IMG/VR virus record: IMGVR_UViG_3300030012_001865
Location: 1-64,000 of that record
Origin: a virus
Reading direction: 5' to 3' (one strand)
Length of the DNA stretch: 64,000 bases
Shown here in pieces: positions 1 to 64,000 of this stretch (positions are counted from its first letter, which is position 1; the number at the start of each line of letters is the position of its first letter). Position numbers and translations under genes: made by a program. Below the pieces are notes generated by a model. It had not been told where the DNA came from. It worked only from the letters and a program-made list of their open reading frames with translations, and ran no database searches.

Positions 1-1520
1 ATTTCATTTACAGATACTTGAGGAGAGTTACCAGATCCGACAGTGTTCCAATTATAAAATCTAATACCGCCAGACGCTCCATCCCCAACACCTGCTCCAC
101 CGACTAGCTCTAAATCACCACCAGTCAAGTTACTCGTACCACCACTTACTGCTCTTCCAGCTGTTATTCTTAATTGTCCACCTCCATTAGAACTGTCTCC
201 GTTTGTTCTAACAATCTCAGCTCTTCCGTTATCGCCGTTACCAATACTTAATAACTCACCACTACTAGAATAGGTAAGACTAGAAGTAGTTTCTACAGCA
301 GAAGTACCATTACCTATAAGTATATGTGTGTCAGCTAAAGAAGTTGCTCCAGTTCCTCCTTTAGCCACGGTAACTGTATCTGATAAAGTAGATCCTGCAG
401 CAGTAACTGTTATATCTGCAGTACCATCAAAGTTAACACCATTAATTGTTCTAGTTGTTTCTAGTGCAGTAGCCGTTGCAGCGTTACCTGTACAAGAACC
501 CGAAGACCCAGAAGCATTGCCAGTTAAATTACCCGTAACACTAGCGTTAAGAGTATTAGCTACAGTTGTATTACCTGAAGAATCAAATGTTATGCAAGTA
601 GTACCATCGTCATCTTTTATATCATTTCCTGTAACAGTAAGATCTCCAGCTATAGTTAAATTACCGTCTTTATCTAAAGTTGCTTTAACAGCAGCAGCAC
701 CTAAATCACCAGCTGTTCCTGTAGTAGTATTAGAAATAAATTCAAATTTACCACCTCCGCCGCTACCTTTACCGTAGCCTGCATAAAATTGTAAATCTCC
801 TCCAGCAGAATTATCTGCTCCCGCACTACCTGCAAATATCTGAAAGGTACCTCCTGCGCCATCACTGTGATTTGTTCTTCTAATGCTTACACTGCCATCA
901 TCATCATCTCCAATTGTTAAAATTTCTGAATCATATGTAAGACCACTTTCTGCTTGTATAGCACTAGTTCCATTACCTGTTAATATTGCATTACTTGTAA
1001 ATGTTGTAGCGCCAGTACCACCACTTCCAACAGCAAGTGTAGAAGATAATCCTGAAGCATTACCTGATAAGTTACCTGAGAAAGTTCCTGAAGTAGTACC
1101 AGCTATTGTAGTATTACCTGAGCTATCAAAGGTTATACACGTTGTTCCGTCATCATCTAGAATATCATTACCACTTATCATTAAATCTCCTGACACTAAA
1201 ACATTTCCACTTCCTAAAGCAGAAAGATACGCAGTGCCATTTTTGTCAAATAGTTTAGTAGTAACTAGTCCTCCATGGTGGTGAGTCTTGTAAAATACTC
1301 CATCAGAATCAACCTGTACAACATTATAACTAGTAACATTTGATGCGTCCAAAAGCTGAGTTGTCATTCCCTCTACTTTTATAGGATCAGCAGAATCTTT
1401 TACATGCAGTTTATTAGTAGGCACTTTTACTCCAATACCTACTTTAAATAAAGTAAACATGTCAGAAGACTGGCGTCTAACTTGCTTCCAAAAAGATATT
1501 ATGTTTTCTTTTATTGACAT
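1..1520 (-). CDS. Tail fibre-like protein (partial, C-terminus outside window)
   Basis: An open frame starts at ATG 1520 (MSIKENIISFWKQVRRQ) and runs off the left edge without a stop, giving about 506 residues. It has low-complexity fibre sequence with internal repeats. A block around GNDI-DDDGTTCITFDSSG occurs twice, and a GGTGAT...GNGTSA block, typical of phage tail fibres, also occurs twice. Glycine- and serine-rich linkers separate them. The N-terminal 40-50 residues differ and probably attach to the virion. It is the last visible gene of the late minus-strand unit, with one base between the upstream stop and this ATG. A virion fibre role is inferred from composition and position. Confidence 0.75.
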   Translation of the reverse strand, partial: MSIKENIISFWKQVRRQSSDMFTLFKVGIGVKVPTNKLHVKDSADPIKVEGMTTQLLDASNVTSYNVVQVDSDGVFYKTHHHGGLVTTKLFDKNGTAYLSALGSGNVLVSGDLMISGNDILDDDGTTCITFDSSGNTTIAGTTSGTFSGNLSGNASGLSSTLAVGSGGTGATTFTSNAILTGNGTSAIQAESGLTYDSEILTIGDDDDGSVSIRRTNHSDGAGGTFQIFAGSAGADNSAGGDLQFYAGYGKGSGGGGKFEFISNTTTGTAGDLGAAAVKATLDKDGNLTIAGDLTVTGNDIKDDDGTTCITFDSSGNTTVANTLNASVTGNLTGNASGSSGSCTGNAATATALETTRTINGVNFDGTADITVTAAGSTLSDTVTVAKGGTGATSLADTHILIGNGTSAVETTSSLTYSSSGELLSIGNGDNGRAEIVRTNGDSSNGGGQLRITAGRAVSGGTSNLTGGDLELVGGAGVGDGASGGIRFYNWNTVGSGNSPQVSVNE

Positions 1521-1521
1521 A

Positions 1522-1854
1522 TTAACATTTCCAACGTCTTCTTGCTTGACGAATTCTTGAATTAGGATTATTTCTAGTTTTTGCACTACTTCTCTTTAGC
1601 TGTCCTAAAGATCTAGCGCAATAAGATTTTCTTCTTTTAGCTGCTTTACTACCTTTTTTAACTTTACCAGTTACAGCAGTTTTAAGTTTACTTCCAGGAT
1701 TAGCTTTTCTATAAGCTCTTACACCTTTAGCTGTCATACCAGCTCCAGATTTTGTAGATCTATAGTTAGCGCCTTTACCTTTAGTGGTTTTTCTTATAGG
1801 CTTTTCTTTCCTAACCTTACCACCTTTTTTCATTTTACCACAACCGCATCCCAT
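1522..1854 (-). CDS. Small, highly basic DUF6321-like protein
   Basis: A 110-residue protein rich in Lys and Arg. It starts MGCGCGKMKKGGK and contains the blocks TAKGVRAYRKANPGSKLKT and KRRKSYCARS, and ends in RRRWKC. These blocks resemble the small DUF6321-type proteins of marine phages (recognised from memory, not searched). The charge suggests nucleic-acid binding, either packaged with the genome or condensing DNA. Cysteines at both ends (CGC near the N-terminus and the terminal Cys) could bind metal or form disulfides. It sits two bases downstream of a Gly-rich protein gene and one base before the fibre gene. Function unknown. Confidence 0.75.
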   Translation of the reverse strand: MGCGCGKMKKGGKVRKEKPIRKTTKGKGANYRSTKSGAGMTAKGVRAYRKANPGSKLKTAVTGKVKKGSKAAKRRKSYCARSLGQLKRSSAKTRNNPNSRIRQARRRWKC

Positions 1855-1856
1855 AA

Positions 1857-2189
1857 TTAATATCCTCCTCCAGATGATGATCCACCACCAGAGTAACCAC
1901 CGCCACCACCAGTTGTTCTAGTGCCTCTGCCATAAACAGATCTAGTACGAGTAGGTGTAGAAGACGTGGTTCTAACGGTTCGTGTTGGTGTAGTAGTATT
2001 AACTGTTGCAGGTGTTACGCTGCTGCCTATGTGAGATTGTTTAACTTCTACTTCTAGAGCTAGGCTAGATGTATACTCTCCGTGTACGTGTGCTTTGTAC
2101 GATCCTGCAGTTTTCATTAAATAAAAATCTGTAGAATTTTTTATCATAAAATGATAGCCGATTGGTGCTTTAACTTTTTTGTTTGCCAT
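1857..2189 (-). CDS. Small virion-type protein with Gly-rich tail
   Basis: A 110-residue protein. The N-terminal 50-60 residues (APIGYHFMIKNSTDFYLMK) resemble a small protein recurrent in marine phages whose function is unknown. A Thr/Arg-rich linker follows (TPTRTVRTTSSTPTRTRS), then a C-terminal Gly/Ser/Tyr-rich tail of about 25 residues that is probably disordered. It lies in a tight chain of small genes between the connector-like protein and the tail fibre. I cannot assign a function. Confidence 0.7.
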   Translation of the reverse strand: MANKKVKAPIGYHFMIKNSTDFYLMKTAGSYKAHVHGEYTSSLALEVEVKQSHIGSSVTPATVNTTTPTRTVRTTSSTPTRTRSVYGRGTRTTGGGGGYSGGGSSSGGGY

Positions 2190-2190
2190 G

Positions 2191-2655
2191 TTACATAAAA
2201 TAATCTAGTTCGCGTTCTTTATCTTTTAAAATACTAGCTAATCTTCTAGTATTAGTTCTTGTTGGTATAAAAGAATATGCTGTAATATTTTTAACTATTC
2301 CTTTAGTCCAATAAAATCTATACTTATATCCGCCAGTATGATCATTAAGATGATAAATCCTCTTCCCTAGCTTTTTACTTGCAGCCCAATCAACCTTCAA
2401 TTTATTTTTATCATCGTATTTCATTTTAGACTTTTTAATTCTAATTGTTCCTAATCTATAAGGCAATCTCATTTCTTCAGAACTTATTAAAATTTCGTCT
2501 ATAAATAACTTATTAAATTCGTCACATATTTTTCTATAAGTTTTTTTATCTACTTGTAATTCTTCTATAGTATTATTTTTATAATACTTATATGCATCTT
2601 CAGATCCATTATCTTTTTTATATGTTCCTAATCCTCGTTTAGTATTTGTAAACAT
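2191..2655 (-). CDS. Conserved-looking late protein, unknown
   Basis: A 154-residue basic protein with many Lys, Tyr and Arg residues. The central segment MRLPYRLGTIRIKKSK followed by KKLGKRIYHLNDHTGGYKYRFYW gives a dense pattern of aromatic and basic residues. No transmembrane segment or signal peptide is visible. Its start overlaps the stop of the upstream connector-like gene by one base (TAATG), so the two are probably translationally coupled. The neighbourhood suggests a virion assembly or DNA-contacting role, but I do not recognise the family. Confidence 0.7.
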   Translation of the reverse strand: MFTNTKRGLGTYKKDNGSEDAYKYYKNNTIEELQVDKKTYRKICDEFNKLFIDEILISSEEMRLPYRLGTIRIKKSKMKYDDKNKLKVDWAASKKLGKRIYHLNDHTGGYKYRFYWTKGIVKNITAYSFIPTRTNTRRLASILKDKERELDYFM

Positions 2656-3353
2656 TATCTTCTTTGATTAGGTTGGAAATCTGCAGTATCATTATTTGTG
2701 TGATCTGTAAAAGTCTCCGTAAAAGTTTTCATATTCTGTGCTAGCATCATACTTTTTATTGTATCTAGCATAGAAATAGATATAGGATAATCATCTTTCT
2801 CTGGGTCATACGCAAAATCTTCTGTAGAGTTTCCTGTAAACTGTGCTATCTCTCTAGGATTTTGAAACACACCTTCTACTTTAATATGATCTAACATTTC
2901 AGACTCTGGACCAAATATATATACAAAATTATCTAAAAGAAAAGCAAATGTCATTCTCTTAGTATATTTATTAGTTCCTGCCCAAGGAGCTCTATTGTAA
3001 GGTATCGTATGAAAGTTTACAGATAAAATTCCTGTAGGCCCTACTGCTGTAATTAAATCGCTGTGCGATGTTTCTATAGCATTAGGTATTTGATGAAGAG
3101 ACCTTACAATTTTTATGTCAGGGTGTAACCCACAAGTAGTTCCTGATACAGACTCTACATGTAATTTAGGTATTAACTGTTTTATATTATCAGATATGCT
3201 TCGCCTTTTATTTATATCTTGACGTATTAACTGAGCTCTTATAGAATTTATTTGAAATTCTATCTGACGATCAGATATAATTTCATCATCTGATTGTACA
3301 CCACCTCTAATAAGGTTTTTAATATCGTATACTATTTCTTTTATTGTTGCCAT
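2655..3353 (-). CDS. Head-tail connector (adaptor/ring)-like protein
   Basis: A 232-residue protein beginning MATIKEIVYDIKNLIRGG followed by SDDEIISDRQIEFQINSIRAQLIRQDI. An N-terminal helical segment in which a disordered SDD stretch precedes a helix with RAxLIRQ is typical of crAss-like and related phage connector (ring) proteins. The middle is beta-rich (GILSVNFHTIPYNRAPWAG), and the tail carries a metal-independent helical segment. Identification rests on memory of the family plus late-gene context. Other virion roles are possible. Confidence 0.6.
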   Translation of the reverse strand: MATIKEIVYDIKNLIRGGVQSDDEIISDRQIEFQINSIRAQLIRQDINKRRSISDNIKQLIPKLHVESVSGTTCGLHPDIKIVRSLHQIPNAIETSHSDLITAVGPTGILSVNFHTIPYNRAPWAGTNKYTKRMTFAFLLDNFVYIFGPESEMLDHIKVEGVFQNPREIAQFTGNSTEDFAYDPEKDDYPISISMLDTIKSMMLAQNMKTFTETFTDHTNNDTADFQPNQRR

Positions 3354-4520
3354 TTATTTTAAATTAACTTGTAAATATCCTTCACATCCTGTTTCTTTAT
3401 TCCATATATAAGCTTGAGCTTCTCTAGGAGCATTGTACCCCATTGTTTTATGCCAAGCATCATTAGTACATATACTAGGTAAGAATCTTACTTTTATACC
3501 ATGATACGTATTAACTATCTCTCTATGCTGATGTCCGCAGTGCACCTCTCTATTAGGACACTCTGCAAACATAAGTGGCTGTTCTGTAGCCATAAGAAGC
3601 GGCATCTGTGCTGGCTTCTCTTTGTCTCCATGCGTAAACATTAGCATATTCTTTCCGTATCTGTAATATTTTCTTGAGTCATAACTGTTGTCTACTGTTA
3701 TAAACTCACAGTCTCTATACCAAGATTCTATTACTTCTCCTATATAAAACATACGTTCAAAGTCATGGTTACCTTGGATTACTATTACATCTACAGGTGC
3801 AAATGCAGATAGGTAATCTATTGCTGTAACTAATAACTTCCAGTATCCTCTAAAGGTCTGTTGCCATTCTTCAGCATCATGCTGTGGCGTGCCTTTAGTA
3901 GTAGCTCTACTATAACCTTCAGAGTTTAGCCCATCGTTACCAATAGGCAGTATAAACTTTTCTATGTTTAAACCTTTAGCTCTTCTGTGCAACTCTTTAA
4001 TAGTATTTAAAAAGTCTAGATTAGCCTGCTCTTGTGTTACAGAACCTATCTTACCATAATGAAAATCAGGTAAAGATATTTCGTAAGCTACAGGAGATCC
4101 CTCTTTAGCTGCATAGTTGGGTACAGCTACTTGCGGGATATACTGTTTCATTTCTTCAAAGAACTCTTTCTTAAACTCAGTAAGATCAGTTTTATTTTCT
4201 TTTGTTACAATAGAAAATCTGTATTCTCCTGAGCCTGACTGCCAGTGCTTTACTGACTGTACATCTTTTTTATCTATCCCTCGCTCTTTAAGATGCAAAT
4301 CGAGTTCGGGTATGTTAGGAACTATTTCTCCTACATCTTTAGTTTCATTAGTATTGCAATTAGTATCTACCCATTGATACCCTCCTGCATACTTTCTGCC
4401 TCCAAGACCTTTTATAACTTTATAGATATTACTTTTATCAATACCTAAAGCCATCGCAGCTTCGTGAGCAGTTGAGAATTCATCTACAAGATTTCCTTCT
4501 CTATCTAACTGTTGTATCAT
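3354..4520 (-). CDS. NUMOD1-metallophosphoesterase fusion protein
   Basis: A 388-residue protein with two parts. Residues 1-50 (QLDREGNLVDEFSTAHEAAM ... GGYQW) match the NUMOD1 helix-turn-helix module usually attached to homing endonucleases. Residues about 145-388 carry the calcineurin-like phosphoesterase motifs: D152-x-H154, G194-N-D196, G250-N-H-D253, H297-G-D and G329-H-x-H332. All metal ligands appear present, so it should be an active Mn/Fe-dependent phosphodiesterase or nuclease. It overlaps the holin gene by 4 nt and precedes the connector gene. Its substrate is unknown; DNA processing is inferred from the NUMOD1 part. Confidence 0.85.
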   Translation of the reverse strand: MIQQLDREGNLVDEFSTAHEAAMALGIDKSNIYKVIKGLGGRKYAGGYQWVDTNCNTNETKDVGEIVPNIPELDLHLKERGIDKKDVQSVKHWQSGSGEYRFSIVTKENKTDLTEFKKEFFEEMKQYIPQVAVPNYAAKEGSPVAYEISLPDFHYGKIGSVTQEQANLDFLNTIKELHRRAKGLNIEKFILPIGNDGLNSEGYSRATTKGTPQHDAEEWQQTFRGYWKLLVTAIDYLSAFAPVDVIVIQGNHDFERMFYIGEVIESWYRDCEFITVDNSYDSRKYYRYGKNMLMFTHGDKEKPAQMPLLMATEQPLMFAECPNREVHCGHQHREIVNTYHGIKVRFLPSICTNDAWHKTMGYNAPREAQAYIWNKETGCEGYLQVNLK

Positions 4521-4903
4521 TTTTTTCTAATTTTTTCTATACTCCTTCCAGCAAAATACGCACCGTACACGGTGATTAATAGTGTCTGGTAGATAGGAAT
4601 ATAAGCTGGAGATATAACAAATTCTCCTAAATTCCCATCAAATATAGAAATAATTATGAACATTGCTGTTAAAAAGATACAAATCAATGGTCTAATATTC
4701 TTACTAAGCCAGTTGTCAGACTTCATGTCAGCCTCCCAACGACGTGTTACTTGTTCTTGCCCTTTAGCTTCTGCGTCTAATAAAATTTGTTTCATCATAC
4801 GCTTTGCTTCCATACGCTCTTCATCTGACGTACTTAGTTTATCTACTACGTCTCCAATCTTCTCAATGGTGTTACCACCTAAAAAACTTAATAACTTACT
4901 CAT
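4517..4903 (-). CDS. Holin, 3-TM gene-transfer-release type
   Basis: A 128-residue protein. The N-terminal 60 residues are soluble and charged, with the segment RRWEADMKSDNWLSKNIRPL, the hallmark of the 3TM holin family (PF11351). Hydrophobic segments follow (ICIFLTAMFIIISIF and YIPIYQTLLITVYGAYFAG). The C-terminus is basic (RSIEKIRKK). It overlaps the endolysin stop by one base (TAATG) and the next gene by 4 nt, so lysis genes are coupled. Role: inner-membrane lesion that releases or activates the endolysin. Confidence 0.85.
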   Translation of the reverse strand: MSKLLSFLGGNTIEKIGDVVDKLSTSDEERMEAKRMMKQILLDAEAKGQEQVTRRWEADMKSDNWLSKNIRPLICIFLTAMFIIISIFDGNLGEFVISPAYIPIYQTLLITVYGAYFAGRSIEKIRKK

Positions 4904-5373
4904 TAAAGTGCTTTTATATTATCACTTGCATGTCTATAAGCTGTTTTACCTTGATCGTTTTTATAAGCTTCTAGTACTTGCTTTCTATTCTTACCTGGGC
5001 TTAATGATACATGTATCCAAGCAAAATCAAATTCATTTATTAATTGATCAAACTCTAATCCTGAGTCTAGTATCCAATCATACATGACTTTATTATTCAT
5101 TTGCCCCTCTTTCCAAAACTGCAAATCCATTGCTTGGCCTTTACAGTGTTGCGAGCGGCTGCTTCCTCCGATAGCACGATTAAGTTTCGGACTGCGATAA
5201 CCACTAGTAACACGGATAGGACCGATAGCATCCCGCATAGGCTGAATAAGCTCAGTAACGAGCGTTTGCAGATTCGCCAGATGTTCTTTTTCTGGTTCAT
5301 TACTTATTCCTTTTCTTCTTGCTGTATTGCTTCGAGTCATCTCAGACAATACAAAGTTTTTACTTAGTCTCAT
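4903..5373 (-). CDS. Endolysin, M15 family D,D-peptidase
   Basis: A 156-residue protein of the peptidase M15_3 type (D-Ala-D-Ala carboxypeptidase/endopeptidase). Zinc-site motifs are present: SGYRSPKLNRAIGG, then SQHCKGQAMDL with H76 and D83, and AWIHVS with H121. No signal peptide is visible, so export probably depends on the adjacent holin. Length matches single-domain phage M15 endolysins with no separate wall-binding domain. It acts on peptidoglycan cross-links at lysis. Confidence 0.9.
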   Translation of the reverse strand: MRLSKNFVLSEMTRSNTARRKGISNEPEKEHLANLQTLVTELIQPMRDAIGPIRVTSGYRSPKLNRAIGGSSRSQHCKGQAMDLQFWKEGQMNNKVMYDWILDSGLEFDQLINEFDFAWIHVSLSPGKNRKQVLEAYKNDQGKTAYRHASDNIKAL

Positions 5374-5382
5374 AATTTAAAT

Positions 5383-5718
5383 TTAAAATGCTTCCATTAC
5401 AATTTCATCTATAGAGTTCTGAACTTCACTTTTAGTAGCCTCCATAGTCATCATAATATTTGCTTGAAATCTTTTTACTTCTTCGTTATTGTTAAATATT
5501 ACAATAGTAGGTACAACTACTATTTTGTATTCTTTAGACCATCTTGCATCTGCTGTTATATCAACTCTTTCTACTTCACAATCTGTAAGCTTAGGTAACC
5601 AAGCTACTTCGTTAGCTTTATTGAAACTAGCATTAAACTCAACTGCAACCATTCCGTCAGGAAAGTCTTGAGCTAAAGCACTAGTGCAAATACAAAATAA
5701 AACAAATAGTTTTTTCAT
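5383..5718 (-). CDS. Secreted thioredoxin-fold protein lacking CxxC
   Basis: A 111-residue protein with a signal peptide (MKKLFVLFCICTSALAQ, cleavage likely after Ala16 or Gln17). The mature part looks like a thioredoxin fold. A beta strand VAVEFNA leads to a helix at the usual active-site position, and the VVPTIVIFNNNEEVKRFQA segment has the cis-Pro and the strand pair. Where WCxxC would sit, the sequence is NASFNKANEVAW with no cysteines. It therefore cannot be a redox enzyme and may be a binding or chaperone subunit in the periplasm. It lies between the membrane coiled-coil gene and the endolysin. Confidence 0.7.
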   Translation of the reverse strand: MKKLFVLFCICTSALAQDFPDGMVAVEFNASFNKANEVAWLPKLTDCEVERVDITADARWSKEYKIVVVPTIVIFNNNEEVKRFQANIMMTMEATKSEVQNSIDEIVMEAF

Positions 5719-5724
5719 AAGATA

Positions 5725-6009
5725 TTATTTTAAGTCATCTATCTTTTCCTCAAGGCGTAGCATATGTCCTTTAATTTCTTTTACATCATCTTGTGTTGTC
5801 ATAATAGTTTGACGTATCAACTGATCTTTCATGTCATACTCCATACGAGTAATCTCTGGATCTGGCGGTTTAGGTAATTCTTTTGCCTCTGATATATCTG
5901 ATTGTAATGTAAACCACATACCTACAAGAGTAAAGATTAACACTGCTATGCCAGCTAATGTTTTTATACTCAGTTTTAGAGTTGTGTCTTCATTTATTTC
6001 TTTTGCCAT
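5725..6009 (-). CDS. Membrane-anchored coiled-coil protein (lysis-associated?)
   Basis: A 94-residue protein: a short cytoplasmic N-terminus, one transmembrane helix (about residues 13-35, TLAGIAVLIFTLVGMWF), a proline-rich linker (LPKPPDPEITR) and a C-terminal coiled coil ending MLRLEEKIDDLK. This layout is seen in i-spanin-like and XhlA-like lysis accessory proteins. It lies near the holin and endolysin and between two exported proteins. A role linking inner membrane and envelope is inferred; no family was recognised. Confidence 0.65.
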   Translation of the reverse strand: MAKEINEDTTLKLSIKTLAGIAVLIFTLVGMWFTLQSDISEAKELPKPPDPEITRMEYDMKDQLIRQTIMTTQDDVKEIKGHMLRLEEKIDDLK

Positions 6010-6012
6010 CTG

Positions 6013-7050
6013 TTAAAATATTACATAGTTAATACCGACACTAAAGTTGTGCCATCGTCGGTTCCAATATTTATTATATCTACCTTCTACAAATACACCT
6101 AAACTTTTATTAAATCTGTATCCGTAAATAAGTCCTGCCGAGTAATCTAACCACTGTCCGTTATTAAACTTGTGGTAAGAGTATGTGTTATCTGTATCTA
6201 TATGATACGGCATAATGTTACCCCAGCTGTGAAACCAAAAGTCTTTTGTAAAATGATAGTAATCAAATCCTAATACTGCAGAGTACTCTACTATATTAGA
6301 TAGAGCACTTCTTTGTTTTTCTACATAGTCATCTATTACTTGAGGTATAACAACCTCTTCCCAAACTTCTTGACTAGTTGCTACTACCTCTCCACTGGGT
6401 GCTGAATACTGTCCATCTAATGTTATAGTGTATCCCTCTTGAAGTGCCAAGTATGTATAGTGTAATGTCCCATTGTCCAGCACCCAGTCTGCTAAAGGGT
6501 CAAAACCGTATGGTTCTGCAAGACGCTGTACTGCACCTACGTTTACAGATAGTTTACCTGTCTCACCTATTTGCAATCTAAATCTTTCTGATGCTTCAAA
6601 GTATTTTATATCTGCAAAACCATCTTCTAGATACTCTACTTTACTTACCCACTTATCAGCAACGTATCTTACAAAGTGATGTTGGTTAGTAAAGTTAACA
6701 CCTAAACGACGTACAAAATCAGCCTCGAATAAATACTCAAAGCCATCGACTCTACCAATGGTGGCAGCATCACTGTATGAATTTTCTGTACCATTATAAA
6801 AAGTAAGAGCCCTGTTTTCATAGCCAAATCGTTTTATTTTTCTTATACCTATAGATAATGTATAATCAAAAGGTGTTTCTATTGTTTGTTCTTCTAGTGT
6901 ACCAGATGTAACAGACCATATTTGATCATCACCTAATGATGTACCACCATTAACTGCAGCATAAAATGTAGAGTATTTAAATATTTTATGTAACCCTTGT
7001 GCATTTCCTAATAAAGGAATAAATAATAATAATATTAATAGTCTTTTCAT
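6013..7050 (-). CDS. Phage-encoded outer-membrane beta-barrel protein
   Basis: A 345-residue protein with a clear signal peptide (MKRLLILLLFIPLLGNAQ). Alternating hydrophobic and polar strands run through the mature protein, and it ends in FSVGINYVIF with a C-terminal Phe, the beta-signal of outer-membrane barrels. The N-terminal part (FYAAVNGGTSLGDDQIW) recalls a protein recurrent in marine Bacteroidota phages that has no known function. Its ATG overlaps the stop of the T9SS-cargo gene by 4 nt, so the two are probably translationally coupled. Possible roles are receptor masking, envelope weakening at lysis, or anchoring the T9SS product. Confidence 0.75.
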   Translation of the reverse strand: MKRLLILLLFIPLLGNAQGLHKIFKYSTFYAAVNGGTSLGDDQIWSVTSGTLEEQTIETPFDYTLSIGIRKIKRFGYENRALTFYNGTENSYSDAATIGRVDGFEYLFEADFVRRLGVNFTNQHHFVRYVADKWVSKVEYLEDGFADIKYFEASERFRLQIGETGKLSVNVGAVQRLAEPYGFDPLADWVLDNGTLHYTYLALQEGYTITLDGQYSAPSGEVVATSQEVWEEVVIPQVIDDYVEKQRSALSNIVEYSAVLGFDYYHFTKDFWFHSWGNIMPYHIDTDNTYSYHKFNNGQWLDYSAGLIYGYRFNKSLGVFVEGRYNKYWNRRWHNFSVGINYVIF

Positions 7051-9281
7051 TTCTTTAATACTTTTGTAGTGCTTGTATTACCATCATATGTTACACTAAA
7101 ATTATATATACCTGCAGGTAGTAAACTTACATCTAATTGATTTAATCCTTTTGTAGTATGTTTTTCTTTAACTTGTATTACAAGTTTACCTGATATATCA
7201 TATACCTCTATACCTACAGGACCGTTTGTTAATATGTTTAACATATCACCCATAGGATTAGGATACATAACTATATTGTGCCCTCTTAGTAAATCTCTTG
7301 TATCTAATGGACTATCCCAAGAACAACTCCAATATATTTGTTGACATTTGTCATCCCATTCGTTATTACAACAATAAGGATCTATCATAATAACCCAAGC
7401 GTAACATGTATCATTTAGCCAGTATGGTATACCAGGTCCATCAATACAGCCTGCATCATATAAACACTCTGCTTCTGTATTAGCAAACACATCGTAGTTA
7501 TAAGCACTTGCATCCATACAACCTTCTACTATTAACTCACACTCATCTTCAGCATTAGCTAGTGGATCATAATTAAACGCTGTACTATCCATACAGCCAT
7601 ATATAAATGGTACACAACTAAAATCTTCTGTATTAGCCTCTTCATTATAGTTAAATGCTTCTGGGTCAGTACAACCTAGAACTGTAATAAAACAAGAACC
7701 ATTATCAACGTTAGCTATAGGATCATAGTTATCAGCTAAAGTATCCATACAACCAAAATACAAACAAGACCCGTCTTCTGTATTAGCAGCAAAGTTATAG
7801 TTCCATGCTATTTCATCCATGCAACCAACAACTACTGCTACACAACTTTCGTCATCTACATTAGCAAGTGAGTCATAGTTAAATGCGAAGGGTGAGGTAC
7901 AACCTTCTACTATTTCAATACAAGAACCGTCATCGGTGTTTGCGTCAGAGTTATAGTTCAAAGCTTGTTCATCCAAGCACCCGTATACTTTAGGTATGCA
8001 ATAATCTCCACAAAATGGAAGAGCATTGTACACATACCAAAACGGCGGCTTGTAAGGTTTAAGTGCTCCCTGCCCATTATTAGAAAATGGGAACACACCA
8101 CCTTGAAGTGTTACATCACCGTTTGAGTTAATAAGTCTAAATGAGTTATGCATAGTCTGGAATGCAACTTCTGCAGGAGGAGTTTGCGGACTAGCTATTT
8201 CAAAGTAATATACTTTAACAGGTTTATCTGTTTCTAGTGTTATACCAAACTCTTGTGAGTAAGAGCCAGGTCCCATAGTATATGTACCAAGAATACTATC
8301 TTCTTGTACTACACCTATGTAGCAATCACCCCAACCGTCACCACCATCATCTTCTATAACAAGAGTGTAGTTACATGTAGGTACAATTTCGTTTAGTGTA
8401 GCTTGTGGATTAAAGTTAAATGCATTAGGGTTTATACATCCTAGTGTGTGTAATGTTTCACAGCTGCCATCATCAAAGTTAGCGCCTGGGTTGAACTCTA
8501 TATATGTATTGTTAGTACAACCTTCTACTATAGGTAAATCACATTGCTCTAACCATATAGGGCCAGAGTATGCAGCGTTACCAAAACCTGGTTCTGGTAA
8601 AGCCCATAGTGTGTCTAAACTACCACATGGTTCTGCATCACCAAGTATAATAAAGTCTCCATCTGTACCACCGAACAAAGATCCTTCTAAACCGTCACCG
8701 TATGTATCACTTAGTATAAGTTCTACACCTGTTTCAGGTACACATAAATCATATATAATAGTTTGATTAGCTTCTTCATAAGAATACTCACCAGCTGTAA
8801 CACTTTCTACAGGTTGTCCGTTAGACAGATCTGTTAGTATCCAACCTGTCTCACCAGGGTATTGATCTAGTGTAAGTTTAAAAATCATTTTAGCTTCTCC
8901 GTCAGAGCAGCTTATACCTACACAGCTGTTGTCATCAACTTGCGCCCAAGGATTAAAGTTAGGCGCCTCTGGGTTAGTGCATCCAAATACAGGATACTCA
9001 CATGTACCATCATTAAAGTTTGCTTCAGGTACATAGTTTAAAGCCAACATGTCTGTACAGCCTGGTACAGTATCTATAGGTAATGGGCAGTCTTCTGCAT
9101 CATACCCAAACTCTTCACAGTTAAAATCTATTACGTTTCCGTTCCATGTGTATGAACCGTCATCGCAAAAACCATCACCTAACCAAGCAGTAGGTGCAAC
9201 TGTTCCAAAGCAATCTAGAATAGTATCTTGTGCTGTAACTGTTAGACTTAAAACTAGAAATAAATAAAGTAATTTTCTCAT
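7047..9281 (-). CDS. Secreted repeat protein with T9SS C-terminal sorting domain
   Basis: A 744-residue protein with a signal peptide (MRKLLYLFLVLSLTVTAQ). Residues about 24-65 form an LNR/Notch-like calcium module (WLGDGFCDDG ... DCP). Residues 74-608 hold eleven cysteine-framed GC(T/M)DP-type repeats, interrupted by two DxGDG-type domains (DTYGDGLEG and DDGGDGWGD). A Cys/Trp-rich stretch follows. Residues 669-744 are a type A T9SS sorting domain, with YPNP near its start, VYDISGK, LDVSLLPAGIY and a final KVLKK. It should cross the inner membrane by Sec and be displayed or released by the host T9SS. No metalloprotease or enzyme motif is visible, so an adhesive or masking role is inferred. 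Confidence 0.9.
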   Translation of the reverse strand: MRKLLYLFLVLSLTVTAQDTILDCFGTVAPTAWLGDGFCDDGSYTWNGNVIDFNCEEFGYDAEDCPLPIDTVPGCTDMLALNYVPEANFNDGTCEYPVFGCTNPEAPNFNPWAQVDDNSCVGISCSDGEAKMIFKLTLDQYPGETGWILTDLSNGQPVESVTAGEYSYEEANQTIIYDLCVPETGVELILSDTYGDGLEGSLFGGTDGDFIILGDAEPCGSLDTLWALPEPGFGNAAYSGPIWLEQCDLPIVEGCTNNTYIEFNPGANFDDGSCETLHTLGCINPNAFNFNPQATLNEIVPTCNYTLVIEDDGGDGWGDCYIGVVQEDSILGTYTMGPGSYSQEFGITLETDKPVKVYYFEIASPQTPPAEVAFQTMHNSFRLINSNGDVTLQGGVFPFSNNGQGALKPYKPPFWYVYNALPFCGDYCIPKVYGCLDEQALNYNSDANTDDGSCIEIVEGCTSPFAFNYDSLANVDDESCVAVVVGCMDEIAWNYNFAANTEDGSCLYFGCMDTLADNYDPIANVDNGSCFITVLGCTDPEAFNYNEEANTEDFSCVPFIYGCMDSTAFNYDPLANAEDECELIVEGCMDASAYNYDVFANTEAECLYDAGCIDGPGIPYWLNDTCYAWVIMIDPYCCNNEWDDKCQQIYWSCSWDSPLDTRDLLRGHNIVMYPNPMGDMLNILTNGPVGIEVYDISGKLVIQVKEKHTTKGLNQLDVSLLPAGIYNFSVTYDGNTSTTKVLKK
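7050..7277 (-). other. T9SS type A sorting domain (coding segment)
   Basis: This segment encodes residues 669-744 of the secreted repeat protein. It shows the order expected of the Por-secretion tail (TIGR04183): YPNP, a short strand pair, VYDISGK, a basic stretch, LDVSLLPAGIYNFSV and a terminal Lys-rich strand. In cellular proteins this domain is recognised by the T9SS and removed or replaced by a lipopolysaccharide anchor by PorU. Confidence 0.9.
7458..9062 (-). repeat. Array of eleven GCTDP-type protein repeats
   Basis: Coding repeats within the T9SS-sorted protein. Each unit is about 22-24 residues, with Gly-Cys at the start, an Asn-Tyr-Asn/Asp-Pro centre, an Asp-Asp-Gly-Ser-Cys end and 1-5 linking residues. 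Two non-repeat domains (about 8450-8900 and 8000-8400) interrupt the array. Units are diverged at the DNA level, so this is an old array and not a recent tandem duplication. The paired Cys of each unit probably form one disulfide. Confidence 0.85.
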
Positions 9282-9463
9282 TTCTTTTTTCGTCTAGTAG
9301 TTCTTTTCTTTGCTGGTCTTTTCTTTGCAGTCTTTGCAGCACGTTTAAAGTTAGCCGCTGTAGGAGCTCCCTTGCTCCCAGGCTTTCTCATTTTTTCTCC
9401 ACTACCTGCTTTTATTCTTTTTCTTTTAGCGTGGATGTTTGCGTATAGTCCTCGTTTTGCCAT
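9278..9463 (-). CDS. Small histone-like basic protein
   Basis: A 61-residue protein, more than a third Lys or Arg, with no acidic cluster: MAKRGLYANIHAKRKRIKAG, then MRKPGSKGAPTAANFKRAAK and a Lys/Arg tail. This N-terminal block is familiar from small proteins of many marine phages. A DNA-binding role, co-packaged or condensing, is inferred from charge. It overlaps the T9SS-cargo gene start by 4 nt. Confidence 0.75.
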   Translation of the reverse strand: MAKRGLYANIHAKRKRIKAGSGEKMRKPGSKGAPTAANFKRAAKTAKKRPAKKRTTRRKKK

Positions 9464-9467
9464 AATC

Positions 9468-9680
9468 TTATTTTTTAGCGAATTTTTCTACACCTGAGAT
9501 TCCAAAACAGCCAAGCACTACCCATACAAATGAATCATATACAAACTCATTTATTACAAGGTCAGCGCCTACCCATCCTGTTACTAGATCAGCTACCATA
9601 ATCATACACATAACCGCAAAGGCTATAAACCCTACGATAGCTTTTTCATTCCAGTTGTTGTTGTCTTTAAAAATTTCCAT
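9468..9680 (-). CDS. Two-helix membrane protein, holin-like
   Basis: A 70-residue protein with two hydrophobic segments (IVGFIAFAVMCMIMVADLVTG and FVYDSFVWVVLGCFGISG), separated by a short acidic turn and followed by a Lys-rich end (VEKFAKK). Size and shape fit small phage holins or antiholins. Since a 3TM holin lies beside the endolysin, this may be a second holin or antiholin. Its start overlaps the preceding small basic gene's stop by one base. Confidence 0.65.
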   Translation of the reverse strand: MEIFKDNNNWNEKAIVGFIAFAVMCMIMVADLVTGWVGADLVINEFVYDSFVWVVLGCFGISGVEKFAKK

Positions 9681-9838
9681 TAATACTTTTTCTTAACCAT
9701 TTTAAGTCCTTTCTTAGCTTTTCTAGGTTTCATAACCTTGGCTCCTTTTTTAGCATATCCCATTTTGTTACGAACTGCTTTAGGTAATTTTCTTAAGCCT
9801 TTACCTTTCTTACCTGCTGGTGCTTTTTTCATTGCCAT
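9680..9838 (-). CDS. 52-residue Lys-rich basic protein
   Basis: A small ORF from ATG 9838 to TAA 9680: MAMKKAPAGKKGKGLRKLPK, then AVRNKMGYAKKGAKVM and a Lys-rich end. About 20 of 52 residues are Lys or Arg. The stop overlaps the next ATG (TAATG), the same junction used throughout this operon, which supports it as real. It is the second of two very basic small proteins in 600 bp. DNA or RNA binding is inferred. Confidence 0.65.
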   Translation of the reverse strand: MAMKKAPAGKKGKGLRKLPKAVRNKMGYAKKGAKVMKPRKAKKGLKMVKKKY

Positions 9839-9956
9839 AATCTTGTTGTTTTAATTTTTTACGATTGTACTTTTTTTTATTTTTCTGAACTTTTGGAGAT
9901 GTTTGTTCCCAGATCTCGTCAGGCGTCAGATTTACCCATTTATAATTCTTACTCAT
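9810..9956 (-). CDS. 48-residue basic protein
   Basis: A small ORF from ATG 9956 to TAA 9810: MSKNYKWVNLTPDEIWEQTS followed by PKVQKNKKKYNRKKLKQQ. The PKVxKNKKKYNRK pattern is familiar from tiny marine phage proteins. It overlaps the upstream gene by 8 nt (ATGAGTAA) and the downstream basic-protein gene by 29 nt. Function unknown. Confidence 0.6.
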   Translation of the reverse strand: MSKNYKWVNLTPDEIWEQTSPKVQKNKKKYNRKKLKQQDYGNEKSTSR

Positions 9957-10236
9957 AATACGCTAATACTGATCCACTATCTAATTCTATAGACTGAAAC
10001 TTTCCATATATTGTAGTTCCTGCTGTTATAGTAAAATCAGCGACATCTTCTATAAAAGACATGTCACATTCACTAGCATCTACCACTGCAGTAGTTAATG
10101 CAGTTATTGCACAGAAAGGTCCTGTATGCTCAACAGTGTCATCTATTAATATTACTTTAGTATTTGATCCCATAGTCCTAGAAAGCATTGTATGCAATCC
10201 AGCTATTTGTTTTGATAAATCTCTATTTCTATCCAT
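9949..10236 (-). CDS. Small structural-type protein
   Basis: A 95-residue protein with a short N-terminal helix (DRNRDLSKQIAGLHTML) and a beta-rich remainder (GPFCAITALTTAVVDASECD, then TITAGTTIYGKFQSIELDSG), ending in YYE. This pattern of Ala/Thr/Gly strands is common in small virion proteins of marine phages. It directly follows the giant fibre gene, so an accessory tail or decoration role is likely. No enzymatic motif is seen. Confidence 0.65.
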   Translation of the reverse strand: MDRNRDLSKQIAGLHTMLSRTMGSNTKVILIDDTVEHTGPFCAITALTTAVVDASECDMSFIEDVADFTITAGTTIYGKFQSIELDSGSVLAYYE

Positions 10237-10248
10237 TTTATTTTATTT

Positions 10249-13200
10249 TTAACATGTTCTACAATATTCAGCATTACATAAAGCTGATAATTTTTCTTTA
10301 TACTTTTCATATTTAGTTTGATTCATCTCTTCTTTAGAAGCTATCAATCCTTTATATAATGCATATATTTCTAAAGCTTCATCCGCTTGTTGGCTTTCAC
10401 AATTAGAGAGGTCTAATGCAAATAACTTTTCTTGTACACATTTTAAGAATACCCCTTCTACACAAGATCCATCATCAACTGTAGCTAATGGATTATAGTT
10501 AGAAGATGTTCTATCTGTACAGCCGTATACTTCGTTTTTAATCTGGAAAGGATAAGCTTTTATAGATGAAGTATTGTAAGGATAAGTTATTATTCTAGAG
10601 TATAAAATTATTCCGTTTTCATCTATAATTTCAAATTTATAAGAACCGTTTACTGTAGATCTAGTTGGTTGAGTGTTTCTACTTCCTACAACAAACTTGG
10701 ACATTAAAACATATCTATCATATCCTTTTACAATAATGTATTCGGTTGCAATTGAATCATCAACCAAATCGTCATTAGATATATCAGCAACTATTTTACT
10801 AGACTGCGCATCTACAATACGAATAGAATTACCTCCAGTTAAACTTAAAGTTTCGCCTGGCTCAGTTGAAATCTTAAACATAATTTTAGTACTTGCATCA
10901 TTATCTAAACTAGTTGCAATATTACATCTAGGAGAATCTACAAAAGTAATACCTTCTAATCCACATCCTACACTACAGTTTGGAGAGTTTGGATTAGTTG
11001 TAAAAGTATTATCAGACCCTAAGTTTAATAAAGTTCCTGTTCCTAGTCCAGTAGCTCCATAGTAAATACTGTGAAGTATATTAGTACCATTTCTAATATT
11101 GATAGTTACATTTTCAAATCTAGGATGTTGTTCAAATCCAATAGGTAAGAAATAGTAACATCCTGAACCTTCTAAAGTATCATAGTAAACTTTAGAATCA
11201 TCTTGTGTTTCCATATATTCACCTAGTGTAGGATCATACTGTCTAGATAAAACCACAAGGTTATCATGATTATATATAATCCATTCTTGAGGCATTATAG
11301 TTGAAGAGTAATTATTAAAATTATATCCATTAATTACACTGTCTCGATATATAGTCTCAATATTAAATCCTGTTTGAACCTCTGTTACAGGCTCTATACA
11401 TACTGTATTTGGATCAGTTAAGTACTGACAGTATTGACACTCAGGTGCTTCGTTTACATAACTTAAAGCTTGAGGGTCACAACATACTGGAGTCTCTACC
11501 ACATTAAAACAAGGAGGGAATTCGCATTCATATCCTGTAGAAGAACATTCTTGGCACGGTCCTAAATTTGCAGGATCTACACCATTTAAAGCTTCTGGGA
11601 AATCAGTGCTGCAACATACCTGCTCTAACTGAGGAGGACAGAACTCACACATATCTTCAGAAGGATAACAATCTAAAGTATCTTGAGGTGCTGACATGTC
11701 TAAAGTTTGTGTAGCAGGATCCCAGTTAGGACACTCTGATAGTTGTTGCAAATTATAGTTAAGAGCGTTAGGATTTGTACATACAGGTATACTTGGAATT
11801 TCTTCTTCATCACAAAGTCCATCACAATCAGCATCTCTATTACCGATACAGAATGCATTGGATACATCTATCTCAGTTGCTATTTGCACACCTGCCTCTG
11901 CAGTATTATATATAACATAATAAACAACTGATAAATGAACTCCATTAGGTTCAGCAGCCCATACGGAATGATCATCTACATGATAAACTGGTTCATATAA
12001 AGTTATACCAGGCAATGGGTAAACGTCCATATCGTAATTACCAGTGGTTTGATCATACTTTAATTCTCCTACTCTTCTCATCTCAAAGTTTAGTGCATTT
12101 GGACAACTTTCACCTGGTACATGAACATCTCCATAATTTGGATGCGCTGGATCTGGAATCATTGCTTCAGCACTTCTTGTTGAATGTATCATAAAGTTGA
12201 CACTTTCAGAAGTCCAACCAGTACCATCCGATATAGCTCTTTCTCCTGTTCTAGGATTTAAAATTATTAGACTTGTTGCTCCTGCAGGTAAATTAACTGC
12301 TGCTTGCTGGAACATAGTATGGACTGGATAACCTGATGCTCCTCCTCTAAATATTCCAAAGGATGGATTAAACTGGTCGTTCTGTTCCGTACTATAAAAC
12401 ATTCCATCTTCTCTTACTTCAAAAGCAACAACGTTGTTACTTGTAATATTATTACTAATAGCTCCATAAGTAGAAGAAGTTATTGTCTCGTCAATTTCAG
12501 ATCCATCAACTTCATAGTCATGGAAGTTATGAGCATAGAAAGGAGGATAGAAATAAATTCTTGTTTGAGATAGACCACCATTTATTTCTGGGAAAGGAGA
12601 TAGACGCTGAACCATTCCTTCAAAGTGATCAAACTTATTATATCTACCTACGTTACCACCAAAGATAAAGTAACCAGGAACAGGTAATACTTTATTAACA
12701 TCTTTTTCAATATCAAATACATTAACCATAAGATTAGTCCAAACATCAACATCGCTTCTAAACTCATTCCAACGGTACATGCTTCTAACTCCAAACATCC
12801 AATTCTTATTATTATCAATTCCCCAATCTTGAGGAAAGAAAACATCTACAGATCCGTCTACTAAACCATCTCCCCAATAAATAGCTGCGCCACATAGTGA
12901 GCTTCCACCATTATTATATACAAAATCATCGCATGTTGGCCACTCGCCTTCTACTTCATACTGACAAGAACCATCATCAACATTTGCCAAAGGGTTGTAA
13001 TTTAAAGCGTCTGGGTCCATACAACCTGGAATAGGCATAATACAAGAACCGTCATCTACGTTAGCTAGTGGATTGTAATTTATTGCCTCAGGATTTGTAC
13101 AACCATAGATAGGTTCAAAATCATTTTCACAAGAACAAGTATCTCCAACTACTGTTGGGAATAATTGATTACCAAATTCATCAAGACCACACTCTACTCC

Positions 13201-16200
13201 ACAACAAGGATCTAATTGCATACAGCCTCCATTACAAGAATTTGTACTTTGGTTTACACACGAAAAACATTCACCATATACGTGAGGACAAGCCTCAGCA
13301 TTAGTTAAATGTACTCCATCGACAATTACAGCTACTCCCTCATCATAGGCTAACTGTTGACAATATGAAGTATAGTCACATGAACCATCATTTATTGTAG
13401 CAGTAGGATCGTAGTTACATGCTGCTGGGTCTGTACATCCTGCACATGATTCGTAATCACACTCACACGGATGTCCTTGAATAGTAACAAAACTAGGAGT
13501 CTGAGGATGACCGCCATCACCAGGAGGAGTTCCTGGATTAATCACATACTGATTACATTCATAAGTGTGCGCTGGATCATAGTATTGACACGAGTTAGGG
13601 TCTGTACAACCATAACAAGAATAATCACAGCAAGAACCGTCTTCACATTTTACAGGAACAACCCCTTCAGGAATTACTACGTTATCACTTTGATAATAAT
13701 TACAAGCAAAAGAATCAAAACAAAAGCCTTGTTCGTTATATTCACAACAATCAGGATCGCAAGGAATAGTCGCATTAGGATCATAATTTGTTGCTAACGG
13801 ATCCATACAACCTTTACAATATCCCTCTTCTAAGCCTGTACCCCCTCCAACACATCCACATCCTTGCGGGTCGTCGTAAGCAGGTGTACCATTAAGATCA
13901 TTTACACAATCTCCATTACAGTCAAAGAAATAATCAAATTTATTACCATACTGATCTTCACCTCCACAATCACATTGTACTTGATCTTCCCAAGTTGTTA
14001 TACCTGGATAGAAAGTATTGTTTACTGCTATATAAGAATTATGCGCTACTTCCGAATTAACACATGCACCAGTACAATAGTCTAGGAAAGGCTGAGTATT
14101 GAACATACCTGGCGGTACATACGGACTATAACCCGCTCCTGCTGGATTGGTGTTTTGCCATTGAACACCTGTATTAGGATAACACTGTCCGTCACACCCT
14201 ATGATATGATTACAAGGATCGTATGATCCTGTTTGATTATTACCAATACAATAATCACATGGGTTAGGACCGTTTGGATCTGGCTCAAGAACATAGCACA
14301 TTGCTGGATATGAACAAGCTCCGTACTGAGTCCCTATAGAGCTTATTAGATTCGCCAGATATGGATGATCACAAAGAAATGTTGCCGTATCTGGATTTCC
14401 AAGACCATCTCCATTTGCATCTAAATAGAATGTCGATACTGTACAGTCAGCACAATACATTGGATCTCCAGGACATTTTCCTGCACAATCTTCTTCAGCC
14501 TCTGAACAGTTAACTTGTTTAAGTCCTGTAAGAGCAGAGTGATCTAATCGTCCCCATTTCTGTCCGCTTCTAGTATTGTCTGGTATAAGTATACCAGTAG
14601 TAGCGTCTTCATTGTAAGCACAGAAATATCTTGGTTCTGTAGACATTCTAAAAGCGTCTTCTGTTACATCACTATAAGTAATTTCTCCTGAATCGTTTAT
14701 AGAAGCTGTTTGATAAGTGTAGTCAAATATTTCATGGTACAATCTAAGTAAAGATGATGTTTGAGAAGGGTCTGTGTTAGTTGGAAGACTAACACCGCAA
14801 TCACAATAATATTGGCCCTCAGGTGATCCATTAACTTCACTATAAGAAACGCCCGAACTAGGAACTACAAAAGCTGGATCAATAGTTCCTTGTATAACTT
14901 CTATTGTTTCTCCGTCTATAGTATATATATCTGTTAAAGTTGTATCATAATTACATCCGCAAGGCGTACTTACATAGACTGCTCCTTCACAATCACAATA
15001 GACGCTTGCAAATTCTGGTTTAACATCAGTTGAATTACATTCACAATATGTAGGTTGTGGTGTTCCGTTGCAGTCGCAGTAACCTAACATAGGAGTGTTG
15101 TTTTGTGCTCCGTCGCATTCACACGTAGGTCCTTCTGGAGATTCACATAATGTCGCATCAAAAACAATAGTAGACCCTTCAGGTAACCCTTCTGGGGCAA
15201 CATAATTACAAGCAGCACTATCTCCACATAATCTAAATTGACATTTACTATTGTCAATAAGTGCAGCAGGAAAATCAGGATCTTCTACAGAACTATCATA
15301 ATTATGTGCTAATGTATGTCCGCAAACACTACATGAATAGTTCCATTCAGCACTGTCTGGTTTCATACAAACTCCACATAAATCTCTTCTGTTTCCTGTA
15401 CCACACCCACAGTCATCATAGTTATATACACAAGAGTTATCATCTATATCAGCTTGAGGATTATAATTACAGGTTAGGTATCCAGCATCTGGATTTCCAG
15501 GATCGGTACATCCATATATTATAATTTCTTGATTTGTTATCTCTCTTACATTATATACAACAGGATTAAAAAATTGCTGATAAACATTTATTTCTGGACT
15601 ACTTGTGTCCCCATCCCATCCAAAAAGAATGTCACCATTGTTTTGTTTATATGTATTCCAATCAGAAGCAAAAGTATAACTATTTAAATTATAGCCTTGA
15701 ACTGTTCTTGAAATACCTCTACCTATACTTCTTTCAGTTTCTATAATTTTTCCTAAAGTAGGAACATATCCTGCAGTTGAAGAAATTAGAATATCTCCAG
15801 CTGCATCTTTAAATATTCCAGAAACCCATATATTATTAAAGTCATTATTAAATGCATTAGTACTAGAATTTGCGTTAACGTTTAACCCAAAATAATTAGT
15901 TTCTTGGGTTGGGTCTATATCGTCTATAGCAAAATGCTGTCCAGCAATAGAACCAAGCTCATAGTCAGCCCCTCCTATATTAACAACTTCAGTAAGGTAA
16001 CAATATATACCAGTACCAGCTAATGTATTTGCCTCAATGTCTTCTATAAATGCAGTAAAATCAAATTTTAAAATTCTATTAGCTACAGGAATAGCGGCTT
16101 CCATTGTAATTGCTAAACTGTTCCCTGAAGAATTAGTATATTTTCTTCCTGAGTAAGTAGTTTCAACTAAAATTATATACTGACTACCGTCTTCTGCTAT

Positions 16201-19200
16201 TTTAGAAAATACAGCATCTGTATATAAAGCACTGTTGCCATAATTTGCACCTATAGTTGTAAGGTCATAATTTATACCGCAACTTCTAGTAGGTGTTACA
16301 TTGTGGTATATAAGTTCTCCAGCGTTTGTATTTTTATTACCGCCAGGATAACCTTGCATACCCCAATCACCATTACTTGCTATACCATTATTAAGATAAT
16401 CTATTTTATTATCATGTACACCTGGTGAAATATCACAAGCTTTATAATCATATAAAAGTTTTAAATTTGAAAATCCTGTTCGATCGAGAATTTCATGTAT
16501 AAATATTCTACCTTTCCAAATAGTAAACATATGTCTACTATCTTCACTAATAGTAGTAAAAGTATTTTGCATTTGGTTTTTATCCCACAATCTGTGAACT
16601 TCGCTCTCACTCCCTTCTAAGCGAGGAAAATTTAATCCGTCACTATATATAGGTCTTGAAGGATCTGAGAAAGGGACCATAATACCTGTTACAGTTCCGT
16701 TGTCAATGTAAAATACTTTTAATTGTAAAGTACCATTAAAACCTTCTATATACTTTTTACGACTTCCTCCACCATCGTTAAGACTTGCATACCGTTCTCC
16801 AGGGTAAGATCCTAAACAAAATGTTAGAGCTCCTACATAAGCTCCATCCGCAGCAGTTTTTGGAAAATTAAATACATTATAAAAGTCTTCATTTACAAAA
16901 CGATCTTCTCCTCCTTGAGCTTTAAGATCACGGCTAGGGCCTCCACCTAAACCTGTAAAATTACTACTTACTTTACTGTCGTCATTAGCTGGTGTAAAAT
17001 ATTTTTGGCCATCAGCTACTCCTGAAAGAAGTAAATTATTATTATTAAAAATACATTGGGTATCACTAACAGCGGTACCTTTCATAAAATCTATTTCAAC
17101 TGCTCTAAGTTGAGTTCTATTATAAGTATCCTGATTAAATCCTTCACCTCCGAACGTGTGTAGAAATATAACAACTCCTTTACTTGCTCTTGAGTCAAAT
17201 CCAAATGCAATATTTTGTTGGGTATTTCTTAAACCACTTATATATACTTGGTCCTCGCTAACATCAGCAATACTACCATTTATATATGTACTTGGGTCAT
17301 ATGCTATAGCAGGACTGTTAGGGTTCAAAGGCACCTTACTAGCCATAGATGTTCGATATATTTCGCTACCTGTTCTATCAAATATAACTAAGTCTCTACC
17401 GCCTCTTCCAGTAAAATCGTAAGCTGAATAAGTTAGTATATGATCAAATTCAGAGCTACCTAAACATGTTTCTGTTTCTTCACTAGGAACCGCAAGAGGA
17501 TCACAAATACGTTGCTCTTGAACTATAAACAGCCCATTACCCGCGTCATCTGTAAGTATTCCACTTTGTAGCATTTTTTCTCTATGCCCAAAAGCAGATA
17601 ACTCATTAGTTTTATTTATAGAGTACCCTGCTATTCCTGGCATACCATACTCATGAGTAATATTACTTAATGGAGTAAATGATTTAAAAGAGTATTCACT
17701 ATCAGTGTGATCTATACGTTCTACAAGTTTATCAGGGAAAACAAATTTATTAACTCTTCCGTAGGCACTAAAAGTTGTAACTACGTCAAATAAATTTGGA
17801 AGTTGGAATTCTGGATCTAGCAGCAGTACATTTTCTAATAAAGGAAGTTCTACTTTATTTTGTATAGCTTTTAAATCTAAATTAACTCCAGTAGAATTAT
17901 ATAATAAAGATACAGTAGAATCTAATAACGTTGCACTTAAAGTACTATTCATAGAAGCAGCTACTAAAGCATTTCCTTTCATAAAAAAGTTAGGTTCTAC
18001 ACCAGCACTATTAGAAAGTTCTATAATACTTTCAAGTATATTGTCTATAGGTAATATTTGATTACCTTCTTTAATTGTATACTTATATACTTTATTAAAC
18101 TCATCTACTGGGTCATATGCAATTACAAACATATATTGACCGCTTCTAGAAAATTCAATATCTATCGGGCTTCTATCGATTCCATCAGTACCTAAGCCGA
18201 CAGGAAGATGTTCTAAATATCCTAAATGTGTATCTCCTATAGAGTTTTCTGCATAATTACTATCAAAAGTATTAGGAACAAAAGTACACTGTACCCTATC
18301 CCATTCCATAAGAATAATACCCCATTGAGTAGTCATAGCTACTAAACCAAATCTAGAAAGCTCATCTTGTATAATAAATTTTGTAAAAACAGCACCATCT
18401 ATACCTTCTTGAGCTACATTAGTATCTAAAAGTTTAGTTGTAGGGTTCCATTTTTTAGTTTGTATATCAGATATTTGAGTAAACCCTTTATCTCCTGTAA
18501 AAGGAAATTCATATATACCCCAAGAGTTATCAAATGTTGCAGAGTTATCACTATCTGGATAAGCATCTTTATCTCCACTAGAAGTTACTTGGTAATTTTC
18601 ATACTGTTCTACAGTCAAAGAATCTATCTCAGCATTTCCACCGTATAATGGAAGTTGTTCAGAAATATCTAAATTACCAGAAATATTCATAATTACTAAC
18701 TCTTTCCTATTGTTAATAATTACTGCAGAATATCCTGTATTTACAAAAGAGTGATGTTTAAAAGTTACAAAAGCAATGTTAGAATTAGTTGCGACAGCTG
18801 CAGAGTTTTGATCTTTTCCTTCTATATTTAAAGAAAGCTCTGTGTCATCTAACTTATAAGAACTAAATTCAGAAAAATTACCAGAAGCAGATCCAAGAGC
18901 GTCATCACAGGGTTGTATAACTTCTCCATTATCTAAATAATTATCGCGCTCTGTAGATAATTTAAATATTCCTAAATTAGGAAGTTCGTTAGTATTAGAA
19001 TAATAAGTACTTATTACTAAAAATTCTTTATCATTTAACTTAGCTCCAACTAAATCTTTTGAAACTAAGTCAGAAGTATATGTAAATTGTTCTCCATAAC
19101 TATGAGGAGTTCCTGTAAATGTAGGTATAGATGTGTAACTACTATTAAGTTTATAACCAAGAACATCAGTAAAAACTAGTCGTTCTGTATTAGTTTTATA

Positions 19201-20163
19201 AATATAAAATTTAGGACCTGCTGAATTTAAAATCATACTGTTAGTATAAACTTCTTCTTCAAGTCCATTTGTAACTACACCAGATATAAAGGTTTGAGGT
19301 TTTATAAATCTTCTTTCTTGAACATTTAATAAACCTCCTAAATTTAATATACATAAAGTATTGTATCTAGAAAAAGTAGAATACTGATCTGCTGCTGATC
19401 CTGACGCTAGTTCAGCTATAGCAATAAGATTCTCCTCGTCTATCTCATCTCCTAGCCCCCAGTTGCCTGTAGTAACATCAGTGTCGGTAAGATCTTCGTT
19501 AGATAAATCACCATGAACTACTATAAATCCGTCTCTACCATATATACATTCTAACTGTATATTTAAATAGTGATCTTCACTAAGATATGATCTTGTAAAA
19601 ACACCGTTATTTAAATGCGCATTATAGAGTTTTATAAAAGGAGTGTTTAAATTTGATAAAGACATTAAAGAATTAATACCTGTTGCAAGATCTCTAAATC
19701 CTAACTGTACTCCAATATTATATAAGAGTCTTGTAAATAACGGAGATGCTGCACATGCCGATTGTGATAATTTACACCACGAGTACTTACCTGAAATAAA
19801 ATGCGTCCCATCGTTAAATAGAACTTCTGGAAGCTCTTTATTATCATTAATATTAAAAATAAACTCAGCTTCTTCAGCACTAAAAACTTCTACAACAGTT
19901 ACTCTTAAGTTAGCTGCAAATCCATTTGAAGTTTTATACTTAGTTGAAAACAATAAAGCCCATTGATTAACAGCTTGTTGAATTTCTAAATTAATGTAAG
20001 AAGAATCTACATATTCATTCTCATTAACACTATGATCTATAAAATATGAGAATATGTATTCGCCATCTTCTCCATTTTGAACTGTGTGTATCTTATCTAA
20101 TAAAGGTATTAATACTCCAAAAGAATTAGCTTTACACTCTATTATAGGATTTCTTTTTGCCAT
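10249..20163 (-). CDS. Giant cysteine-rich fibre/adhesin with GCTDP repeats
   Basis: A 3304-residue single ORF without a signal peptide, the largest gene here. Residues about 57-170 look like a degenerate matrixin-type metzincin: a helix with QQAVNQWALLF, a DGTHFISGKYSW strand, then LLYNIGVQLGFRD where HExxHxxGxxH would be, and NSLMS as Met-turn. Residues about 170-1550 are beta-rich, possibly propeller-like. Residues about 1551-2400 are extremely Cys-rich (CDCNG, CECDG, CGVC) with six or more GC(T/M)DP repeats. A further repeat lies near 2790 and another at about 3210-3232, before a helical C-terminus (KYEKYKEKLSALCNAEYC). It is probably a tail fibre or adhesin built in the cytoplasm. Confidence 0.85.
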   Translation of the reverse strand: MAKRNPIIECKANSFGVLIPLLDKIHTVQNGEDGEYIFSYFIDHSVNENEYVDSSYINLEIQQAVNQWALLFSTKYKTSNGFAANLRVTVVEVFSAEEAEFIFNINDNKELPEVLFNDGTHFISGKYSWCKLSQSACAASPLFTRLLYNIGVQLGFRDLATGINSLMSLSNLNTPFIKLYNAHLNNGVFTRSYLSEDHYLNIQLECIYGRDGFIVVHGDLSNEDLTDTDVTTGNWGLGDEIDEENLIAIAELASGSAADQYSTFSRYNTLCILNLGGLLNVQERRFIKPQTFISGVVTNGLEEEVYTNSMILNSAGPKFYIYKTNTERLVFTDVLGYKLNSSYTSIPTFTGTPHSYGEQFTYTSDLVSKDLVGAKLNDKEFLVISTYYSNTNELPNLGIFKLSTERDNYLDNGEVIQPCDDALGSASGNFSEFSSYKLDDTELSLNIEGKDQNSAAVATNSNIAFVTFKHHSFVNTGYSAVIINNRKELVIMNISGNLDISEQLPLYGGNAEIDSLTVEQYENYQVTSSGDKDAYPDSDNSATFDNSWGIYEFPFTGDKGFTQISDIQTKKWNPTTKLLDTNVAQEGIDGAVFTKFIIQDELSRFGLVAMTTQWGIILMEWDRVQCTFVPNTFDSNYAENSIGDTHLGYLEHLPVGLGTDGIDRSPIDIEFSRSGQYMFVIAYDPVDEFNKVYKYTIKEGNQILPIDNILESIIELSNSAGVEPNFFMKGNALVAASMNSTLSATLLDSTVSLLYNSTGVNLDLKAIQNKVELPLLENVLLLDPEFQLPNLFDVVTTFSAYGRVNKFVFPDKLVERIDHTDSEYSFKSFTPLSNITHEYGMPGIAGYSINKTNELSAFGHREKMLQSGILTDDAGNGLFIVQEQRICDPLAVPSEETETCLGSSEFDHILTYSAYDFTGRGGRDLVIFDRTGSEIYRTSMASKVPLNPNSPAIAYDPSTYINGSIADVSEDQVYISGLRNTQQNIAFGFDSRASKGVVIFLHTFGGEGFNQDTYNRTQLRAVEIDFMKGTAVSDTQCIFNNNNLLLSGVADGQKYFTPANDDSKVSSNFTGLGGGPSRDLKAQGGEDRFVNEDFYNVFNFPKTAADGAYVGALTFCLGSYPGERYASLNDGGGSRKKYIEGFNGTLQLKVFYIDNGTVTGIMVPFSDPSRPIYSDGLNFPRLEGSESEVHRLWDKNQMQNTFTTISEDSRHMFTIWKGRIFIHEILDRTGFSNLKLLYDYKACDISPGVHDNKIDYLNNGIASNGDWGMQGYPGGNKNTNAGELIYHNVTPTRSCGINYDLTTIGANYGNSALYTDAVFSKIAEDGSQYIILVETTYSGRKYTNSSGNSLAITMEAAIPVANRILKFDFTAFIEDIEANTLAGTGIYCYLTEVVNIGGADYELGSIAGQHFAIDDIDPTQETNYFGLNVNANSSTNAFNNDFNNIWVSGIFKDAAGDILISSTAGYVPTLGKIIETERSIGRGISRTVQGYNLNSYTFASDWNTYKQNNGDILFGWDGDTSSPEINVYQQFFNPVVYNVREITNQEIIIYGCTDPGNPDAGYLTCNYNPQADIDDNSCVYNYDDCGCGTGNRRDLCGVCMKPDSAEWNYSCSVCGHTLAHNYDSSVEDPDFPAALIDNSKCQFRLCGDSAACNYVAPEGLPEGSTIVFDATLCESPEGPTCECDGAQNNTPMLGYCDCNGTPQPTYCECNSTDVKPEFASVYCDCEGAVYVSTPCGCNYDTTLTDIYTIDGETIEVIQGTIDPAFVVPSSGVSYSEVNGSPEGQYYCDCGVSLPTNTDPSQTSSLLRLYHEIFDYTYQTASINDSGEITYSDVTEDAFRMSTEPRYFCAYNEDATTGILIPDNTRSGQKWGRLDHSALTGLKQVNCSEAEEDCAGKCPGDPMYCADCTVSTFYLDANGDGLGNPDTATFLCDHPYLANLISSIGTQYGACSYPAMCYVLEPDPNGPNPCDYCIGNNQTGSYDPCNHIIGCDGQCYPNTGVQWQNTNPAGAGYSPYVPPGMFNTQPFLDYCTGACVNSEVAHNSYIAVNNTFYPGITTWEDQVQCDCGGEDQYGNKFDYFFDCNGDCVNDLNGTPAYDDPQGCGCVGGGTGLEEGYCKGCMDPLATNYDPNATIPCDPDCCEYNEQGFCFDSFACNYYQSDNVVIPEGVVPVKCEDGSCCDYSCYGCTDPNSCQYYDPAHTYECNQYVINPGTPPGDGGHPQTPSFVTIQGHPCECDYESCAGCTDPAACNYDPTATINDGSCDYTSYCQQLAYDEGVAVIVDGVHLTNAEACPHVYGECFSCVNQSTNSCNGGCMQLDPCCGVECGLDEFGNQLFPTVVGDTCSCENDFEPIYGCTNPEAINYNPLANVDDGSCIMPIPGCMDPDALNYNPLANVDDGSCQYEVEGEWPTCDDFVYNNGGSSLCGAAIYWGDGLVDGSVDVFFPQDWGIDNNKNWMFGVRSMYRWNEFRSDVDVWTNLMVNVFDIEKDVNKVLPVPGYFIFGGNVGRYNKFDHFEGMVQRLSPFPEINGGLSQTRIYFYPPFYAHNFHDYEVDGSEIDETITSSTYGAISNNITSNNVVAFEVREDGMFYSTEQNDQFNPSFGIFRGGASGYPVHTMFQQAAVNLPAGATSLIILNPRTGERAISDGTGWTSESVNFMIHSTRSAEAMIPDPAHPNYGDVHVPGESCPNALNFEMRRVGELKYDQTTGNYDMDVYPLPGITLYEPVYHVDDHSVWAAEPNGVHLSVVYYVIYNTAEAGVQIATEIDVSNAFCIGNRDADCDGLCDEEEIPSIPVCTNPNALNYNLQQLSECPNWDPATQTLDMSAPQDTLDCYPSEDMCEFCPPQLEQVCCSTDFPEALNGVDPANLGPCQECSSTGYECEFPPCFNVVETPVCCDPQALSYVNEAPECQYCQYLTDPNTVCIEPVTEVQTGFNIETIYRDSVINGYNFNNYSSTIMPQEWIIYNHDNLVVLSRQYDPTLGEYMETQDDSKVYYDTLEGSGCYYFLPIGFEQHPRFENVTINIRNGTNILHSIYYGATGLGTGTLLNLGSDNTFTTNPNSPNCSVGCGLEGITFVDSPRCNIATSLDNDASTKIMFKISTEPGETLSLTGGNSIRIVDAQSSKIVADISNDDLVDDSIATEYIIVKGYDRYVLMSKFVVGSRNTQPTRSTVNGSYKFEIIDENGIILYSRIITYPYNTSSIKAYPFQIKNEVYGCTDRTSSNYNPLATVDDGSCVEGVFLKCVQEKLFALDLSNCESQQADEALEIYALYKGLIASKEEMNQTKYEKYKEKLSALCNAEYCRTC

Positions 20164-20175
20164 TACTGTGCCTTA

Positions 20176-21720
20176 TTAATTTTTTATGCGTTCTAAAATA
20201 AATGCAACTGTTGATATATCTCCTGAGTCAGAGTTATCTGTTAAAATTTTGATTTCACCAGCTGGCTCCTTCCAGTCTAGAGTAAACACATTATTTACAT
20301 ATATATCTGGAGCTACTCCATCAAAAGTAATATGTCCAAAAACAACAGCAGGAATACCACCTTTATCTTGAGATCTTAAAACTGTAGCCTCAAGAATCCA
20401 TGATTTACTAGTAGGAGAACCTGTAGTTGTATTTGTAACAGAAGTAGATCCTAATAAATCAAGTTTTATTGTTTTTGACGCACTGTTACTTCCTACACTA
20501 CCTGTTGCATATATCTTAAATCCTTCACCTGGAGCATACTGACTAAGATCTTCTATTAATGTTTTAGCCGCTACTTCACTAGTAGATGTTGTACCAAACA
20601 ATCGAGCATCAGTTGTATATCTTTTAATACCTGTTCCCGATGAAGTAGTAGAAGACTGGCTTCCACCTCCACCTATTGTATACCAAAATCCATCGTTATT
20701 ATAAATCTCTACTGTACCTCCATCTGTATTTATAACATAAGTTTTTGCACCATCTATACTATCTAAAGAAGATGTGTCTATAGTAATATTGTTAGTGCCT
20801 GCAGTATTTGATTCATCTTTAATAATGTATTTACAAAATTTAGGAAGATTTAATGTAGAAATAGCAGGAAGAGTTAGAGTAACTGCAGATGTTGCAGTAT
20901 CTACACCTATAATACCTTTATGTTTTTCTTCTAATAGTTGTGCAGTACTACTAATTCTAATATGATTGTATGTAGCACTTTGCTCCTTTTCTACTTTAAG
21001 ATCTGAAGGAGTAATAGCTGATAAAGAATTGTCATAGTTTAATATATCAGAAGCACTTGATTTATAAAATAATCCCGCACTTTCTTCAGTTGCAAAACCA
21101 ATATTTGTATTTAATATTACAAAATCTGAAGATGCTGTTTGCCCTCCAGCAGAAGTATTAGTGCATATAATCATATCTCCAGGAGTAACTTCTACTCCTG
21201 TGTTAGAAAAATTAGCATAACTTTCAGTTAATAAAAAAGTATCTCCTTCTGATGCAGCAGGAAAAGAGTTTGTACTATGTTCCGATAATACTTTTAAAGT
21301 TTTAGCTACTTGTGTGTCTACATAATGTTTATGTACAATCTCAAAAGCATCAGTAATAGTATCTTGTAAATTACTACTGTATTTTAAAATGTTACTTATT
21401 TGAGTGCCTTTAATATCTTTAACTGCACCACGAAGCTGGCCATCTACATACTGTTTAGTTGTTAAATGATCATCAAGTTTAGGTTCTTTGCCGCTGACGG
21501 CAGTGCTAAACTTTGCTGATCTTTTTTTAACAGTTGATTTTTGAACTAGCTGCTGCAGGTTTGAAAATTTGTCACTTAAATTTCCAAGATCTTGCACTAA
21601 GCTTCTTATAAAATCATTTTTACTAATAGTCTTTGTAACATTGTTTTGGACTATTAGTAATAAATCGCCGTTATTGCTAGCGCGACTTCTTTCTAAATTA
21701 GTAATTTTTACGTTTGCCAT
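20176..21720 (-). CDS. Tail fibre/baseplate-type protein
   Basis: A 514-residue protein. The N-terminus (MANVKITNLERSRASNNGDL) is a common attachment start in phage fibres. A coiled-coil stretch follows (QDLGNLSDKFSNLQQLVQKS), then the fibre motif LTTKQYVDGQL. The central part is a Ser/Thr-rich beta region with an AVTLTLPAISTLNLPKF strand block like that in other phage receptor-binding proteins, and the end carries a compact beta domain. It lies 12 nt upstream of the giant fibre gene. A tail-fibre role is inferred. Confidence 0.65.
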   Translation of the reverse strand: MANVKITNLERSRASNNGDLLLIVQNNVTKTISKNDFIRSLVQDLGNLSDKFSNLQQLVQKSTVKKRSAKFSTAVSGKEPKLDDHLTTKQYVDGQLRGAVKDIKGTQISNILKYSSNLQDTITDAFEIVHKHYVDTQVAKTLKVLSEHSTNSFPAASEGDTFLLTESYANFSNTGVEVTPGDMIICTNTSAGGQTASSDFVILNTNIGFATEESAGLFYKSSASDILNYDNSLSAITPSDLKVEKEQSATYNHIRISSTAQLLEEKHKGIIGVDTATSAVTLTLPAISTLNLPKFCKYIIKDESNTAGTNNITIDTSSLDSIDGAKTYVINTDGGTVEIYNNDGFWYTIGGGGSQSSTTSSGTGIKRYTTDARLFGTTSTSEVAAKTLIEDLSQYAPGEGFKIYATGSVGSNSASKTIKLDLLGSTSVTNTTTGSPTSKSWILEATVLRSQDKGGIPAVVFGHITFDGVAPDIYVNNVFTLDWKEPAGEIKILTDNSDSGDISTVAFILERIKN

Positions 21721-21722
21721 TA

Positions 21723-22688
21723 TTAATAAGTTTGAGTTGTTGTTGATGTTTGAGTGTTCGTACTAGCATTCTTAATACCTCCGCTGCCTATGTCTAATAA
21801 GTTTCCTTTGTTGTCTAACAATCTAAGGCCGTCATTTAAAAGTAAAGAAACGCCTTGATTACTAGTGTAATCTATTTCAGTAATATCTTCCTCTCCCACA
21901 AGATTTAATATGTTTTGATACTTTATTGCTTTTTTATATTTAAAGTTTAATGCTATTGCAATCTTATCAAAAATAGAAGTTAAATTAACTGTAGTCATCA
22001 TTATATAGTTAGCCATATTTAATCTAGAAACTCCATATTCAAATTTATTAGAAGCTGAAAAAGATAATATAGGTACACTATCATTGTCAACATTAGATAT
22101 TATTTTACCTCCATTATATTCAGCAGACATAGGAGCATGTATTTGTAAACTTGTATTATCAATTACAGATATTGTAAATCCATATCTTGGAGCAGTGTTT
22201 GCCATTTCTTTTAAGAGTTTATATTTAAATGCCTCCAATCCCCAAGTGTTCCATACAGAAGGCCACGAACTAGGATTCTGTTGATGTGTTATAGATATAA
22301 GCTGTCTAATTGTATTATTAGATACACTGCAAACAATATGAGTTTCTCCTGTAGGAAGTTGAACTTTTAAAACTATTGAAAGATTTTTAAAAAGAGGGTA
22401 AATACCAGGTTCTATTAGGTACCAACCTGTATATGAAGATTGAACCCACGGATTCCATTGTATATTACTAAGTGTTATAGGAGTGGGTTCTTTAGGTAAT
22501 TGAATAGTTTCTTGTATTGAAACTTGTTTTAAAAATCGAAGTAAAATATTTAACACATTATACTTACGAATACTTTGCAAAGACTTAATACCTGCGCCAA
22601 GTTTTCCCACAAAAGACCTAGAAAAAGCCCTAACCTGTTCCTTAGCTTTTCTGTATTTTAATATAAATATAGTATTAGAACTTAACAT
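21723..22688 (-). CDS. Tail-associated protein, unknown
   Basis: A 321-residue protein. A basic, helical N-terminus (FILKYRKAKEQVRAFSRSF) precedes beta-rich sequence, and the C-terminus is Ser/Thr/Gln-rich (SGGIKNASTNTQTSTTTQTY). It has no signal peptide and no recognised catalytic motif. It is wedged between the zinc-protease-like protein and the fibre gene, with 2-9 nt gaps, so it is presumably part of the same tail assembly. Confidence 0.65.
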   Translation of the reverse strand: MLSSNTIFILKYRKAKEQVRAFSRSFVGKLGAGIKSLQSIRKYNVLNILLRFLKQVSIQETIQLPKEPTPITLSNIQWNPWVQSSYTGWYLIEPGIYPLFKNLSIVLKVQLPTGETHIVCSVSNNTIRQLISITHQQNPSSWPSVWNTWGLEAFKYKLLKEMANTAPRYGFTISVIDNTSLQIHAPMSAEYNGGKIISNVDNDSVPILSFSASNKFEYGVSRLNMANYIMMTTVNLTSIFDKIAIALNFKYKKAIKYQNILNLVGEEDITEIDYTSNQGVSLLLNDGLRLLDNKGNLLDIGSGGIKNASTNTQTSTTTQTY

Positions 22689-22697
22689 AGTTTAAAA

Positions 22698-25600
22698 TTA
22701 ATTTGTAAAATTAATAATTTTATTGTATAAACCTTTAAAATTTAACATTTTTTCAGATATAACTGGAATCTTATCTAAAGATACAATTCCTTTTTGAACA
22801 GCTGATGCCATAGAATATAAAGGATTGTTATTAGAATCAGTTAACTCTCCACTAATTCTATGGTACGAAAACTGTCCTACATATGGATCTCCATTTCTTT
22901 GAACTAGATCAACTCCTAACGAATAAGAAACTAACGTAAGTCCTGACACAGCTTCTTGAGAAGTAGTTAAATAAGTATGGTAAGGATCTTCAGGAACTAC
23001 ACCTAAAATACATATATCTTCATCATAAACTTGTGCTTCAAAAGGCCATCCATGCTGCTCTCGTAACTGCTCTCCAAAAGCTTTTGTCATGCTAAATCCA
23101 AAATCTCCATTATCAAATAAGTATTCCATTCTTAATAGCTGATAAGGACTAAATACAATTCTAGAAATATTTTGACTTCCAAACGATTCGTTAGGATGTA
23201 AGGCACTTGTAGCTCTAAAAAGTTCTGTAACACCACCGTATACAAAAACATATTCACTTTGCCCATAGTTCATAAAATTATATAAACTAGAGTAACTTTG
23301 TTTGGTGTACCCTGAACTAGTGAGAGGGTTTAATTTTGCAACTCGACTTCTAGTTTGTTTATATGATGTATCAAATACACCAGCAGCGTTATACCAGTCG
23401 TCGTCGGGATCGTCATATCTAGAATTTATCCCTCCTGGGTTTTCAAAAAGATCCATAAATGACCATGCAACAAAGTCTTTATTATATCTTAAAAGATGTC
23501 CTAGTCTTTGAACTGAACACTCCGAATCTTGATCGTACCAATTTCCTGGTATTAAATTATAACCACCATAATAAGCTAAGTAAGAAGGGTCGTTTTTACC
23601 CATTAATCCTGCAAGTTTTGATATATCTTGAAAATAAAATTCAACAGGTAATTGTCCCCACAGTGCTCTATGAAACACATTAGATGTATGCCTTTGCCCA
23701 ACACCGTTATGGTATCTATCTAAAACTTCAAGTTCTTCACCTTGTTTTGATTTTGTTCTATATAAATCATCTCCTTCAATTAAATAATGGCTTGGACTAT
23801 AAAAAGACTTATAGACACTAGTCGTGTCTGGATAATCTATAAAGTAACTAGAGTTTTGAAACTTATGCCACTCACTAGGATCACGTAAAATATTTATAAC
23901 ATCTGACCTTTGTATTTGCATTTCCATTTTCCTATACCCCCATAGACTATCTACAAGCATATTTCCTTTTAGCGTTGCTCCACTTGATGTATCTACAGAG
24001 TACACAAATCTATTATAACCTCTAGTCCAAGGATCATATGTTTTTTCTATTGTCCAATAAGATCGTATTGTCATACTACGTCTTGGATTCTCCTGCAGAA
24101 TAGTAGGGCCTTCAGTGTCAAATAACACAAAACCAGATGCTTCAGCTTCAGTAAAACAAAGTTCATAACATTCGTCATATAACACACCCTCAGATTCGCC
24201 TGTAGAATCTATACAAGAAGATCTACATGCTCTTTCTTCTCTTTCTTGAAGCCATGCCGAAGGTCCTCCTACCATATCTTCTGTAACATCTCCAATATAA
24301 ACATTCTGATCAATGTGTAGACAAGGGCAGTTTGTTGGACTATAAGCTTGAGATGCAGGACCTACATATTGAGGATAATCTCCTGAATTACCATTTGGTA
24401 AAGTGTAACTACTGCTAGGTTTTAAACCTCTATACAGTGCCCCTTCCTCAGTCAAACTAAAAGTTTGCCATGTGTCGGGAGCATCATCGTATGGAATAAA
24501 AGTTAAAGGATTTAATTTAGTGTTGTCTTCAGGATTACAAACTGCTAAATAAGCAACTGTAACTATATTCTCGAAATCGTCAATGTTTCTTTTCTTATCC
24601 TGCTCTGGGTGTATTGGCATCATATAATCTTGCACAGGATACCCCGTTAAAGTCTCAAAATTATTAAATTTTTGAGTGTTACCTCGCATAAATAATCTAT
24701 AATGTGCATCTAATTCAGGAAGGTAATTAAGATCATTTGGATTTCTAGATTTATTATATATCTCAAAATTACTAACAATAGCTGTTGCGTCCCAATTGTA
24801 TGTATTATTTCTTACAGTAATAAGTTCTGGATGATTTGGTAAATTATCAAAAGCATCATCTGTCCCACTTTTACCATCTAACACTTGTTTTCTTTTTGCT
24901 ATTTCACCCCACTTATCATATAACCACTGCGCTTCAAAAGCAGCACCACTATTAGCATGATGATGATTATGCCACAACCCTAAAGTGTGCCCAAGCTCAT
25001 GAATAAATGTTGAATAAAACCCAGCAGTAAATCTATCGTTTTGAACTTCAGCATGGTAAATACCTCTTGCATACGAACTAGTGAAAAATCCTTTTGATTT
25101 AACATTAGTAATATTGTTATTCTGAGTGCTAGGTGGGAATTGACCTACACCAAGTAAACCTCCTTCATATGGGCCTACATTAGCATGAATATATTTATTG
25201 TGATCTGTTCCTATACCTGTACCGTTAGAATTTTGCTCAGCCTGATCTATACCACTCTCATCGTATGAAGTAGTTGCTCCATGTCTAAGTTTTCTAGTAT
25301 TATTTATATGCCCAATACCACCACTGCTTTTTATCATGCCTTCACAGTTAAGCCATATTTCATCAGCAGTAGCTGTAGGAACTATTCCATAAACTGCTAA
25401 TTCGTCTTCTAAACACAATGGTAAATGCTCTGGTTTAGTTCTAAACGCATCTAACATAGGCCTTAGAATAACAGCATCTTCTACCATATTTTGGCCTGTA
25501 ACATCTAACGGTCCAAAAGCAAATCTTATTTTACTAGCTACACCATGCTCAGGATGATTAATAGGAGCAATAAAATCTTCATCATCTAACCACTCAAGAC

Positions 25601-26081
25601 CTAAATTATATAAGTCCTGTCCACCCCCAACAAACTCTCCTGCAAATACTAAATTTACTAAATTTATAAGATCGTAAAAATATTCTTTTTTAGGAATAGT
25701 TCCTATACCCCAACCGTAAGGCTCTCCTGTTTCAGGGTCACAATCTGCAGGTAAAGCAAAGTACGTCAATGTCATTGGAATCCAAACTATATCGTCTCCC
25801 TCAGCTCTTAGTCCTCCATTAGCTTTTCTATCTGCAACAATCTGCCGCTGCACTGCATAAAGATCTTCTATAGTATCACAGCCAACATAATCAGGAGGTT
25901 GCTGCGCTCTAGTACTAGATCTAATACTAGAAACTTTATCATTTTCTAAAGAATCTTGCTCTGAAGAAGACAGATAAAAATTGTTTTCTTCAGCATCTGC
26001 TGACAAAGATGAGTTAAAACTACTTTGACATGCTAGGTGATTGTCTGCTCTTTTATTATATAAATTTTTAGATCTAGCCAT
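22698..26081 (-). CDS. M43-like zinc metalloprotease, tail-associated
   Basis: A 1127-residue protein with an intact metzincin zinc site H361-E-L-G-H365-T-L-G-L-W-H371 and a Met-turn N-F-M937-N-Y followed by SPYQLLRM, as in pappalysin-type M43 peptidases. The N-terminal region (VWIPMTLTYF, KIRFAFGPLD) fits the strands before the active-site helix. About 565 residues separate the zinc helix from the Met-turn, so a large insertion lies inside the catalytic domain. It has Cys pairs (CPCLH, CRSSCIDS). No signal peptide is visible, so it is probably carried on the virion and may cleave host surface protein or other tail proteins. Confidence 0.8.
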   Translation of the reverse strand: MARSKNLYNKRADNHLACQSSFNSSLSADAEENNFYLSSSEQDSLENDKVSSIRSSTRAQQPPDYVGCDTIEDLYAVQRQIVADRKANGGLRAEGDDIVWIPMTLTYFALPADCDPETGEPYGWGIGTIPKKEYFYDLINLVNLVFAGEFVGGGQDLYNLGLEWLDDEDFIAPINHPEHGVASKIRFAFGPLDVTGQNMVEDAVILRPMLDAFRTKPEHLPLCLEDELAVYGIVPTATADEIWLNCEGMIKSSGGIGHINNTRKLRHGATTSYDESGIDQAEQNSNGTGIGTDHNKYIHANVGPYEGGLLGVGQFPPSTQNNNITNVKSKGFFTSSYARGIYHAEVQNDRFTAGFYSTFIHELGHTLGLWHNHHHANSGAAFEAQWLYDKWGEIAKRKQVLDGKSGTDDAFDNLPNHPELITVRNNTYNWDATAIVSNFEIYNKSRNPNDLNYLPELDAHYRLFMRGNTQKFNNFETLTGYPVQDYMMPIHPEQDKKRNIDDFENIVTVAYLAVCNPEDNTKLNPLTFIPYDDAPDTWQTFSLTEEGALYRGLKPSSSYTLPNGNSGDYPQYVGPASQAYSPTNCPCLHIDQNVYIGDVTEDMVGGPSAWLQEREERACRSSCIDSTGESEGVLYDECYELCFTEAEASGFVLFDTEGPTILQENPRRSMTIRSYWTIEKTYDPWTRGYNRFVYSVDTSSGATLKGNMLVDSLWGYRKMEMQIQRSDVINILRDPSEWHKFQNSSYFIDYPDTTSVYKSFYSPSHYLIEGDDLYRTKSKQGEELEVLDRYHNGVGQRHTSNVFHRALWGQLPVEFYFQDISKLAGLMGKNDPSYLAYYGGYNLIPGNWYDQDSECSVQRLGHLLRYNKDFVAWSFMDLFENPGGINSRYDDPDDDWYNAAGVFDTSYKQTRSRVAKLNPLTSSGYTKQSYSSLYNFMNYGQSEYVFVYGGVTELFRATSALHPNESFGSQNISRIVFSPYQLLRMEYLFDNGDFGFSMTKAFGEQLREQHGWPFEAQVYDEDICILGVVPEDPYHTYLTTSQEAVSGLTLVSYSLGVDLVQRNGDPYVGQFSYHRISGELTDSNNNPLYSMASAVQKGIVSLDKIPVISEKMLNFKGLYNKIINFTN

Positions 26082-26082
26082 A

Positions 26083-29022
26083 TTAGATATTATGTTGCAG
26101 AGAATTTAAATTTTTTCTAAAGTTTTTATTTTTGTTATTATAAGAAGTAACAAACATTTGAGATCTAGAAGAAACTCTTATGTCGTCAAGTGTTTTTTCA
26201 AATGTAATTTGAGAAGTATTTTTATATTTTTCTGAATCTATAATTGTATCATATTCTGTTAACAATCCTCCAGAGTCACATCCTATACCATTGTATACAT
26301 TTGAACCTACTAAATTACTTAACACATAGCTAATTGCAAATGCTGATCTAATATATGTAAGTTCTGCAGAATTCAATTCTTTAATATCAAAAGAAAGAAA
26401 ACTGTGGTGCATAGGGTGATTAATTGTGCTATCAAAAGGTTGAAATTCCTCTGCTACAAAATTAGTCTTATATGTTATATTATCTAATCTTAGTTTATTG
26501 TCTTTTACTAAAGAAACTGTGTAAGAAACATCAATGCTTTTTACTGTAAATTCATCATTCCCGACTTGATCTATTGCACTTTCTATAAAATTATTGTGTT
26601 TAGCATTAATAGTCCCATATCTACTTTGATTTTGAGCAACTGCCCTTGAGCGAGATCTTGAACTCATTTGAGATTGATAAACACTTAAAGGTAATCTTTT
26701 TACAAACAGTCTGTGTACAAAAGGAAGTGGCTCATCCCCTTTTACTACAAAAAAGTTGTAATCATCCTGTACACCAAAATGGTCCTGAAATAGTTCTGGA
26801 TATCTTATATAAGATAGAGCTGTCATATCATCGTACACAGCAAATGTTGTATCAACTAAAAGATTATTAGGATTTACAGCTAAAGCATACGTTGTTGCAT
26901 CCATAGAATTATTTCTATTTTTAACAAAATAAGTAACTTTTTCAAAATTACTCGACCAGTTGTCCTGTCGCGGATCTACATACCAAATATCATTATAACC
27001 TTGTGGATTACCTCCCTCCCCATAAATACCGTCTGGATCTATAGAAGATCCTAAATTAACATTATTATAAAGAATAGCACCACTTGGTCCAACATTTGCC
27101 ATAGCTACTTGCAATTCATTTATCCAAGGTAAATCCCACTGCCCTGAAACATCTATTACTCCAAAATGATTAGGATTAAAAATTCTTAAAGATTGATAAT
27201 GTTGTTGGGCTAAAGTAGTATCATCTAAATTATATAAAACACTTATTTGCTCTTCACTCATATTTAACCACGGCAAGTGATTGTATTTTATAGAATATCC
27301 ATTAGTATACTTTGGAATATTACTAACACGTGAAGGTGCTGTGTAAGATGGGTAATTATGTGTATACCCTCTAGCGTTACCTCTAATACCTACCATAGGG
27401 CTATTTTCCATGGTAGCACCATAATCATTAACTTTATTTTTAACAGCACATATTAACAAATAAGGCTCATTAATAGATCCGTGAGTATGTTCAGTCTCAT
27501 AAAAAAAATCATTTGGTGGGGCATTAAGCTGTGGGTTAGGATCTACTGCTGCTGTGTCTGGAGTTATCAACCCCATGTAAATACCCCCTAAAGTAGAATC
27601 TCCTATTTCAGGAAGTGGTACTTCTTCTGGAGGAGTAGGATCAACAACAATACCATCATCATCTACAGGCATAGGCTCCATACTTAAAAAGATAAACTCT
27701 TCTGCAGGATTTAAAATGTTTTTGATTTTATCTGGATCAGTTATTGTATATCTTATTTCATCTCCTGCATTTAAAACATAGTTACCTATTTCTACATCTC
27801 TAAATATTAGTTTTTCTGTAGGTTTAAATTCTATATAAAAATTTCCTCTATCATTATTGTATTCAACAACGTCAGGATTAATGTTACCTGGTGTTAAAAA
27901 TATATTAGATGCAGCCTGCGAATCTACGTAGTCTACTTTTTCTAGTAAACAAGTATTAATAGCTTTAGGGTCTTCTATATATCTATTCTTGTAACTTACA
28001 GGTATTTCTGAAAGACTTCCTCCCTTCTGGATACTAGTATATATTTCACCATCAACTGCAGGACATCCGCCATCTGCTGAAGGAAAGTGTAAATCTATAA
28101 GACCAAAACAATGTAGTATATTATGCAGTAAAGCATTTCCTTCTAGTTTATTTACAGTTTCAAAATATTTCCCTTCCTCTTTTCCTCCATAAGTAACCTT
28201 TGATAAAACTTCTTTTCCATTAGCTACATAATTAAATACTAAACCTCTTGTATGACGAATACCTAAAGATTTTATAGGAAAAACAATACCAAATAAATCA
28301 TCTTGTCCTATGTGTTCATTAATAAAAGGAGGTGTAGATGACCCATAAAGTGTTTGAATATCCTTTGAAGGTTTATCGTTTAAACAGTTAACTAAATATA
28401 TATTAAAAAATCTATTTGTGTCCCATCCAAATCTGTCTTTTATTTCTGTCTCAGGTATGCCTGGAACAGGAATATCCGATCTAAACTGTCTGTGAGACAC
28501 ACCTTCTCTAACATAATCTCTACTGCTAACAGAATCTTCTATAGGATTATAAACGTTATAAGTTAAGTCAGAACCATCAATTCTATTTAATCCAGGCTCT
28601 GTTAATATATTTTTATTTTCGTCTATTCTTGCAGGTAAAAAATGAATATTTAAAGAAGGTTTATTTCCGTGAGAACTTTCGGATACTTCTCCAGTTTTAT
28701 TAATTTTATTATTAAGTATACCTAAAATAAAAGGTACAAAATCATAATCTAGATTCATTCCTGTACCTATTTTCTCCCCCATATGTATTAAATGAAATAC
28801 AACAGGAACTCTAATTTTAGAATTGTAAGCAGTTTTGTCAGCGTTTAAAGTTGTTAAAATACTTTCTGTATCTAATCCATGCGCATATTTTATAATTGCA
28901 TCTCTCCAACCACTTAATACATCTTGAGCTTCTTCTTCATATCTATTAAACCATGCATACATATCCTCTACGTGAGGACAGTAAGCATCTGTCTGTGGTA
29001 TGTACGAATTATGCTTCGCCAT
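26083..29022 (-). CDS. Metzincin-like pseudoprotease, tail-associated
   Basis: A 979-residue protein taken from ATG 29022; a GTG 6 nt upstream is also in frame. The order of elements matches M43 peptidases: IRVPVVFHLIHMGEKIG, a helix ILNNKINKTGEV, SLNIHFLPARID, NRIDGSDL and FFNIYLVNCL. The zinc motif is altered: H300-N-I-L-H304-C-F-G-L-I-D310-L-H312. The catalytic Glu is Asn and the third His is Asp. GGCPAV and, later, LNMSEEQISVLYNL (around residue 588) look like Met-turn remnants. It probably folds like the neighbouring protease without activity. Confidence 0.7.
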   Translation of the reverse strand: MAKHNSYIPQTDAYCPHVEDMYAWFNRYEEEAQDVLSGWRDAIIKYAHGLDTESILTTLNADKTAYNSKIRVPVVFHLIHMGEKIGTGMNLDYDFVPFILGILNNKINKTGEVSESSHGNKPSLNIHFLPARIDENKNILTEPGLNRIDGSDLTYNVYNPIEDSVSSRDYVREGVSHRQFRSDIPVPGIPETEIKDRFGWDTNRFFNIYLVNCLNDKPSKDIQTLYGSSTPPFINEHIGQDDLFGIVFPIKSLGIRHTRGLVFNYVANGKEVLSKVTYGGKEEGKYFETVNKLEGNALLHNILHCFGLIDLHFPSADGGCPAVDGEIYTSIQKGGSLSEIPVSYKNRYIEDPKAINTCLLEKVDYVDSQAASNIFLTPGNINPDVVEYNNDRGNFYIEFKPTEKLIFRDVEIGNYVLNAGDEIRYTITDPDKIKNILNPAEEFIFLSMEPMPVDDDGIVVDPTPPEEVPLPEIGDSTLGGIYMGLITPDTAAVDPNPQLNAPPNDFFYETEHTHGSINEPYLLICAVKNKVNDYGATMENSPMVGIRGNARGYTHNYPSYTAPSRVSNIPKYTNGYSIKYNHLPWLNMSEEQISVLYNLDDTTLAQQHYQSLRIFNPNHFGVIDVSGQWDLPWINELQVAMANVGPSGAILYNNVNLGSSIDPDGIYGEGGNPQGYNDIWYVDPRQDNWSSNFEKVTYFVKNRNNSMDATTYALAVNPNNLLVDTTFAVYDDMTALSYIRYPELFQDHFGVQDDYNFFVVKGDEPLPFVHRLFVKRLPLSVYQSQMSSRSRSRAVAQNQSRYGTINAKHNNFIESAIDQVGNDEFTVKSIDVSYTVSLVKDNKLRLDNITYKTNFVAEEFQPFDSTINHPMHHSFLSFDIKELNSAELTYIRSAFAISYVLSNLVGSNVYNGIGCDSGGLLTEYDTIIDSEKYKNTSQITFEKTLDDIRVSSRSQMFVTSYNNKNKNFRKNLNSLQHNI

Positions 29023-29662
29023 TCTCACAACTATTTTTTAGTTCTTCTAATAAAGATTCTGCTAACAAAGCAGCTTCTACATCTGCTCTATCGCAGTCTT
29101 CACAAAATACATCTATAGAAGAATACATTAAATCCACCTCTTCTTGTATTGTACAAGTATTTGCAAAACAAAAATCAAATTCATTTATAATTTCATTATT
29201 GTCCGCATTAGTTATATTAATTTTTACTTGATAAACATTATCTATAAAAATCTCTTCATTAAGTTGAATTGGAGATCCAGAAGAATCTACAATAAGATTA
29301 GATGCTAAATAAGAATTTAACATTGGTAAAAAATCTCGCATATCAATTTTAAATATAAAATCGTCTATACGATTAGGCCCGTCAAACTCCCAAAAATCAT
29401 TAGAGTATACTCCTCCTACTGTGCTTTCTACATAAGTATCTTCGGTTAAAGGAAAACTTATAGGAATTGGTATAAGATCCTCTCCGTCAATAATAGGGTA
29501 AATAATAGTTAAAACTAAATTAATCTTAGCTAGATCAGGAGAAGCGTTTTGTCCTCCCCAACCATTTATATTTGCGCTAGATCTAGGTTTAGTTATGTCT
29601 GTGATTACTAAAGTTTTGCAATCGTTCTCTGTATGTATTGTTGTTTTTAAATCTAAGGCCAT
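29009..29662 (-). CDS. Tail-module protein, unknown
   Basis: A 217-residue protein with a beta-rich N-terminal two-thirds (LKTTIHTENDCKTLVITDIT and a GGVYSNDFWEF segment) and a C-terminal helical region with Cys pairs (CFANTC, CEDCD) ending LLEELKNSCENGEA. It is the first gene after the terminator at 29.7 kb and overlaps the downstream pseudoprotease gene by 14 nt. I do not recognise it. A link between the tail tube and the large adhesins is possible. Confidence 0.65.
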   Translation of the reverse strand: MALDLKTTIHTENDCKTLVITDITKPRSSANINGWGGQNASPDLAKINLVLTIIYPIIDGEDLIPIPISFPLTEDTYVESTVGGVYSNDFWEFDGPNRIDDFIFKIDMRDFLPMLNSYLASNLIVDSSGSPIQLNEEIFIDNVYQVKINITNADNNEIINEFDFCFANTCTIQEEVDLMYSSIDVFCEDCDRADVEAALLAESLLEELKNSCENGEA

Positions 29663-29676
29663 GGACAGTAATTAAA

Positions 29677-29706
29677 AAAGGGCAGACAGAAAGCTGCCTG
29701 CCCTTT
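29677..29706 (-). terminator. Intrinsic terminator after the 430-residue structural gene
   Basis: A perfect 9-bp inverted repeat (29677-29685 with 29698-29706, AAAGGGCAG/CTGCCCTTT). On the minus strand it is followed by six T. It lies directly after the stop of the gene at 29729-31021 and before the tail adhesin block. It probably reduces transcription from the head module into the very long tail genes. Confidence 0.85.
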
Positions 29707-29728
29707 AATTATATAATAAAATTATTTA

Positions 29729-31021
29729 TTAGCTAGCTGCTAAAATATCTGTAATTCCATCAATGTTAACAACAAGATCATTTAAGTGATCTTGTAAACT
29801 GTCAGCATCTCCAGGAAGAGCCATTACAACAGTACCTTTGATTGGTCCGCCTGCTGCAATTGCATTACTGTCATTTCCAGGTAACACATAATCAAAACTA
29901 ATAAGATCATATGGTTGAGCTACATCAGCTTTTAATTCAGCATAAGATTCTACTGAAGGGAAACCATTACCAGTCCAAGTACCAGATCCTGGAGAGTTTT
30001 TAGAAAGGCCAAACCATTCTAAATCTGAAATTGCTTCTCCAGCAGTATTAGATTTTGCTGCTGCAGTACTTGTGTCAGAAACAGTATCACCCCACCCATC
30101 TAGCTGGAAATCAAATACAACTTTGTGGTAAGGGTATAAACCTGCTTTATAATATGCATCTAAACCTGTTAATTTAATACCACAATTAGAAGCATTCATA
30201 ACTGCAGCTGTAAGAGATTTAGAATCTGCTCCAGAAGCACCAGCTTCTTGAGAAGGTATATCTAAAGTAATGTTAGAACCATTAACTTCTTTAATTCTGT
30301 ATACAGGAACACCTGCACCAGAAGTTTGACGAAGATACATACCTGCACTTAATTCGTGATCAGATGCAGATGCAACTACTTGATCAGAACCACGAGTCCA
30401 AGTTAAAGTTGTAGAGTTAGCAGTATCTGCCTCACTAGTAGCTGCTGAGAAACGTTGAACTGCTATCTTAGCTCTGTTTTGACCAATTGTAGAACCGTCT
30501 GCAAAATCCATAGCTCCTATTTTTTGAACAATACCATTTGCAATTTCAATTTGACTTGCATCTGCGTCAGATACATACTCAAAGAAATATTGATCTTTTT
30601 GTTCAGAATATAACTCGCTGTCATTAATAAAGTTTAATCGTAAAGTATAACGATTAGAGTTTATTGCGTCAATTGAGTTTCCAGTATTAACATCAGTGTA
30701 CCCAATGTTAGAAATCTGCTCTGCCTCTGCAATAGCACCTGCACCATTTGAAGCATCACCATGCTCAACAACTGCGCCTTTTCTAATATCATCAAATTTG
30801 ATAAAAGGAGAAGCTTTTAAAGAGCCATCAGTATTAAGTTGTACAACTCTAAATACATCACCTGTAGTTAAAGCTGTAGTGTTTGCTAATAAACCAGATT
30901 CTAGTTCAATTGCAAACTCACTAGTGTCTGTAGTTGCAGCAGTTAAATCTGCTACAGTTTTAGACGAACCGTGAAAGAATTTTCCGATAAATACATCGAA
31001 ATTATGTCCGTAAATTGCCAT
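29729..31021 (-). CDS. Abundant structural protein (tail or head)
   Basis: A 430-residue Ala/Ser/Thr/Asp-rich protein with few Cys. It begins MAIYGHNFDVFIGKFFHGSS and has beta-rich segments such as YTLRLNFINDSELYSEQKDQ and AKIAVQRFSAATSEA. A dedicated terminator follows it, and codon choice is even, both fitting a highly produced virion protein. It sits in the post-capsid series of late genes where tail tube, auxiliary capsid or head fibre proteins are expected. I cannot decide among those. Confidence 0.65.
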   Translation of the reverse strand: MAIYGHNFDVFIGKFFHGSSKTVADLTAATTDTSEFAIELESGLLANTTALTTGDVFRVVQLNTDGSLKASPFIKFDDIRKGAVVEHGDASNGAGAIAEAEQISNIGYTDVNTGNSIDAINSNRYTLRLNFINDSELYSEQKDQYFFEYVSDADASQIEIANGIVQKIGAMDFADGSTIGQNRAKIAVQRFSAATSEADTANSTTLTWTRGSDQVVASASDHELSAGMYLRQTSGAGVPVYRIKEVNGSNITLDIPSQEAGASGADSKSLTAAVMNASNCGIKLTGLDAYYKAGLYPYHKVVFDFQLDGWGDTVSDTSTAAAKSNTAGEAISDLEWFGLSKNSPGSGTWTGNGFPSVESYAELKADVAQPYDLISFDYVLPGNDSNAIAAGGPIKGTVVMALPGDADSLQDHLNDLVVNIDGITDILAAS

Positions 31022-31047
31022 TTGTTTTCTATTTTAAAAATTAACTA

Positions 31048-31584
31048 TTAATTGTCTAATGTAATATCTGCTACATTAGTGCAGAATGCTTTCACAAACC
31101 ATGAAGTACCATCAGATACTAGAGATACTCTATCTCCTTTCATAGCTGAAGTTGCGAAAGTAATCTTTGTATTTGCAGCCACACCAGTGTCACCATCAGT
31201 AGCTGCAGCTTCGTGCTCAGAAGTAAAAACATGACCAAAGAAATCTTCCGACGCAGCAGCTTGAACAATAGTACAAGCAGTTGTTGAATTGTCTGATGTT
31301 AGAATGATTTCAAAGTTAAGTCCTTCTTCGCAAGAAGGTAAAGTAATATCAACTCCTGTAGGTCCCATAAGAATTATTTTACCAGAGTCACTTGATAGTA
31401 AAGTAGCGTCTGCAGTAACTGTTTTAGTTGCTACAACACCCATTCTACTAGCAGCAGTCTGACTAACATAATCCCCAACAAGATCATTAAAATCTTGTAC
31501 TCGAACTGGAGTGTTACCAACTAGTCCTCCTTTATTAAAAGAAGGAGCTACATTGGCATTCGTTATTTTTGCTGTTCTTGCCAT
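31048..31584 (-). CDS. Small virion protein, head fibre/decoration type
   Basis: A 178-residue protein. After a short N-terminus (MARTAKITNANVAPSFNKGG) with the phrase VQDFNDLVGDYVSQ, it has a compact beta domain with VTADATLLSSDSGKIILMGP and VDITLPSCEEGLNFEIIL, like the small C-terminal beta domains of phage fibres and head spikes. It lies between the connector-like gene and the 430-residue structural protein. A virion surface role is inferred. Confidence 0.65.
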   Translation of the reverse strand: MARTAKITNANVAPSFNKGGLVGNTPVRVQDFNDLVGDYVSQTAASRMGVVATKTVTADATLLSSDSGKIILMGPTGVDITLPSCEEGLNFEIILTSDNSTTACTIVQAAASEDFFGHVFTSEHEAAATDGDTGVAANTKITFATSAMKGDRVSLVSDGTSWFVKAFCTNVADITLDN

Positions 31585-31585
31585 T

Positions 31586-32359
31586 TTATTCTATTTCGTT
31601 AAGTTCTATTTTACTTGATTGGTATCTTGGTTGCTCTACATTTTCTAAAGCATCTAAGACAGCCATCCTTACAATCTCTCTATGTGTATGTTTAGCCAAA
31701 TCACACTCTTGCCCAAGATCATCTCCTTGGGGAAGTTTTACAGCGTTAGCTGCTCGAATATATCTTATATTATAATCTTTTAATACTACGTCTGGGTGAT
31801 GTATCAGCTCTACTCGTTGTTGGCCCCCACCTTCACCTTCTGTAGTACCTCTATAATCTAATCTATACACAGTAGTAAGATCTGGTTTATTAAAAGGATC
31901 ATTTATAACTTTATTGTATCTATCGTAAGTTAGAGGAGTTACATTTATAATACTTAAATTTTTATTATTAATGTTTTCGCTCTCATAAATATTAGAAGCA
32001 ACAATCCCTGTAAAACTAGGATGTTCTGCTATAACAAACTCAGATACCATGTGTCTATAATTTGCAGGTAAAGTTGCAAAGTTACCGTTTGGTAAACTTC
32101 CATCATCTTCACCTAATTCGTCTGAAAGAACAACAATACGTTTATTCGTAATTAAATTACGAAGATCATCTCTACGTTTTGCGTCTTCTTCAAAACCTGT
32201 TCGATGTACATTAGCGCCATACATTCTTTTTGTAATAAATTTAGCAATTGCCATGTTAAGAAACATATCAACTTCTTCATCTAAAAACGAAGGAGCGTCA
32301 AAAGAATCTCCTTTGTCTAGCAATAATCTAAATTCTTCATGCATTTGCGCTACTGTCAT
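31586..32359 (-). CDS. Head-tail connector/ring-like protein
   Basis: A 257-residue protein starting MTVAQMHEEFRLLLDKGDSF and continuing FLDEEVDMFLNMAIAKFITKR. An N-terminal helix pair with a DEEVxxFLNxA pattern is typical of connector proteins in crAss-like and marine Bacteroidota phages. LPANYRHMV and beta segments follow, and an amphipathic C-terminal helix ends in ELNEIE. It lies 1 nt from the preceding gene, two genes after the capsid gene. Assignment is from family memory and position. Confidence 0.6.
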   Translation of the reverse strand: MTVAQMHEEFRLLLDKGDSFDAPSFLDEEVDMFLNMAIAKFITKRMYGANVHRTGFEEDAKRRDDLRNLITNKRIVVLSDELGEDDGSLPNGNFATLPANYRHMVSEFVIAEHPSFTGIVASNIYESENINNKNLSIINVTPLTYDRYNKVINDPFNKPDLTTVYRLDYRGTTEGEGGGQQRVELIHHPDVVLKDYNIRYIRAANAVKLPQGDDLGQECDLAKHTHREIVRMAVLDALENVEQPRYQSSKIELNEIE

Positions 32360-32360
32360 A

Positions 32361-33227
32361 CTACTTACTTATAGATAATTTTCCTTTTAAATCTAAATAC
32401 ACTTCCTGATTGTCAGGATTTTGTAAATATTCAATCGTCTGCTCAAGTGTATACCCTACAATATCTCCGCCAGGAAGTTGGTATTTAGTACCATTCTTAA
32501 CAAGAACTCTAGATGATAAACAATCATCAATAAATGCTCTCATTTTAAATGTTGGGTCATCTACAGTATTTAAAAATTCTTGAGGATTATCAGTTACAAT
32601 TTTATCAAGTTGAGCCTCAACAAAATCTACAGAAGCATTTTCTCCTGCTCTTTTACCCATAACCTTAAGAACATCTTTCATTTCTGAAGTAGACATATTA
32701 CTAAATACTTTGTAAGCTTTACGCTTAAGTTTAGATTTTTGGTTTTCTACTTTAGCTTCTTGCTCATCAGATGTCATTACATATTCTGCAAATGGTGTGT
32801 CAAAACGTTCCATTTCTGAATTAGCAACTCTCTGGTGAGCTTTTAAAACAAAGTATTTAACCTCATCTTCTGGATTGTTTAAATCTAAAACAACACCTTC
32901 TTTAGGTACATCAATTTTAAAAGTTGCCCAATAATCTCTATTGTACTTTGACAATGTACCTGGAGACATATGCATTTTAGTTTCAAGACGAACTTCGTCG
33001 TCTTCAGTCATTCCAGTATTAAGGATACCCGTGCCTTTTGCTGCCTGAACAGTTAAACGCTCAAAACATTTAGAGTAACGGAGGCTCCCGTCATGATCGT
33101 CGGGAAGCCATCCGTGTCTCTTTATAGGTTTAAGTGTAACCTTATCTTTTACAACACGTTCTTTCTTCACTGGTGCAGTCTCTACTACTTCTGGAGTAGC
33201 TTCTTGTTTAACTACTTTTTTTGCCAT
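32361..33227 (-). CDS. Late protein following the major capsid gene
   Basis: A 288-residue protein with a charged N-terminal tail rich in Lys, Glu and Val (MAKKVVKQEATPEVVETAPV), then a mixed region and helical segments (SEMKDVLKVMGKRAGENASV). The distinctive element VLVKNGTKYQLPGGDIVGYT near the C-terminus looks like a small beta hairpin. Genes in this position in related phages encode virion or head-completion proteins. No specific family recognised. Confidence 0.65.
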   Translation of the reverse strand: MAKKVVKQEATPEVVETAPVKKERVVKDKVTLKPIKRHGWLPDDHDGSLRYSKCFERLTVQAAKGTGILNTGMTEDDEVRLETKMHMSPGTLSKYNRDYWATFKIDVPKEGVVLDLNNPEDEVKYFVLKAHQRVANSEMERFDTPFAEYVMTSDEQEAKVENQKSKLKRKAYKVFSNMSTSEMKDVLKVMGKRAGENASVDFVEAQLDKIVTDNPQEFLNTVDDPTFKMRAFIDDCLSSRVLVKNGTKYQLPGGDIVGYTLEQTIEYLQNPDNQEVYLDLKGKLSISK

Positions 33228-33262
33228 CTTCTTTTGTGTTTATATTAATTTATTTTATTCCA

Positions 33263-34714
33263 TTATACTGCAGAAGAGTAAATCAATTCAGCACAAGACA
33301 TTGGGTTCTGAATAAGAACACCTTGTTGAGCTTGAGCAAATAATTGGTAACCATCTACAGGAGACGAAGAACCTGATGAGAACGAAGTGTTAGGTCCTAA
33401 CGGTGAAGTTGAACCAGCAACGTGCCACATTAATTCTTTACGTCCTTTAGGATATACTCGTCGGATATTGTTTTCTCCACCAGAAGTACCCATGTTAAGG
33501 ATAGTGTATCGGTAAGACTCAGTGTATCCACCTTTTGGATGTGGTACACGGTTACGGATTTCATCATCATACAATGGTAAGTGAACTAGAGTAAACTTGA
33601 TACCTTGTGGTCCCATGTATTCTCTGTACTGACCTTGGAATGATAAGTTTTGTCCTGAACCACCAATACGCTTAGAGTCTAATGGTTGGAATCTTGCAGC
33701 GTGGTTTTCAAGAGCTCTGTGGAATTGTACCATACCTCTTTCACCTGTAAACGCTACAAAGTGACGTTGATCTTCTGGAAGTAAGTTAATTGATAAGTTC
33801 AATAAAACATCTTCTAAATAATCAATTGTAAAGTCTGTATAGTGGAACTTGTAAGATGGAGAAATTTGCTCACGTAAACCTGCACCTTCAACAATAGCAG
33901 ATCCAGAAGCACCCATCATATCATAAGTACCATTAACTTGTTTGTTAGACTTAGAGAACCAAAGCATACGCTCTTTCTCTTTCATCCACTGACACATGAA
34001 TTCGTATTCAGCATACTGAGTCCAGATCTTTGTAGTCTTATTAGATTTAGGATCCATCATCTCAATAACTAAAGGACGTTGGTGCATGTTACCAGGAATA
34101 GTGTAAGTCTTAGATAAGAAAGACATTGCATTACGCATTTTGAATGGAGAACTGTAATGAGTTTCACCGTAAGTTCTATTCAAAGTTCTTTCTTGTGGAG
34201 AGTATTCTTTACTTGCACGTGCTCCAGCAGAAATTAAACTTGGAGGAATAAAATCTGCAGCATTTGAAGTCATCAAAGAACAAGGGTATACATAAATAGA
34301 CCCTTCCATGTAAGGCTCTTGCATTACACGAACAGAAGTTTCACCGTCATCTAAAACTAGTTTATCAGACATAGCGAAATATTTTTCTGCCATTCTAATG
34401 TTTACGATAGCTCCGTATTGTCCAGGTTTAGCAGAAAGTCCGCCTCCACTATAACCTTGTATAACAACTGCTTTTTCGTCGTCCCCTTTTAGGTACCACT
34501 CAAAATCGTTGTCTGTGTCAAGCTCTTGCTCTCCACCACCTACAGATAGGAAGTAATCCATACCTGCATACTGATTCATACCGAATACTCTACTGATGAT
34601 ATTAGATACCAAAGTAGGCTCGGCAGCGAATACGCTTCCTAGGTGGTTCTCAGTTGTTAAGCCAGACCAGCTCTTAGGAGCGTACAATTGTAATGAACTA
34701 ATTGTGTTTGCCAT
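33263..34714 (-). CDS. Major capsid protein
   Basis: A 483-residue protein beginning MANTISSLQLYAPKSWSGLT. Length, position after portal and scaffold genes, and the segments NDFEWYLKGDDEKAVVIQG, FMCQWMKEKERMLWFSKSNK and GGSGQNLSFQGQYREYMGPQG fit HK97-fold capsid proteins of the crAss-like kind. Base composition here is slightly richer in preferred codons than its neighbours, as expected for the most abundant virion protein. The upstream 44 nt are A/T-rich with no Shine-Dalgarno. No separate protease gene is seen beside it. Confidence 0.8.
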   Translation of the reverse strand: MANTISSLQLYAPKSWSGLTTENHLGSVFAAEPTLVSNIISRVFGMNQYAGMDYFLSVGGGEQELDTDNDFEWYLKGDDEKAVVIQGYSGGGLSAKPGQYGAIVNIRMAEKYFAMSDKLVLDDGETSVRVMQEPYMEGSIYVYPCSLMTSNAADFIPPSLISAGARASKEYSPQERTLNRTYGETHYSSPFKMRNAMSFLSKTYTIPGNMHQRPLVIEMMDPKSNKTTKIWTQYAEYEFMCQWMKEKERMLWFSKSNKQVNGTYDMMGASGSAIVEGAGLREQISPSYKFHYTDFTIDYLEDVLLNLSINLLPEDQRHFVAFTGERGMVQFHRALENHAARFQPLDSKRIGGSGQNLSFQGQYREYMGPQGIKFTLVHLPLYDDEIRNRVPHPKGGYTESYRYTILNMGTSGGENNIRRVYPKGRKELMWHVAGSTSPLGPNTSFSSGSSSPVDGYQLFAQAQQGVLIQNPMSCAELIYSSAV

Positions 34715-34758
34715 TTTTAATTAATTTAATTATTACTTGTTGTTTATATAAATAGCTC

Positions 34759-35910
34759 CTATCGTAGAGATTTTCTCATAGTGTCAAAATTAACAGCTTT
34801 AGAGGTACCTCTACTTGGTCTGGAACCAGTTTTTTTCGTACTCTTAATTGCGTTGGCCAACTTCCGTGTTGATTTAGTTGTTGACTGACGTTCAAATGCT
34901 GAAAAATCCCACTTAAGGACTGTTGCTAAATATGCTATTTTTAAGTCAAACTCAGGATCTTTTTCTCTCATTCTCATGATTTCATTTTTTCCGTTCTTAT
35001 CTAACTTAGTTATACCTTTGTATAAATTATCTTTATCTTTTGGTGATAATTTAAACCCAGGTAAAATTTCTTCTTTTTTTCCTATATGATCTTTAAGATC
35101 TCCTAACCACTGTTCGTGTGCTTGGATTCTTTGTTTTTGCTCTTCTTTCTGCTGCTTAATAAGATTAGCTTTTTCTGCTTTTTGTATCTCTTTTAAAGAT
35201 GCTAAAGCTTCTTCTGCCTCTTCTTTTAATACACCAGAATCTTCGTAACGATTTAACTTACGTGTAATTCGTTCTTCAGACCAACCGCTTTTAACTAGTA
35301 AATCTCTTACTAGCATTTTTTGTAGAGATAAATTATCTTCTAAACTTTCTTCTGCAATTGTAGCATATGACTGCTCACTAGCGCTTGCATTAATTAGATC
35401 ATATATATTTACACCTGCTTCATAATTATCTAAAAGATATTTAATCTCTTCAGGCATGTTTTCTTTATATTCAGTTACTTTAGAATCAATAGTATCTTGT
35501 ACTTTGTTTAGTAACCAATCTTCAGAATCTTCAAACTCTTCATCGTTAAAATCAATTAAGCCCTGATCTCTTTGCATTTCTGCAAATACTCGAAGTGGGT
35601 TATCACCTTCTTCTTCAACAGATTCTTCAGTTTCGCTTGCTTCAGTTGTTTCTGAAACTTGCTCCGCTGTATCCTCTTCAGTATTTGATTCTTCAGGCTC
35701 ATCAGTAGTTTGCGGTTCTTCAGTTCTTTCTGGCAGCTCATCAACCTCTTGTATCTTTAACTCTGGGTTAAAAATACCAGGCTCGTTTTCTTCAGTTTTA
35801 GTTTCTTCACCTTCAGCTTTTGGCTGCTCTTTCTTCTCTTCTGGACTCGTTGTTAGATTATCCAACACACTTAAGTCCAATCCATCTAAAATGTTATCTT
35901 CTATTGCCAT
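34759..35910 (-). CDS. Scaffold-like protein
   Basis: A 383-residue protein from ATG 35910. An in-frame TTG at 35934 lies inside the promoter -7 box and so is unlikely to be used. The N-terminal 130 residues are extremely acidic (repeats of Glu with Thr and Ser). The middle is helical with a coiled coil around KAEKANLIKQQKEEQKQRIQ, and the C-terminus is basic (STKKTGSRPSRGTSKAVNF). This charge pattern, and the location between portal and capsid genes, fit an assembly scaffold whose basic end binds the capsid protein. Confidence 0.75.
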   Translation of the reverse strand: MAIEDNILDGLDLSVLDNLTTSPEEKKEQPKAEGEETKTEENEPGIFNPELKIQEVDELPERTEEPQTTDEPEESNTEEDTAEQVSETTEASETEESVEEEGDNPLRVFAEMQRDQGLIDFNDEEFEDSEDWLLNKVQDTIDSKVTEYKENMPEEIKYLLDNYEAGVNIYDLINASASEQSYATIAEESLEDNLSLQKMLVRDLLVKSGWSEERITRKLNRYEDSGVLKEEAEEALASLKEIQKAEKANLIKQQKEEQKQRIQAHEQWLGDLKDHIGKKEEILPGFKLSPKDKDNLYKGITKLDKNGKNEIMRMREKDPEFDLKIAYLATVLKWDFSAFERQSTTKSTRKLANAIKSTKKTGSRPSRGTSKAVNFDTMRKSLR

Positions 35911-35931
35911 AGAGTTTTGTTTATTAAGTGA

Positions 35932-35962
35932 CAAAAATAATTATTTTAATATTCTGTGCAAT
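35932..35962 (-). promoter_or_regulatory. Bacteroidota-type promoter P2 for scaffold-capsid genes
   Basis: On the minus strand a TTG (35961-35959, in ATTGCACA) is followed after 19-20 nt by the -7 element TATTTTTG (35939-35932), matching the Bacteroidota consensus TAnnTTTG. The start of transcription would fall near 35925, some 15 nt before the ATG at 35910. The whole element is nearly identical to the one at 39328-39358. Confidence 0.7.
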
Positions 35963-35983
35963 ACCTTGTCACTTGAGTATTGC
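35958..35983. promoter_or_regulatory. Inverted repeat overlapping promoter P2 (operator candidate)
   Basis: Arms GCAATAC (35958-35964) and GTATTGC (35977-35983) form a perfect 7-bp inverted repeat with a 12-nt spacer. One arm covers the -33 element of promoter P2. The matching promoter at 39.3 kb lacks it. This could be an operator for a repressor or activator of capsid expression, or a chance palindrome. Confidence 0.4.
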
Positions 35984-36025
35984 GTAAAAATTTTATTTTT
36001 TATAGCTAAAATATAATTTTATAGA

Positions 36026-38464
36026 TTATACTTTTTTATTTTGTTTAGCTATTTTTGCTTTTTCTATTCTTTCTTTAGATGCTAACTGCTCTTTTTCTAA
36101 TTGCATTTTTTGTCTTTGCAGTTCACCATCTTGAGCTACTTTAGCTCTTTCAATATCTAGTTTAGCTAGATCCACACTATCTCTAACACCATTGTCGTTC
36201 ATATCTTGATCCACAGCTTTACCCATAAGATTCATTCTTGCAATCTGAACTTTGGTTTGATTATCTTCAGAGTTTCTTTGATCTTCACGATTCTCTTTCT
36301 CAATTTCTAATTGCAGCTTTTGTTGCTCTATTTGCTGCTGTTGTTGCATTTGCACTTCTTGCATTTGCAGTTGTTGTTGTTGAGTTTGTTGCGCTCGCTG
36401 CTGAGCTTCAGCTTCAGAACGTTTAAGATTTTGTCGTAAATCTGATATAGAGCTTGCATTATATATTTGTACCACATCTGATAAAGTCATTTGTTCGTTT
36501 TGTAGCGCAGCGTGCGTTAATTGTTTTAATGCTTCTATTGCCATATTATCTTTTGCAGAATTAGAAACAAACAATCCGTATTCAGACTGTGCAAACTGAT
36601 CTCCATTTAATTTAAAGAATACGTTAGCTAAATCGTCAGTCATGTAAGTTATGCGTTTAGAGTCTCCTTTGTATACATCTCTTGATACATTTAACAAACT
36701 TTCTAAAACTCTAACTTTAGTTTGGTTATGAACTTCATACCATTTTTCTGTAATATGCGATGACTGAACAACAGCTCTTTCTGTATTACCTACTAACTCA
36801 GATGTAGATATAGCACCCATTCTTTGCGGTGTAACACCTGATAAAGTATATATTTTTTGCTCTACAAAGTCTAAAAGCTGCACATGTTGTTGGATATAAT
36901 TACCAGTTTCCATATCTAACACTTTATTTTGTGTAGATATATTACCAGCAAGTTTACCAGTGGACTGTCCTTTTTTACCTTCGTTAAAAGAATCAACAAA
37001 ACCAAACTTCATTGATTGTGCATAGTACATCCACTTTTCTACTTCCCATCCATCAGGAATTAGTGACAAATCTATTAATGATATTTTACCTTGGTTAGAC
37101 GCTATAGCTAACTCTAACCTATACCACATAGTTATGTACATGTAAACCCAAGGCACTAATCTGTCCATCAAAGATACAGATTGTGAATTGTTTGCATTGT
37201 ATATTGTTCCTACGTAACCAGAACTACACAAAGATAAATTATCCATGTGTCTAAATTGTTGAGGTCTAACTCTAATATTTATGTAAGTATTTTCTCCAAT
37301 TTTGGTTCCTTCCCAATATTCGTTTACCCACATATACTCTATAGACTCACCAATACTTTCATTTATTTTGTAAGTTTCTCCTACAATAGTTTCTTGCGGA
37401 AGACCTTGCTCATCAATATAAGTTAACTTGCCTATCTTACGCATAGATTTCCAAACTACTTTTGTAACACGTATGTTACCATCTTGATCATAGTAGTTAA
37501 AAATATTAGAGTCGTGATCTGTTCCTTCTCTATTCTCTATATAAAGTTTTTCCTGATTAGGAAAATTTAAAAGACTTTGACTATCTACAGAACCTCTGTG
37601 GCCTTGCTCTTTTTCTAATTTATCTATCTGAGCAGGGGTAAGATCTTCGTAAAAATTATCAATAACTGTATTAATAGACATAAATGTATCTTCTACAATT
37701 ACGTCTGCATTATCTACATAGTCTTCATTGTGAGGTAGTAGAACATAAAACTCTAAAGGATTAACTCTACGAACTGTAGGTTCGTTAGACACTTCTTCTA
37801 TACAGTATATTTCTTCTCCTACTAGTAGTGCATCCTCCCACCCTTTTGCAAATTTTGTTTTTAATTTCTGCTCTCTTTCTAAATAATTAAGAAGTTTGTT
37901 AGCAGTAGATTCATTCGTATCTTGAAAGTCGTAATCAAAATATTTCTGAACTCTTTTTAAATGCTCAGGTATACTAGCTTGTGCTTGCTGCATAAACTGT
38001 TGGGCCTCTTCTTGAGAAGTTGGTTGGCCCATAGATTGTAAAAACTGTTCTGTAGTTTGTTGTATTATAGTTTGAAATATACCTACAACTTGTTTTTTCT
38101 TTTCCTCTTCTTTAGAAGATATAGATTCTTCATTAATAGATCTAACTACATAAGAAAAAGCTCTTTTAGCTTCTTCACCAAAAAGTAAATTGAATATAGG
38201 CGATACTACATCATAGTATTGCAAGGTAGCAGGAAGCTCTAGCGAACCACCTAACCCTAGAGGATCAGTTACATACTCTAGATCTTGCTTGTCAAACTTA
38301 CCATTATAAAGATCGTAGTTCCGCTTTTTCTTAAAGCGAGAACTACGTCTTGTATTATCGTAAACACCTACTAAGCCTAATCCAGCTTCTATGCATTCTT
38401 CTCCCCACTTCTGAGTCTTTTTCCTCCGACTCAGTTTTTGTCTAGGAAAATCTAATCGAGGCAT
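36026..38464 (-). CDS. Portal protein
   Basis: An 812-residue protein. The N-terminal part contains the segments KKRNYDLYNGKFDKQDLEYV, LLVGEEIYCIEEVS and VRRVNPLEFYVLLPH, familiar from crAss-like portal proteins. The centre (LVPWVYMYITMWYRLELAIA) fits the wing and stem. The last 170 residues are a Gln-rich coiled coil (QQQLQMQEVQMQQQQQIEQQ) with repeated short units, probably the barrel or crown inside the head. It lies between the two small virion genes and the scaffold. It forms the dodecameric DNA gate through which TerL packages. Confidence 0.85.
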   Translation of the reverse strand: MPRLDFPRQKLSRRKKTQKWGEECIEAGLGLVGVYDNTRRSSRFKKKRNYDLYNGKFDKQDLEYVTDPLGLGGSLELPATLQYYDVVSPIFNLLFGEEAKRAFSYVVRSINEESISSKEEEKKKQVVGIFQTIIQQTTEQFLQSMGQPTSQEEAQQFMQQAQASIPEHLKRVQKYFDYDFQDTNESTANKLLNYLEREQKLKTKFAKGWEDALLVGEEIYCIEEVSNEPTVRRVNPLEFYVLLPHNEDYVDNADVIVEDTFMSINTVIDNFYEDLTPAQIDKLEKEQGHRGSVDSQSLLNFPNQEKLYIENREGTDHDSNIFNYYDQDGNIRVTKVVWKSMRKIGKLTYIDEQGLPQETIVGETYKINESIGESIEYMWVNEYWEGTKIGENTYINIRVRPQQFRHMDNLSLCSSGYVGTIYNANNSQSVSLMDRLVPWVYMYITMWYRLELAIASNQGKISLIDLSLIPDGWEVEKWMYYAQSMKFGFVDSFNEGKKGQSTGKLAGNISTQNKVLDMETGNYIQQHVQLLDFVEQKIYTLSGVTPQRMGAISTSELVGNTERAVVQSSHITEKWYEVHNQTKVRVLESLLNVSRDVYKGDSKRITYMTDDLANVFFKLNGDQFAQSEYGLFVSNSAKDNMAIEALKQLTHAALQNEQMTLSDVVQIYNASSISDLRQNLKRSEAEAQQRAQQTQQQQLQMQEVQMQQQQQIEQQKLQLEIEKENREDQRNSEDNQTKVQIARMNLMGKAVDQDMNDNGVRDSVDLAKLDIERAKVAQDGELQRQKMQLEKEQLASKERIEKAKIAKQNKKV

Positions 38465-38473
38465 AAATTATTT

Positions 38474-38863
38474 TTAGTCTACTTCTAGTAATAAAAATTC
38501 TACTGTAGGAGTATTAGCTGATGATTTAACTTGTATTTTAGTATTATCTGCTGTTGGGTAAAAGAAAAATTCTCCTGGAGATAAACGAGCAAAAATTTGA
38601 TCCCCGTCATCTGCAAAGATTAAATCATCTGTTGCGTCTGTATTTTTTGCATATACATATGCTTTTTTACCACCATCTGTTGATCCTGCTAAAGCATTCA
38701 CGTTTATATCATCGTAAGATGTACTAGTTACCATAGTAGTTAAACCCTGACGGTTATCACCATTAATAGTTAGTGCATCTGTAACTGTTTTGTTTAAAGA
38801 TATTGTATTAAACAAATCAGTACTAGATATACTGAAAGTTACGTTTAAAGTTGCGTTTGCCAT
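38474..38863 (-). CDS. Small virion decoration-type protein, paralog B
   Basis: A 129-residue protein clearly related to its neighbour at 38882-39292. Shared features are an N-terminal VTFSISSTDLF / VTLSLSSTDLF strand, a central AYVY/AYVF strand, an LSPGEF / LGPGEF turn followed by FFYP / FMFMP, and a PTVEFLLLE / PVVEYVLME end. Sequence is beta-rich with no enzyme motif. The gene pair sits between TerL and portal. A capsid or tail surface role is inferred. Confidence 0.7.
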   Translation of the reverse strand: MANATLNVTFSISSTDLFNTISLNKTVTDALTINGDNRQGLTTMVTSTSYDDINVNALAGSTDGGKKAYVYAKNTDATDDLIFADDGDQIFARLSPGEFFFYPTADNTKIQVKSSANTPTVEFLLLEVD

Positions 38864-38881
38864 TTTGTTATAATTTTAAGA

Positions 38882-39292
38882 TTAAGCTGCTTTTTCCATT
38901 AATACATATTCAACTACAGGATTACCTGCAGCTGCTTCAATATCTATATCCTGCATATCAGAGATAGGCATAAACATAAACTCGCCAGGGCCTAAAACTG
39001 CAAACCAGTCACCTGCTCCTGAGTCTGTACCATGAGTTGCGCATAATCCAATTTTAACGTATTCACCAGATGTAACACTTAAATTATGTAAAAATACATA
39101 AGCTAAATCATTTGTTCCATCTAAAGCTTTTAATGCTATATTATCTTCTGTTCCTGAGCCTGTAGTTACTAATCGGCCTACAAGCATTTGATCTCCTGCA
39201 GGAGAGAGTGCGTCTGTTTCTGTGAAACTTAAAGTTTGCTTTGCAAACAAGTCTGTGCTAGAAAGAGACAGTGTTACATTTACTGTTGCCAT
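38882..39292 (-). CDS. Small virion decoration-type protein, paralog A
   Basis: A 136-residue beta-rich protein. It shares the SSTDLF strand, the AYVF strand, the GPGEFMF turn and the PVVEYVLME end with the gene at 38474-38863, so the two arose by duplication. A less similar relative lies at 63202-63648. It is the first gene behind promoter P1 (39328-39358), which fits strong late expression. A virion surface role is inferred. Confidence 0.7.
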   Translation of the reverse strand: MATVNVTLSLSSTDLFAKQTLSFTETDALSPAGDQMLVGRLVTTGSGTEDNIALKALDGTNDLAYVFLHNLSVTSGEYVKIGLCATHGTDSGAGDWFAVLGPGEFMFMPISDMQDIDIEAAAGNPVVEYVLMEKAA

Positions 39293-39327
39293 ATTTATAT
39301 TATTTTTAAAATTCGCGAATTAAAGGA

Positions 39328-39358
39328 CAAAAATATAAATTTTAGTATTTTGTGCAAA
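39328..39358 (-). promoter_or_regulatory. Bacteroidota-type promoter P1 for the head genes
   Basis: On the minus strand TTTG (39358-39355) is followed after 19 nt by TATTTTTG (39335-39328). The flanks match promoter P2 closely: GCACA after the -33 element, AATA-TAAAAT in the spacer, and GTC with CTTTAAT or ACTTAAT after the -7 box. The spacing between boxes is identical in the two. Transcription would begin near 39320, 28 nt upstream of the ATG at 39292. Confidence 0.75.
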
Positions 39359-39400
39359 TAATAATCTGCGAAATTAGATTTTTAGTTTTTACGTTTATAG

Positions 39401-41518
39401 CTAAAAACGAGTTTTCTTTTTCTTAAATAAAGACTTATTCCAAAAACTCTGATCATATATAGTAGTAGTTTTGGTTTCTTTCTCTACTTTTATTTTTTTA
39501 ACTTCTTCTAGATGATACATTACCATCATTAGTGCCATGACCCTATCAAAGTTTCCTACATCATTGTAAGATATAAGTTCTTTCAATAATGCTACACTTC
39601 TTATTTTATGCAGGTTTAGCAACCCTTCATTCTCATACGGATCTAGTAACCACATCTTGATTAACTCTTCACCGTACATTTTTAAAGGCTTTGACATGTG
39701 CATACCTTTTTGACGCTGCACTTTACTATGTTGTATTACATCTTTTATAATTTCAGGTTGATCTGAAAGTAAATATGTTTCGTGTTTATGTTCTAAATAC
39801 TGAAACAATCCTTTACGTTCGTTCTCATACAAACACTTTGCGTTGTAGAACTTTAACAATCTTCTTACATTTTCATAATATTGGTTTGCTGTATCAGGTC
39901 TACCTGTGTACTCAGCTACAATACGATTTGTAAGTTTGTTTAATATAAACGTAGATCCTAAAGAAGAGGTGGTAGATTCATCATGATCATAAGGGTCAGT
40001 ACCTGCAAGATACATGCCATAAGGTATTTGGCCATCTCTATCTTCATAAGGCATCTCGTATATAATTACACATCCTGCTATGTTATCATTACCTCTAATT
40101 GGAAACTCATAGATTGGTTGTAGCTTTGCATTAGGCTTCCAGTTTACTTTACCTGAGTCTGCATCTATATACAACTCTCCAATATAATCATGATTGCGTT
40201 CTCTGTTAGATGCCTCTAACTCAGCAAGTCTTGTAAGTAAATCTGCCACTGGAAATAAGTTACCTGTACGTGTAAGAAATACTTCTGATGGTACAAGTGG
40301 TCTGTTTTGTAGCTCTGCATCTAGCGCACTCCTAGCATTTTTACCTTCTTTTAGTTTTTCTCTAAATTTATCTAGGTAATCTCTTGCAGGCTGCTCTTGT
40401 GTATTACCATTATCGTCTTTAAACTGATTCAGCCCTCTGTATGCAGGAACAAAATAAGATATTTTACCTTTGTCTTCCCACTCATCGTCAAAAGAAATCA
40501 TATCATAGACGTCAGGATTGTAAAACATATCTCTTGCATCTACAGTACCACCGCCTTCCATGTCACCACCTGTGCCAAGATACATACAGCTACCAAATTT
40601 GTAAGCCCCGTTTTTCATACATTCTACAGATGCTTCGTGTGACGCCTTTAGATTGTTAAACATACCAATCTCTTCCATAACCATCACGGCAGGACGCGTA
40701 CCATTGGCTGCAAATGGGTTATCTTTAAATGTTCTATGCTTAATTTTAGATTTAGAACCCATAACTTTCCAGGTTCCACCAAGTTTTTTCTTGTATTCTG
40801 CAATAATTTCTTTACCAGAGTACCAACTACCGCCATATTGCTTGGCAAAAGGTGAGGGAAAGAATTTATTTCCAATTTCTATGCCACCAGGCAAGTTATC
40901 TAGCCCAAATTGCGTCTTTTTTAGTATATCACCTGAATATTTAGCGTCACCTGCGCCTACAACTATCTCTGTAGAGGGTGGATTTTTTATAAGCTCAGGA
41001 TCATAAGACTTCATGCCGTCAAATACAAACTCGTGTCCTGCTACGCCACCTGCTACAGAGTATGACTTACCAAATCCACGGCTACCCATCATCATAAAGT
41101 TCTTAGCTTCGTTTTCCCATAAAGGTTTTCCTAAGCTTTTTTTGTGTGTCCTACGCATATATTCTGCAGCAGGTACATAATTATCTTGTCCTATAAACTC
41201 TCTGTTACATGTAAACTCTTTATCATCTTCAAATCCAGAAAATCCGCGTGCTTCTACCCAATTGTAAAAGAATTCCCACTCAAGATCTCGAAGAAATGGT
41301 TTACCAGGTGTTTTAGTTTTAGAATGTTGGGTTTTGTTAAGAAGTATTGTCCAAAAATTGACATAAAAATAAAGGTTACCTGGCATCCATACTCCGCCCA
41401 CCCAGTAACCTTCTATACAACGCTTTTTTTCTTCTCTCCAAAACAGTAAATATTCTTCACTGGCTGGATGAAGTTGAGGTATCTCTTTTAGTAAAAAAGC
41501 ATCTTTGTTAATAATCAT
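39401..41518 (-). CDS. terL: Terminase large subunit
   Basis: A 705-residue protein. The ATPase domain has Walker A G145-SRGFGKS152, Walker B VMVME with E282-E283, and a coupling motif (CMYLGTGG near residue 311). The nuclease domain has AGTD508PYDHDE and a downstream MALMMVMYHLEE segment. This is the packaging motor, which docks on the portal, translocates DNA and cuts concatemers. The start overlaps the preceding probable small subunit by 4 nt. A 108-nt gap follows it, containing promoter P1. Confidence 0.93.
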   Translation of the reverse strand: MIINKDAFLLKEIPQLHPASEEYLLFWREEKKRCIEGYWVGGVWMPGNLYFYVNFWTILLNKTQHSKTKTPGKPFLRDLEWEFFYNWVEARGFSGFEDDKEFTCNREFIGQDNYVPAAEYMRRTHKKSLGKPLWENEAKNFMMMGSRGFGKSYSVAGGVAGHEFVFDGMKSYDPELIKNPPSTEIVVGAGDAKYSGDILKKTQFGLDNLPGGIEIGNKFFPSPFAKQYGGSWYSGKEIIAEYKKKLGGTWKVMGSKSKIKHRTFKDNPFAANGTRPAVMVMEEIGMFNNLKASHEASVECMKNGAYKFGSCMYLGTGGDMEGGGTVDARDMFYNPDVYDMISFDDEWEDKGKISYFVPAYRGLNQFKDDNGNTQEQPARDYLDKFREKLKEGKNARSALDAELQNRPLVPSEVFLTRTGNLFPVADLLTRLAELEASNRERNHDYIGELYIDADSGKVNWKPNAKLQPIYEFPIRGNDNIAGCVIIYEMPYEDRDGQIPYGMYLAGTDPYDHDESTTSSLGSTFILNKLTNRIVAEYTGRPDTANQYYENVRRLLKFYNAKCLYENERKGLFQYLEHKHETYLLSDQPEIIKDVIQHSKVQRQKGMHMSKPLKMYGEELIKMWLLDPYENEGLLNLHKIRSVALLKELISYNDVGNFDRVMALMMVMYHLEEVKKIKVEKETKTTTIYDQSFWNKSLFKKKKTRF

Positions 41519-42036
41519 ATTAATCCTTTCTCGGACGCTGACTCTTCTGCTCCACCCTTTGTAGAACCTTCGTTAGTTTCTTTATCCACGAGTTTAAGAA
41601 GACGTTCATAATCCTCAAACAATTTAACATTTGTTTTAAGTAATCCTTCGATAGTGTCTGCATTATCTTCATAAGTAAGCGTATCTAAGTATAACGTTTT
41701 TTCGTCCATCTTTTTATTCCACACCATTAGCTGTCTTTTAGCAGGAGTAACTAAAGTTGTTTCATAAAAATGGATTGCCTCTCTATACTGATCCCAATCA
41801 AACTTTGTGTCTTTTAAATAATCTTTTGCTATCATATCCTTACGTGTATTGTAAGATATGTTAGAAAATTTAGAATCAGGATCTGCTAAAAGAGCAATAG
41901 CCCACATTATCTGTGAGCTTTTGCTTTTAGTTTTGCTTTTATCTTTTTCTAAGATAGAAGCAAAGGGGAGGGGGACTTTAAGTTGTGGATGTAACTTCCA
42001 AAAGTTTACATCTGTGTTAAATCCTTCTAATATCAT
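41515..42036 (-). CDS. Probable terminase small subunit
   Basis: A 173-residue protein ending 4 nt into terL. It has helical segments (DPDSKFSNISYNTRKDMIAK, RLLKLVDKETNEGS) and an internal KKMDEKTLYLDTLTYEDNAD region suitable for an oligomeriser. The C-terminal tail is acidic and Ser/Gly-rich. The position directly upstream of terL is where the small subunit usually lies. No helix-turn-helix is obvious, so the assignment is by position. Confidence 0.6.
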   Translation of the reverse strand: MILEGFNTDVNFWKLHPQLKVPLPFASILEKDKSKTKSKSSQIMWAIALLADPDSKFSNISYNTRKDMIAKDYLKDTKFDWDQYREAIHFYETTLVTPAKRQLMVWNKKMDEKTLYLDTLTYEDNADTIEGLLKTNVKLFEDYERLLKLVDKETNEGSTKGGAEESASEKGLI

Positions 42037-42317
42037 TTTACAATGCCTAAAACATCAAACATGTTCATTTGAAAATATTCTATACCGTCTACATTAACCA
42101 TAAATCCTTGGCCTTTTGGTATTACAACATCTCCAACTTTTACATCTTTAACATCTTTACTGACTGCTACTACTTTAGCATGCCCATCTCTTTTTTCTGC
42201 TTCTTCTTTTAACATAGACTCGGATTTAATAATTCCGCTCTCTGTTTCCTTCGCCACTTCTGGCATTTCAACAACAATATGTTGTCCTAAAGGTTCGTAA
42301 TTAATCATTGTTACCAT
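42033..42317 (-). CDS. GroES-like co-chaperonin
   Basis: A 94-residue protein with the cpn10 layout: an N-terminal strand YEPLGQHIVVEMPE, a mobile-loop region ETESGIIKSESMLKEEAEKR, HAKVVAVSKDVKDVKVGDVV, and a C-terminal strand EYFQMNMFDVLGIVK. The mobile loop has GII, the GroEL-binding signature. As in T4 gp31 it would redirect host GroEL to fold the capsid protein or other large virion proteins. It overlaps both neighbours by 4-7 nt. Confidence 0.85.
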   Translation of the reverse strand: MVTMINYEPLGQHIVVEMPEVAKETESGIIKSESMLKEEAEKRDGHAKVVAVSKDVKDVKVGDVVIPKGQGFMVNVDGIEYFQMNMFDVLGIVK

Positions 42318-42538
42318 TTTTTAAGTGGGCAGTGTGATTGCATAGATCTTGTTTTAGCAACCAAAGGACACCCACATTGTTTACATCTATTTCTAACATT
42401 GTGTTCGCACTCTCCACATATTTCAACTCTAGCTTTTGCTATTTTCTCTACGTGTGGATTTGGAAACACTACATTCTTCCAACCGTTAAATATTTCAGCA
42501 ACTTTACTCGCTGGACTTCTTTTGTCGTCTTGGGCCAT
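42311..42538 (-). CDS. Small zinc-ribbon protein
   Basis: A 75-residue protein with the C-terminal pattern ICGECEH ... RCKQCGCPLVAKTR ... HCPLKKW, giving two CxxC pairs plus a further Cys-Pro pair that can form one or two zinc sites. This resembles small zinc proteins found in many large phages (DUF6171-like, from memory). Residues 1-40 include a helical segment. A DNA, RNA or protein binding role is inferred. It overlaps the IHF-like gene by 35 nt. Confidence 0.75.
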   Translation of the reverse strand: MAQDDKRSPASKVAEIFNGWKNVVFPNPHVEKIAKARVEICGECEHNVRNRCKQCGCPLVAKTRSMQSHCPLKKW

Positions 42539-42722
42539 TTTTATAATAATTTAATCTATTTTTCTTTACTGTAAACATCCCTAGATGTTTTAATCTTGTC
42601 GATTTAAAATCTCCCTCTTCTATAGTGTTTTTTAAAAGACTAAATTGGGATTTAACAATAAGTTCTATTTTAAACTCACTTAACTTATGTTTTTTTGCTA
42701 GCTTTTTAATTATTTTGTCCAC
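42504..42722 (-). CDS. IHF/HU-like DNA-bending protein
   Basis: A 72-residue protein read from a GTG start at 42722; no ATG lies nearby in frame. The sequence IIKKLAKKHKLSEFKIELIV followed by FSLLKNTIEEGDFKSTRLKH and LGMFTVKKNRLNYYK fits the two-helix dimer core of HU/IHF with the start of the beta arm (LGMF in place of GFGxF). IHF-like proteins lie at this position in crAss-like phages. It may organise DNA for packaging or regulate the late operon. Confidence 0.75.
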   Translation of the reverse strand: MDKIIKKLAKKHKLSEFKIELIVKSQFSLLKNTIEEGDFKSTRLKHLGMFTVKKNRLNYYKNGPRRQKKSSE

Positions 42723-43057
42723 GCTAATTTATAAGTTACTTCTATCCCATCTTCTTTTATACCATTCAAAATTGTAGGGTTTATAGATTTATCTACAATC
42801 ATTTTCTTCTTTCTAAGCATTGTAATATGATTATTAAAAGAAGCTTCTGACATACCTATTTGTTTTCTAACTAATTTTCTAACAGGAGTAGAAAACAGCA
42901 TTTTGTTTAGCCCCTCTTTATCTCTGTTAGATTGCCATATAGATAAAAAACTAGAAAGCACTTCTATCTCTTTGTCTTTTAATTTTAACAAAGGATTTAG
43001 TATTTGAAGATATGCCTTCATAGATTTTGGTATGTCTCCTTTTATTGGTATTATCAT
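42710..43057 (-). CDS. Winged-helix-like DNA-binding protein
   Basis: A 115-residue protein with a helical first part (MKAYLQILNPLLKLKDKEIE VLSSF) and a helix-turn-helix-like stretch (VRKQIGMSEASFNNHITMLR) followed by a short wing and a strand ending VTYKLAWTK. SFNNHI in the second helix looks like a recognition helix. It overlaps the IHF-like gene by 13 nt. A transcription regulator of late genes, or a terminase partner, is possible. Confidence 0.65.
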   Translation of the reverse strand: MIIPIKGDIPKSMKAYLQILNPLLKLKDKEIEVLSSFLSIWQSNRDKEGLNKMLFSTPVRKLVRKQIGMSEASFNNHITMLRKKKMIVDKSINPTILNGIKEDGIEVTYKLAWTK

Positions 43058-43075
43058 GCGTCAAATATAATAAAA

Positions 43076-43819
43076 TTAATTATAATTTAACATGTCGATA
43101 ATTTCTTTTCGATAATCTGCACACTTTATAAGTTTATAAGTGTCATTTTTTTCGTTGAACCAAACTATAAAACAATCTTTGATTCTAAGGTTTGTTTCGT
43201 ACTCAATTATATATCTGTAAAGTGAAAGTTGTAAAGAGTATGTAGAAAATTCACACTCGTCTAGGTGAGATACAGGCCCAAGCATCTTTTTTTGGTACCT
43301 GCTTTTGTAAGTCATTCTTTTGTTCGTTTTCCAGTCAAATATGACAAGCCCATCAAGAGTATTTGAATAGTAGAGCTGGTCAACCATACCGCATATCCCA
43401 AGATCGCGAGAACCAACGCACAACTCAGAGCGAACAGGTATAAGATTTTCTTTCGATTCTTCATAAAATTCTAAAAAGTAGGATTCAATTTTGTCGTACG
43501 CTTCTTTATCTAAATCAAAGTCATACATTACATTAGTGAGCACCTTATTATTTATGTAGTTTTCCGCAAATGCGTGAAACTTACTACCTTTATTACATGC
43601 GCGTAAACTAATCGAATCCCACCTATCTAGAATGTCCTGCAGTTTTACATTTTCTTTTTCTGCAGAACGTGCTGCCCAAAAGTCTCTCTCAAAAGTTTCT
43701 TTGAATTGTCCAATGAATGTGGTTACAGATATAGCTTCCTGCCCCCCGACAGTATACGTGTGTCCCTTCTCCGTAAATACCACATCATTGAACTTGTTTA
43801 ATTCTGTGTATAAAAACAT
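43076..43819 (-). CDS. PD-(D/E)XK family nuclease
   Basis: A 247-residue protein from ATG 43819. An upstream ATG at 43852 would overlap the previous gene by 29 nt, while this start leaves a 4-nt gap. The pattern fits RecB-like Cas4/phage nucleases: HTYTVGGQEAISVTTFIGQF at the N-terminus, GSKFHAFAENY helix, GICGMVDQLYY carrying the Asp, LVIFDWKTNK carrying DxK, and the QLSLYRYII helix. All core residues seem present. Probable function: processing recombination intermediates or packaging substrates. Confidence 0.8.
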   Translation of the reverse strand: MFLYTELNKFNDVVFTEKGHTYTVGGQEAISVTTFIGQFKETFERDFWAARSAEKENVKLQDILDRWDSISLRACNKGSKFHAFAENYINNKVLTNVMYDFDLDKEAYDKIESYFLEFYEESKENLIPVRSELCVGSRDLGICGMVDQLYYSNTLDGLVIFDWKTNKRMTYKSRYQKKMLGPVSHLDECEFSTYSLQLSLYRYIIEYETNLRIKDCFIVWFNEKNDTYKLIKCADYRKEIIDMLNYN

Positions 43820-43823
43820 AATA

Positions 43824-44012
43824 TCAATCTTCTTCTCCTTCTCCTTCTTCATAAACGGTTTCTTCCTCTATAGTAGAATCCGTTATCCAAGATTCCCATA
43901 TTATCTTTGCTTGTTCTTTTGGATCTGTCATATCACACTTAATTATTAAAACAAAAGTGGCCAAAAGAAAACCAAACTGAAATGCCACTAACTTTTCAAT
44001 CGGGAGAGTCAT
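43824..44012 (-). CDS. Small membrane protein
   Basis: A 62-residue protein from ATG 44012; an in-frame TTG at 44030 is less likely. One hydrophobic segment (VAFQFGFLLATFVLII) is followed by a soluble part with two Trp (IIWESWITDS) and an extremely acidic C-terminus (EEETVYEEGEGEED). It is the first minus-strand gene at the divergent junction. Function unknown. Confidence 0.55.
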   Translation of the reverse strand: MTLPIEKLVAFQFGFLLATFVLIIKCDMTDPKEQAKIIWESWITDSTIEEETVYEEGEGEED

Positions 44013-44253
44013 TGCTGGTTCAACTCTCAAACATCAAACGAAGATACTTGTCTGTTCCAACAATCGTCTCTGATTGAAGTGCTAGTTCGGTAACTCAGTT
44101 TGCAAACGTAAAAAAAAATTTTTTATAAAAAAAATATTTTCTGAGAAAATGAAAGAGTGGACCACCTATATCACGGCACCCCTTCTATCTTTTGCGGGCT
44201 AACACCCCCACAGTTGCAAATTATAAATTTATCAATCCTAAAAACAAGTTTTT
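44013..44253. promoter_or_regulatory. Divergent intergenic region between the two blocks
   Basis: About 240 bp separate the leftward and rightward gene blocks. It holds a palindrome TTTGCAAA at 44099, an A/T tract (44108-44141) and a short GC-rich stretch around 44160-44215. Promoters in both directions are expected here, but I find only weak matches to TAnnTTTG (TATCTTTTG near 44190 on plus, TATCTTCG near 44050 on minus) and no good -33 partners. A replication origin or early promoter using a different signal is possible. Confidence 0.5.
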
Positions 44254-44601
44254 ATGCTTACTAAATTCACAATTTACAAAGTGTCGCTTTCCGAAAAGAA
44301 TAACACCACTATCGTCCTAAAGGCCGACAGTGCCGTATCCTTCGGAAATATGCGCCTACAGTCAGTCGTTATGAATAACTCCTTCTGTTGGCACACTTTC
44401 CGCGGAAAGCTTGACACGGAGTTTACTCAACTCCAACAACAGCAAGCTGTCATTGAAGTTGACAACCCCCAAATTTCCGTCGCTGACGCTGACGGAAAAG
44501 GTGGTGGTAAACTCCTGCTCACACCTAACTCACACCTAAAGGTGTTCGTTAATGGTGTCGAGCAAACTGCTACGGTTGCTCCGCAACCTGCACAGTCGTA
44601 A
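44254..44601 (+). CDS. First early protein, probably highly expressed
   Basis: A 115-residue protein beginning MLTKFTIYKVSLSEKNNTTI, with beta-rich sequence, a Gln-rich helix (QLQQQQAVIEV) and a short Ala/Pro tail. No family recognised. Its codons end in C or G far more often than those of neighbouring genes (TCC, GTC, GCC, CGC, ATC), and a clean terminator follows. It leads the rightward block, so early and abundant synthesis is likely. A single-strand-binding or host takeover protein is possible, but that is a guess. Confidence 0.7.
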   Translation: MLTKFTIYKVSLSEKNNTTIVLKADSAVSFGNMRLQSVVMNNSFCWHTFRGKLDTEFTQLQQQQAVIEVDNPQISVADADGKGGGKLLLTPNSHLKVFVNGVEQTATVAPQPAQS

Positions 44602-44602
44602 T

Positions 44603-44631
44603 AAGAGCCCTAACGGGCTCTTTATTTTTTT
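44603..44631 (+). terminator. Intrinsic terminator after the first early gene
   Basis: Arms AAGAGCCC (44603-44610) and GGGCTCTT (44615-44622) with the loop TAAC, followed by TATTTTTTT. It begins one base after the stop codon region of the 115-residue gene, giving that gene its own short transcript. Confidence 0.9.
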
Positions 44632-44746
44632 GGTTGATCTGTTTACACTTGGTTACGTGATCTTTCGTGCACCAGTTAACATTCCCACTTATTCCCTTAT
44701 AATTTACTTACACACTAATCCACTACATTATAACATATAGCTAATT

Positions 44747-45049
44747 ATGGACATTAACGACGAATTAAAGAAAGCTCAATTAGATAAAGATTGGGATAGT
44801 ATCAAAAGAATATTTGATAAGATAAACGACATCTGCCAACAAGAAGCAGACATGAATGTACTTGAGTTCTTAAAGTATAGAGATAATACTTCAGAGTCTT
44901 GTAGATATTATTCTTTACACTCTAAGACTAAGATAGGACCGTATAAAAATAAACCTAATTGGAATCCAATAACTGTAAAGTATAAAACAAGTATTGAACG
45001 CAGATTTCAAGAAGATGCAATAAATGATATGGACATGGGAGAGCAGTAA
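44747..45049 (+). CDS. Early protein, unknown
   Basis: A 100-residue protein, helical and charged at the N-terminus (DINDELKKAQLDKDWDSIKR), with a basic, Tyr-rich middle (SCRYYSLHSKTKIGPYKNKP). It follows a 115-nt spacer behind the first terminator, so it probably has its own promoter, but none matched the Bacteroidota consensus. Function unknown. Confidence 0.65.
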   Translation: MDINDELKKAQLDKDWDSIKRIFDKINDICQQEADMNVLEFLKYRDNTSESCRYYSLHSKTKIGPYKNKPNWNPITVKYKTSIERRFQEDAINDMDMGEQ

Positions 45050-45063
45050 TATGCTCTCCTTTA
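45038..45063 (+). terminator. Hairpin at the end of the 100-residue gene
   Basis: Arms GGAGAGCA (45038-45045) and TGCTCTCC (45052-45059) enclose the stop codon in the loop (GTAATA) and are followed by TTTAAT. The T run is short, so it may attenuate, process or protect RNA instead of terminating fully. Confidence 0.6.
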
Positions 45064-45075
45064 ATATAAATAGTT

Positions 45076-45264
45076 ATGAAAAACGCTACACTTACAGAAT
45101 ACTTACAAGCAAGGATACAAACGCTTGAGACAGAAAATAAAAAGCTTAGAAAAGATAACATTACTCTAAGTAATAATAATTCAACTCTACTATGGAAATG
45201 TAGTGAGTTAGAACAACAAGTTGCTAACCTAAAACGAGAAAAGGTTGCAATGCAAACACGATAA
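45076..45264 (+). CDS. Small leucine-zipper-like coiled-coil protein
   Basis: A 62-residue protein that is almost one continuous coiled coil, with Leu and Asn at heptad positions (LQARIQTLETENKKLRKD, LEQQVANLKREK). It resembles short bZIP-like dimerisation helices and contains no other domain. Its stop codon overlaps the first bases of the tRNA-like element. Function unknown; a dimeric regulator is possible. Confidence 0.6.
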   Translation: MKNATLTEYLQARIQTLETENKKLRKDNITLSNNNSTLLWKCSELEQQVANLKREKVAMQTR

Positions 45265-45326
45265 AGCATATGGTACAAGCACACTTATGTAATGGTGCTT
45301 GGCAGGTTCGATTCCTGCATGCTTTA
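45263..45326 (+). ncRNA. tRNA-like element without a D-arm
   Basis: The 5' AAAGCAT (45263-45269) pairs perfectly with ATGCTTT (45319-45325) as a 7-bp acceptor stem. GCAGG-TTCGATT-CCTGC (45302-45318) is a canonical T-arm. Only 32 nt lie between, against about 41 in a normal tRNA. They hold CAAGCAC/GTGCTTG, a 7-bp stem with a 12-nt loop (ACTTATGTAATG), and no D-arm. No anticodon can be assigned and no CCA is encoded. It may be a tRNA remnant, a D-armless tRNA, or a tRNA mimic acting as an RNA-processing signal. Confidence 0.6.
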
Positions 45327-45385
45327 CTATGCGTAAGCATAATCAACAACAATTATTTATTAATCAGTTAAAATTTAAAAGAAAA

Positions 45386-46081
45386 ATGGCTGAACAAACT
45401 CAAACAACAGCAGTAGCTCAAGAAGTTACAAATGCAACACCAGTAAAGATTCATGGTATTGTACCAACAGTTAACCCATCAGTGTTCCAACTTATCTTAC
45501 GTTCAGAGAACACAAAGCCTTCGGCAGCAGGTAGCGGACCAGAAGGATTCTCTATGTTCATGAGTACATATGCTCAAAATAATGTAGAGAAGAGAGTTAA
45601 GTATCACTCTGTAGATGCTAACTTCTTAGAAGCGTATGGTCTTGCTGAAGTTACACGTGACAACAATGGTAAACTAAAGAATGTAGAACTAAATGATGTT
45701 GACCCTGTATCAGGTGAGATGATTAGTGGTGCAGTAGAACTAAATAGTTTACTAAGAGTTAAGGATATTAAAAATCCTATCAATGGTAATTCTATTGTAC
45801 CTGAGAAATTACCTGAACACAAACTAGTTGTTACCGAGACATTTACACAGAAGTTTAACAAAGATGGTAATGGTATAGTTACATGGTCTCAAAAGCCTAA
45901 GCAGAATCCTTCTACTAAAGAAGTATTGTGTAATCAAGGCAAGCCAATTTATCGCAATGTAGATCTTACATTTGATATGTCAAGAGAAGATGTATACATC
46001 AAGCATGATGGTACAGAACCTATGACACCAACTAGTAATGATCCATTTGCTAACGGTACTCCAGATGGATTGATGGGGTAA
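45386..46081 (+). CDS. Early protein of 231 residues, unknown
   Basis: Start chosen at ATG 45386 (MAEQTQTTAVAQEVTNATPV). The frame is open from 45299, but that would overlap the tRNA-like element. The protein is beta-rich (IHGIVPTVNPSVFQLILRSE) with a flexible C-terminus ending DPFANGTPDGLMG. It has no Cys-based or nucleotide-binding motif. It is followed by an 11-bp hairpin, so it is a separately controlled, probably abundant early product. A nucleic-acid-binding role is possible but not shown. Confidence 0.7.
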   Translation: MAEQTQTTAVAQEVTNATPVKIHGIVPTVNPSVFQLILRSENTKPSAAGSGPEGFSMFMSTYAQNNVEKRVKYHSVDANFLEAYGLAEVTRDNNGKLKNVELNDVDPVSGEMISGAVELNSLLRVKDIKNPINGNSIVPEKLPEHKLVVTETFTQKFNKDGNGIVTWSQKPKQNPSTKEVLCNQGKPIYRNVDLTFDMSREDVYIKHDGTEPMTPTSNDPFANGTPDGLMG

Positions 46082-46093
46082 TTTGCAACTGAT

Positions 46094-46125
46094 AGACAGA
46101 GAGAGTAACATCTCTCTGTCTTTCT
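46094..46125 (+). terminator. Intrinsic terminator-like hairpin
   Basis: Arms AGACAGAGAGA (46094-46104) and TCTCTCTGTCT (46111-46121) form an 11-bp stem with the loop GTAACA, followed by TTCT. It lies 13 nt after the stop of the 231-residue gene. The tail is short, but the stem is strong. Confidence 0.7.
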
Positions 46126-46138
46126 AAAGCGATAAGTT

Positions 46139-46333
46139 ATGGCAAGTAGAATTAATATATCAATAGATGAGCTTACATCAATAAAAGCTCACACAGACGA
46201 AGATGGTGAAATCAAAAACTTTGACAACTTTATAGAGTGTCAATCACATTTTAGTAATGATATACTATCACAGTCTGAGTTAGATGAAATCGATAAATTT
46301 TATAAAGAATCTATTAAAGAAGATAAACAATGA
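46139..46333 (+). CDS. Small acidic protein, unknown
   Basis: A 64-residue acidic protein (MASRINISIDELTSIKAHTD ... ELDEIDKFYKESIKEDKQ) with no motif recognised. It overlaps the next gene by 4 nt (ATGA), so it is translated as part of the PolA operon. Confidence 0.6.
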   Translation: MASRINISIDELTSIKAHTDEDGEIKNFDNFIECQSHFSNDILSQSELDEIDKFYKESIKEDKQ

Positions 46334-46572
46334 ACACATTTTTAATAATTGCAATTATGATATTGACTATTGTCAATATATTTATATCAAGTAAACTTAA
46401 AAGAGACTATCGTTTACATGAAATGAACATCACTAGTCTACAATCTGCAGAGTCATATGTTAGGACAAGACTAAACAAACTCGAGCAAGATGTATTTGAG
46501 TGTCAAACTAATCAGCTAAAGTTGACACCTGTGAAGAAGAAGCGTGGTAGACCAAGAAAAGATGGAAAGTAA
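46330..46572 (+). CDS. Membrane-anchored coiled-coil protein
   Basis: An 80-residue protein with an N-terminal transmembrane helix (FLIIAIMILTIVNIFIS), a coiled coil (ESYVRTRLNKLEQDVFECQ) and a basic end (KKKRGRPRKDGK) that looks like an AT-hook (RGRPRK). A membrane anchor joined to a DNA-binding hook could tether phage DNA to the membrane. This function is inferred from the motifs only. Confidence 0.6.
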   Translation: MNTFLIIAIMILTIVNIFISSKLKRDYRLHEMNITSLQSAESYVRTRLNKLEQDVFECQTNQLKLTPVKKKRGRPRKDGK

Positions 46573-46885
46573 TAAAGAGTTTATAACTCGTATGATGCTG
46601 TTTATCAACGAGTTACCACAAGATAAGAGGCGTGATATGTTCACGCTTCTTTCTTTTCTTGACTTTCAATTAACTATGCGAGATAACTTGTTTATTACAG
46701 AATTATTTGATAAACTTGACCTCCATTTACTAAATAAAATCGATTGGTATGGTAGAGCAAAACTCAAACAAGAAATTAGACAAGCGCTTAGAGATTTCTG
46801 TAAGACAAGTCAATATTCTTTCACGTTTCATGACAGTAACGAAAAACAAATGCAACAAGTTATGGGCAGTAGAGAAGATAAATGA
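46562..46885 (+). CDS. Small helical protein upstream of PolA
   Basis: A 107-residue protein from ATG 46562 (MESNKEFITRMMLFINELPQ); an in-frame ATG at 46544 would overlap the previous gene more. It is mostly alpha-helical with alternating charged and hydrophobic residues (RGRAKLKQEIRQALRDF-like). No family recognised. It lies 29 nt before polA. Confidence 0.55.
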   Translation: MESNKEFITRMMLFINELPQDKRRDMFTLLSFLDFQLTMRDNLFITELFDKLDLHLLNKIDWYGRAKLKQEIRQALRDFCKTSQYSFTFHDSNEKQMQQVMGSREDK

Positions 46886-46914
46886 CATATTAAAAATACT
46901 AAATAAAGATCTAA

Positions 46915-48783
46915 ATGATAAAGTTCGTAGGAAATCCAAAACTTCTTGATTGTTGCGAAGTTGTAACAATACAAGACGTAGTAGACTATTGCAATAGTAT
47001 AGATATTATTGCTGTAGATACAGAAACAACGGGTCTTAATCATATAGATGATAGTATGATTATGTTACAGATTGGCGATGACGAGCAACAGTTTGTTATT
47101 GACACCAGATGTGTAGATATAGAACCACTTAGAGATATACTAGAAGGTTATACGCTTAAGATACTACACAATGTTAAGTTCGATTATAAGTTCTTACGAC
47201 AATATAATATCAGACTTAATAATGTGTGGGATACTATGCTAACATCACAAGTTATACATTGTGGTAAAGAGTTATCACATAGTTTATCTAATGTATTATC
47301 TAGGGAGCTTGGTATAGAGATGGACAAGAGTGTAAGAACTAATTTTATCTCTAAAGGTAGTGATGAGTTTACAGAATCTGAGATAGTATATGGTGCTAGA
47401 GATATAGAACATCTTATACAACTGTATAATAATCAACAAATTACAGTTACAAAGCACAATCTTACAAACACTGCACAGCTTGAGAACAGAGCTGCGCTAG
47501 CATATGCAGATATAGAATATAATGGTATTGGATTAGATAAAGATAACTGGCTTAGACTTGCAAAGCAAGCAGCATATAAAGTTACAAGTATGTGTGATAT
47601 ACTTGACACATTTATAGAATCTAATCCAAAGCTTAATAAGTTTGTAGATGACTATGTGCAAGGTGATTTGTTTATGGATGTATCACAGTTGAGAAAAGTA
47701 AATGTAAAATGGTCATCACCAAAACAAGTGCTAGATGTATTTAAAACATATGGGCTTGACATAACAGATGTGAATGCTAAGAACTTAAATGTGCATAGCA
47801 AGAATGATTTTGTCAAAACATATATTAAATACAAAGAGCAGGCCAAACTAGCTACTAGTTATGGTGATAAGTTCCTTGAGAATGTAGATAGTGACGGTAG
47901 AATCCGTACAAGTTTTAAACAAATACTAAATACAGGTAGGGTTGCATCAGGTAAACCTAACATGCAGCAGATACCTGCAGACAATGATTATCGTAACTGC
48001 TTTGTTAGTGGTGAAGATGATTATGTATTTGTATCAGGCGACTACAGCTCACAGGAGTTATGTATTATAGCCACAGGGAGTAAAGATCCTGTGTGGATTA
48101 AGGCGTTAGAAGATGGAGAAGATCTTCATAGCGTGTGTGCAGATTTAGTTTATGGTAAAGAATGGCAAGATGCAGCAGAGCCTGACTGTGCTTACATGCA
48201 GTCAAAAGCTAAATGCAATTGCAGTAAACACAAGAAGCTGCGCACAAATGTAAAGAGTATAAACTTCGGTTTAGCCTATGGTATGGGCCCACACAAACTA
48301 GCTGACACATTGCTTATCAGTATCAAAGAAGCAGAGAGATTAATTGCAAAATACTTTACAGCATTTCCTGCAATCAAAAACTTTCTTGAGTCTCTTGGTA
48401 ATTATGGTAAGCAGAATGGGCATATCAAAACATATGCACCATATCGTCGTATCAGATGGTTTGATGCGTGGGATGGTGACAAGACAGACAAAGCTATGAT
48501 GGGTAAGATAGAGCGTGCTAGCAAGAACACACCTATACAGGGTAGTGGTGCTGACATGTGTAAGTCTGCGCTTATTATGGTGCGTGATCACATTTATGAG
48601 AACGATTTGCCTGTTAAACTAGTTATGACTGTTCACGATCAGATCGACACTATTGTACATGAGAGCTATGCTCACACATGGTGCAAAGAGTTGCGTGAGA
48701 TTATGGAGAAGTCTACACTAGATATTATACCATCAGGGCTACTAAAAGCAGAAACAGAAATATCAACAGTATGGAAAAAGTAA
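46915..48783 (+). CDS. polA: Family A DNA polymerase with 3'-5' exonuclease
   Basis: A 622-residue replicative polymerase without a 5' nuclease domain. Exonuclease motifs are D35-x-E37 (AVDTETTG), N86VKFD90 and Y159GARD163. Polymerase motif A is SGD376YSSQEL. The O-helix has R443, K447 and NF451GLAYGMG, so the E. coli Phe762 position is Phe. Motif C is VH574D575Q576, with Gln where Glu is usual. An insert just before the O-helix (C425, C434, C436, H439) could bind zinc. It overlaps the helicase by 13 nt. Confidence 0.93.
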   Translation: MIKFVGNPKLLDCCEVVTIQDVVDYCNSIDIIAVDTETTGLNHIDDSMIMLQIGDDEQQFVIDTRCVDIEPLRDILEGYTLKILHNVKFDYKFLRQYNIRLNNVWDTMLTSQVIHCGKELSHSLSNVLSRELGIEMDKSVRTNFISKGSDEFTESEIVYGARDIEHLIQLYNNQQITVTKHNLTNTAQLENRAALAYADIEYNGIGLDKDNWLRLAKQAAYKVTSMCDILDTFIESNPKLNKFVDDYVQGDLFMDVSQLRKVNVKWSSPKQVLDVFKTYGLDITDVNAKNLNVHSKNDFVKTYIKYKEQAKLATSYGDKFLENVDSDGRIRTSFKQILNTGRVASGKPNMQQIPADNDYRNCFVSGEDDYVFVSGDYSSQELCIIATGSKDPVWIKALEDGEDLHSVCADLVYGKEWQDAAEPDCAYMQSKAKCNCSKHKKLRTNVKSINFGLAYGMGPHKLADTLLISIKEAERLIAKYFTAFPAIKNFLESLGNYGKQNGHIKTYAPYRRIRWFDAWDGDKTDKAMMGKIERASKNTPIQGSGADMCKSALIMVRDHIYENDLPVKLVMTVHDQIDTIVHESYAHTWCKELREIMEKSTLDIIPSGLLKAETEISTVWKK

Positions 48784-49949
48784 GTAGTAGGACAGAGAGG
48801 CAGCTTGAGATAGTTCAAAAGTTTGCTGATAACAAAGGTAGAGGTACATTGCTAGCAGCTACAGGCTTCGGTAAGACATTTACAGCAATCATGGTTATTA
48901 TACGATTGCTAAAGTCTAGACCAGAAGGCAAGGTTGTTATTGTTGTGCCTACAATTAACCTCAAGAATCAGTGGAAGAAAGAACTTAAGAAAAGCAAGGT
49001 GCACAAGAACTGTGATGTTATTGTAATTAATACTGCATACAAAACTAAGCAGTCATGTGATCTACTAATATGTGACGAGATACATGCGTACGGTGCGGAA
49101 CAGTTTATCAAGGTGTTTGACAAGATTACATATGATTATATCTTCGGCCTCACAGCTACGATAGAGCGTTCAGATGGTATGCACGAGGTGCTACTACAGT
49201 ATGCACCTGTTATTGACGAGGTAGCTATTGACGAGTGTCATGCAAATGGCTGGGTTAGTGATTACCTTGTGTATAATCTAGCCGTGCCTATGTATGATGA
49301 CGAGCAAGAAGACTATGACAAAGCCAATAAGCAGTTTAGATATGCTGCAGGTAGGCTAGGTTTTGGCGGCGCGCAGTCATTTAACAATGCACGTAAGTAT
49401 CTACAAGATAAAAGTGCAGACCCAGCAATGCGTGCTGTCGCAGCTGTATATTATAATTCCATGCGTAAGCGTGGTGATATATGTAAGAACTCTCAAGCAA
49501 AGATACCTGTTATTAAACAGTTGCTTGAGAAGTTTGACGATCGCAAGGCTCTATTGTTCAGTGCATCTACAGATTTTGCAGATGCTGTACAAGAAGAGCT
49601 AGGTGAGATGTGTTTGAGTTTCCATAGCAAGCGAACCAAGAAACAACAGGTAGAAATCCTCAAGAAATTTAAGGATGGACGTACAAAACAACGTGTAATC
49701 AGCAGTGTCAAAGCTCTGAATGCAGGTTTTGATGTACCTGATTGTTCTCTTGGTATCGTGGCTGCAGGTAATTCTAAGAAACTAGATAACATACAGCGTA
49801 CAGGTCGTATCATTCGTTATGTACCAGGCAAGACAGCAGTTATTATTAATCTCTATGCACCTAACACGCAGGAAGTCTCGTGGCTTAACAAGCGACAAGA
49901 AGGACAGAATGTAGTGTGGGCTGAGAGCATAGAAGAAATTACAGTATAA
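48771..49949 (+). CDS. Superfamily 2 DNA/RNA helicase
   Basis: A 392-residue protein: motif I ATGFGKTF, motif II CDEIHAYG (DExH type), motif III GLTATIER, and in the second RecA fold SSVKALNAGFDVPDC and motif VI QRTGRIIR. Length matches compact UvsW/XPB-like phage helicases. It probably aids replication restart or recombination alongside PolA. It overlaps polA by 13 nt and the next small ORF by one base. Confidence 0.9.
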   Translation: MEKVSSRTERQLEIVQKFADNKGRGTLLAATGFGKTFTAIMVIIRLLKSRPEGKVVIVVPTINLKNQWKKELKKSKVHKNCDVIVINTAYKTKQSCDLLICDEIHAYGAEQFIKVFDKITYDYIFGLTATIERSDGMHEVLLQYAPVIDEVAIDECHANGWVSDYLVYNLAVPMYDDEQEDYDKANKQFRYAAGRLGFGGAQSFNNARKYLQDKSADPAMRAVAAVYYNSMRKRGDICKNSQAKIPVIKQLLEKFDDRKALLFSASTDFADAVQEELGEMCLSFHSKRTKKQQVEILKKFKDGRTKQRVISSVKALNAGFDVPDCSLGIVAAGNSKKLDNIQRTGRIIRYVPGKTAVIINLYAPNTQEVSWLNKRQEGQNVVWAESIEEITV

Positions 49950-50092
49950 TGGAGGATAAATTAAAAGTGCTAATTAAAATTGTAGATGCCCAGCAGAAAC
50001 AATTAGAAATAAATCAGCAGCAGATAAGTGCAATGACAAAAGAATATGTCAAGCTTGCTGCTTTAATAGATAAATTAGGCAAGAGTGATTAA
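49949..50092 (+). CDS. 47-residue coiled-coil protein
   Basis: A small ORF starting at TAATG with the helicase stop: MEDKLKVLIKIVDAQQKQLE, then INQQQISAMTKEY and LIDKLGKSD. It is a heptad-rich helix throughout. The one-base junction and absence of frame interruption support translation. Function unknown. Confidence 0.6.
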   Translation: MEDKLKVLIKIVDAQQKQLEINQQQISAMTKEYVKLAALIDKLGKSD

Positions 50093-50277
50093 CGGTTAAA
50101 CTCAGATAATCCCAGTTACCGAGCGTAAGACTTCGATACCAAACCTGGGAGCCTATTTTAATACGTGAGCAAGCTACGTGAACGCTGCATCGTGTTCTGA
50201 TTAGGGGAGTAAAGGTTTTTAAACAAATCGTCTGAGGTTATACTTTGCTCCTCTAATCATTAACTAAACCATATATC
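50093..50277 (+). ncRNA. Structured non-coding segment
   Basis: This 185-nt gap has no ORF but two strong pairings. GATTAGGGGAGTAAAG (50199-50214) pairs over 16 bp, with two wobbles, to CTTTGCTCCTCTAATC (50243-50258), enclosing a 28-nt loop. TCCCAG near 50110 pairs with CTGGGA near 50146, with a bulge, and CGGT-AA near 50093 with TTACCG near 50116. No T run follows the long stem, so it is not a standard terminator. A phage small RNA or a 5' leader controlling the next gene is likely. Confidence 0.55.
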
Positions 50278-50457
50278 ATGGAAGTATTTATAGGAGTATT
50301 ATGTGTCATATTATTATATGTGGCATACGAAACATTAAAATTAAAGCAAAAACAAAAAGAAAATGAGCGTAGAAGAAAACAAAGAAAGACTGGATCGCCA
50401 CGAAAAGGTAATCGAAAAACTAATCGATCAAATAGCAAAGCTGCAAATAGCAAATAA
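50278..50457 (+). CDS. 59-residue membrane protein
   Basis: A small ORF just after the structured segment: MEVFIGVLCVILLYVAYETL followed by a Lys/Arg/Asn-rich tail. One transmembrane helix plus a basic cytoplasmic tail. It overlaps the ORF at 50363-50533 in another frame. Plausible but unproven. Confidence 0.5.
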   Translation: MEVFIGVLCVILLYVAYETLKLKQKQKENERRRKQRKTGSPRKGNRKTNRSNSKAANSK

Positions 50458-50533
50458 TATACAAAACTTTCTCAACGATGTTAATTCAAAAGACACAGAG
50501 AAAGACATTTCTGATACGTCCCTCAGGTCGTAG
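50363..50533 (+). CDS. 56-residue overlapping coiled-coil ORF
   Basis: ORF from ATG 50363: MSVEENKERLDRHEKVIEKL followed by a heptad helix (IDQIAKLQIANNIQNFL) and a short tail. It overlaps the 59-residue ORF and the first 56 nt of the radical SAM gene. The helix composition resembles the other small coiled-coil proteins of this operon, which argues for it, while the long overlaps argue against. Confidence 0.4.
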   Translation: MSVEENKERLDRHEKVIEKLIDQIAKLQIANNIQNFLNDVNSKDTEKDISDTSLRS

Positions 50534-51335
50534 CACAGATTTTATCTCCCCTTCCTTTGGCTATGGCTGCTTATATAATTGCTCATATTGTTATATGAAG
50601 CGCCATAAGCCTGAAGGGTTGAGTGTAGCAACAAACATACATGATATACTTACAGAGCTTAACAACCATGCATACTTCACACCAGTGGAGAAACCCAACC
50701 AGACACATGCAGACTACACTACGTACGACATCAGTTGTAACGAAGACTTTGCACTGCATGCTAAATATTATGATTGGGAAAGGATCTTTGAGTTTTTTAG
50801 AGATCATCCTATTGCAATGGGTAGTTTTGCTACTAAGTATGTCAACCCTAAATTACTAAACTTTGATCCGCAAGGTAAAGTACGAGTTAGATTTAGTTTG
50901 ATGCCACAGTATATGTCAACATTGCACGAGCCAGGCACATCTAAGATCATAGATAGAATCAAAGCTATCAATGCATTTATAGAAGCAGGCTATGATGTGC
51001 ATGTTAACTTTAGTCCTGTTATCGTAGAAGATAACTGGCTAGAGGATTACGAAGAACTGTTTAATATGCTCAACGATTATGTTGAGTATAAAGATCAGGT
51101 ATTAGCAGAAGTAATATTTTTAACACATAATGAAAAGAAACATGAAGCGAATTTAGAAAAACACCCTGAAACAGAAGTACACCTATGGAATCCTGTAATA
51201 CAGGAAGAGAAAATCTCGCAATACGGTGGAACAAACGTAAGGTATGCTAGACATGTAAAGCATTTGTACATAGATGCATTTAAAGCTTTACATGACAAGA
51301 TTATACCTTGGAACACAATAAGATATATATTTTAG
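50478..51335 (+). CDS. Spore-photoproduct-lyase-like radical SAM protein
   Basis: A 285-residue protein. C31-LYN-C35-SY-C38 is the CxxxCxxC iron-sulfur motif of radical SAM enzymes, preceded by FISPSFGYG as in spore photoproduct lyases. Later segments (DISCNEDFALHAKYYDW, SFATKYVNPKLL, RVRFSLMPQ, DVHVNFSPVIVEDNWLED) fit the SplB family. Similar genes occur in marine Bacteroidota phages. It would repair UV-induced thymine lesions using S-adenosylmethionine. The substrate in a non-sporulating host is inferred to be phage DNA damaged by sunlight. Confidence 0.8.
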   Translation: MLIQKTQRKTFLIRPSGRSTDFISPSFGYGCLYNCSYCYMKRHKPEGLSVATNIHDILTELNNHAYFTPVEKPNQTHADYTTYDISCNEDFALHAKYYDWERIFEFFRDHPIAMGSFATKYVNPKLLNFDPQGKVRVRFSLMPQYMSTLHEPGTSKIIDRIKAINAFIEAGYDVHVNFSPVIVEDNWLEDYEELFNMLNDYVEYKDQVLAEVIFLTHNEKKHEANLEKHPETEVHLWNPVIQEEKISQYGGTNVRYARHVKHLYIDAFKALHDKIIPWNTIRYIF

Positions 51336-51336
51336 T

Positions 51337-51549
51337 ATGAAGAAAGGATACCACGAGTATACTCCTGTAGTTAAAGAGGAGAAAGTTAAGAAAAAAGAGA
51401 AGGATACAACAGGATTAGTTACAACAGACGTATTCCAACTCCAGTTTGGGTTTGAATATCCAAAAGTAGCACCAAAATATAGTTACGTTAAAACAATTAG
51501 ATACCCTAAAACAGACGGAAGCAATGGCAAAATTAGTAGATTTCGCTGA
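51337..51549 (+). CDS. Small basic protein, unknown
   Basis: A 70-residue protein (MKKGYHEYTPVVKEEKVKKK) with a Lys-rich N-terminus and a Tyr/Pro-rich C-terminus (YPKVAPKYSYVKTIRYPK). It overlaps the DUF932 gene by 26 nt. No family recognised. Confidence 0.5.
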   Translation: MKKGYHEYTPVVKEEKVKKKEKDTTGLVTTDVFQLQFGFEYPKVAPKYSYVKTIRYPKTDGSNGKISRFR

Positions 51550-52276
51550 TCTGGGCCACATAAAGGTACCAGAGAGAACAGAGACTTACATACCAGTAAG
51601 TCATCAAGAATTAGTAACAAAAATTAAAGAAGCAGGTACAAAGCATTACAATACTGCACCTTTTGAAGAGAAGCTAGAGGTAAATCATAGAGGCCAACAG
51701 ATGTTTGGTAGTATGACATTCCATGATGGCTCTAATCTAAGGGCAGATGGTAGTGGTATGAATAGAAGTATTGGCTTTCGTAATTCTTATGACAAGACAT
51801 TACCTATAGGTGTATGTGGCGGAGCATCAGTATATGTATGCTCTAACCTTATGTTTACAGGTGATATTATTAAGATGCGTAAACACACGCAGAATGTAGA
51901 AGAAGATTTAGATATTCTTATACAAAAGTTATTTGATGACGTAGATAGACGTTATAACGAAGCTATTGCAGCTAGAGAGACTATGTCAGAGATACATTTT
52001 AGCGATATAGACGCAGGTAATTATTTTGGACAATTATTCGTAAATCAAGGTGTTTTGAATGGTTCACAGCTAAACAAAGCAACTAAAGAATGGTTTAAAT
52101 CCCCTGTGTTTACTGAGCGTACAGCGTGGTCTGCATATAATGCATGTACAGAAGCACTCAAAGCTGCGCACCCTATGAATGCTTTGGAAAAGTATACCAA
52201 ATTACATACATTTACAGAAGAATTTACGATAGACCCTTATCTTGAGATGTTAAATCACCAGAGTCTACCGTTCTAA
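51524..52276 (+). CDS. DUF932-like protein
   Basis: A 250-residue protein with the DUF932 signature: RSIGFRNSYDKTLPIGVCGG, then VYVCSNLMFTGDIIKMRKHT, and helical sequence afterwards. DUF932 proteins are common in phages and plasmids near replication genes; their biochemical role is unknown. The C-terminus ends in LNHQSLPF, reminiscent of the aromatic tips of SSB-interacting proteins. It lies between the radical SAM gene and the DnaB module. Confidence 0.75.
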   Translation: MAKLVDFADLGHIKVPERTETYIPVSHQELVTKIKEAGTKHYNTAPFEEKLEVNHRGQQMFGSMTFHDGSNLRADGSGMNRSIGFRNSYDKTLPIGVCGGASVYVCSNLMFTGDIIKMRKHTQNVEEDLDILIQKLFDDVDRRYNEAIAARETMSEIHFSDIDAGNYFGQLFVNQGVLNGSQLNKATKEWFKSPVFTERTAWSAYNACTEALKAAHPMNALEKYTKLHTFTEEFTIDPYLEMLNHQSLPF

Positions 52277-52285
52277 TATAAATGT

Positions 52286-52513
52286 ATGAAGAAAAGTCCT
52301 TATAATGGTAAGCACGTAAATCTTAATGAAATAAGACATTTATACAACGTGTTAAAATTTTATTATGATGACTTAGAATCTCTTAATATTGATGCAGTTA
52401 CAGATATAATGCGTATGGAATTTGGTTGCAAAGTCAGCAGAAATGACGTATATTTATATCTTGTTACTGCGCAATATTGGGATGATGACGGCAATTTATT
52501 ATGTCATGAGTAA
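52286..52513 (+). CDS. Small protein, unknown
   Basis: A 75-residue protein, helical with many Tyr and Asp residues (IRHLYNVLKFYYDDLESLNI). A possible helix-turn-helix (FGCKVSRNDVYLYLVTAQYW) near the C-terminus. It overlaps the next ORF by 8 nt (ATGAGTAA), the same kind of junction seen at 9949-9956. Confidence 0.55.
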   Translation: MKKSPYNGKHVNLNEIRHLYNVLKFYYDDLESLNIDAVTDIMRMEFGCKVSRNDVYLYLVTAQYWDDDGNLLCHE

Positions 52514-52682
52514 CTGTATTGAGTGTAATAACGAATTAAGATGTTTATCAGATGATGTGCTGATGAATTTAACTGAAGAGGAACTAGATAAATATTTAAA
52601 CTGCGATGAAAGTGTCTTTAAACTTGACAAAGTTGAAGGGCAACAAACTGACTCCAAGCGAGTTTGTTTACATGTTAATTAA
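52506..52682 (+). CDS. 58-residue Cys-containing ORF
   Basis: An ORF from ATG 52506: MSNCIECNNELRCLSDDVLM followed by an acidic helix (LTEEELDKYLNC). CxxC near the start could bind a metal with the later Cys. It overlaps the next gene by 77 nt, so its last third may not be under selection. Tentative. Confidence 0.4.
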   Translation: MSNCIECNNELRCLSDDVLMNLTEEELDKYLNCDESVFKLDKVEGQQTDSKRVCLHVN

Positions 52683-53145
52683 AAGCGAAAGCGGTAAACA
52701 ACTCGAAAAATACCTAGAAATCCTACCTATAGACGAGAACAAATTAGAGAAGCGTGGCTTTGTTAAGATAATGCCCGATAACTCTCTTACGCTCCGTCAA
52801 AAAGCGTTGGATCTATTTAAGGTACGAGGATGTGAAGATTGTTGGAATCAATTTGCATTGGCCTACCCACGCAAGGACCAAGGCCGTCCACTACACAATG
52901 ATATGAAGCGCAACAAGCTTAAGTACATAGCATTGATAGAGCGTAATCCAGATCTGCATGATACTATAATTAAAGCTATAGAAGCTGAACTAGAAGATAG
53001 AAAGCGTGCTAGTTGGTCTGGTGAATTCCGTCCTAGATGGAAGATGATGTCATCATACCTAAACCAAGAAGCTTGGACTATGTATGAGAATGTTGAAATA
53101 GAGAAACCTAAAACAGATAATAACTATGGAGAAGACTTAATATGA
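52606..53145 (+). CDS. Replication-associated protein upstream of DnaB
   Basis: A 179-residue protein beginning MKVSLNLTKLKGNKLTPSEF, with a helical N-terminal domain, a KRGFVKIMPDNSLTLRQKAL segment that looks like a small winged helix, and basic helices at the end. It precedes the helicase gene with a 4-nt overlap. Position suggests a helicase loader or initiator, but no AAA motif is present. Assignment is contextual. Confidence 0.55.
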   Translation: MKVSLNLTKLKGNKLTPSEFVYMLIKSESGKQLEKYLEILPIDENKLEKRGFVKIMPDNSLTLRQKALDLFKVRGCEDCWNQFALAYPRKDQGRPLHNDMKRNKLKYIALIERNPDLHDTIIKAIEAELEDRKRASWSGEFRPRWKMMSSYLNQEAWTMYENVEIEKPKTDNNYGEDLI

Positions 53146-54134
53146 GCGAAGAACACAAACCATTACCATGGAGACATATATCAAAAGCATCTAATGCAGC
53201 ACTGCGCTACATAGATGGTAGACGTAAAGGTGAAATTAAATCTTTAACCACGCCGTGGAAGAAGTTTAATAACATATCTATGGGTGGTATAGAATGGCAG
53301 ACTATCACAACTATTGCTGGTATGTCTGGTAGCGGTAAGACTGCAATACTCGGTCAGCTTGAGACAGGACTAAAAGACCTGAATCAAGAAGACGATTTTG
53401 CAATACTATCATTTAATTTCGAGATGTTATCCTCACGGCTGATTGGCCGTAAGCTTAGTAATAAGATGAATATTACTACACAGCAGCTGTATAGTGCGTC
53501 AGAGACATTTAAACTCAATGACAATTACTATATGAATGCAGTACAGGAAGCTCGTAAATTAAATAAGTATGATATAAACTATGTAGATATACCAGGTAGT
53601 GTCAAATCTCTAGAAGCTACAATACTAGCTTTTGCAAAAGAGAAAGACAAGCCTGTTATAATTATGCTAGATCATACTCTACTTGTAAAGAAGGCAGGTG
53701 GTGCACAAGACAGAGATCTGTTGTACGATTTGATGGCTATGTTCAATGGCCTCAAAAAGATTATTAGAGTTGCATTTATTCTAATATCACAGATGAATCG
53801 TAACATAGAAGCGTCAGAGCGCATACAAAACCCTGATTTACACTACCCTAAGAAACAAGACATTTTCGGTGCAGATGCATGCTATATGTATTCTGACATT
53901 GTTGTGGTAACACACAGGCCAGAGATGTTAGGTATTAGGGCATACGGACCAAAGCGTTGGCCTACAGATAATGCTATATTTTGGCACTATCTAAAGGTAC
54001 GCGAGGGTGAGCCATGCATTGCTCTTATGGAGAATGACTTGGCACACAATCAAATACTAGATGCTAAACCACCAAATTACTCGAGCAATGAAAGTAAAGA
54101 AGTACGAGAAGATAGTATCAAAGATACTACTTAA
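53142..54134 (+). CDS. DnaB-like replicative helicase
   Basis: A 330-residue protein equal to the RecA-like C-terminal domain of DnaB, with the N-terminal primase-binding domain reduced. Walker A is G60MSGSGKT67, Walker B IIMLDHT (around 175), and ILISQMNRNIE fits the Q-rich H4/L2 region. It would unwind DNA ahead of PolA, with the primase at 55.8 kb. Truncated DnaB versions like this occur in other phages with separate primases. Confidence 0.88.
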   Translation: MSEEHKPLPWRHISKASNAALRYIDGRRKGEIKSLTTPWKKFNNISMGGIEWQTITTIAGMSGSGKTAILGQLETGLKDLNQEDDFAILSFNFEMLSSRLIGRKLSNKMNITTQQLYSASETFKLNDNYYMNAVQEARKLNKYDINYVDIPGSVKSLEATILAFAKEKDKPVIIMLDHTLLVKKAGGAQDRDLLYDLMAMFNGLKKIIRVAFILISQMNRNIEASERIQNPDLHYPKKQDIFGADACYMYSDIVVVTHRPEMLGIRAYGPKRWPTDNAIFWHYLKVREGEPCIALMENDLAHNQILDAKPPNYSSNESKEVREDSIKDTT

Positions 54135-54384
54135 CAAGTTTACTGCTAGAAATAGCGATTACGTTCTTTACGCATTTGTATTACTAGAGTATGGTGTCGA
54201 CATTGACACGCTAAGCACTAAAGATTTTCTAAAAGGTTTGAATAACAAAACATACCCATCTTTCGAGGGCATAGGACGTTGTCGCCGTAAACTACAAGAA
54301 AATCATCCAGAGTTTAGAGGTACAAAATGGCATGCAAGGCACGCAGAACAAGAAAAAGTTAAAAACGATTTAAATTTATTCTAA
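54088..54384 (+). CDS. Small basic protein with conserved-looking RRK block
   Basis: A 98-residue protein from ATG 54088 (MKVKKYEKIVSKILLNKF); an upstream ATG at 54061 would lengthen the overlap with DnaB from 47 to 74 nt. The block YPSFEGIGRCRRKLQENHPE and the preceding NSDYVLYAFVLLEYG are familiar from small phage proteins of unknown role. Basic and helical, possibly DNA-binding. Confidence 0.6.
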   Translation: MKVKKYEKIVSKILLNKFTARNSDYVLYAFVLLEYGVDIDTLSTKDFLKGLNNKTYPSFEGIGRCRRKLQENHPEFRGTKWHARHAEQEKVKNDLNLF

Positions 54385-54560
54385 TGGAAGAACAAGAAAC
54401 CATTAAGTGGGGATTCTTTGATGGACACCCCCAATCAATTAGAAGTAAAGAGCATCAAGAGTATCTTATAAAAGAATACAACAAGAATAAGCCTCTTGAA
54501 GAACAAGTAGATAATATTACAGAATTTTTATTAGCTATAAAACAAGAAAAAGAAGATTAA
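54384..54560 (+). CDS. 58-residue acidic protein
   Basis: A small ORF between two TAATG junctions: MEEQETIKWGFFDGHPQSIR, a charged helix and an acidic end (AIKQEKED). It exactly fills the gap between its neighbours, which supports it as a gene. Function unknown. Confidence 0.65.
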   Translation: MEEQETIKWGFFDGHPQSIRSKEHQEYLIKEYNKNKPLEEQVDNITEFLLAIKQEKED

Positions 54561-55240
54561 TGGCACAAGAATTATTAGTAGTTGGCGCAAGTGGTACAGG
54601 GAAATCCACTTCAATAGAAAACTTAAACCCTGAGTCTACATTTATTGTTAACGTGGCGCGTAAAGCACTACCGTTCAAAGGATGGAAGACTAAATATCCT
54701 ACATTCAACAAAGAGAACCCGCAAGGTAGATTTCATTCTAGCGATGTACCTGGTGAGATTCTTAAATGTTTGAATTACATCAATGAACAACGTCCTGAGA
54801 TCAAGACGATTGTCATCGATGACTATCAATACACAATGGCAAACGAGTATATGCGTAGAGCTAACGAGACTGGTTTCAAAAAGTTTACTGAGATTGCTCA
54901 GAATGCTTGGTCGATAATCAATGCCGTTAAATCTATGCGTGACGATTTGCTTGTAGTATTCATGATGCACTCCGAGGTTACATTCGACGCACACGGTAAC
55001 AAAGTAACTAAAGCAAAGACGATCGGTAAGATGATGGACAATGTGGTTACCCTCGAAGGTATGTTTACTATTGTATTGTACACAGATGTCACAAAGAGTG
55101 AGACAGGTATGACGTACTCGTTTATTACACAAAACGACGGTACTAATACAGGTAAAACTCCAAAAGACATGTTTGGATCTGTTAAAATACCAAACGATTT
55201 AGCGTTGGTAGCACAAGCTATCGAAGAGTATAATAATTAA
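54560..55240 (+). CDS. Sak4-like P-loop ATPase (recombination)
   Basis: A 226-residue protein with Walker A G9ASGTGKS16 at the very N-terminus and Walker B IVIDD (84-88). The compact RecA-like fold, with a polar motif III region (VVFMMHSEVTFD), fits Sak4-type single-strand annealing ATPases. Related phages carry such an ATPase next to an SSB-like gene, as here at 55258. With the RecE-like nuclease at 57.5 kb it would form a phage recombination pair. Confidence 0.75.
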   Translation: MAQELLVVGASGTGKSTSIENLNPESTFIVNVARKALPFKGWKTKYPTFNKENPQGRFHSSDVPGEILKCLNYINEQRPEIKTIVIDDYQYTMANEYMRRANETGFKKFTEIAQNAWSIINAVKSMRDDLLVVFMMHSEVTFDAHGNKVTKAKTIGKMMDNVVTLEGMFTIVLYTDVTKSETGMTYSFITQNDGTNTGKTPKDMFGSVKIPNDLALVAQAIEEYNN

Positions 55241-55257
55241 TTTTAAAAGAGAGAAAA

Positions 55258-55812
55258 ATGTACGGAAGTAACGTAGAAAGTAACAGTACTGGCGGTGTAA
55301 TGCCAGAAGTAGGTATCGTAGAGAACTGCGAGCTAACAAGTGTAACAATGAACACAGACAAAGGTGGTAGACTTGACTTCGAGTTTAAGCAGCCTAATGG
55401 TGCAACAGTAAAACATGCCGAGTTCCCTGCCAATCCAGACTATGGTGATGTAGAGAAACAAGCTACAGATGTATCACGTCGTGTAAAACATATTGCTACT
55501 AAATTTATGCCTGAGTCAGAGTTTGTGATTACAGATGTAAATAGTTTTGAAGAGTATGGCCACAAGGTTACAAATTTGTTTGGTCAGAAATATGCTGGTA
55601 AAAAGTTTAGAATGTTATTTATCTACAAAGGTAAATATGTGTCTCTGCCTAAGTATCCTAACTTTATCGAAGGTATGGAGACACCTGCAGAGAAGACTAA
55701 TATCTATATTTCAGACTACAACAAGAAGAAACTTGTTAAGCCTGAACCAGATGCGGCTCCAGTAACACCAGAAACAGTAATGAGTACAGGTGGTGCTGAA
55801 ATGCCGTTCTAA
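55258..55812 (+). CDS. SSB-like protein
   Basis: A 184-residue protein: beta-rich core (GIVENCELTSVTMNTDKGGR, RMLFIYKGKYVSLPKYPNF) consistent with an OB fold, then a flexible Pro/Thr/Glu-rich linker and a C-terminal tip EMPF like the DDIPF tip of bacterial SSB that recruits partner proteins. It lies between the Sak4-like ATPase and primase, with its stop overlapping the primase start. It probably coats single-stranded DNA during replication and recombination. Confidence 0.7.
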   Translation: MYGSNVESNSTGGVMPEVGIVENCELTSVTMNTDKGGRLDFEFKQPNGATVKHAEFPANPDYGDVEKQATDVSRRVKHIATKFMPESEFVITDVNSFEEYGHKVTNLFGQKYAGKKFRMLFIYKGKYVSLPKYPNFIEGMETPAEKTNIYISDYNKKKLVKPEPDAAPVTPETVMSTGGAEMPF

Positions 55813-56885
55813 TGTACGGTAGCCGTGTAGTAGAACTTAGTGATGAGGAGATTCTAAGCAGGATTAGCTGCTTAGACATCTTCTCTTACTATATAGGTAA
55901 AGATTTTAAATATGGTAGAGCTATATGTTCTCCACTCCGTAAGGATAAATCACCTTCTTTTACTATCTTTAAGCACAATAGTGGTAAGTATTTTTTCAAG
56001 GATTTTAGTACAGGTGAATCAGGCGACTGTTTTACTTTTCTTACTAAGCTCTTTGGTTTGAGACGATTTGATACATACAGACTTGTAGATAATGACTTTC
56101 AGCTTGGAATATCTACTACAAACTTTAATACGCCTACCAGACAATATGTAGGTGAGCGTATGAAAGAGTTGCAGAATATAGAACCATCTACTACTACTAT
56201 ACAAATTAAATCACGCCCTTGGAATGGGCAGGAGGATAAAAATTTCTGGTCTAAATATGGAATATGTTGTAACATCCTTAATAGATTTCACGTCAGACCC
56301 GCAGAACACGTGTGGGTTAATGATCGCCTCATTGTTAGCGCTAATAGGTACAATCCTATATATTCGTATGATTTTGGGGAAGGAAAAATGAAAATATACC
56401 AGCCATATGGCAAATACAAATGGCTTAGTAACACTAGTGCGTCGGACCTACAAGGTTTGAGCCAACTGCCTGATAGCGGAGACACACTAGTGATTACTAA
56501 ATCATTGAAAGATGTTATGTGTTTGAGTATATGGGATATACCTGCAGTGGCACCCTCGTCAGAAAGTTGTGTCATTCCTGCAGATGTTGTCAAGAATTTA
56601 TATGACAGATTTGCACGAATATACATATTATATGACTTTGACCGCACTGGCGTAGCTTTTGCTAATCAACATAGAAAGAGGTATGGATTTATACCATTAT
56701 TTTTTACTAATGGAAAATTTAATACCTTTGACTACGGAGCGAAGGATTTGTCAGACTTTATAGCTAACAAAAGTCTTAGACATGCTGCAGAATTAATAGA
56801 ACACACATGCCAAGAGGGATATTCATACCAGGAAACGTACCGTCAAGTAAGAACGGTAGAAGATGGACAGGAAGGTACTTTATAG
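55812..56885 (+). CDS. Primase (DnaG/TOPRIM type)
   Basis: A 357-residue protein. The N-terminal region resembles the CHC2 zinc domain (GRAICSPLRKDKSPSFTIF) but has Arg where the His ligand usually sits, and only two Cys are conserved. The C-terminal TOPRIM half has VITKSLKDVM in place of a canonical acidic motif, and YILYDFDRTG, the DxD. Such TKSLKD variants are known from other phage primases. It overlaps RusA by 79 nt. Confidence 0.8.
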   Translation: MYGSRVVELSDEEILSRISCLDIFSYYIGKDFKYGRAICSPLRKDKSPSFTIFKHNSGKYFFKDFSTGESGDCFTFLTKLFGLRRFDTYRLVDNDFQLGISTTNFNTPTRQYVGERMKELQNIEPSTTTIQIKSRPWNGQEDKNFWSKYGICCNILNRFHVRPAEHVWVNDRLIVSANRYNPIYSYDFGEGKMKIYQPYGKYKWLSNTSASDLQGLSQLPDSGDTLVITKSLKDVMCLSIWDIPAVAPSSESCVIPADVVKNLYDRFARIYILYDFDRTGVAFANQHRKRYGFIPLFFTNGKFNTFDYGAKDLSDFIANKSLRHAAELIEHTCQEGYSYQETYRQVRTVEDGQEGTL

Positions 56886-57193
56886 TTTCTAAACAAACTC
56901 AACGATACTACAAGAATAGTAAAAAGTATTGGGTCGAGTATAAGAAAGAATTCAAAAAATTATTAAAGGGAAAAGATTCACAAAACAAAGCGCCGTATCG
57001 AATTACGTTTAAGTTTGTACGCAAGAGTAGACATAAGTTTGACTACATAAATCCTGCACAGACTGTACAAGATCAGATGGTAAAATTCGGGTGGATAACT
57101 GATGATAATGCAGAAGAAATGATTCCTATATTCTTAGAGTTTGAATACAATAAAGATAACCCAGGAGTTTATATTAACGTTTTAAAATCATAA
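56807..57193 (+). CDS. RusA-like Holliday junction resolvase
   Basis: A 128-residue protein with the RusA layout: IPGNVPSSKNGRRW near the start, and the acidic active-site run HKFD79YINPAQTVQD89QM followed by WITD99D100NAEE. Length and residues match phage RusA homologs. It resolves branched DNA before packaging. Its start lies 79 nt inside the primase gene, an unusually long overlap. Confidence 0.88.
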   Translation: MPRGIFIPGNVPSSKNGRRWTGRYFIVSKQTQRYYKNSKKYWVEYKKEFKKLLKGKDSQNKAPYRITFKFVRKSRHKFDYINPAQTVQDQMVKFGWITDDNAEEMIPIFLEFEYNKDNPGVYINVLKS

Positions 57194-57195
57194 TT

Positions 57196-57501
57196 ATGAC
57201 AATACAATACACAGAAGAGTTTAAGACAAAGTGCTTTAACTATCTTAGACACTTCATGGATATTAGGTTACTGATGTCTGCTATAGATAATAGCAGAGAT
57301 AGCGTTGTAAGATATTATCTCGAGAGAGCACTAGATGATCCAGAACTGTACGTGGATCATATGGCTGACGACGGAGATCGTATGGTTGCAAATGCTAAAA
57401 TACATGCTCATGCACAGCGGCAAGAGCTATACAATGAATACATGGAATTATTAACTAAAACACTAGACAAACAAAATGTCCGAAGAAAATTACTACGGTA
57501 G
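57196..57501 (+). CDS. Small protein, unknown
   Basis: A 101-residue helical protein (YTEEFKTKCFNYLRHFMDIR, then RMVANAKIHAHAQRQELYNE) with no recognised motif. It overlaps the RecE-like nuclease by 26 nt. Position suggests a role in recombination or replication. Confidence 0.55.
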   Translation: MTIQYTEEFKTKCFNYLRHFMDIRLLMSAIDNSRDSVVRYYLERALDDPELYVDHMADDGDRMVANAKIHAHAQRQELYNEYMELLTKTLDKQNVRRKLLR

Positions 57502-58468
57502 AGAAGAAATCTCTAACAGCGATTTAAATGAGTTAAAAGTATCTCCTCGCAGATTTGTTATGCGAAAACAAAGAGAGATGCAAACAAAAAGTGCCGCTTT
57601 AGAACTTGGTACTCTTATTCATAGATTTACGCTAGAACCTGACACATTTATACTAGCAGACGTAGAGCCTGTTGGAGGTAAAATGGGTGAGTATATTAAA
57701 TCTTATTATGAGTTAGAGAAAGTTGGTACGCCAGAAGATAAAATAGCTGAGATGGCGTATCAGATGTCTGGTTATAAACCATCTCATTCTAAACCAGAAA
57801 CTATTCTTAAAAGCTTTAAAAACAAAGAAGAAAATGTAAAGTTTTATGAGTTTCTAAAAAATGCAGAAGGAAAAATAGCGCTTACACCAAAAGATAAGCA
57901 AATTGTAGAAGGATGTCTAACATCTTTACGCGGTCATGTAGTATCTAATAAGTTATTATTTACAGAGTATAATGAAGAATCAAACACAGAAGCTTTTAAC
58001 GAGCGAGAGATATTCTTTAAACAATATGATGTAGATTGTAAATCTAAATTAGATAGAATTATTGTAGATCACGATAATAAAACAGTGACTATTGTAGATC
58101 TTAAAACTACTAGTAGCCAAGTTTATGGTACATGCGAACCATTGCCAAAAAAGCTTAGAACTGGTGTACTAATTAGAGATTGGCACGTTACAGGTTTTAT
58201 GTATGCCTGCATAAACTACTCTTATTATAGACAACTAGCATTTTATATAAACGCTGCTATTGCTGAATACCCAGACTATGGGGTAGAAGCTTTTATTGTT
58301 GCTGTAGATACAAAAGGTTCGTATGATGTAGCAGTATATAAATTACCTCAAGAATGGCTTGATGAAGGTAATGAAGAGATAAAATGTCTTTTAACCGAGT
58401 TAAAACATTATAAAGAAGCAAATAACTTTAGTGTAAAACAAGGATACGAAGAGGTTGTATCATATTAA
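57476..58468 (+). CDS. RecE-like PD-(D/E)XK exonuclease
   Basis: A 330-residue protein. N-terminal LGTLIHRFTLEPDTF gives the first acidic motif, KLD193RIIVD is followed by TIVD208LK210TT (DxK), and the YRQLAFYINAA helix provides the QxxxY motif. This order fits RecE/PDDEXK_1 phage exonucleases. With the Sak4-like ATPase and SSB-like protein it makes a complete recombination set, while a second PD-(D/E)XK nuclease lies at 43.1 kb. Confidence 0.85.
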   Translation: MSEENYYGREEISNSDLNELKVSPRRFVMRKQREMQTKSAALELGTLIHRFTLEPDTFILADVEPVGGKMGEYIKSYYELEKVGTPEDKIAEMAYQMSGYKPSHSKPETILKSFKNKEENVKFYEFLKNAEGKIALTPKDKQIVEGCLTSLRGHVVSNKLLFTEYNEESNTEAFNEREIFFKQYDVDCKSKLDRIIVDHDNKTVTIVDLKTTSSQVYGTCEPLPKKLRTGVLIRDWHVTGFMYACINYSYYRQLAFYINAAIAEYPDYGVEAFIVAVDTKGSYDVAVYKLPQEWLDEGNEEIKCLLTELKHYKEANNFSVKQGYEEVVSY

Positions 58469-58478
58469 GTAGATTGTG

Positions 58479-59051
58479 ATGGGGAAGATTGATATTGTGC
58501 CGAAACAAATGCTTAACAAGAGCTATACCTACATTCTTCCTATGCTCAGCACAAAACTAGATGTTGTTAAACAGAATCTTATCAATGCTTATATAGGCGC
58601 TGATGAGTATTCTGGATACGACAATCATATTTTTTTGCTGTATAGATATGTAGGTAATCCAAGATTTATAGAATACGAAGATTACTTAGAACATACTGTA
58701 TTGTTTAAAGCTAAATACGATCCTGATAAATATCATGTAATGTTTATTTTTGATGTTCCTAAAGATTATCAGAGAGAGTATGATTTATTTAAAAAAGGCA
58801 AATATTCTAAGTTTTCTCAAGAATATAAAATCTTGATATTTAAATTTCATCAAATTTTAGACGAAAATCATAAGGTGGCTAAAGTTCTTTATAGACATCC
58901 AGATCTTAGAGAAGAGATAGAAGACAGATTAGATACTGTACTTCCTGAAGACTCTGAGCTATCTTCTGTACCTGATCTTTCTATAGAGATGTATACAGAA
59001 GAGATGAAAATAACAGACCCTTTAGTTCCACCAGAAAATCCATTTGAATAA
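58479..59051 (+). CDS. Protein of 190 residues, unknown
   Basis: Start taken at ATG 58479; the GTG three bases upstream is the same frame. Helical and acidic, with IFLLYRYVGNPRFIEYEDYL and an acidic C-terminal tail (EMKITDPLVPPENPFE). It may be a regulator or a partner of the rII pair that follows it. I do not recognise the family. Confidence 0.6.
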   Translation: MGKIDIVPKQMLNKSYTYILPMLSTKLDVVKQNLINAYIGADEYSGYDNHIFLLYRYVGNPRFIEYEDYLEHTVLFKAKYDPDKYHVMFIFDVPKDYQREYDLFKKGKYSKFSQEYKILIFKFHQILDENHKVAKVLYRHPDLREEIEDRLDTVLPEDSELSSVPDLSIEMYTEEMKITDPLVPPENPFE

Positions 59052-61460
59052 ATGAAACTACAACAACAACACCACGTCGACGAAGTTATCGGCGTACAGA
59101 AACAACACAAGTTCAAGATCACGGACGGTTCACAGGCTATCATTATGGATAGCCTGATTAATTTATACTCGGATCCTATTGGTTCGATTGTCCGTGAGAT
59201 CACTTCTAATTGTATCGACGCAAATCGTGAGCGCGATCTTAAACTAGCTAAGAAGATTCCTATGGAATCCGAAGACGACACTAGTTTCTGGTCTGATAAG
59301 CAAACGGTTTGCATCGAATACATTACGAAGAACACCATCCTAGGCGTGGATGAGTGTATGATGTTCCACGATTATGGCTGCGGTCTATCTCAGAAGCGTG
59401 TGCAAGATGTATTTACTACATTCGGCGCATCTACAAAGAGAGACAACAACTATGAGATCGGTGGTTTCGGCCTCGGTGCAAAGTCACCTTTGGCTTATGC
59501 AGATACCTTCTATGTATCTAGTAGACACAATGGTACTGAAACATATTATATGATTTATCGTAACAACGATAACGTTCCACATATGGATCAGGTATATCAG
59601 GCATCTACAGATCAGCAGAATGGTACTACTATTATTGTACCTATTAAACATCGATATGATGCTTCTGACTTTAGAGATGCTATTAGTAATCAGCTTGCAT
59701 ACTTTGACAATATTGTACTAAAGAATGTTGAAGAAGGTATAGGTGCAGTTCGTAACTATTATCATCATAAAAGTGTAATAGAAGAAACAGATTCTTATAT
59801 TATTACTAATGAAGGTTCAGACCCATGTCTTCTTGTAGGTAGAGTTAGGTATCCTATTAACTGGGATTTACTAAAAGGTGTAGACAAGTATGATTACAAT
59901 GCTAGTGTAGCTTTTAAGTTCCAGATTGGTGTGCTTGATCTTGTACCTTCTCGCGAAGAGATACGATACACTCCTAAAACTATTACACTTATTCAGACAG
60001 CTCTTAATAATGTGAGAAAACAGTTTAAGGACGATTTATCAAATAGGTACTCTGATCTTACAGACTATATTGAATATCTACTTGCTATATCTAATATAGG
60101 TAATGGTGGTTATCGATATTCATGTCTTACAAGTAGTGATCCATCAGCTGTAAAAGCTAGTATGGCACAACTAACAGCTTATGATGTACCGTACAAGCCT
60201 AATGAAGATCTTACTCCTGGTGCTCAGTACAATGGTGGTAATGCCTTTCATCAAATCTTTGATGGTATATCTGTCTACCACTGTAAGAAAACTAGTAACT
60301 CTTCTGCTATAGGCGGCGAGACTATATACAACAAAGAGATATTTGACTGGCCTACTTTCTTTAATGCTATGAAAGAGGTGGAGCATATGTATTATGTACA
60401 AGGTAACTTTAATAAACTTAAAAGTTATGGTATTATAAATGATAGAGAAGAGGGATCTTTTGTAGCATTTAAAGCAGACGTACATAAGATAGGTGCTAAA
60501 CTTGATGCTAAATCTCACAATCTTAGCGACTCTCGTACTGCAGATGTAAAACGTATGGTATTTAATATTGTGACTAGAGCCCTTGGCAGGTCTAAGTTTA
60601 AATTATCATATGATGATGTAGAAGATGCAGTGCTTGATGCGGCCCATGGTGATGTGGTTGATAACAAGACCCGTCGTAAGATAAACAAGATGGTGTTTGC
60701 TCGCGATGCTTATGTTAAAAATACTGGTTATGAGGTAGGCATTAAGCATTCTAATAACGAGTATAAGATTTCTGATCTCCAGGAGAAGCTGCAGGCAGAA
60801 AATCCTACTTTAAAAGCTGTTGTCTATGCTGAAACTAAAGATATATGTGAACTTGATAAGGTTACTAAGATACTTAGCAGTGATCAAAATAATATCCACA
60901 ATGCATATGGTGGTTATGATCAGTACTTCACTAAAGGACCTTACAGAGTTCTAAAAGTATCTAAAGATGTAGCAAAAGAGTTTAAAGATTTAGAAGGATT
61001 TATAACAGCACATGAGTTTATGAAAAGCCCAAAACACCTGCAGAGATTTATTACTGCACAGCAAATCGGTAAGTATATAGAAAGTTTTAAATTCTTATCT
61101 AACTATAAAGAGTATGATGGACCATTGTATGGTTTATATTGTTCTCTTAATAAGTATCATAATGACAATACCAACAGTTGTTGGCGTTGTGACGATGATA
61201 TGAAACCTATAGTTAAAGAGATTATGAAACTAGATATACCAGACGATGTTAGGTATAGTATGAAGATGATAAATAAGCTAGAAGAAGTGATAGAATACTC
61301 ACAAGGTTTAGACCTTTTGAATCATGTAGACTTTGTTCCAAAAGCTAGGAAATCTATAGAAGATTTCTTATCTTTAAAGGATAAAATGCCTGACAATCAA
61401 CAAGTTAAATTAACATTAACAGCTAAAAATCAAAATGAAAATGAACTACTTAGTAGCTAA
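59052..61460 (+). CDS. rIIA: rIIA-like GHKL ATPase
   Basis: An 802-residue protein. The first 150 residues hold a GHKL ATP-binding fold: E49ITSN53 (N-box), DYGCGL (107-112) and GGFGLGAKSPLAY (137-149). The rest is long and helical-beta mixed, as in T4 rIIA. The first 160 codons are richer in C-ending codons than the rest. It overlaps rIIB by 26 nt. T4 rIIA and rIIB act at the membrane against exclusion systems; a similar role is inferred here. Confidence 0.85.
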   Translation: MKLQQQHHVDEVIGVQKQHKFKITDGSQAIIMDSLINLYSDPIGSIVREITSNCIDANRERDLKLAKKIPMESEDDTSFWSDKQTVCIEYITKNTILGVDECMMFHDYGCGLSQKRVQDVFTTFGASTKRDNNYEIGGFGLGAKSPLAYADTFYVSSRHNGTETYYMIYRNNDNVPHMDQVYQASTDQQNGTTIIVPIKHRYDASDFRDAISNQLAYFDNIVLKNVEEGIGAVRNYYHHKSVIEETDSYIITNEGSDPCLLVGRVRYPINWDLLKGVDKYDYNASVAFKFQIGVLDLVPSREEIRYTPKTITLIQTALNNVRKQFKDDLSNRYSDLTDYIEYLLAISNIGNGGYRYSCLTSSDPSAVKASMAQLTAYDVPYKPNEDLTPGAQYNGGNAFHQIFDGISVYHCKKTSNSSAIGGETIYNKEIFDWPTFFNAMKEVEHMYYVQGNFNKLKSYGIINDREEGSFVAFKADVHKIGAKLDAKSHNLSDSRTADVKRMVFNIVTRALGRSKFKLSYDDVEDAVLDAAHGDVVDNKTRRKINKMVFARDAYVKNTGYEVGIKHSNNEYKISDLQEKLQAENPTLKAVVYAETKDICELDKVTKILSSDQNNIHNAYGGYDQYFTKGPYRVLKVSKDVAKEFKDLEGFITAHEFMKSPKHLQRFITAQQIGKYIESFKFLSNYKEYDGPLYGLYCSLNKYHNDNTNSCWRCDDDMKPIVKEIMKLDIPDDVRYSMKMINKLEEVIEYSQGLDLLNHVDFVPKARKSIEDFLSLKDKMPDNQQVKLTLTAKNQNENELLSS

Positions 61461-62448
61461 AGTAACACCTAGTGATGTTACAGTAATTATTGATGGAAAG
61501 CACAAGAGAATCCGAAAGGATTCTCCTGATGCTGAATTGGTTATTGCTCTCGTAAAGCAATACAATTCTTGTAAATTTCTTGAAGAGAGACAAGATATTA
61601 TTACAAAGATAGAAGAACTTTGCAATCCTGCAAAGAAAATCGAATTTAATTCTGATGGTAGATTTGAATTCGATGGTAATTCAGCTATGTATCTTAAAGG
61701 TACAAGCGATCCGATACCTGAGTTTCTTGCTAAAAAGCTTTTGGAGTATATCGACAAAGGTTTGAATGTAGAAGCTCTGGTTAACTTCTGGAAGAACACT
61801 TTGCTTAACCCTGATAAAGGTGTTAGACAACAGTTGTTCAGCTTCTTAGAACATAATGGTCATCCTATTACAGACAAAGGTTATTTCTTGGCATACAAAG
61901 CTGTTGCTGTCAAACGTAAGTTTGATGTAGAAACAGGTGAGGAGATAATTAATGTTCGTTATGATGAAGAGACAGGTGAACGTGTAGAAGAGAAACTATC
62001 TCAGTCTATGACGTTCAAGCCTTTTCATTCTGGCTCACACGGTATGACTATTAAAGTCGGCACGCCTATAACAATGCCGAGAGAAGAGTGTGACTCTGAT
62101 CCTGATGTAACATGTTCAGCAGGTCTACACGTAGGTTCTATGGCGTATGTTCACGATTTTGGACATAGTGATAGAGTAGTATTGGAGGTTTTAGTTAGTC
62201 CTCGTAATGTTGTAGCGGTGCCATCTGACTACAATAATACGAAGATGCGTACTTGTGAGTACTATCCTATTGCTATTACAAATGGTGAGAATGAGAACAT
62301 TTATCTCGAATCTGATTATGCTGCCCATGATCATGAAACTATGCAAGACGACATCGTTAAATACGAGGAGTCTAAGAGAGATGTAATCAAGGAAATCGAG
62401 CGAGAGCTTGCAGAACGGAAAGCAATAGCTGAAGAATTGGTATCATGA
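61435..62448 (+). CDS. rIIB: rIIB-like protein
   Basis: A 337-residue protein following rIIA with a 26-nt overlap. Its central region has FWKNTLLNPDKGVRQQLFSF, HNGHPITDKGYFLAYKAVAV and CSAGLHVGSMAYV, all familiar from rIIB-like proteins of many phages. The C-terminus is a charged coiled coil (EESKRDVIKEIERELAERKA). The conserved pairing with rIIA supports the call. It overlaps ung by 4 nt. Confidence 0.85.
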   Translation: MKMNYLVAKVTPSDVTVIIDGKHKRIRKDSPDAELVIALVKQYNSCKFLEERQDIITKIEELCNPAKKIEFNSDGRFEFDGNSAMYLKGTSDPIPEFLAKKLLEYIDKGLNVEALVNFWKNTLLNPDKGVRQQLFSFLEHNGHPITDKGYFLAYKAVAVKRKFDVETGEEIINVRYDEETGERVEEKLSQSMTFKPFHSGSHGMTIKVGTPITMPREECDSDPDVTCSAGLHVGSMAYVHDFGHSDRVVLEVLVSPRNVVAVPSDYNNTKMRTCEYYPIAITNGENENIYLESDYAAHDHETMQDDIVKYEESKRDVIKEIERELAERKAIAEELVS

Positions 62449-63125
62449 GCCACACTGCAACTGATATGATTAATACTCGTAACATTGCAGTGGATACTAT
62501 TGGTGAATCCTGGGCCCAGCATTTGGGCTCAGAATTCTCCAAAGAATATATGAAGATATTATCTGCAACTCTTAAACGAGAAAGAATGACGCATACTATA
62601 TATCCTGAACAACAGGATGTATTCAATGCATACATTCATACTCCTTACGACAAAGTTCGTGTCGTAATACTGGGCCAGGATCCGTATCACAATGGTGCGG
62701 CGGATGGTCTAGCATTTAGTAGTAAGAAGCCTGATTTTGTGCCTCAGTCACTACGTAATATATTTAAAGAGATCGGTTATGAAACTAAATATCCTAGTCT
62801 AGAGAGATGGGCAAAACAAGGTGTGTTATTACTTAACACTTGTCTTACAGTTCGTAAAGGTTTGCCTAACTCGCATTCTAAAATAGGATGGCAGAATTTT
62901 ACTTTTAAAACTATACAATCTTTAAATGATAAAGATCATGTAATATTTATGTTATGGGGTGCACATGCTCAGAAATATGATGAGTATATCGATCCTAAAC
63001 ATACCGTATTAAAATGTGCGCACCCATCACCATTCTCCGCTCACAGAGGGTTTTTGGGTAGCGGACATTTTAAATGGATAAATGAATATTATAAACAAAC
63101 AAACCAGCCTACTATAGACTGGTAA
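62445..63125 (+). CDS. ung: Uracil-DNA glycosylase (family 1)
   Basis: A 226-residue protein with the family 1 motifs: VILGQD79PYHNGAADGLAFS (catalytic Asp), GVLLLNTCLTV and the HPSPFSAHRGF segment near the C-terminus with the catalytic His. Length is typical. It removes uracil from DNA after cytosine deamination or dUTP incorporation, which fits an AT-rich phage. It is the last gene of the rightward block and is followed by a strong terminator. Confidence 0.95.
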   Translation: MSHTATDMINTRNIAVDTIGESWAQHLGSEFSKEYMKILSATLKRERMTHTIYPEQQDVFNAYIHTPYDKVRVVILGQDPYHNGAADGLAFSSKKPDFVPQSLRNIFKEIGYETKYPSLERWAKQGVLLLNTCLTVRKGLPNSHSKIGWQNFTFKTIQSLNDKDHVIFMLWGAHAQKYDEYIDPKHTVLKCAHPSPFSAHRGFLGSGHFKWINEYYKQTNQPTIDW

Positions 63126-63127
63126 AA

Positions 63128-63170
63128 ATCTAGCGTGTGTTGTTGATTACTTGTTGTTGTTGTGCTAGAT
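63128..63170 (+). other. Inverted repeat with TTGTTG-rich loop
   Basis: Arms ATCTAGC (63128-63134) and GCTAGAT (63164-63170) enclose a 29-nt TTG-rich loop, directly after ung and before the terminator. It may extend the terminator or protect the 3' end of the transcript. Confidence 0.5.
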
Positions 63171-63175
63171 GTAGG

Positions 63176-63198
63176 AAAGGGGCCTTGTGCCCCTTTTT
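63176..63198 (+). terminator. Strong terminator between convergent blocks
   Basis: Arms AAAGGGGC (63176-63183) and GCCCCTTT (63189-63196) with the loop CTTGT and a TTTTT tail. It ends the rightward replication unit. The leftward gene at 63202 converges on it, and read on the other strand the stem is followed by few T, so it acts mainly on the plus strand. Confidence 0.9.
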
Positions 63199-63201
63199 CT
63201 A

Positions 63202-63648
63202 CTAATCTTGACAAGCTACAAATACTTCAATTTGTATTGTACCACTACTAGATTTTGCAGATATAACATCTATATTAGCTAAACTTTCTCCTGTACCAAG
63301 AGCAGTATCGCCGTCTTCGTGCCCATCCATCATGTTATTTCCTAGTAAGAAATGATCTTCTGATTCTAATTTTACAAAATATTCTGAATCTGACTGACTT
63401 ACTCTTAATGTAATGTCTGCAGATCCATCTAAGTTTGTAATACGTAAGTATTGCACAGAGTTATCTTTAAATGTGCCTGCAGATGCAGCCGAATCAAATT
63501 TAACTACGTCTACATATGCTGTACCTACATCCATAATTCTATGTGATACCTCGTTTACAGTTTCAGTGTGTGTATTTGTTGTACCTCTATCAGTACTACC
63601 ATCTCCCATAGAGACAGTTTCAGTCAGTGTTATCGTTAAGTTTGCCAT
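63202..63648 (-). CDS. Small virion-type protein related to the 38.5-39.3 kb pair
   Basis: A 148-residue beta-rich protein: MANLTITLTETVSMGDGS, then VQYLRITNLDGSADITLRVS, EYFVKLESEDHFLLGNN and a final IQIEVFVACQD. The small-strand architecture and DHFLL turn resemble the two decoration-type proteins near TerL, though identity looks low. It belongs to a minus-strand group entering from the right edge. Probably a virion protein. Confidence 0.6.
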   Translation of the reverse strand: MANLTITLTETVSMGDGSTDRGTTNTHTETVNEVSHRIMDVGTAYVDVVKFDSAASAGTFKDNSVQYLRITNLDGSADITLRVSQSDSEYFVKLESEDHFLLGNNMMDGHEDGDTALGTGESLANIDVISAKSSSGTIQIEVFVACQD

Positions 63649-63784
63649 TGTCTATAATTATATAAATTTGTATTAATCCTAAAAAAAATTGTACCTCATA
63701 ATAAGGTGCATACTCTTCTGGTTGGAAGTGTCTTACTCCAAATAATAATCCTTTTGCCCAATTTATTCCAAAAGCGAATTTCAT
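63620..63784 (-). CDS. 54-residue conserved-looking protein
   Basis: A small ORF from ATG 63784 to TGA 63620: MKFAFGINWAKGLLFGVRHF, then PEEYAPYYEVQFFLGLIQIY and a short tail. The W-LLFG-R-F pattern and aromatic end are familiar from tiny marine phage proteins of unknown role. It overlaps the next gene by 29 nt and begins at a TAATG junction. Too short for the usual length cut-offs. Confidence 0.7.
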   Translation of the reverse strand: MKFAFGINWAKGLLFGVRHFQPEEYAPYYEVQFFLGLIQIYIIIDNGKLNDNTD

Positions 63785-63996
63785 TAATTGTTGTTACCGT
63801 ATAAAAATTTAAGAGAGTTTTCTACATCTCTATCGAACTGTTTAAATATAGGTAGTATGTCTCTAAGTTCTTTACCTATCTTTGTTCTACCTTTTCTTTT
63901 ACCTCTAGTATAAGTTTCAAAACCTCTTCCAGTTGCTAGTCTCGGTATCTCCTTTCCAAAAAATCTTAAAAATAATTCTATTGCATTCTCAAGCAT
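63784..63996 (-). CDS. Small basic protein at the right edge, possibly partial
   Basis: A 70-residue frame (MLENAIELFLRFFGKEIPRL) ending at 63784. The start at ATG 63996 lies four bases from the edge, so the true start may be outside the window. It is basic in the middle (RGKRKGRTKIGKELRD) with a helical N-terminus. Function unknown. Confidence 0.5.
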   Translation of the reverse strand: MLENAIELFLRFFGKEIPRLATGRGFETYTRGKRKGRTKIGKELRDILPIFKQFDRDVENSLKFLYGNNN

Positions 63997-64000
63997 GCTT

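What the first reader, a model, noticed from the sequence alone, without database searches (positions are those of the whole stretch)
7047..9281. Phage protein built for display by the host type IX secretion system
A tailed-phage late operon encodes a 744-residue protein with a signal peptide, an LNR module, eleven GCTDP repeats and a complete T9SS sorting domain. The sequence directly shows the YPNP...GK...LPAGIY...KVLKK order. T9SS cargo is normally a cellular trait. A virus making its own T9SS cargo would imply that it remodels the surface of the infected cell, for example to block reinfection, mask receptors, or hold progeny virions.
Basis: partly seen in the sequence, partly recalled or inferred. 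Interest (0 to 1): 0.95.

Follow-up and report, generated by a model that had tools for sequence, protein, structure and literature searches.

The report
Phage four-gene host-surface display cassette
Marine viruses of Bacteroidota bacteria carry a conserved set of four genes that probably puts a sticky, cysteine-rich protein on the outside of the infected cell by borrowing the host's own type IX secretion machine, together with a virus-only outer-membrane protein of unknown function.

Summary
The ORF at 9281-7047 (minus strand, 744 aa) has a Bacteroidota-type signal peptide, about 11-12 degenerate cysteine repeats and a full T9SS type A sorting domain (TIGR04183 46 bits, cut-off 23; PF18962 E=1.3e-12; the modelled domain matches solved T9SS cargo domains). 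The LNR label is only partly right. The carrier is a crAss-like phage. Phage-encoded T9SS cargo itself is not new: two papers (2019, 2020) report it.

What I did not find described is the setting. The cargo gene belongs to a conserved module with a virus-only outer-membrane beta-barrel (6013-7050), a one-helix membrane protein (5725-6009) and an exported pseudo-thioredoxin with CXXC changed to NXXN (5383-5718). In a scan keyed on the membrane protein, each other member was present in 36 to 38 of 38 well-flanked loci. The module occurs in crAss-like and gp23 (T4-type) phages and has moved between them. The barrel occurs in only three MAGs among 84,980 species genomes, all in phage-like contigs, and in none of 50,697 phage records.

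Best reading: a viral system that remodels the infected cell's surface, perhaps to block re-adsorption. Export is well supported by sequence; the purpose is inferred.

The parts
7047..9281 (-). T9SS type A cargo, 744 aa, Cys-rich; first gene of the module
9228..9281 (-). Signal peptide of the cargo, residues 1-18 (MRKLLYLFLVLSLTVTAQ)
   Evidence: read from the translation; conserved in relatives
7449..7982 (-). Main array of degenerate GC-type cysteine repeats, residues about 434-611; further repeats at about 73-120 and 254-303
7050..7268 (-). T9SS type A C-terminal sorting domain, residues 672-744
   Evidence: TIGR04183 and PF18962; fold match to 8glk_D and 8qb1
6013..7050 (-). Virus-only outer-membrane beta-barrel, 345 aa, signal peptide and C-terminal Phe; start overlaps the cargo stop by 4 nt
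   Evidence: alignment A1, AlphaFold2 model, Foldseek, distribution, adjacency
5725..6009 (-). 94-aa protein with one membrane helix and a coiled-coil-like tail
5383..5718 (-). 111-aa exported pseudo-thioredoxin, CXXC replaced by invariant NXXN
4903..5373 (-). Neighbour: M15 peptidase, likely endolysin (not a conserved part of the module)
   Evidence: PF08291 4.6e-18; not regularly linked elsewhere
4517..4903 (-). Neighbour: GTA-type holin (not a conserved part of the module)
   Evidence: PF11351 4.7e-06, over its cut-off
9468..9680 (-). Neighbour: 70-aa protein with two predicted membrane helices; a similar ORF lies just upstream of the cargo in L067
   Evidence: no confident Pfam match
9278..9463 (-). 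Neighbour: 61-aa very basic protein overlapping the cargo start by 4 nt
10249..20163 (-). Neighbour: 3304-aa protein without signal peptide that carries related GC repeats in its second half
   Evidence: no Pfam or NCBIfam match
2655..3353 (-). Context: crAss-type tail ring protein 2
   Evidence: PF25702 1e-34
33263..34714 (-). Context: crAss-type major capsid protein
   Evidence: PF23898 5e-131
36026..38464 (-). Context: crAss-type portal
   Evidence: phrog_6547 1.1e-141
39401..41518 (-). Context: crAss-type large terminase subunit
   Evidence: phrog_6681 1.3e-118

Best explanation
The gene encodes a phage-made cargo of the host's type IX secretion system and is one member of a four-gene, virus-specific envelope module. 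SHOWN by sequence: signal peptide and complete T9SS sorting domain on the cargo; near-obligate genomic partnership with a beta-barrel protein, a one-helix membrane protein and a pseudo-thioredoxin; purifying selection on all four; horizontal movement of the module between phage groups. INFERRED: the cargo is exported by Sec, its many cysteines pair in the periplasm (the pseudo-thioredoxin perhaps acting as a redox-dead chaperone), the host T9SS carries it across the outer membrane and removes the sorting domain, and the phage barrel anchors it or works with it at the surface, with the coiled-coil protein linking to the inner membrane. MOST LIKELY PURPOSE, still a guess: an adhesive coat that changes what the infected cell binds, above all lowering adsorption of further virions and of released progeny to the doomed cell and its debris.
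For: Sorting domain by two curated models and by fold. TIGR04183 over cut-off in 42 of 47 other virus records that hold the barrel or a cargo relative. Module: in 38 well-flanked loci found through the membrane protein alone, barrel 36, pseudo-thioredoxin 38, cargo 37; cargo and barrel mostly overlap by 4 nt. Barrel absent from 394 other Bacteroidota genomes and, apart from one short chance match, found among species genomes only in three phage-like contigs. Pairwise dN/dS about 0.20 for the sorting domain and 0.09 for the barrel. gp23 phages do not form a clade in the barrel tree (AU p about 6e-38), so the module has moved. Phages with a variant cargo tail share that tail with exported proteins of a Flavobacteriales MAG, and that MAG encodes SprA. 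Cargo N-termini include a MAM domain, typical of adhesion.
Against: No experiment shows export, expression time or function. The exclusion role rests on analogy. The cargo shows no sign of the diversifying selection often seen in receptor contests. In a divergent clade the tail is not recognised by TIGR04183 (3 of 50 records), so T9SS use there is inference. Hosts are not known; only MAG contigs link phage to host lineage. dS is near saturation, so dN/dS values are rough.
Confidence: 0.5

Rival explanations
1. Adhesion and spread: the displayed protein glues infected cells to each other, to other hosts or to particles, so that progeny are released near new hosts.
For: Repeat-rich modular cargo with MAM or weak carbohydrate-binding domains at the N-terminus; variable repeat number; late structural/lysis neighbourhood.
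Against: Does not by itself explain the highly conserved barrel, membrane protein and pseudo-thioredoxin; no binding partner is known.
Confidence: 0.2
2. Lysis aid: the four proteins form an envelope-spanning complex that opens the outer membrane, with the 94-aa protein acting like an inner-membrane spanin.
For: In the window the module is followed by an M15 endolysin and a holin, and the 94-aa protein has the general shape of an inner spanin.
Against: Among 38 loci found through the 94-aa protein only 2 had the M15 gene and none the holin nearby; other lysis enzymes could have been missed. A 700-1100-aa T9SS cargo is an odd lysis part.
Confidence: 0.13
3. Nutrient uptake: barrel plus surface binder act like a small SusCD-type pair that feeds the infected cell with oligosaccharides.
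For: Best structural match of the barrel is the sialic-acid porin NanC (E=1.9e-5, TM 0.53 by target length), with KdgM lower down; weak carbohydrate-binding match in one cargo.
Against: The match may only reflect small-barrel geometry (9% identity, rmsd 8.7); no transporter gene was seen to travel with the module.
Confidence: 0.08
4. Virion part: the cargo is a tail or fibre protein that merely reuses host-like domains.
For: It lies in the structural region, next to a 3304-aa protein without signal peptide that shares the GC repeats.
Against: Signal peptide and C-terminal sorting domain are conserved together in the family, and the partners include predicted exported and outer-membrane proteins; a cytoplasmically assembled virion protein needs neither.
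Confidence: 0.06
5. Captured host gene or assembly artefact without a viral role.
For: The domains resemble those of cellular T9SS cargo.
Against: 4-nt overlap with its neighbour, recurrence in many independent contigs, virus-only barrel, purifying selection.
Confidence: 0.03

Closest known systems
T9SS type A cargo proteins (TIGR04183 / PF18962)
   Same: Signal peptide, C-terminal sorting domain with the usual motif order and seven-strand fold.
   Different: Encoded by phages, tied to a virus-only barrel and two small exported or membrane proteins.
Phage T9SS cargo of Cryophage (PMC7468147)
   Same: Phage genes with T9SS type A sorting domains; superinfection exclusion or competition suggested there.
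   Different: There three variable genes (endoglucanase, GH39, PA14) described as metagenomic islands; here a conserved four-gene module with non-enzymatic, Cys-rich cargo. The Cryophage record was not in the collection, so its gene content was not compared.
T9SS sorting-domain proteins near crAss-BACON genes (PMC6949934)
   Same: crAss-like phages, T9SS proteins next to the head section.
   Different: BACON-domain context; no barrel module is mentioned in the passages read.
SprB-SprF type pairs (PorP/SprF, PF11751)
   Same: A T9SS cargo gene followed by an outer-membrane protein gene (own knowledge of SprB-SprF).
   Different: The phage barrel shows no relation to PorP/SprF: profile comparison Prob 42% over 77 N-terminal columns only, against 100% for the internal control.
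Phage outer-membrane exclusion proteins such as T5 Llp (own knowledge)
   Same: A phage protein sent to the host outer membrane that may protect progeny from wasted adsorption.
   Different: Llp is one small lipoprotein and does not use T9SS; no relation was tested.

Membership tests
T9SS type A cargo | C-terminal sorting domain over the curated cut-off of TIGR04183 / PF18962 | tested here: met
   46.3 bits against 23; 48.2 bits against 27
T9SS type A cargo | Sorting domain has the seven-strand fold of solved T9SS cargo domains | tested here: met
   8glk_D TM 0.77, 8qb1 TM about 0.7
T9SS type A cargo | N-terminal Sec signal peptide | tested here: met
   Read by eye and by a crude hydrophobicity rule, conserved in relatives; no dedicated predictor was available
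T9SS type A cargo | Secretion depends on SprA/PorV/PorU and the domain is cleaved | not testable with these tools
   Needs experiments; the MAGs holding module contigs encode SprA
LNR (Notch) module | Three-disulfide LNR pattern or Pfam match | tested here: not met
   Four conserved cysteines, no Pfam LNR match at E<=1
PorP/SprF family (for the barrel) | Match to PF11751 or profile similarity along the barrel | tested here: not met
   No Pfam match; profile comparison confined to the N-terminus
Thioredoxin (for 5383-5718) | Thioredoxin fold signature with cis-Pro region | tested here: inconclusive
   PF00085 just below cut-off for the window protein, just above for two relatives; invariant Pro-Thr
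Thioredoxin (for 5383-5718) | Active-site CXXC | tested here: not met
   Both cysteines replaced by invariant Asn
Crassvirales (carrier phage) | crAss-type capsid, portal, terminase and ring proteins | tested here: met
   PF23898, phrog_6547, phrog_6681, PF25702, PF25710
Spanin pair (for 5725-6009) | Inner spanin with a partner outer-membrane lipoprotein | not tested
   Shape only; no lipoprotein partner was searched for

The most novel reading that the evidence does not exclude
Phages of Bacteroidota own a dedicated, virus-only, four-protein machine that spans the infected cell's envelope and displays a large disulfide-rich adhesin on its surface through the host's T9SS. It is exchanged as a unit between unrelated phage groups and adapted to the host lineage's dialect of sorting signal.
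Probability: 0.5. Interest if true: 0.88.

Novelty: new variant of a known kind. Interest (0 to 1): 0.76.

Why it matters
Single phage T9SS cargo genes have been noted before. A conserved multi-gene module with a virus-only outer-membrane barrel would show that remodelling the infected cell's surface through T9SS is a standing strategy of widespread marine phages, not an accident of gene capture. It gives defined targets (barrel, pseudo-thioredoxin, membrane protein) for testing how phages of Bacteroidota control adsorption, lysis or spread, and a possible way to link uncultured phages to hosts by sorting-signal dialect.

Tried and rejected
Contamination or misassembly: rejected, since the gene overlaps its operon neighbour by 4 nt and the layout recurs in many independent contigs. 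Plain capture of a host gene: the barrel is absent from 394 other Bacteroidota genomes, and of four genome-contig loci three are whole modules in phage-like contigs and one is a short chance match. Barrel as PorP/SprF: not supported (a first attempt, used wrongly chosen ORFs and its control failed, so it was redone). Barrel among solved structures by sequence: none. Module in deposited phage records: no barrel match; thioredoxin-like hits were only Streptomyces phage thioredoxins. My first idea that every member has a canonical sorting domain was wrong: a divergent clade has a short variant tail. My first idea that the module belongs to the lysis region holds only for part of the family. A 245-kb contig first looked like a jumbo phage, but two capsid and two cargo copies 119-127 kb apart suggest two joined genomes.

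Full report
OBSERVATION. The ORF is real but on the minus strand, 9281 to 7047, 744 aa. TIGR04183 and PF18962 match its last 73 residues well above their curated cut-offs, and it is the only such place in the 94,285-base virus record. An AlphaFold2 model from 30 family sequences folds residues 670-743 as a seven-strand sandwich (whole-protein pTM is only 0.27, so the domain arrangement is unknown). Foldseek pairs that domain with the NucA sorting domain bound in the T9SS complex (8glk_D, TM 0.77, 30% identity) and with the mirolase domain 8qb1. The LNR label is only partly right (four cysteines, no Pfam match) and the repeats are degenerate.

CARRIER. The window is a crAss-like phage: capsid PF23898 5e-131, portal phrog_6547, terminase phrog_6681, ring proteins PF25702 and PF25710. 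In the window an M15 endolysin and a GTA-type holin follow the module.

THE MODULE. Mapping 62 viral loci that encode a cargo relative showed the same companions again and again: a 345-aa protein with signal peptide and mostly an aromatic C-terminal residue, a 94-aa one-helix protein, and a 111-aa exported thioredoxin-like protein. The 345-aa protein models as a beta-barrel of about 12 strands (pLDDT 71, pTM 0.67). Its best structural match is NanC, which may reflect no more than small-barrel geometry. It has no sequence relative in the PDB, no PHROG match and no match in 50,697 phage records. Across Bacteroidota, 1 of 395 genomes matches, and that is the MAG G030, found earlier through its phage contig. 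In genome contigs four loci were returned from 84,980 species: three hold the whole module in phage-like contigs and the fourth is a short chance match.

CO-OCCURRENCE. The barrel start overlaps the cargo stop by 4 nt in most loci; elsewhere the two lie within about 3 kb on one strand. TIGR04183 is over cut-off in 42 of 47 virus records (the other two of the 49 searched are MAGs). An independent scan keyed on the 94-aa protein gave 80 loci; of the 38 with at least 3 kb on both sides, barrel 36, thioredoxin-like 38, sorting-domain cargo 37, but endolysin 2 and holin 0. So the four genes are the unit and the lysis neighbours are not. The cargo profile used was built from this family, made with TIGR04183, are the independent check. 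The scans keep only the best 80 loci, and many contigs are fragments.

A DIVERGENT CLADE. Scans started from distant members keep barrel, membrane protein and thioredoxin-like gene, but TIGR04183 is over cut-off in only 3 of 50 of those records. Where the neighbourhood is complete, the fourth place is held by a Cys-rich protein with signal peptide that ends in a short conserved tail (consensus ITDLLGRPxKExKNxLLFYIYSDGTVERKIIK). NCBIfam finds nothing in eight of these. A profile of the tail finds 94 viral loci; among 198 Bacteroidota genomes it finds 15 places in the Flavobacteriales MAG G030, one each in two others and none in 195. In those genomes the tails lie at protein C-termini, and most of the complete proteins begin with a signal peptide. 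I read this as a host-lineage dialect of the sorting signal that the phages have adopted; that it is a T9SS signal is inference. G029, G030 and G113 encode SprA.

SELECTION AND TRANSFER. Median pairwise dN/dS is 0.20 for the sorting domain, 0.14 for the whole cargo and 0.09 for the barrel (synonymous sites are near saturation, so these are rough). The module occurs in records with crAss capsid (11 of 47) and in four with T4-type gp23 capsid. In the barrel tree the gp23 phages do not form a clade (AU p about 6e-38; quick tree with some long branches), and one gp23 phage (L113) has a barrel 86% identical to the window's. The module has therefore moved between phage groups. Some relatives without a detected crAss capsid carry crAss-type terminase and portal, so crAss-like carriers are undercounted.

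PARTS. The thioredoxin-like protein keeps the Pro-Thr of the fold, but both active-site cysteines are replaced by an invariant Asn pair. Since the cargo is rich in cysteines, a redox-dead chaperone is a reasonable guess. The 94-aa protein has a conserved helix and a charged, coiled-coil-like tail. Cargo N-termini vary: a MAM domain in L153 and a weak carbohydrate-binding match in L059, which fits an adhesin. The neighbouring 3304-aa protein, and similar large proteins without signal peptide in other phages, carry related Cys repeats; whether virion and displayed protein interact is open.

MECHANISM. The best-supported picture is a viral module that rebuilds the envelope of the infected cell and displays an adhesive cargo through the host T9SS. 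Export and module membership are strongly supported by sequence (I would give about 0.85); that the purpose is to limit adsorption is a guess (about 0.35). The joint statement is scored 0.5. Late timing is inferred from the structural and lysis neighbours only. Adhesion, lysis, nutrient-uptake and virion rivals are listed with their weak points.

PRIOR WORK. Phage T9SS cargo was reported in Cryophage (PMC7468147), where superinfection exclusion or competition was proposed, and in crAss-BACON phages (PMC6949934). Searches of open-access papers found no description of the four-gene module or the barrel; most subscription journals are not covered. The kind is known; the module is a new variant.

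Noticed in passing
L316-L327 and 94 viral loci: A short C-terminal tail (ITDLLGRPxKExKNxLLFYIYSDGTVERKIIK) shared by phage cargo and exported proteins of one Flavobacteriales MAG, missed by TIGR04183: perhaps an undescribed variant of the T9SS sorting signal.
   Followed up: partly
window 10249-20163: A 3304-aa protein without signal peptide and without Pfam or NCBIfam match carries the same type of Cys repeats as the displayed protein; similar large Cys-rich ORFs lie near the module in other phages.
   Followed up: partly
window 3354-4520: Weak NUMOD / I-HmuI-like N-terminal match followed by a weak calcineurin-like phosphoesterase match in one 388-aa ORF: an odd fusion.
   Followed up: no
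window 1522-1854: Small basic DUF6321 protein that recurs near the module in many relatives.
   Followed up: no
L012:2151-3740: A phage GroEL (phrog_5725, 8.9e-135) encoded about 6 kb upstream of the module.
   Followed up: no
record of L035 (G013, 245,646 bases): Two crAss capsid genes about 127 kb apart and two cargo genes about 119 kb apart: probably two joined genomes and not a jumbo phage.
   Followed up: no
L005 / L048 (one 95,981-base contig): Cargo and barrel occur at both ends of this contig; the two barrels are 90% and 93% identical to the window's: possibly two modules in one genome.
   Followed up: no
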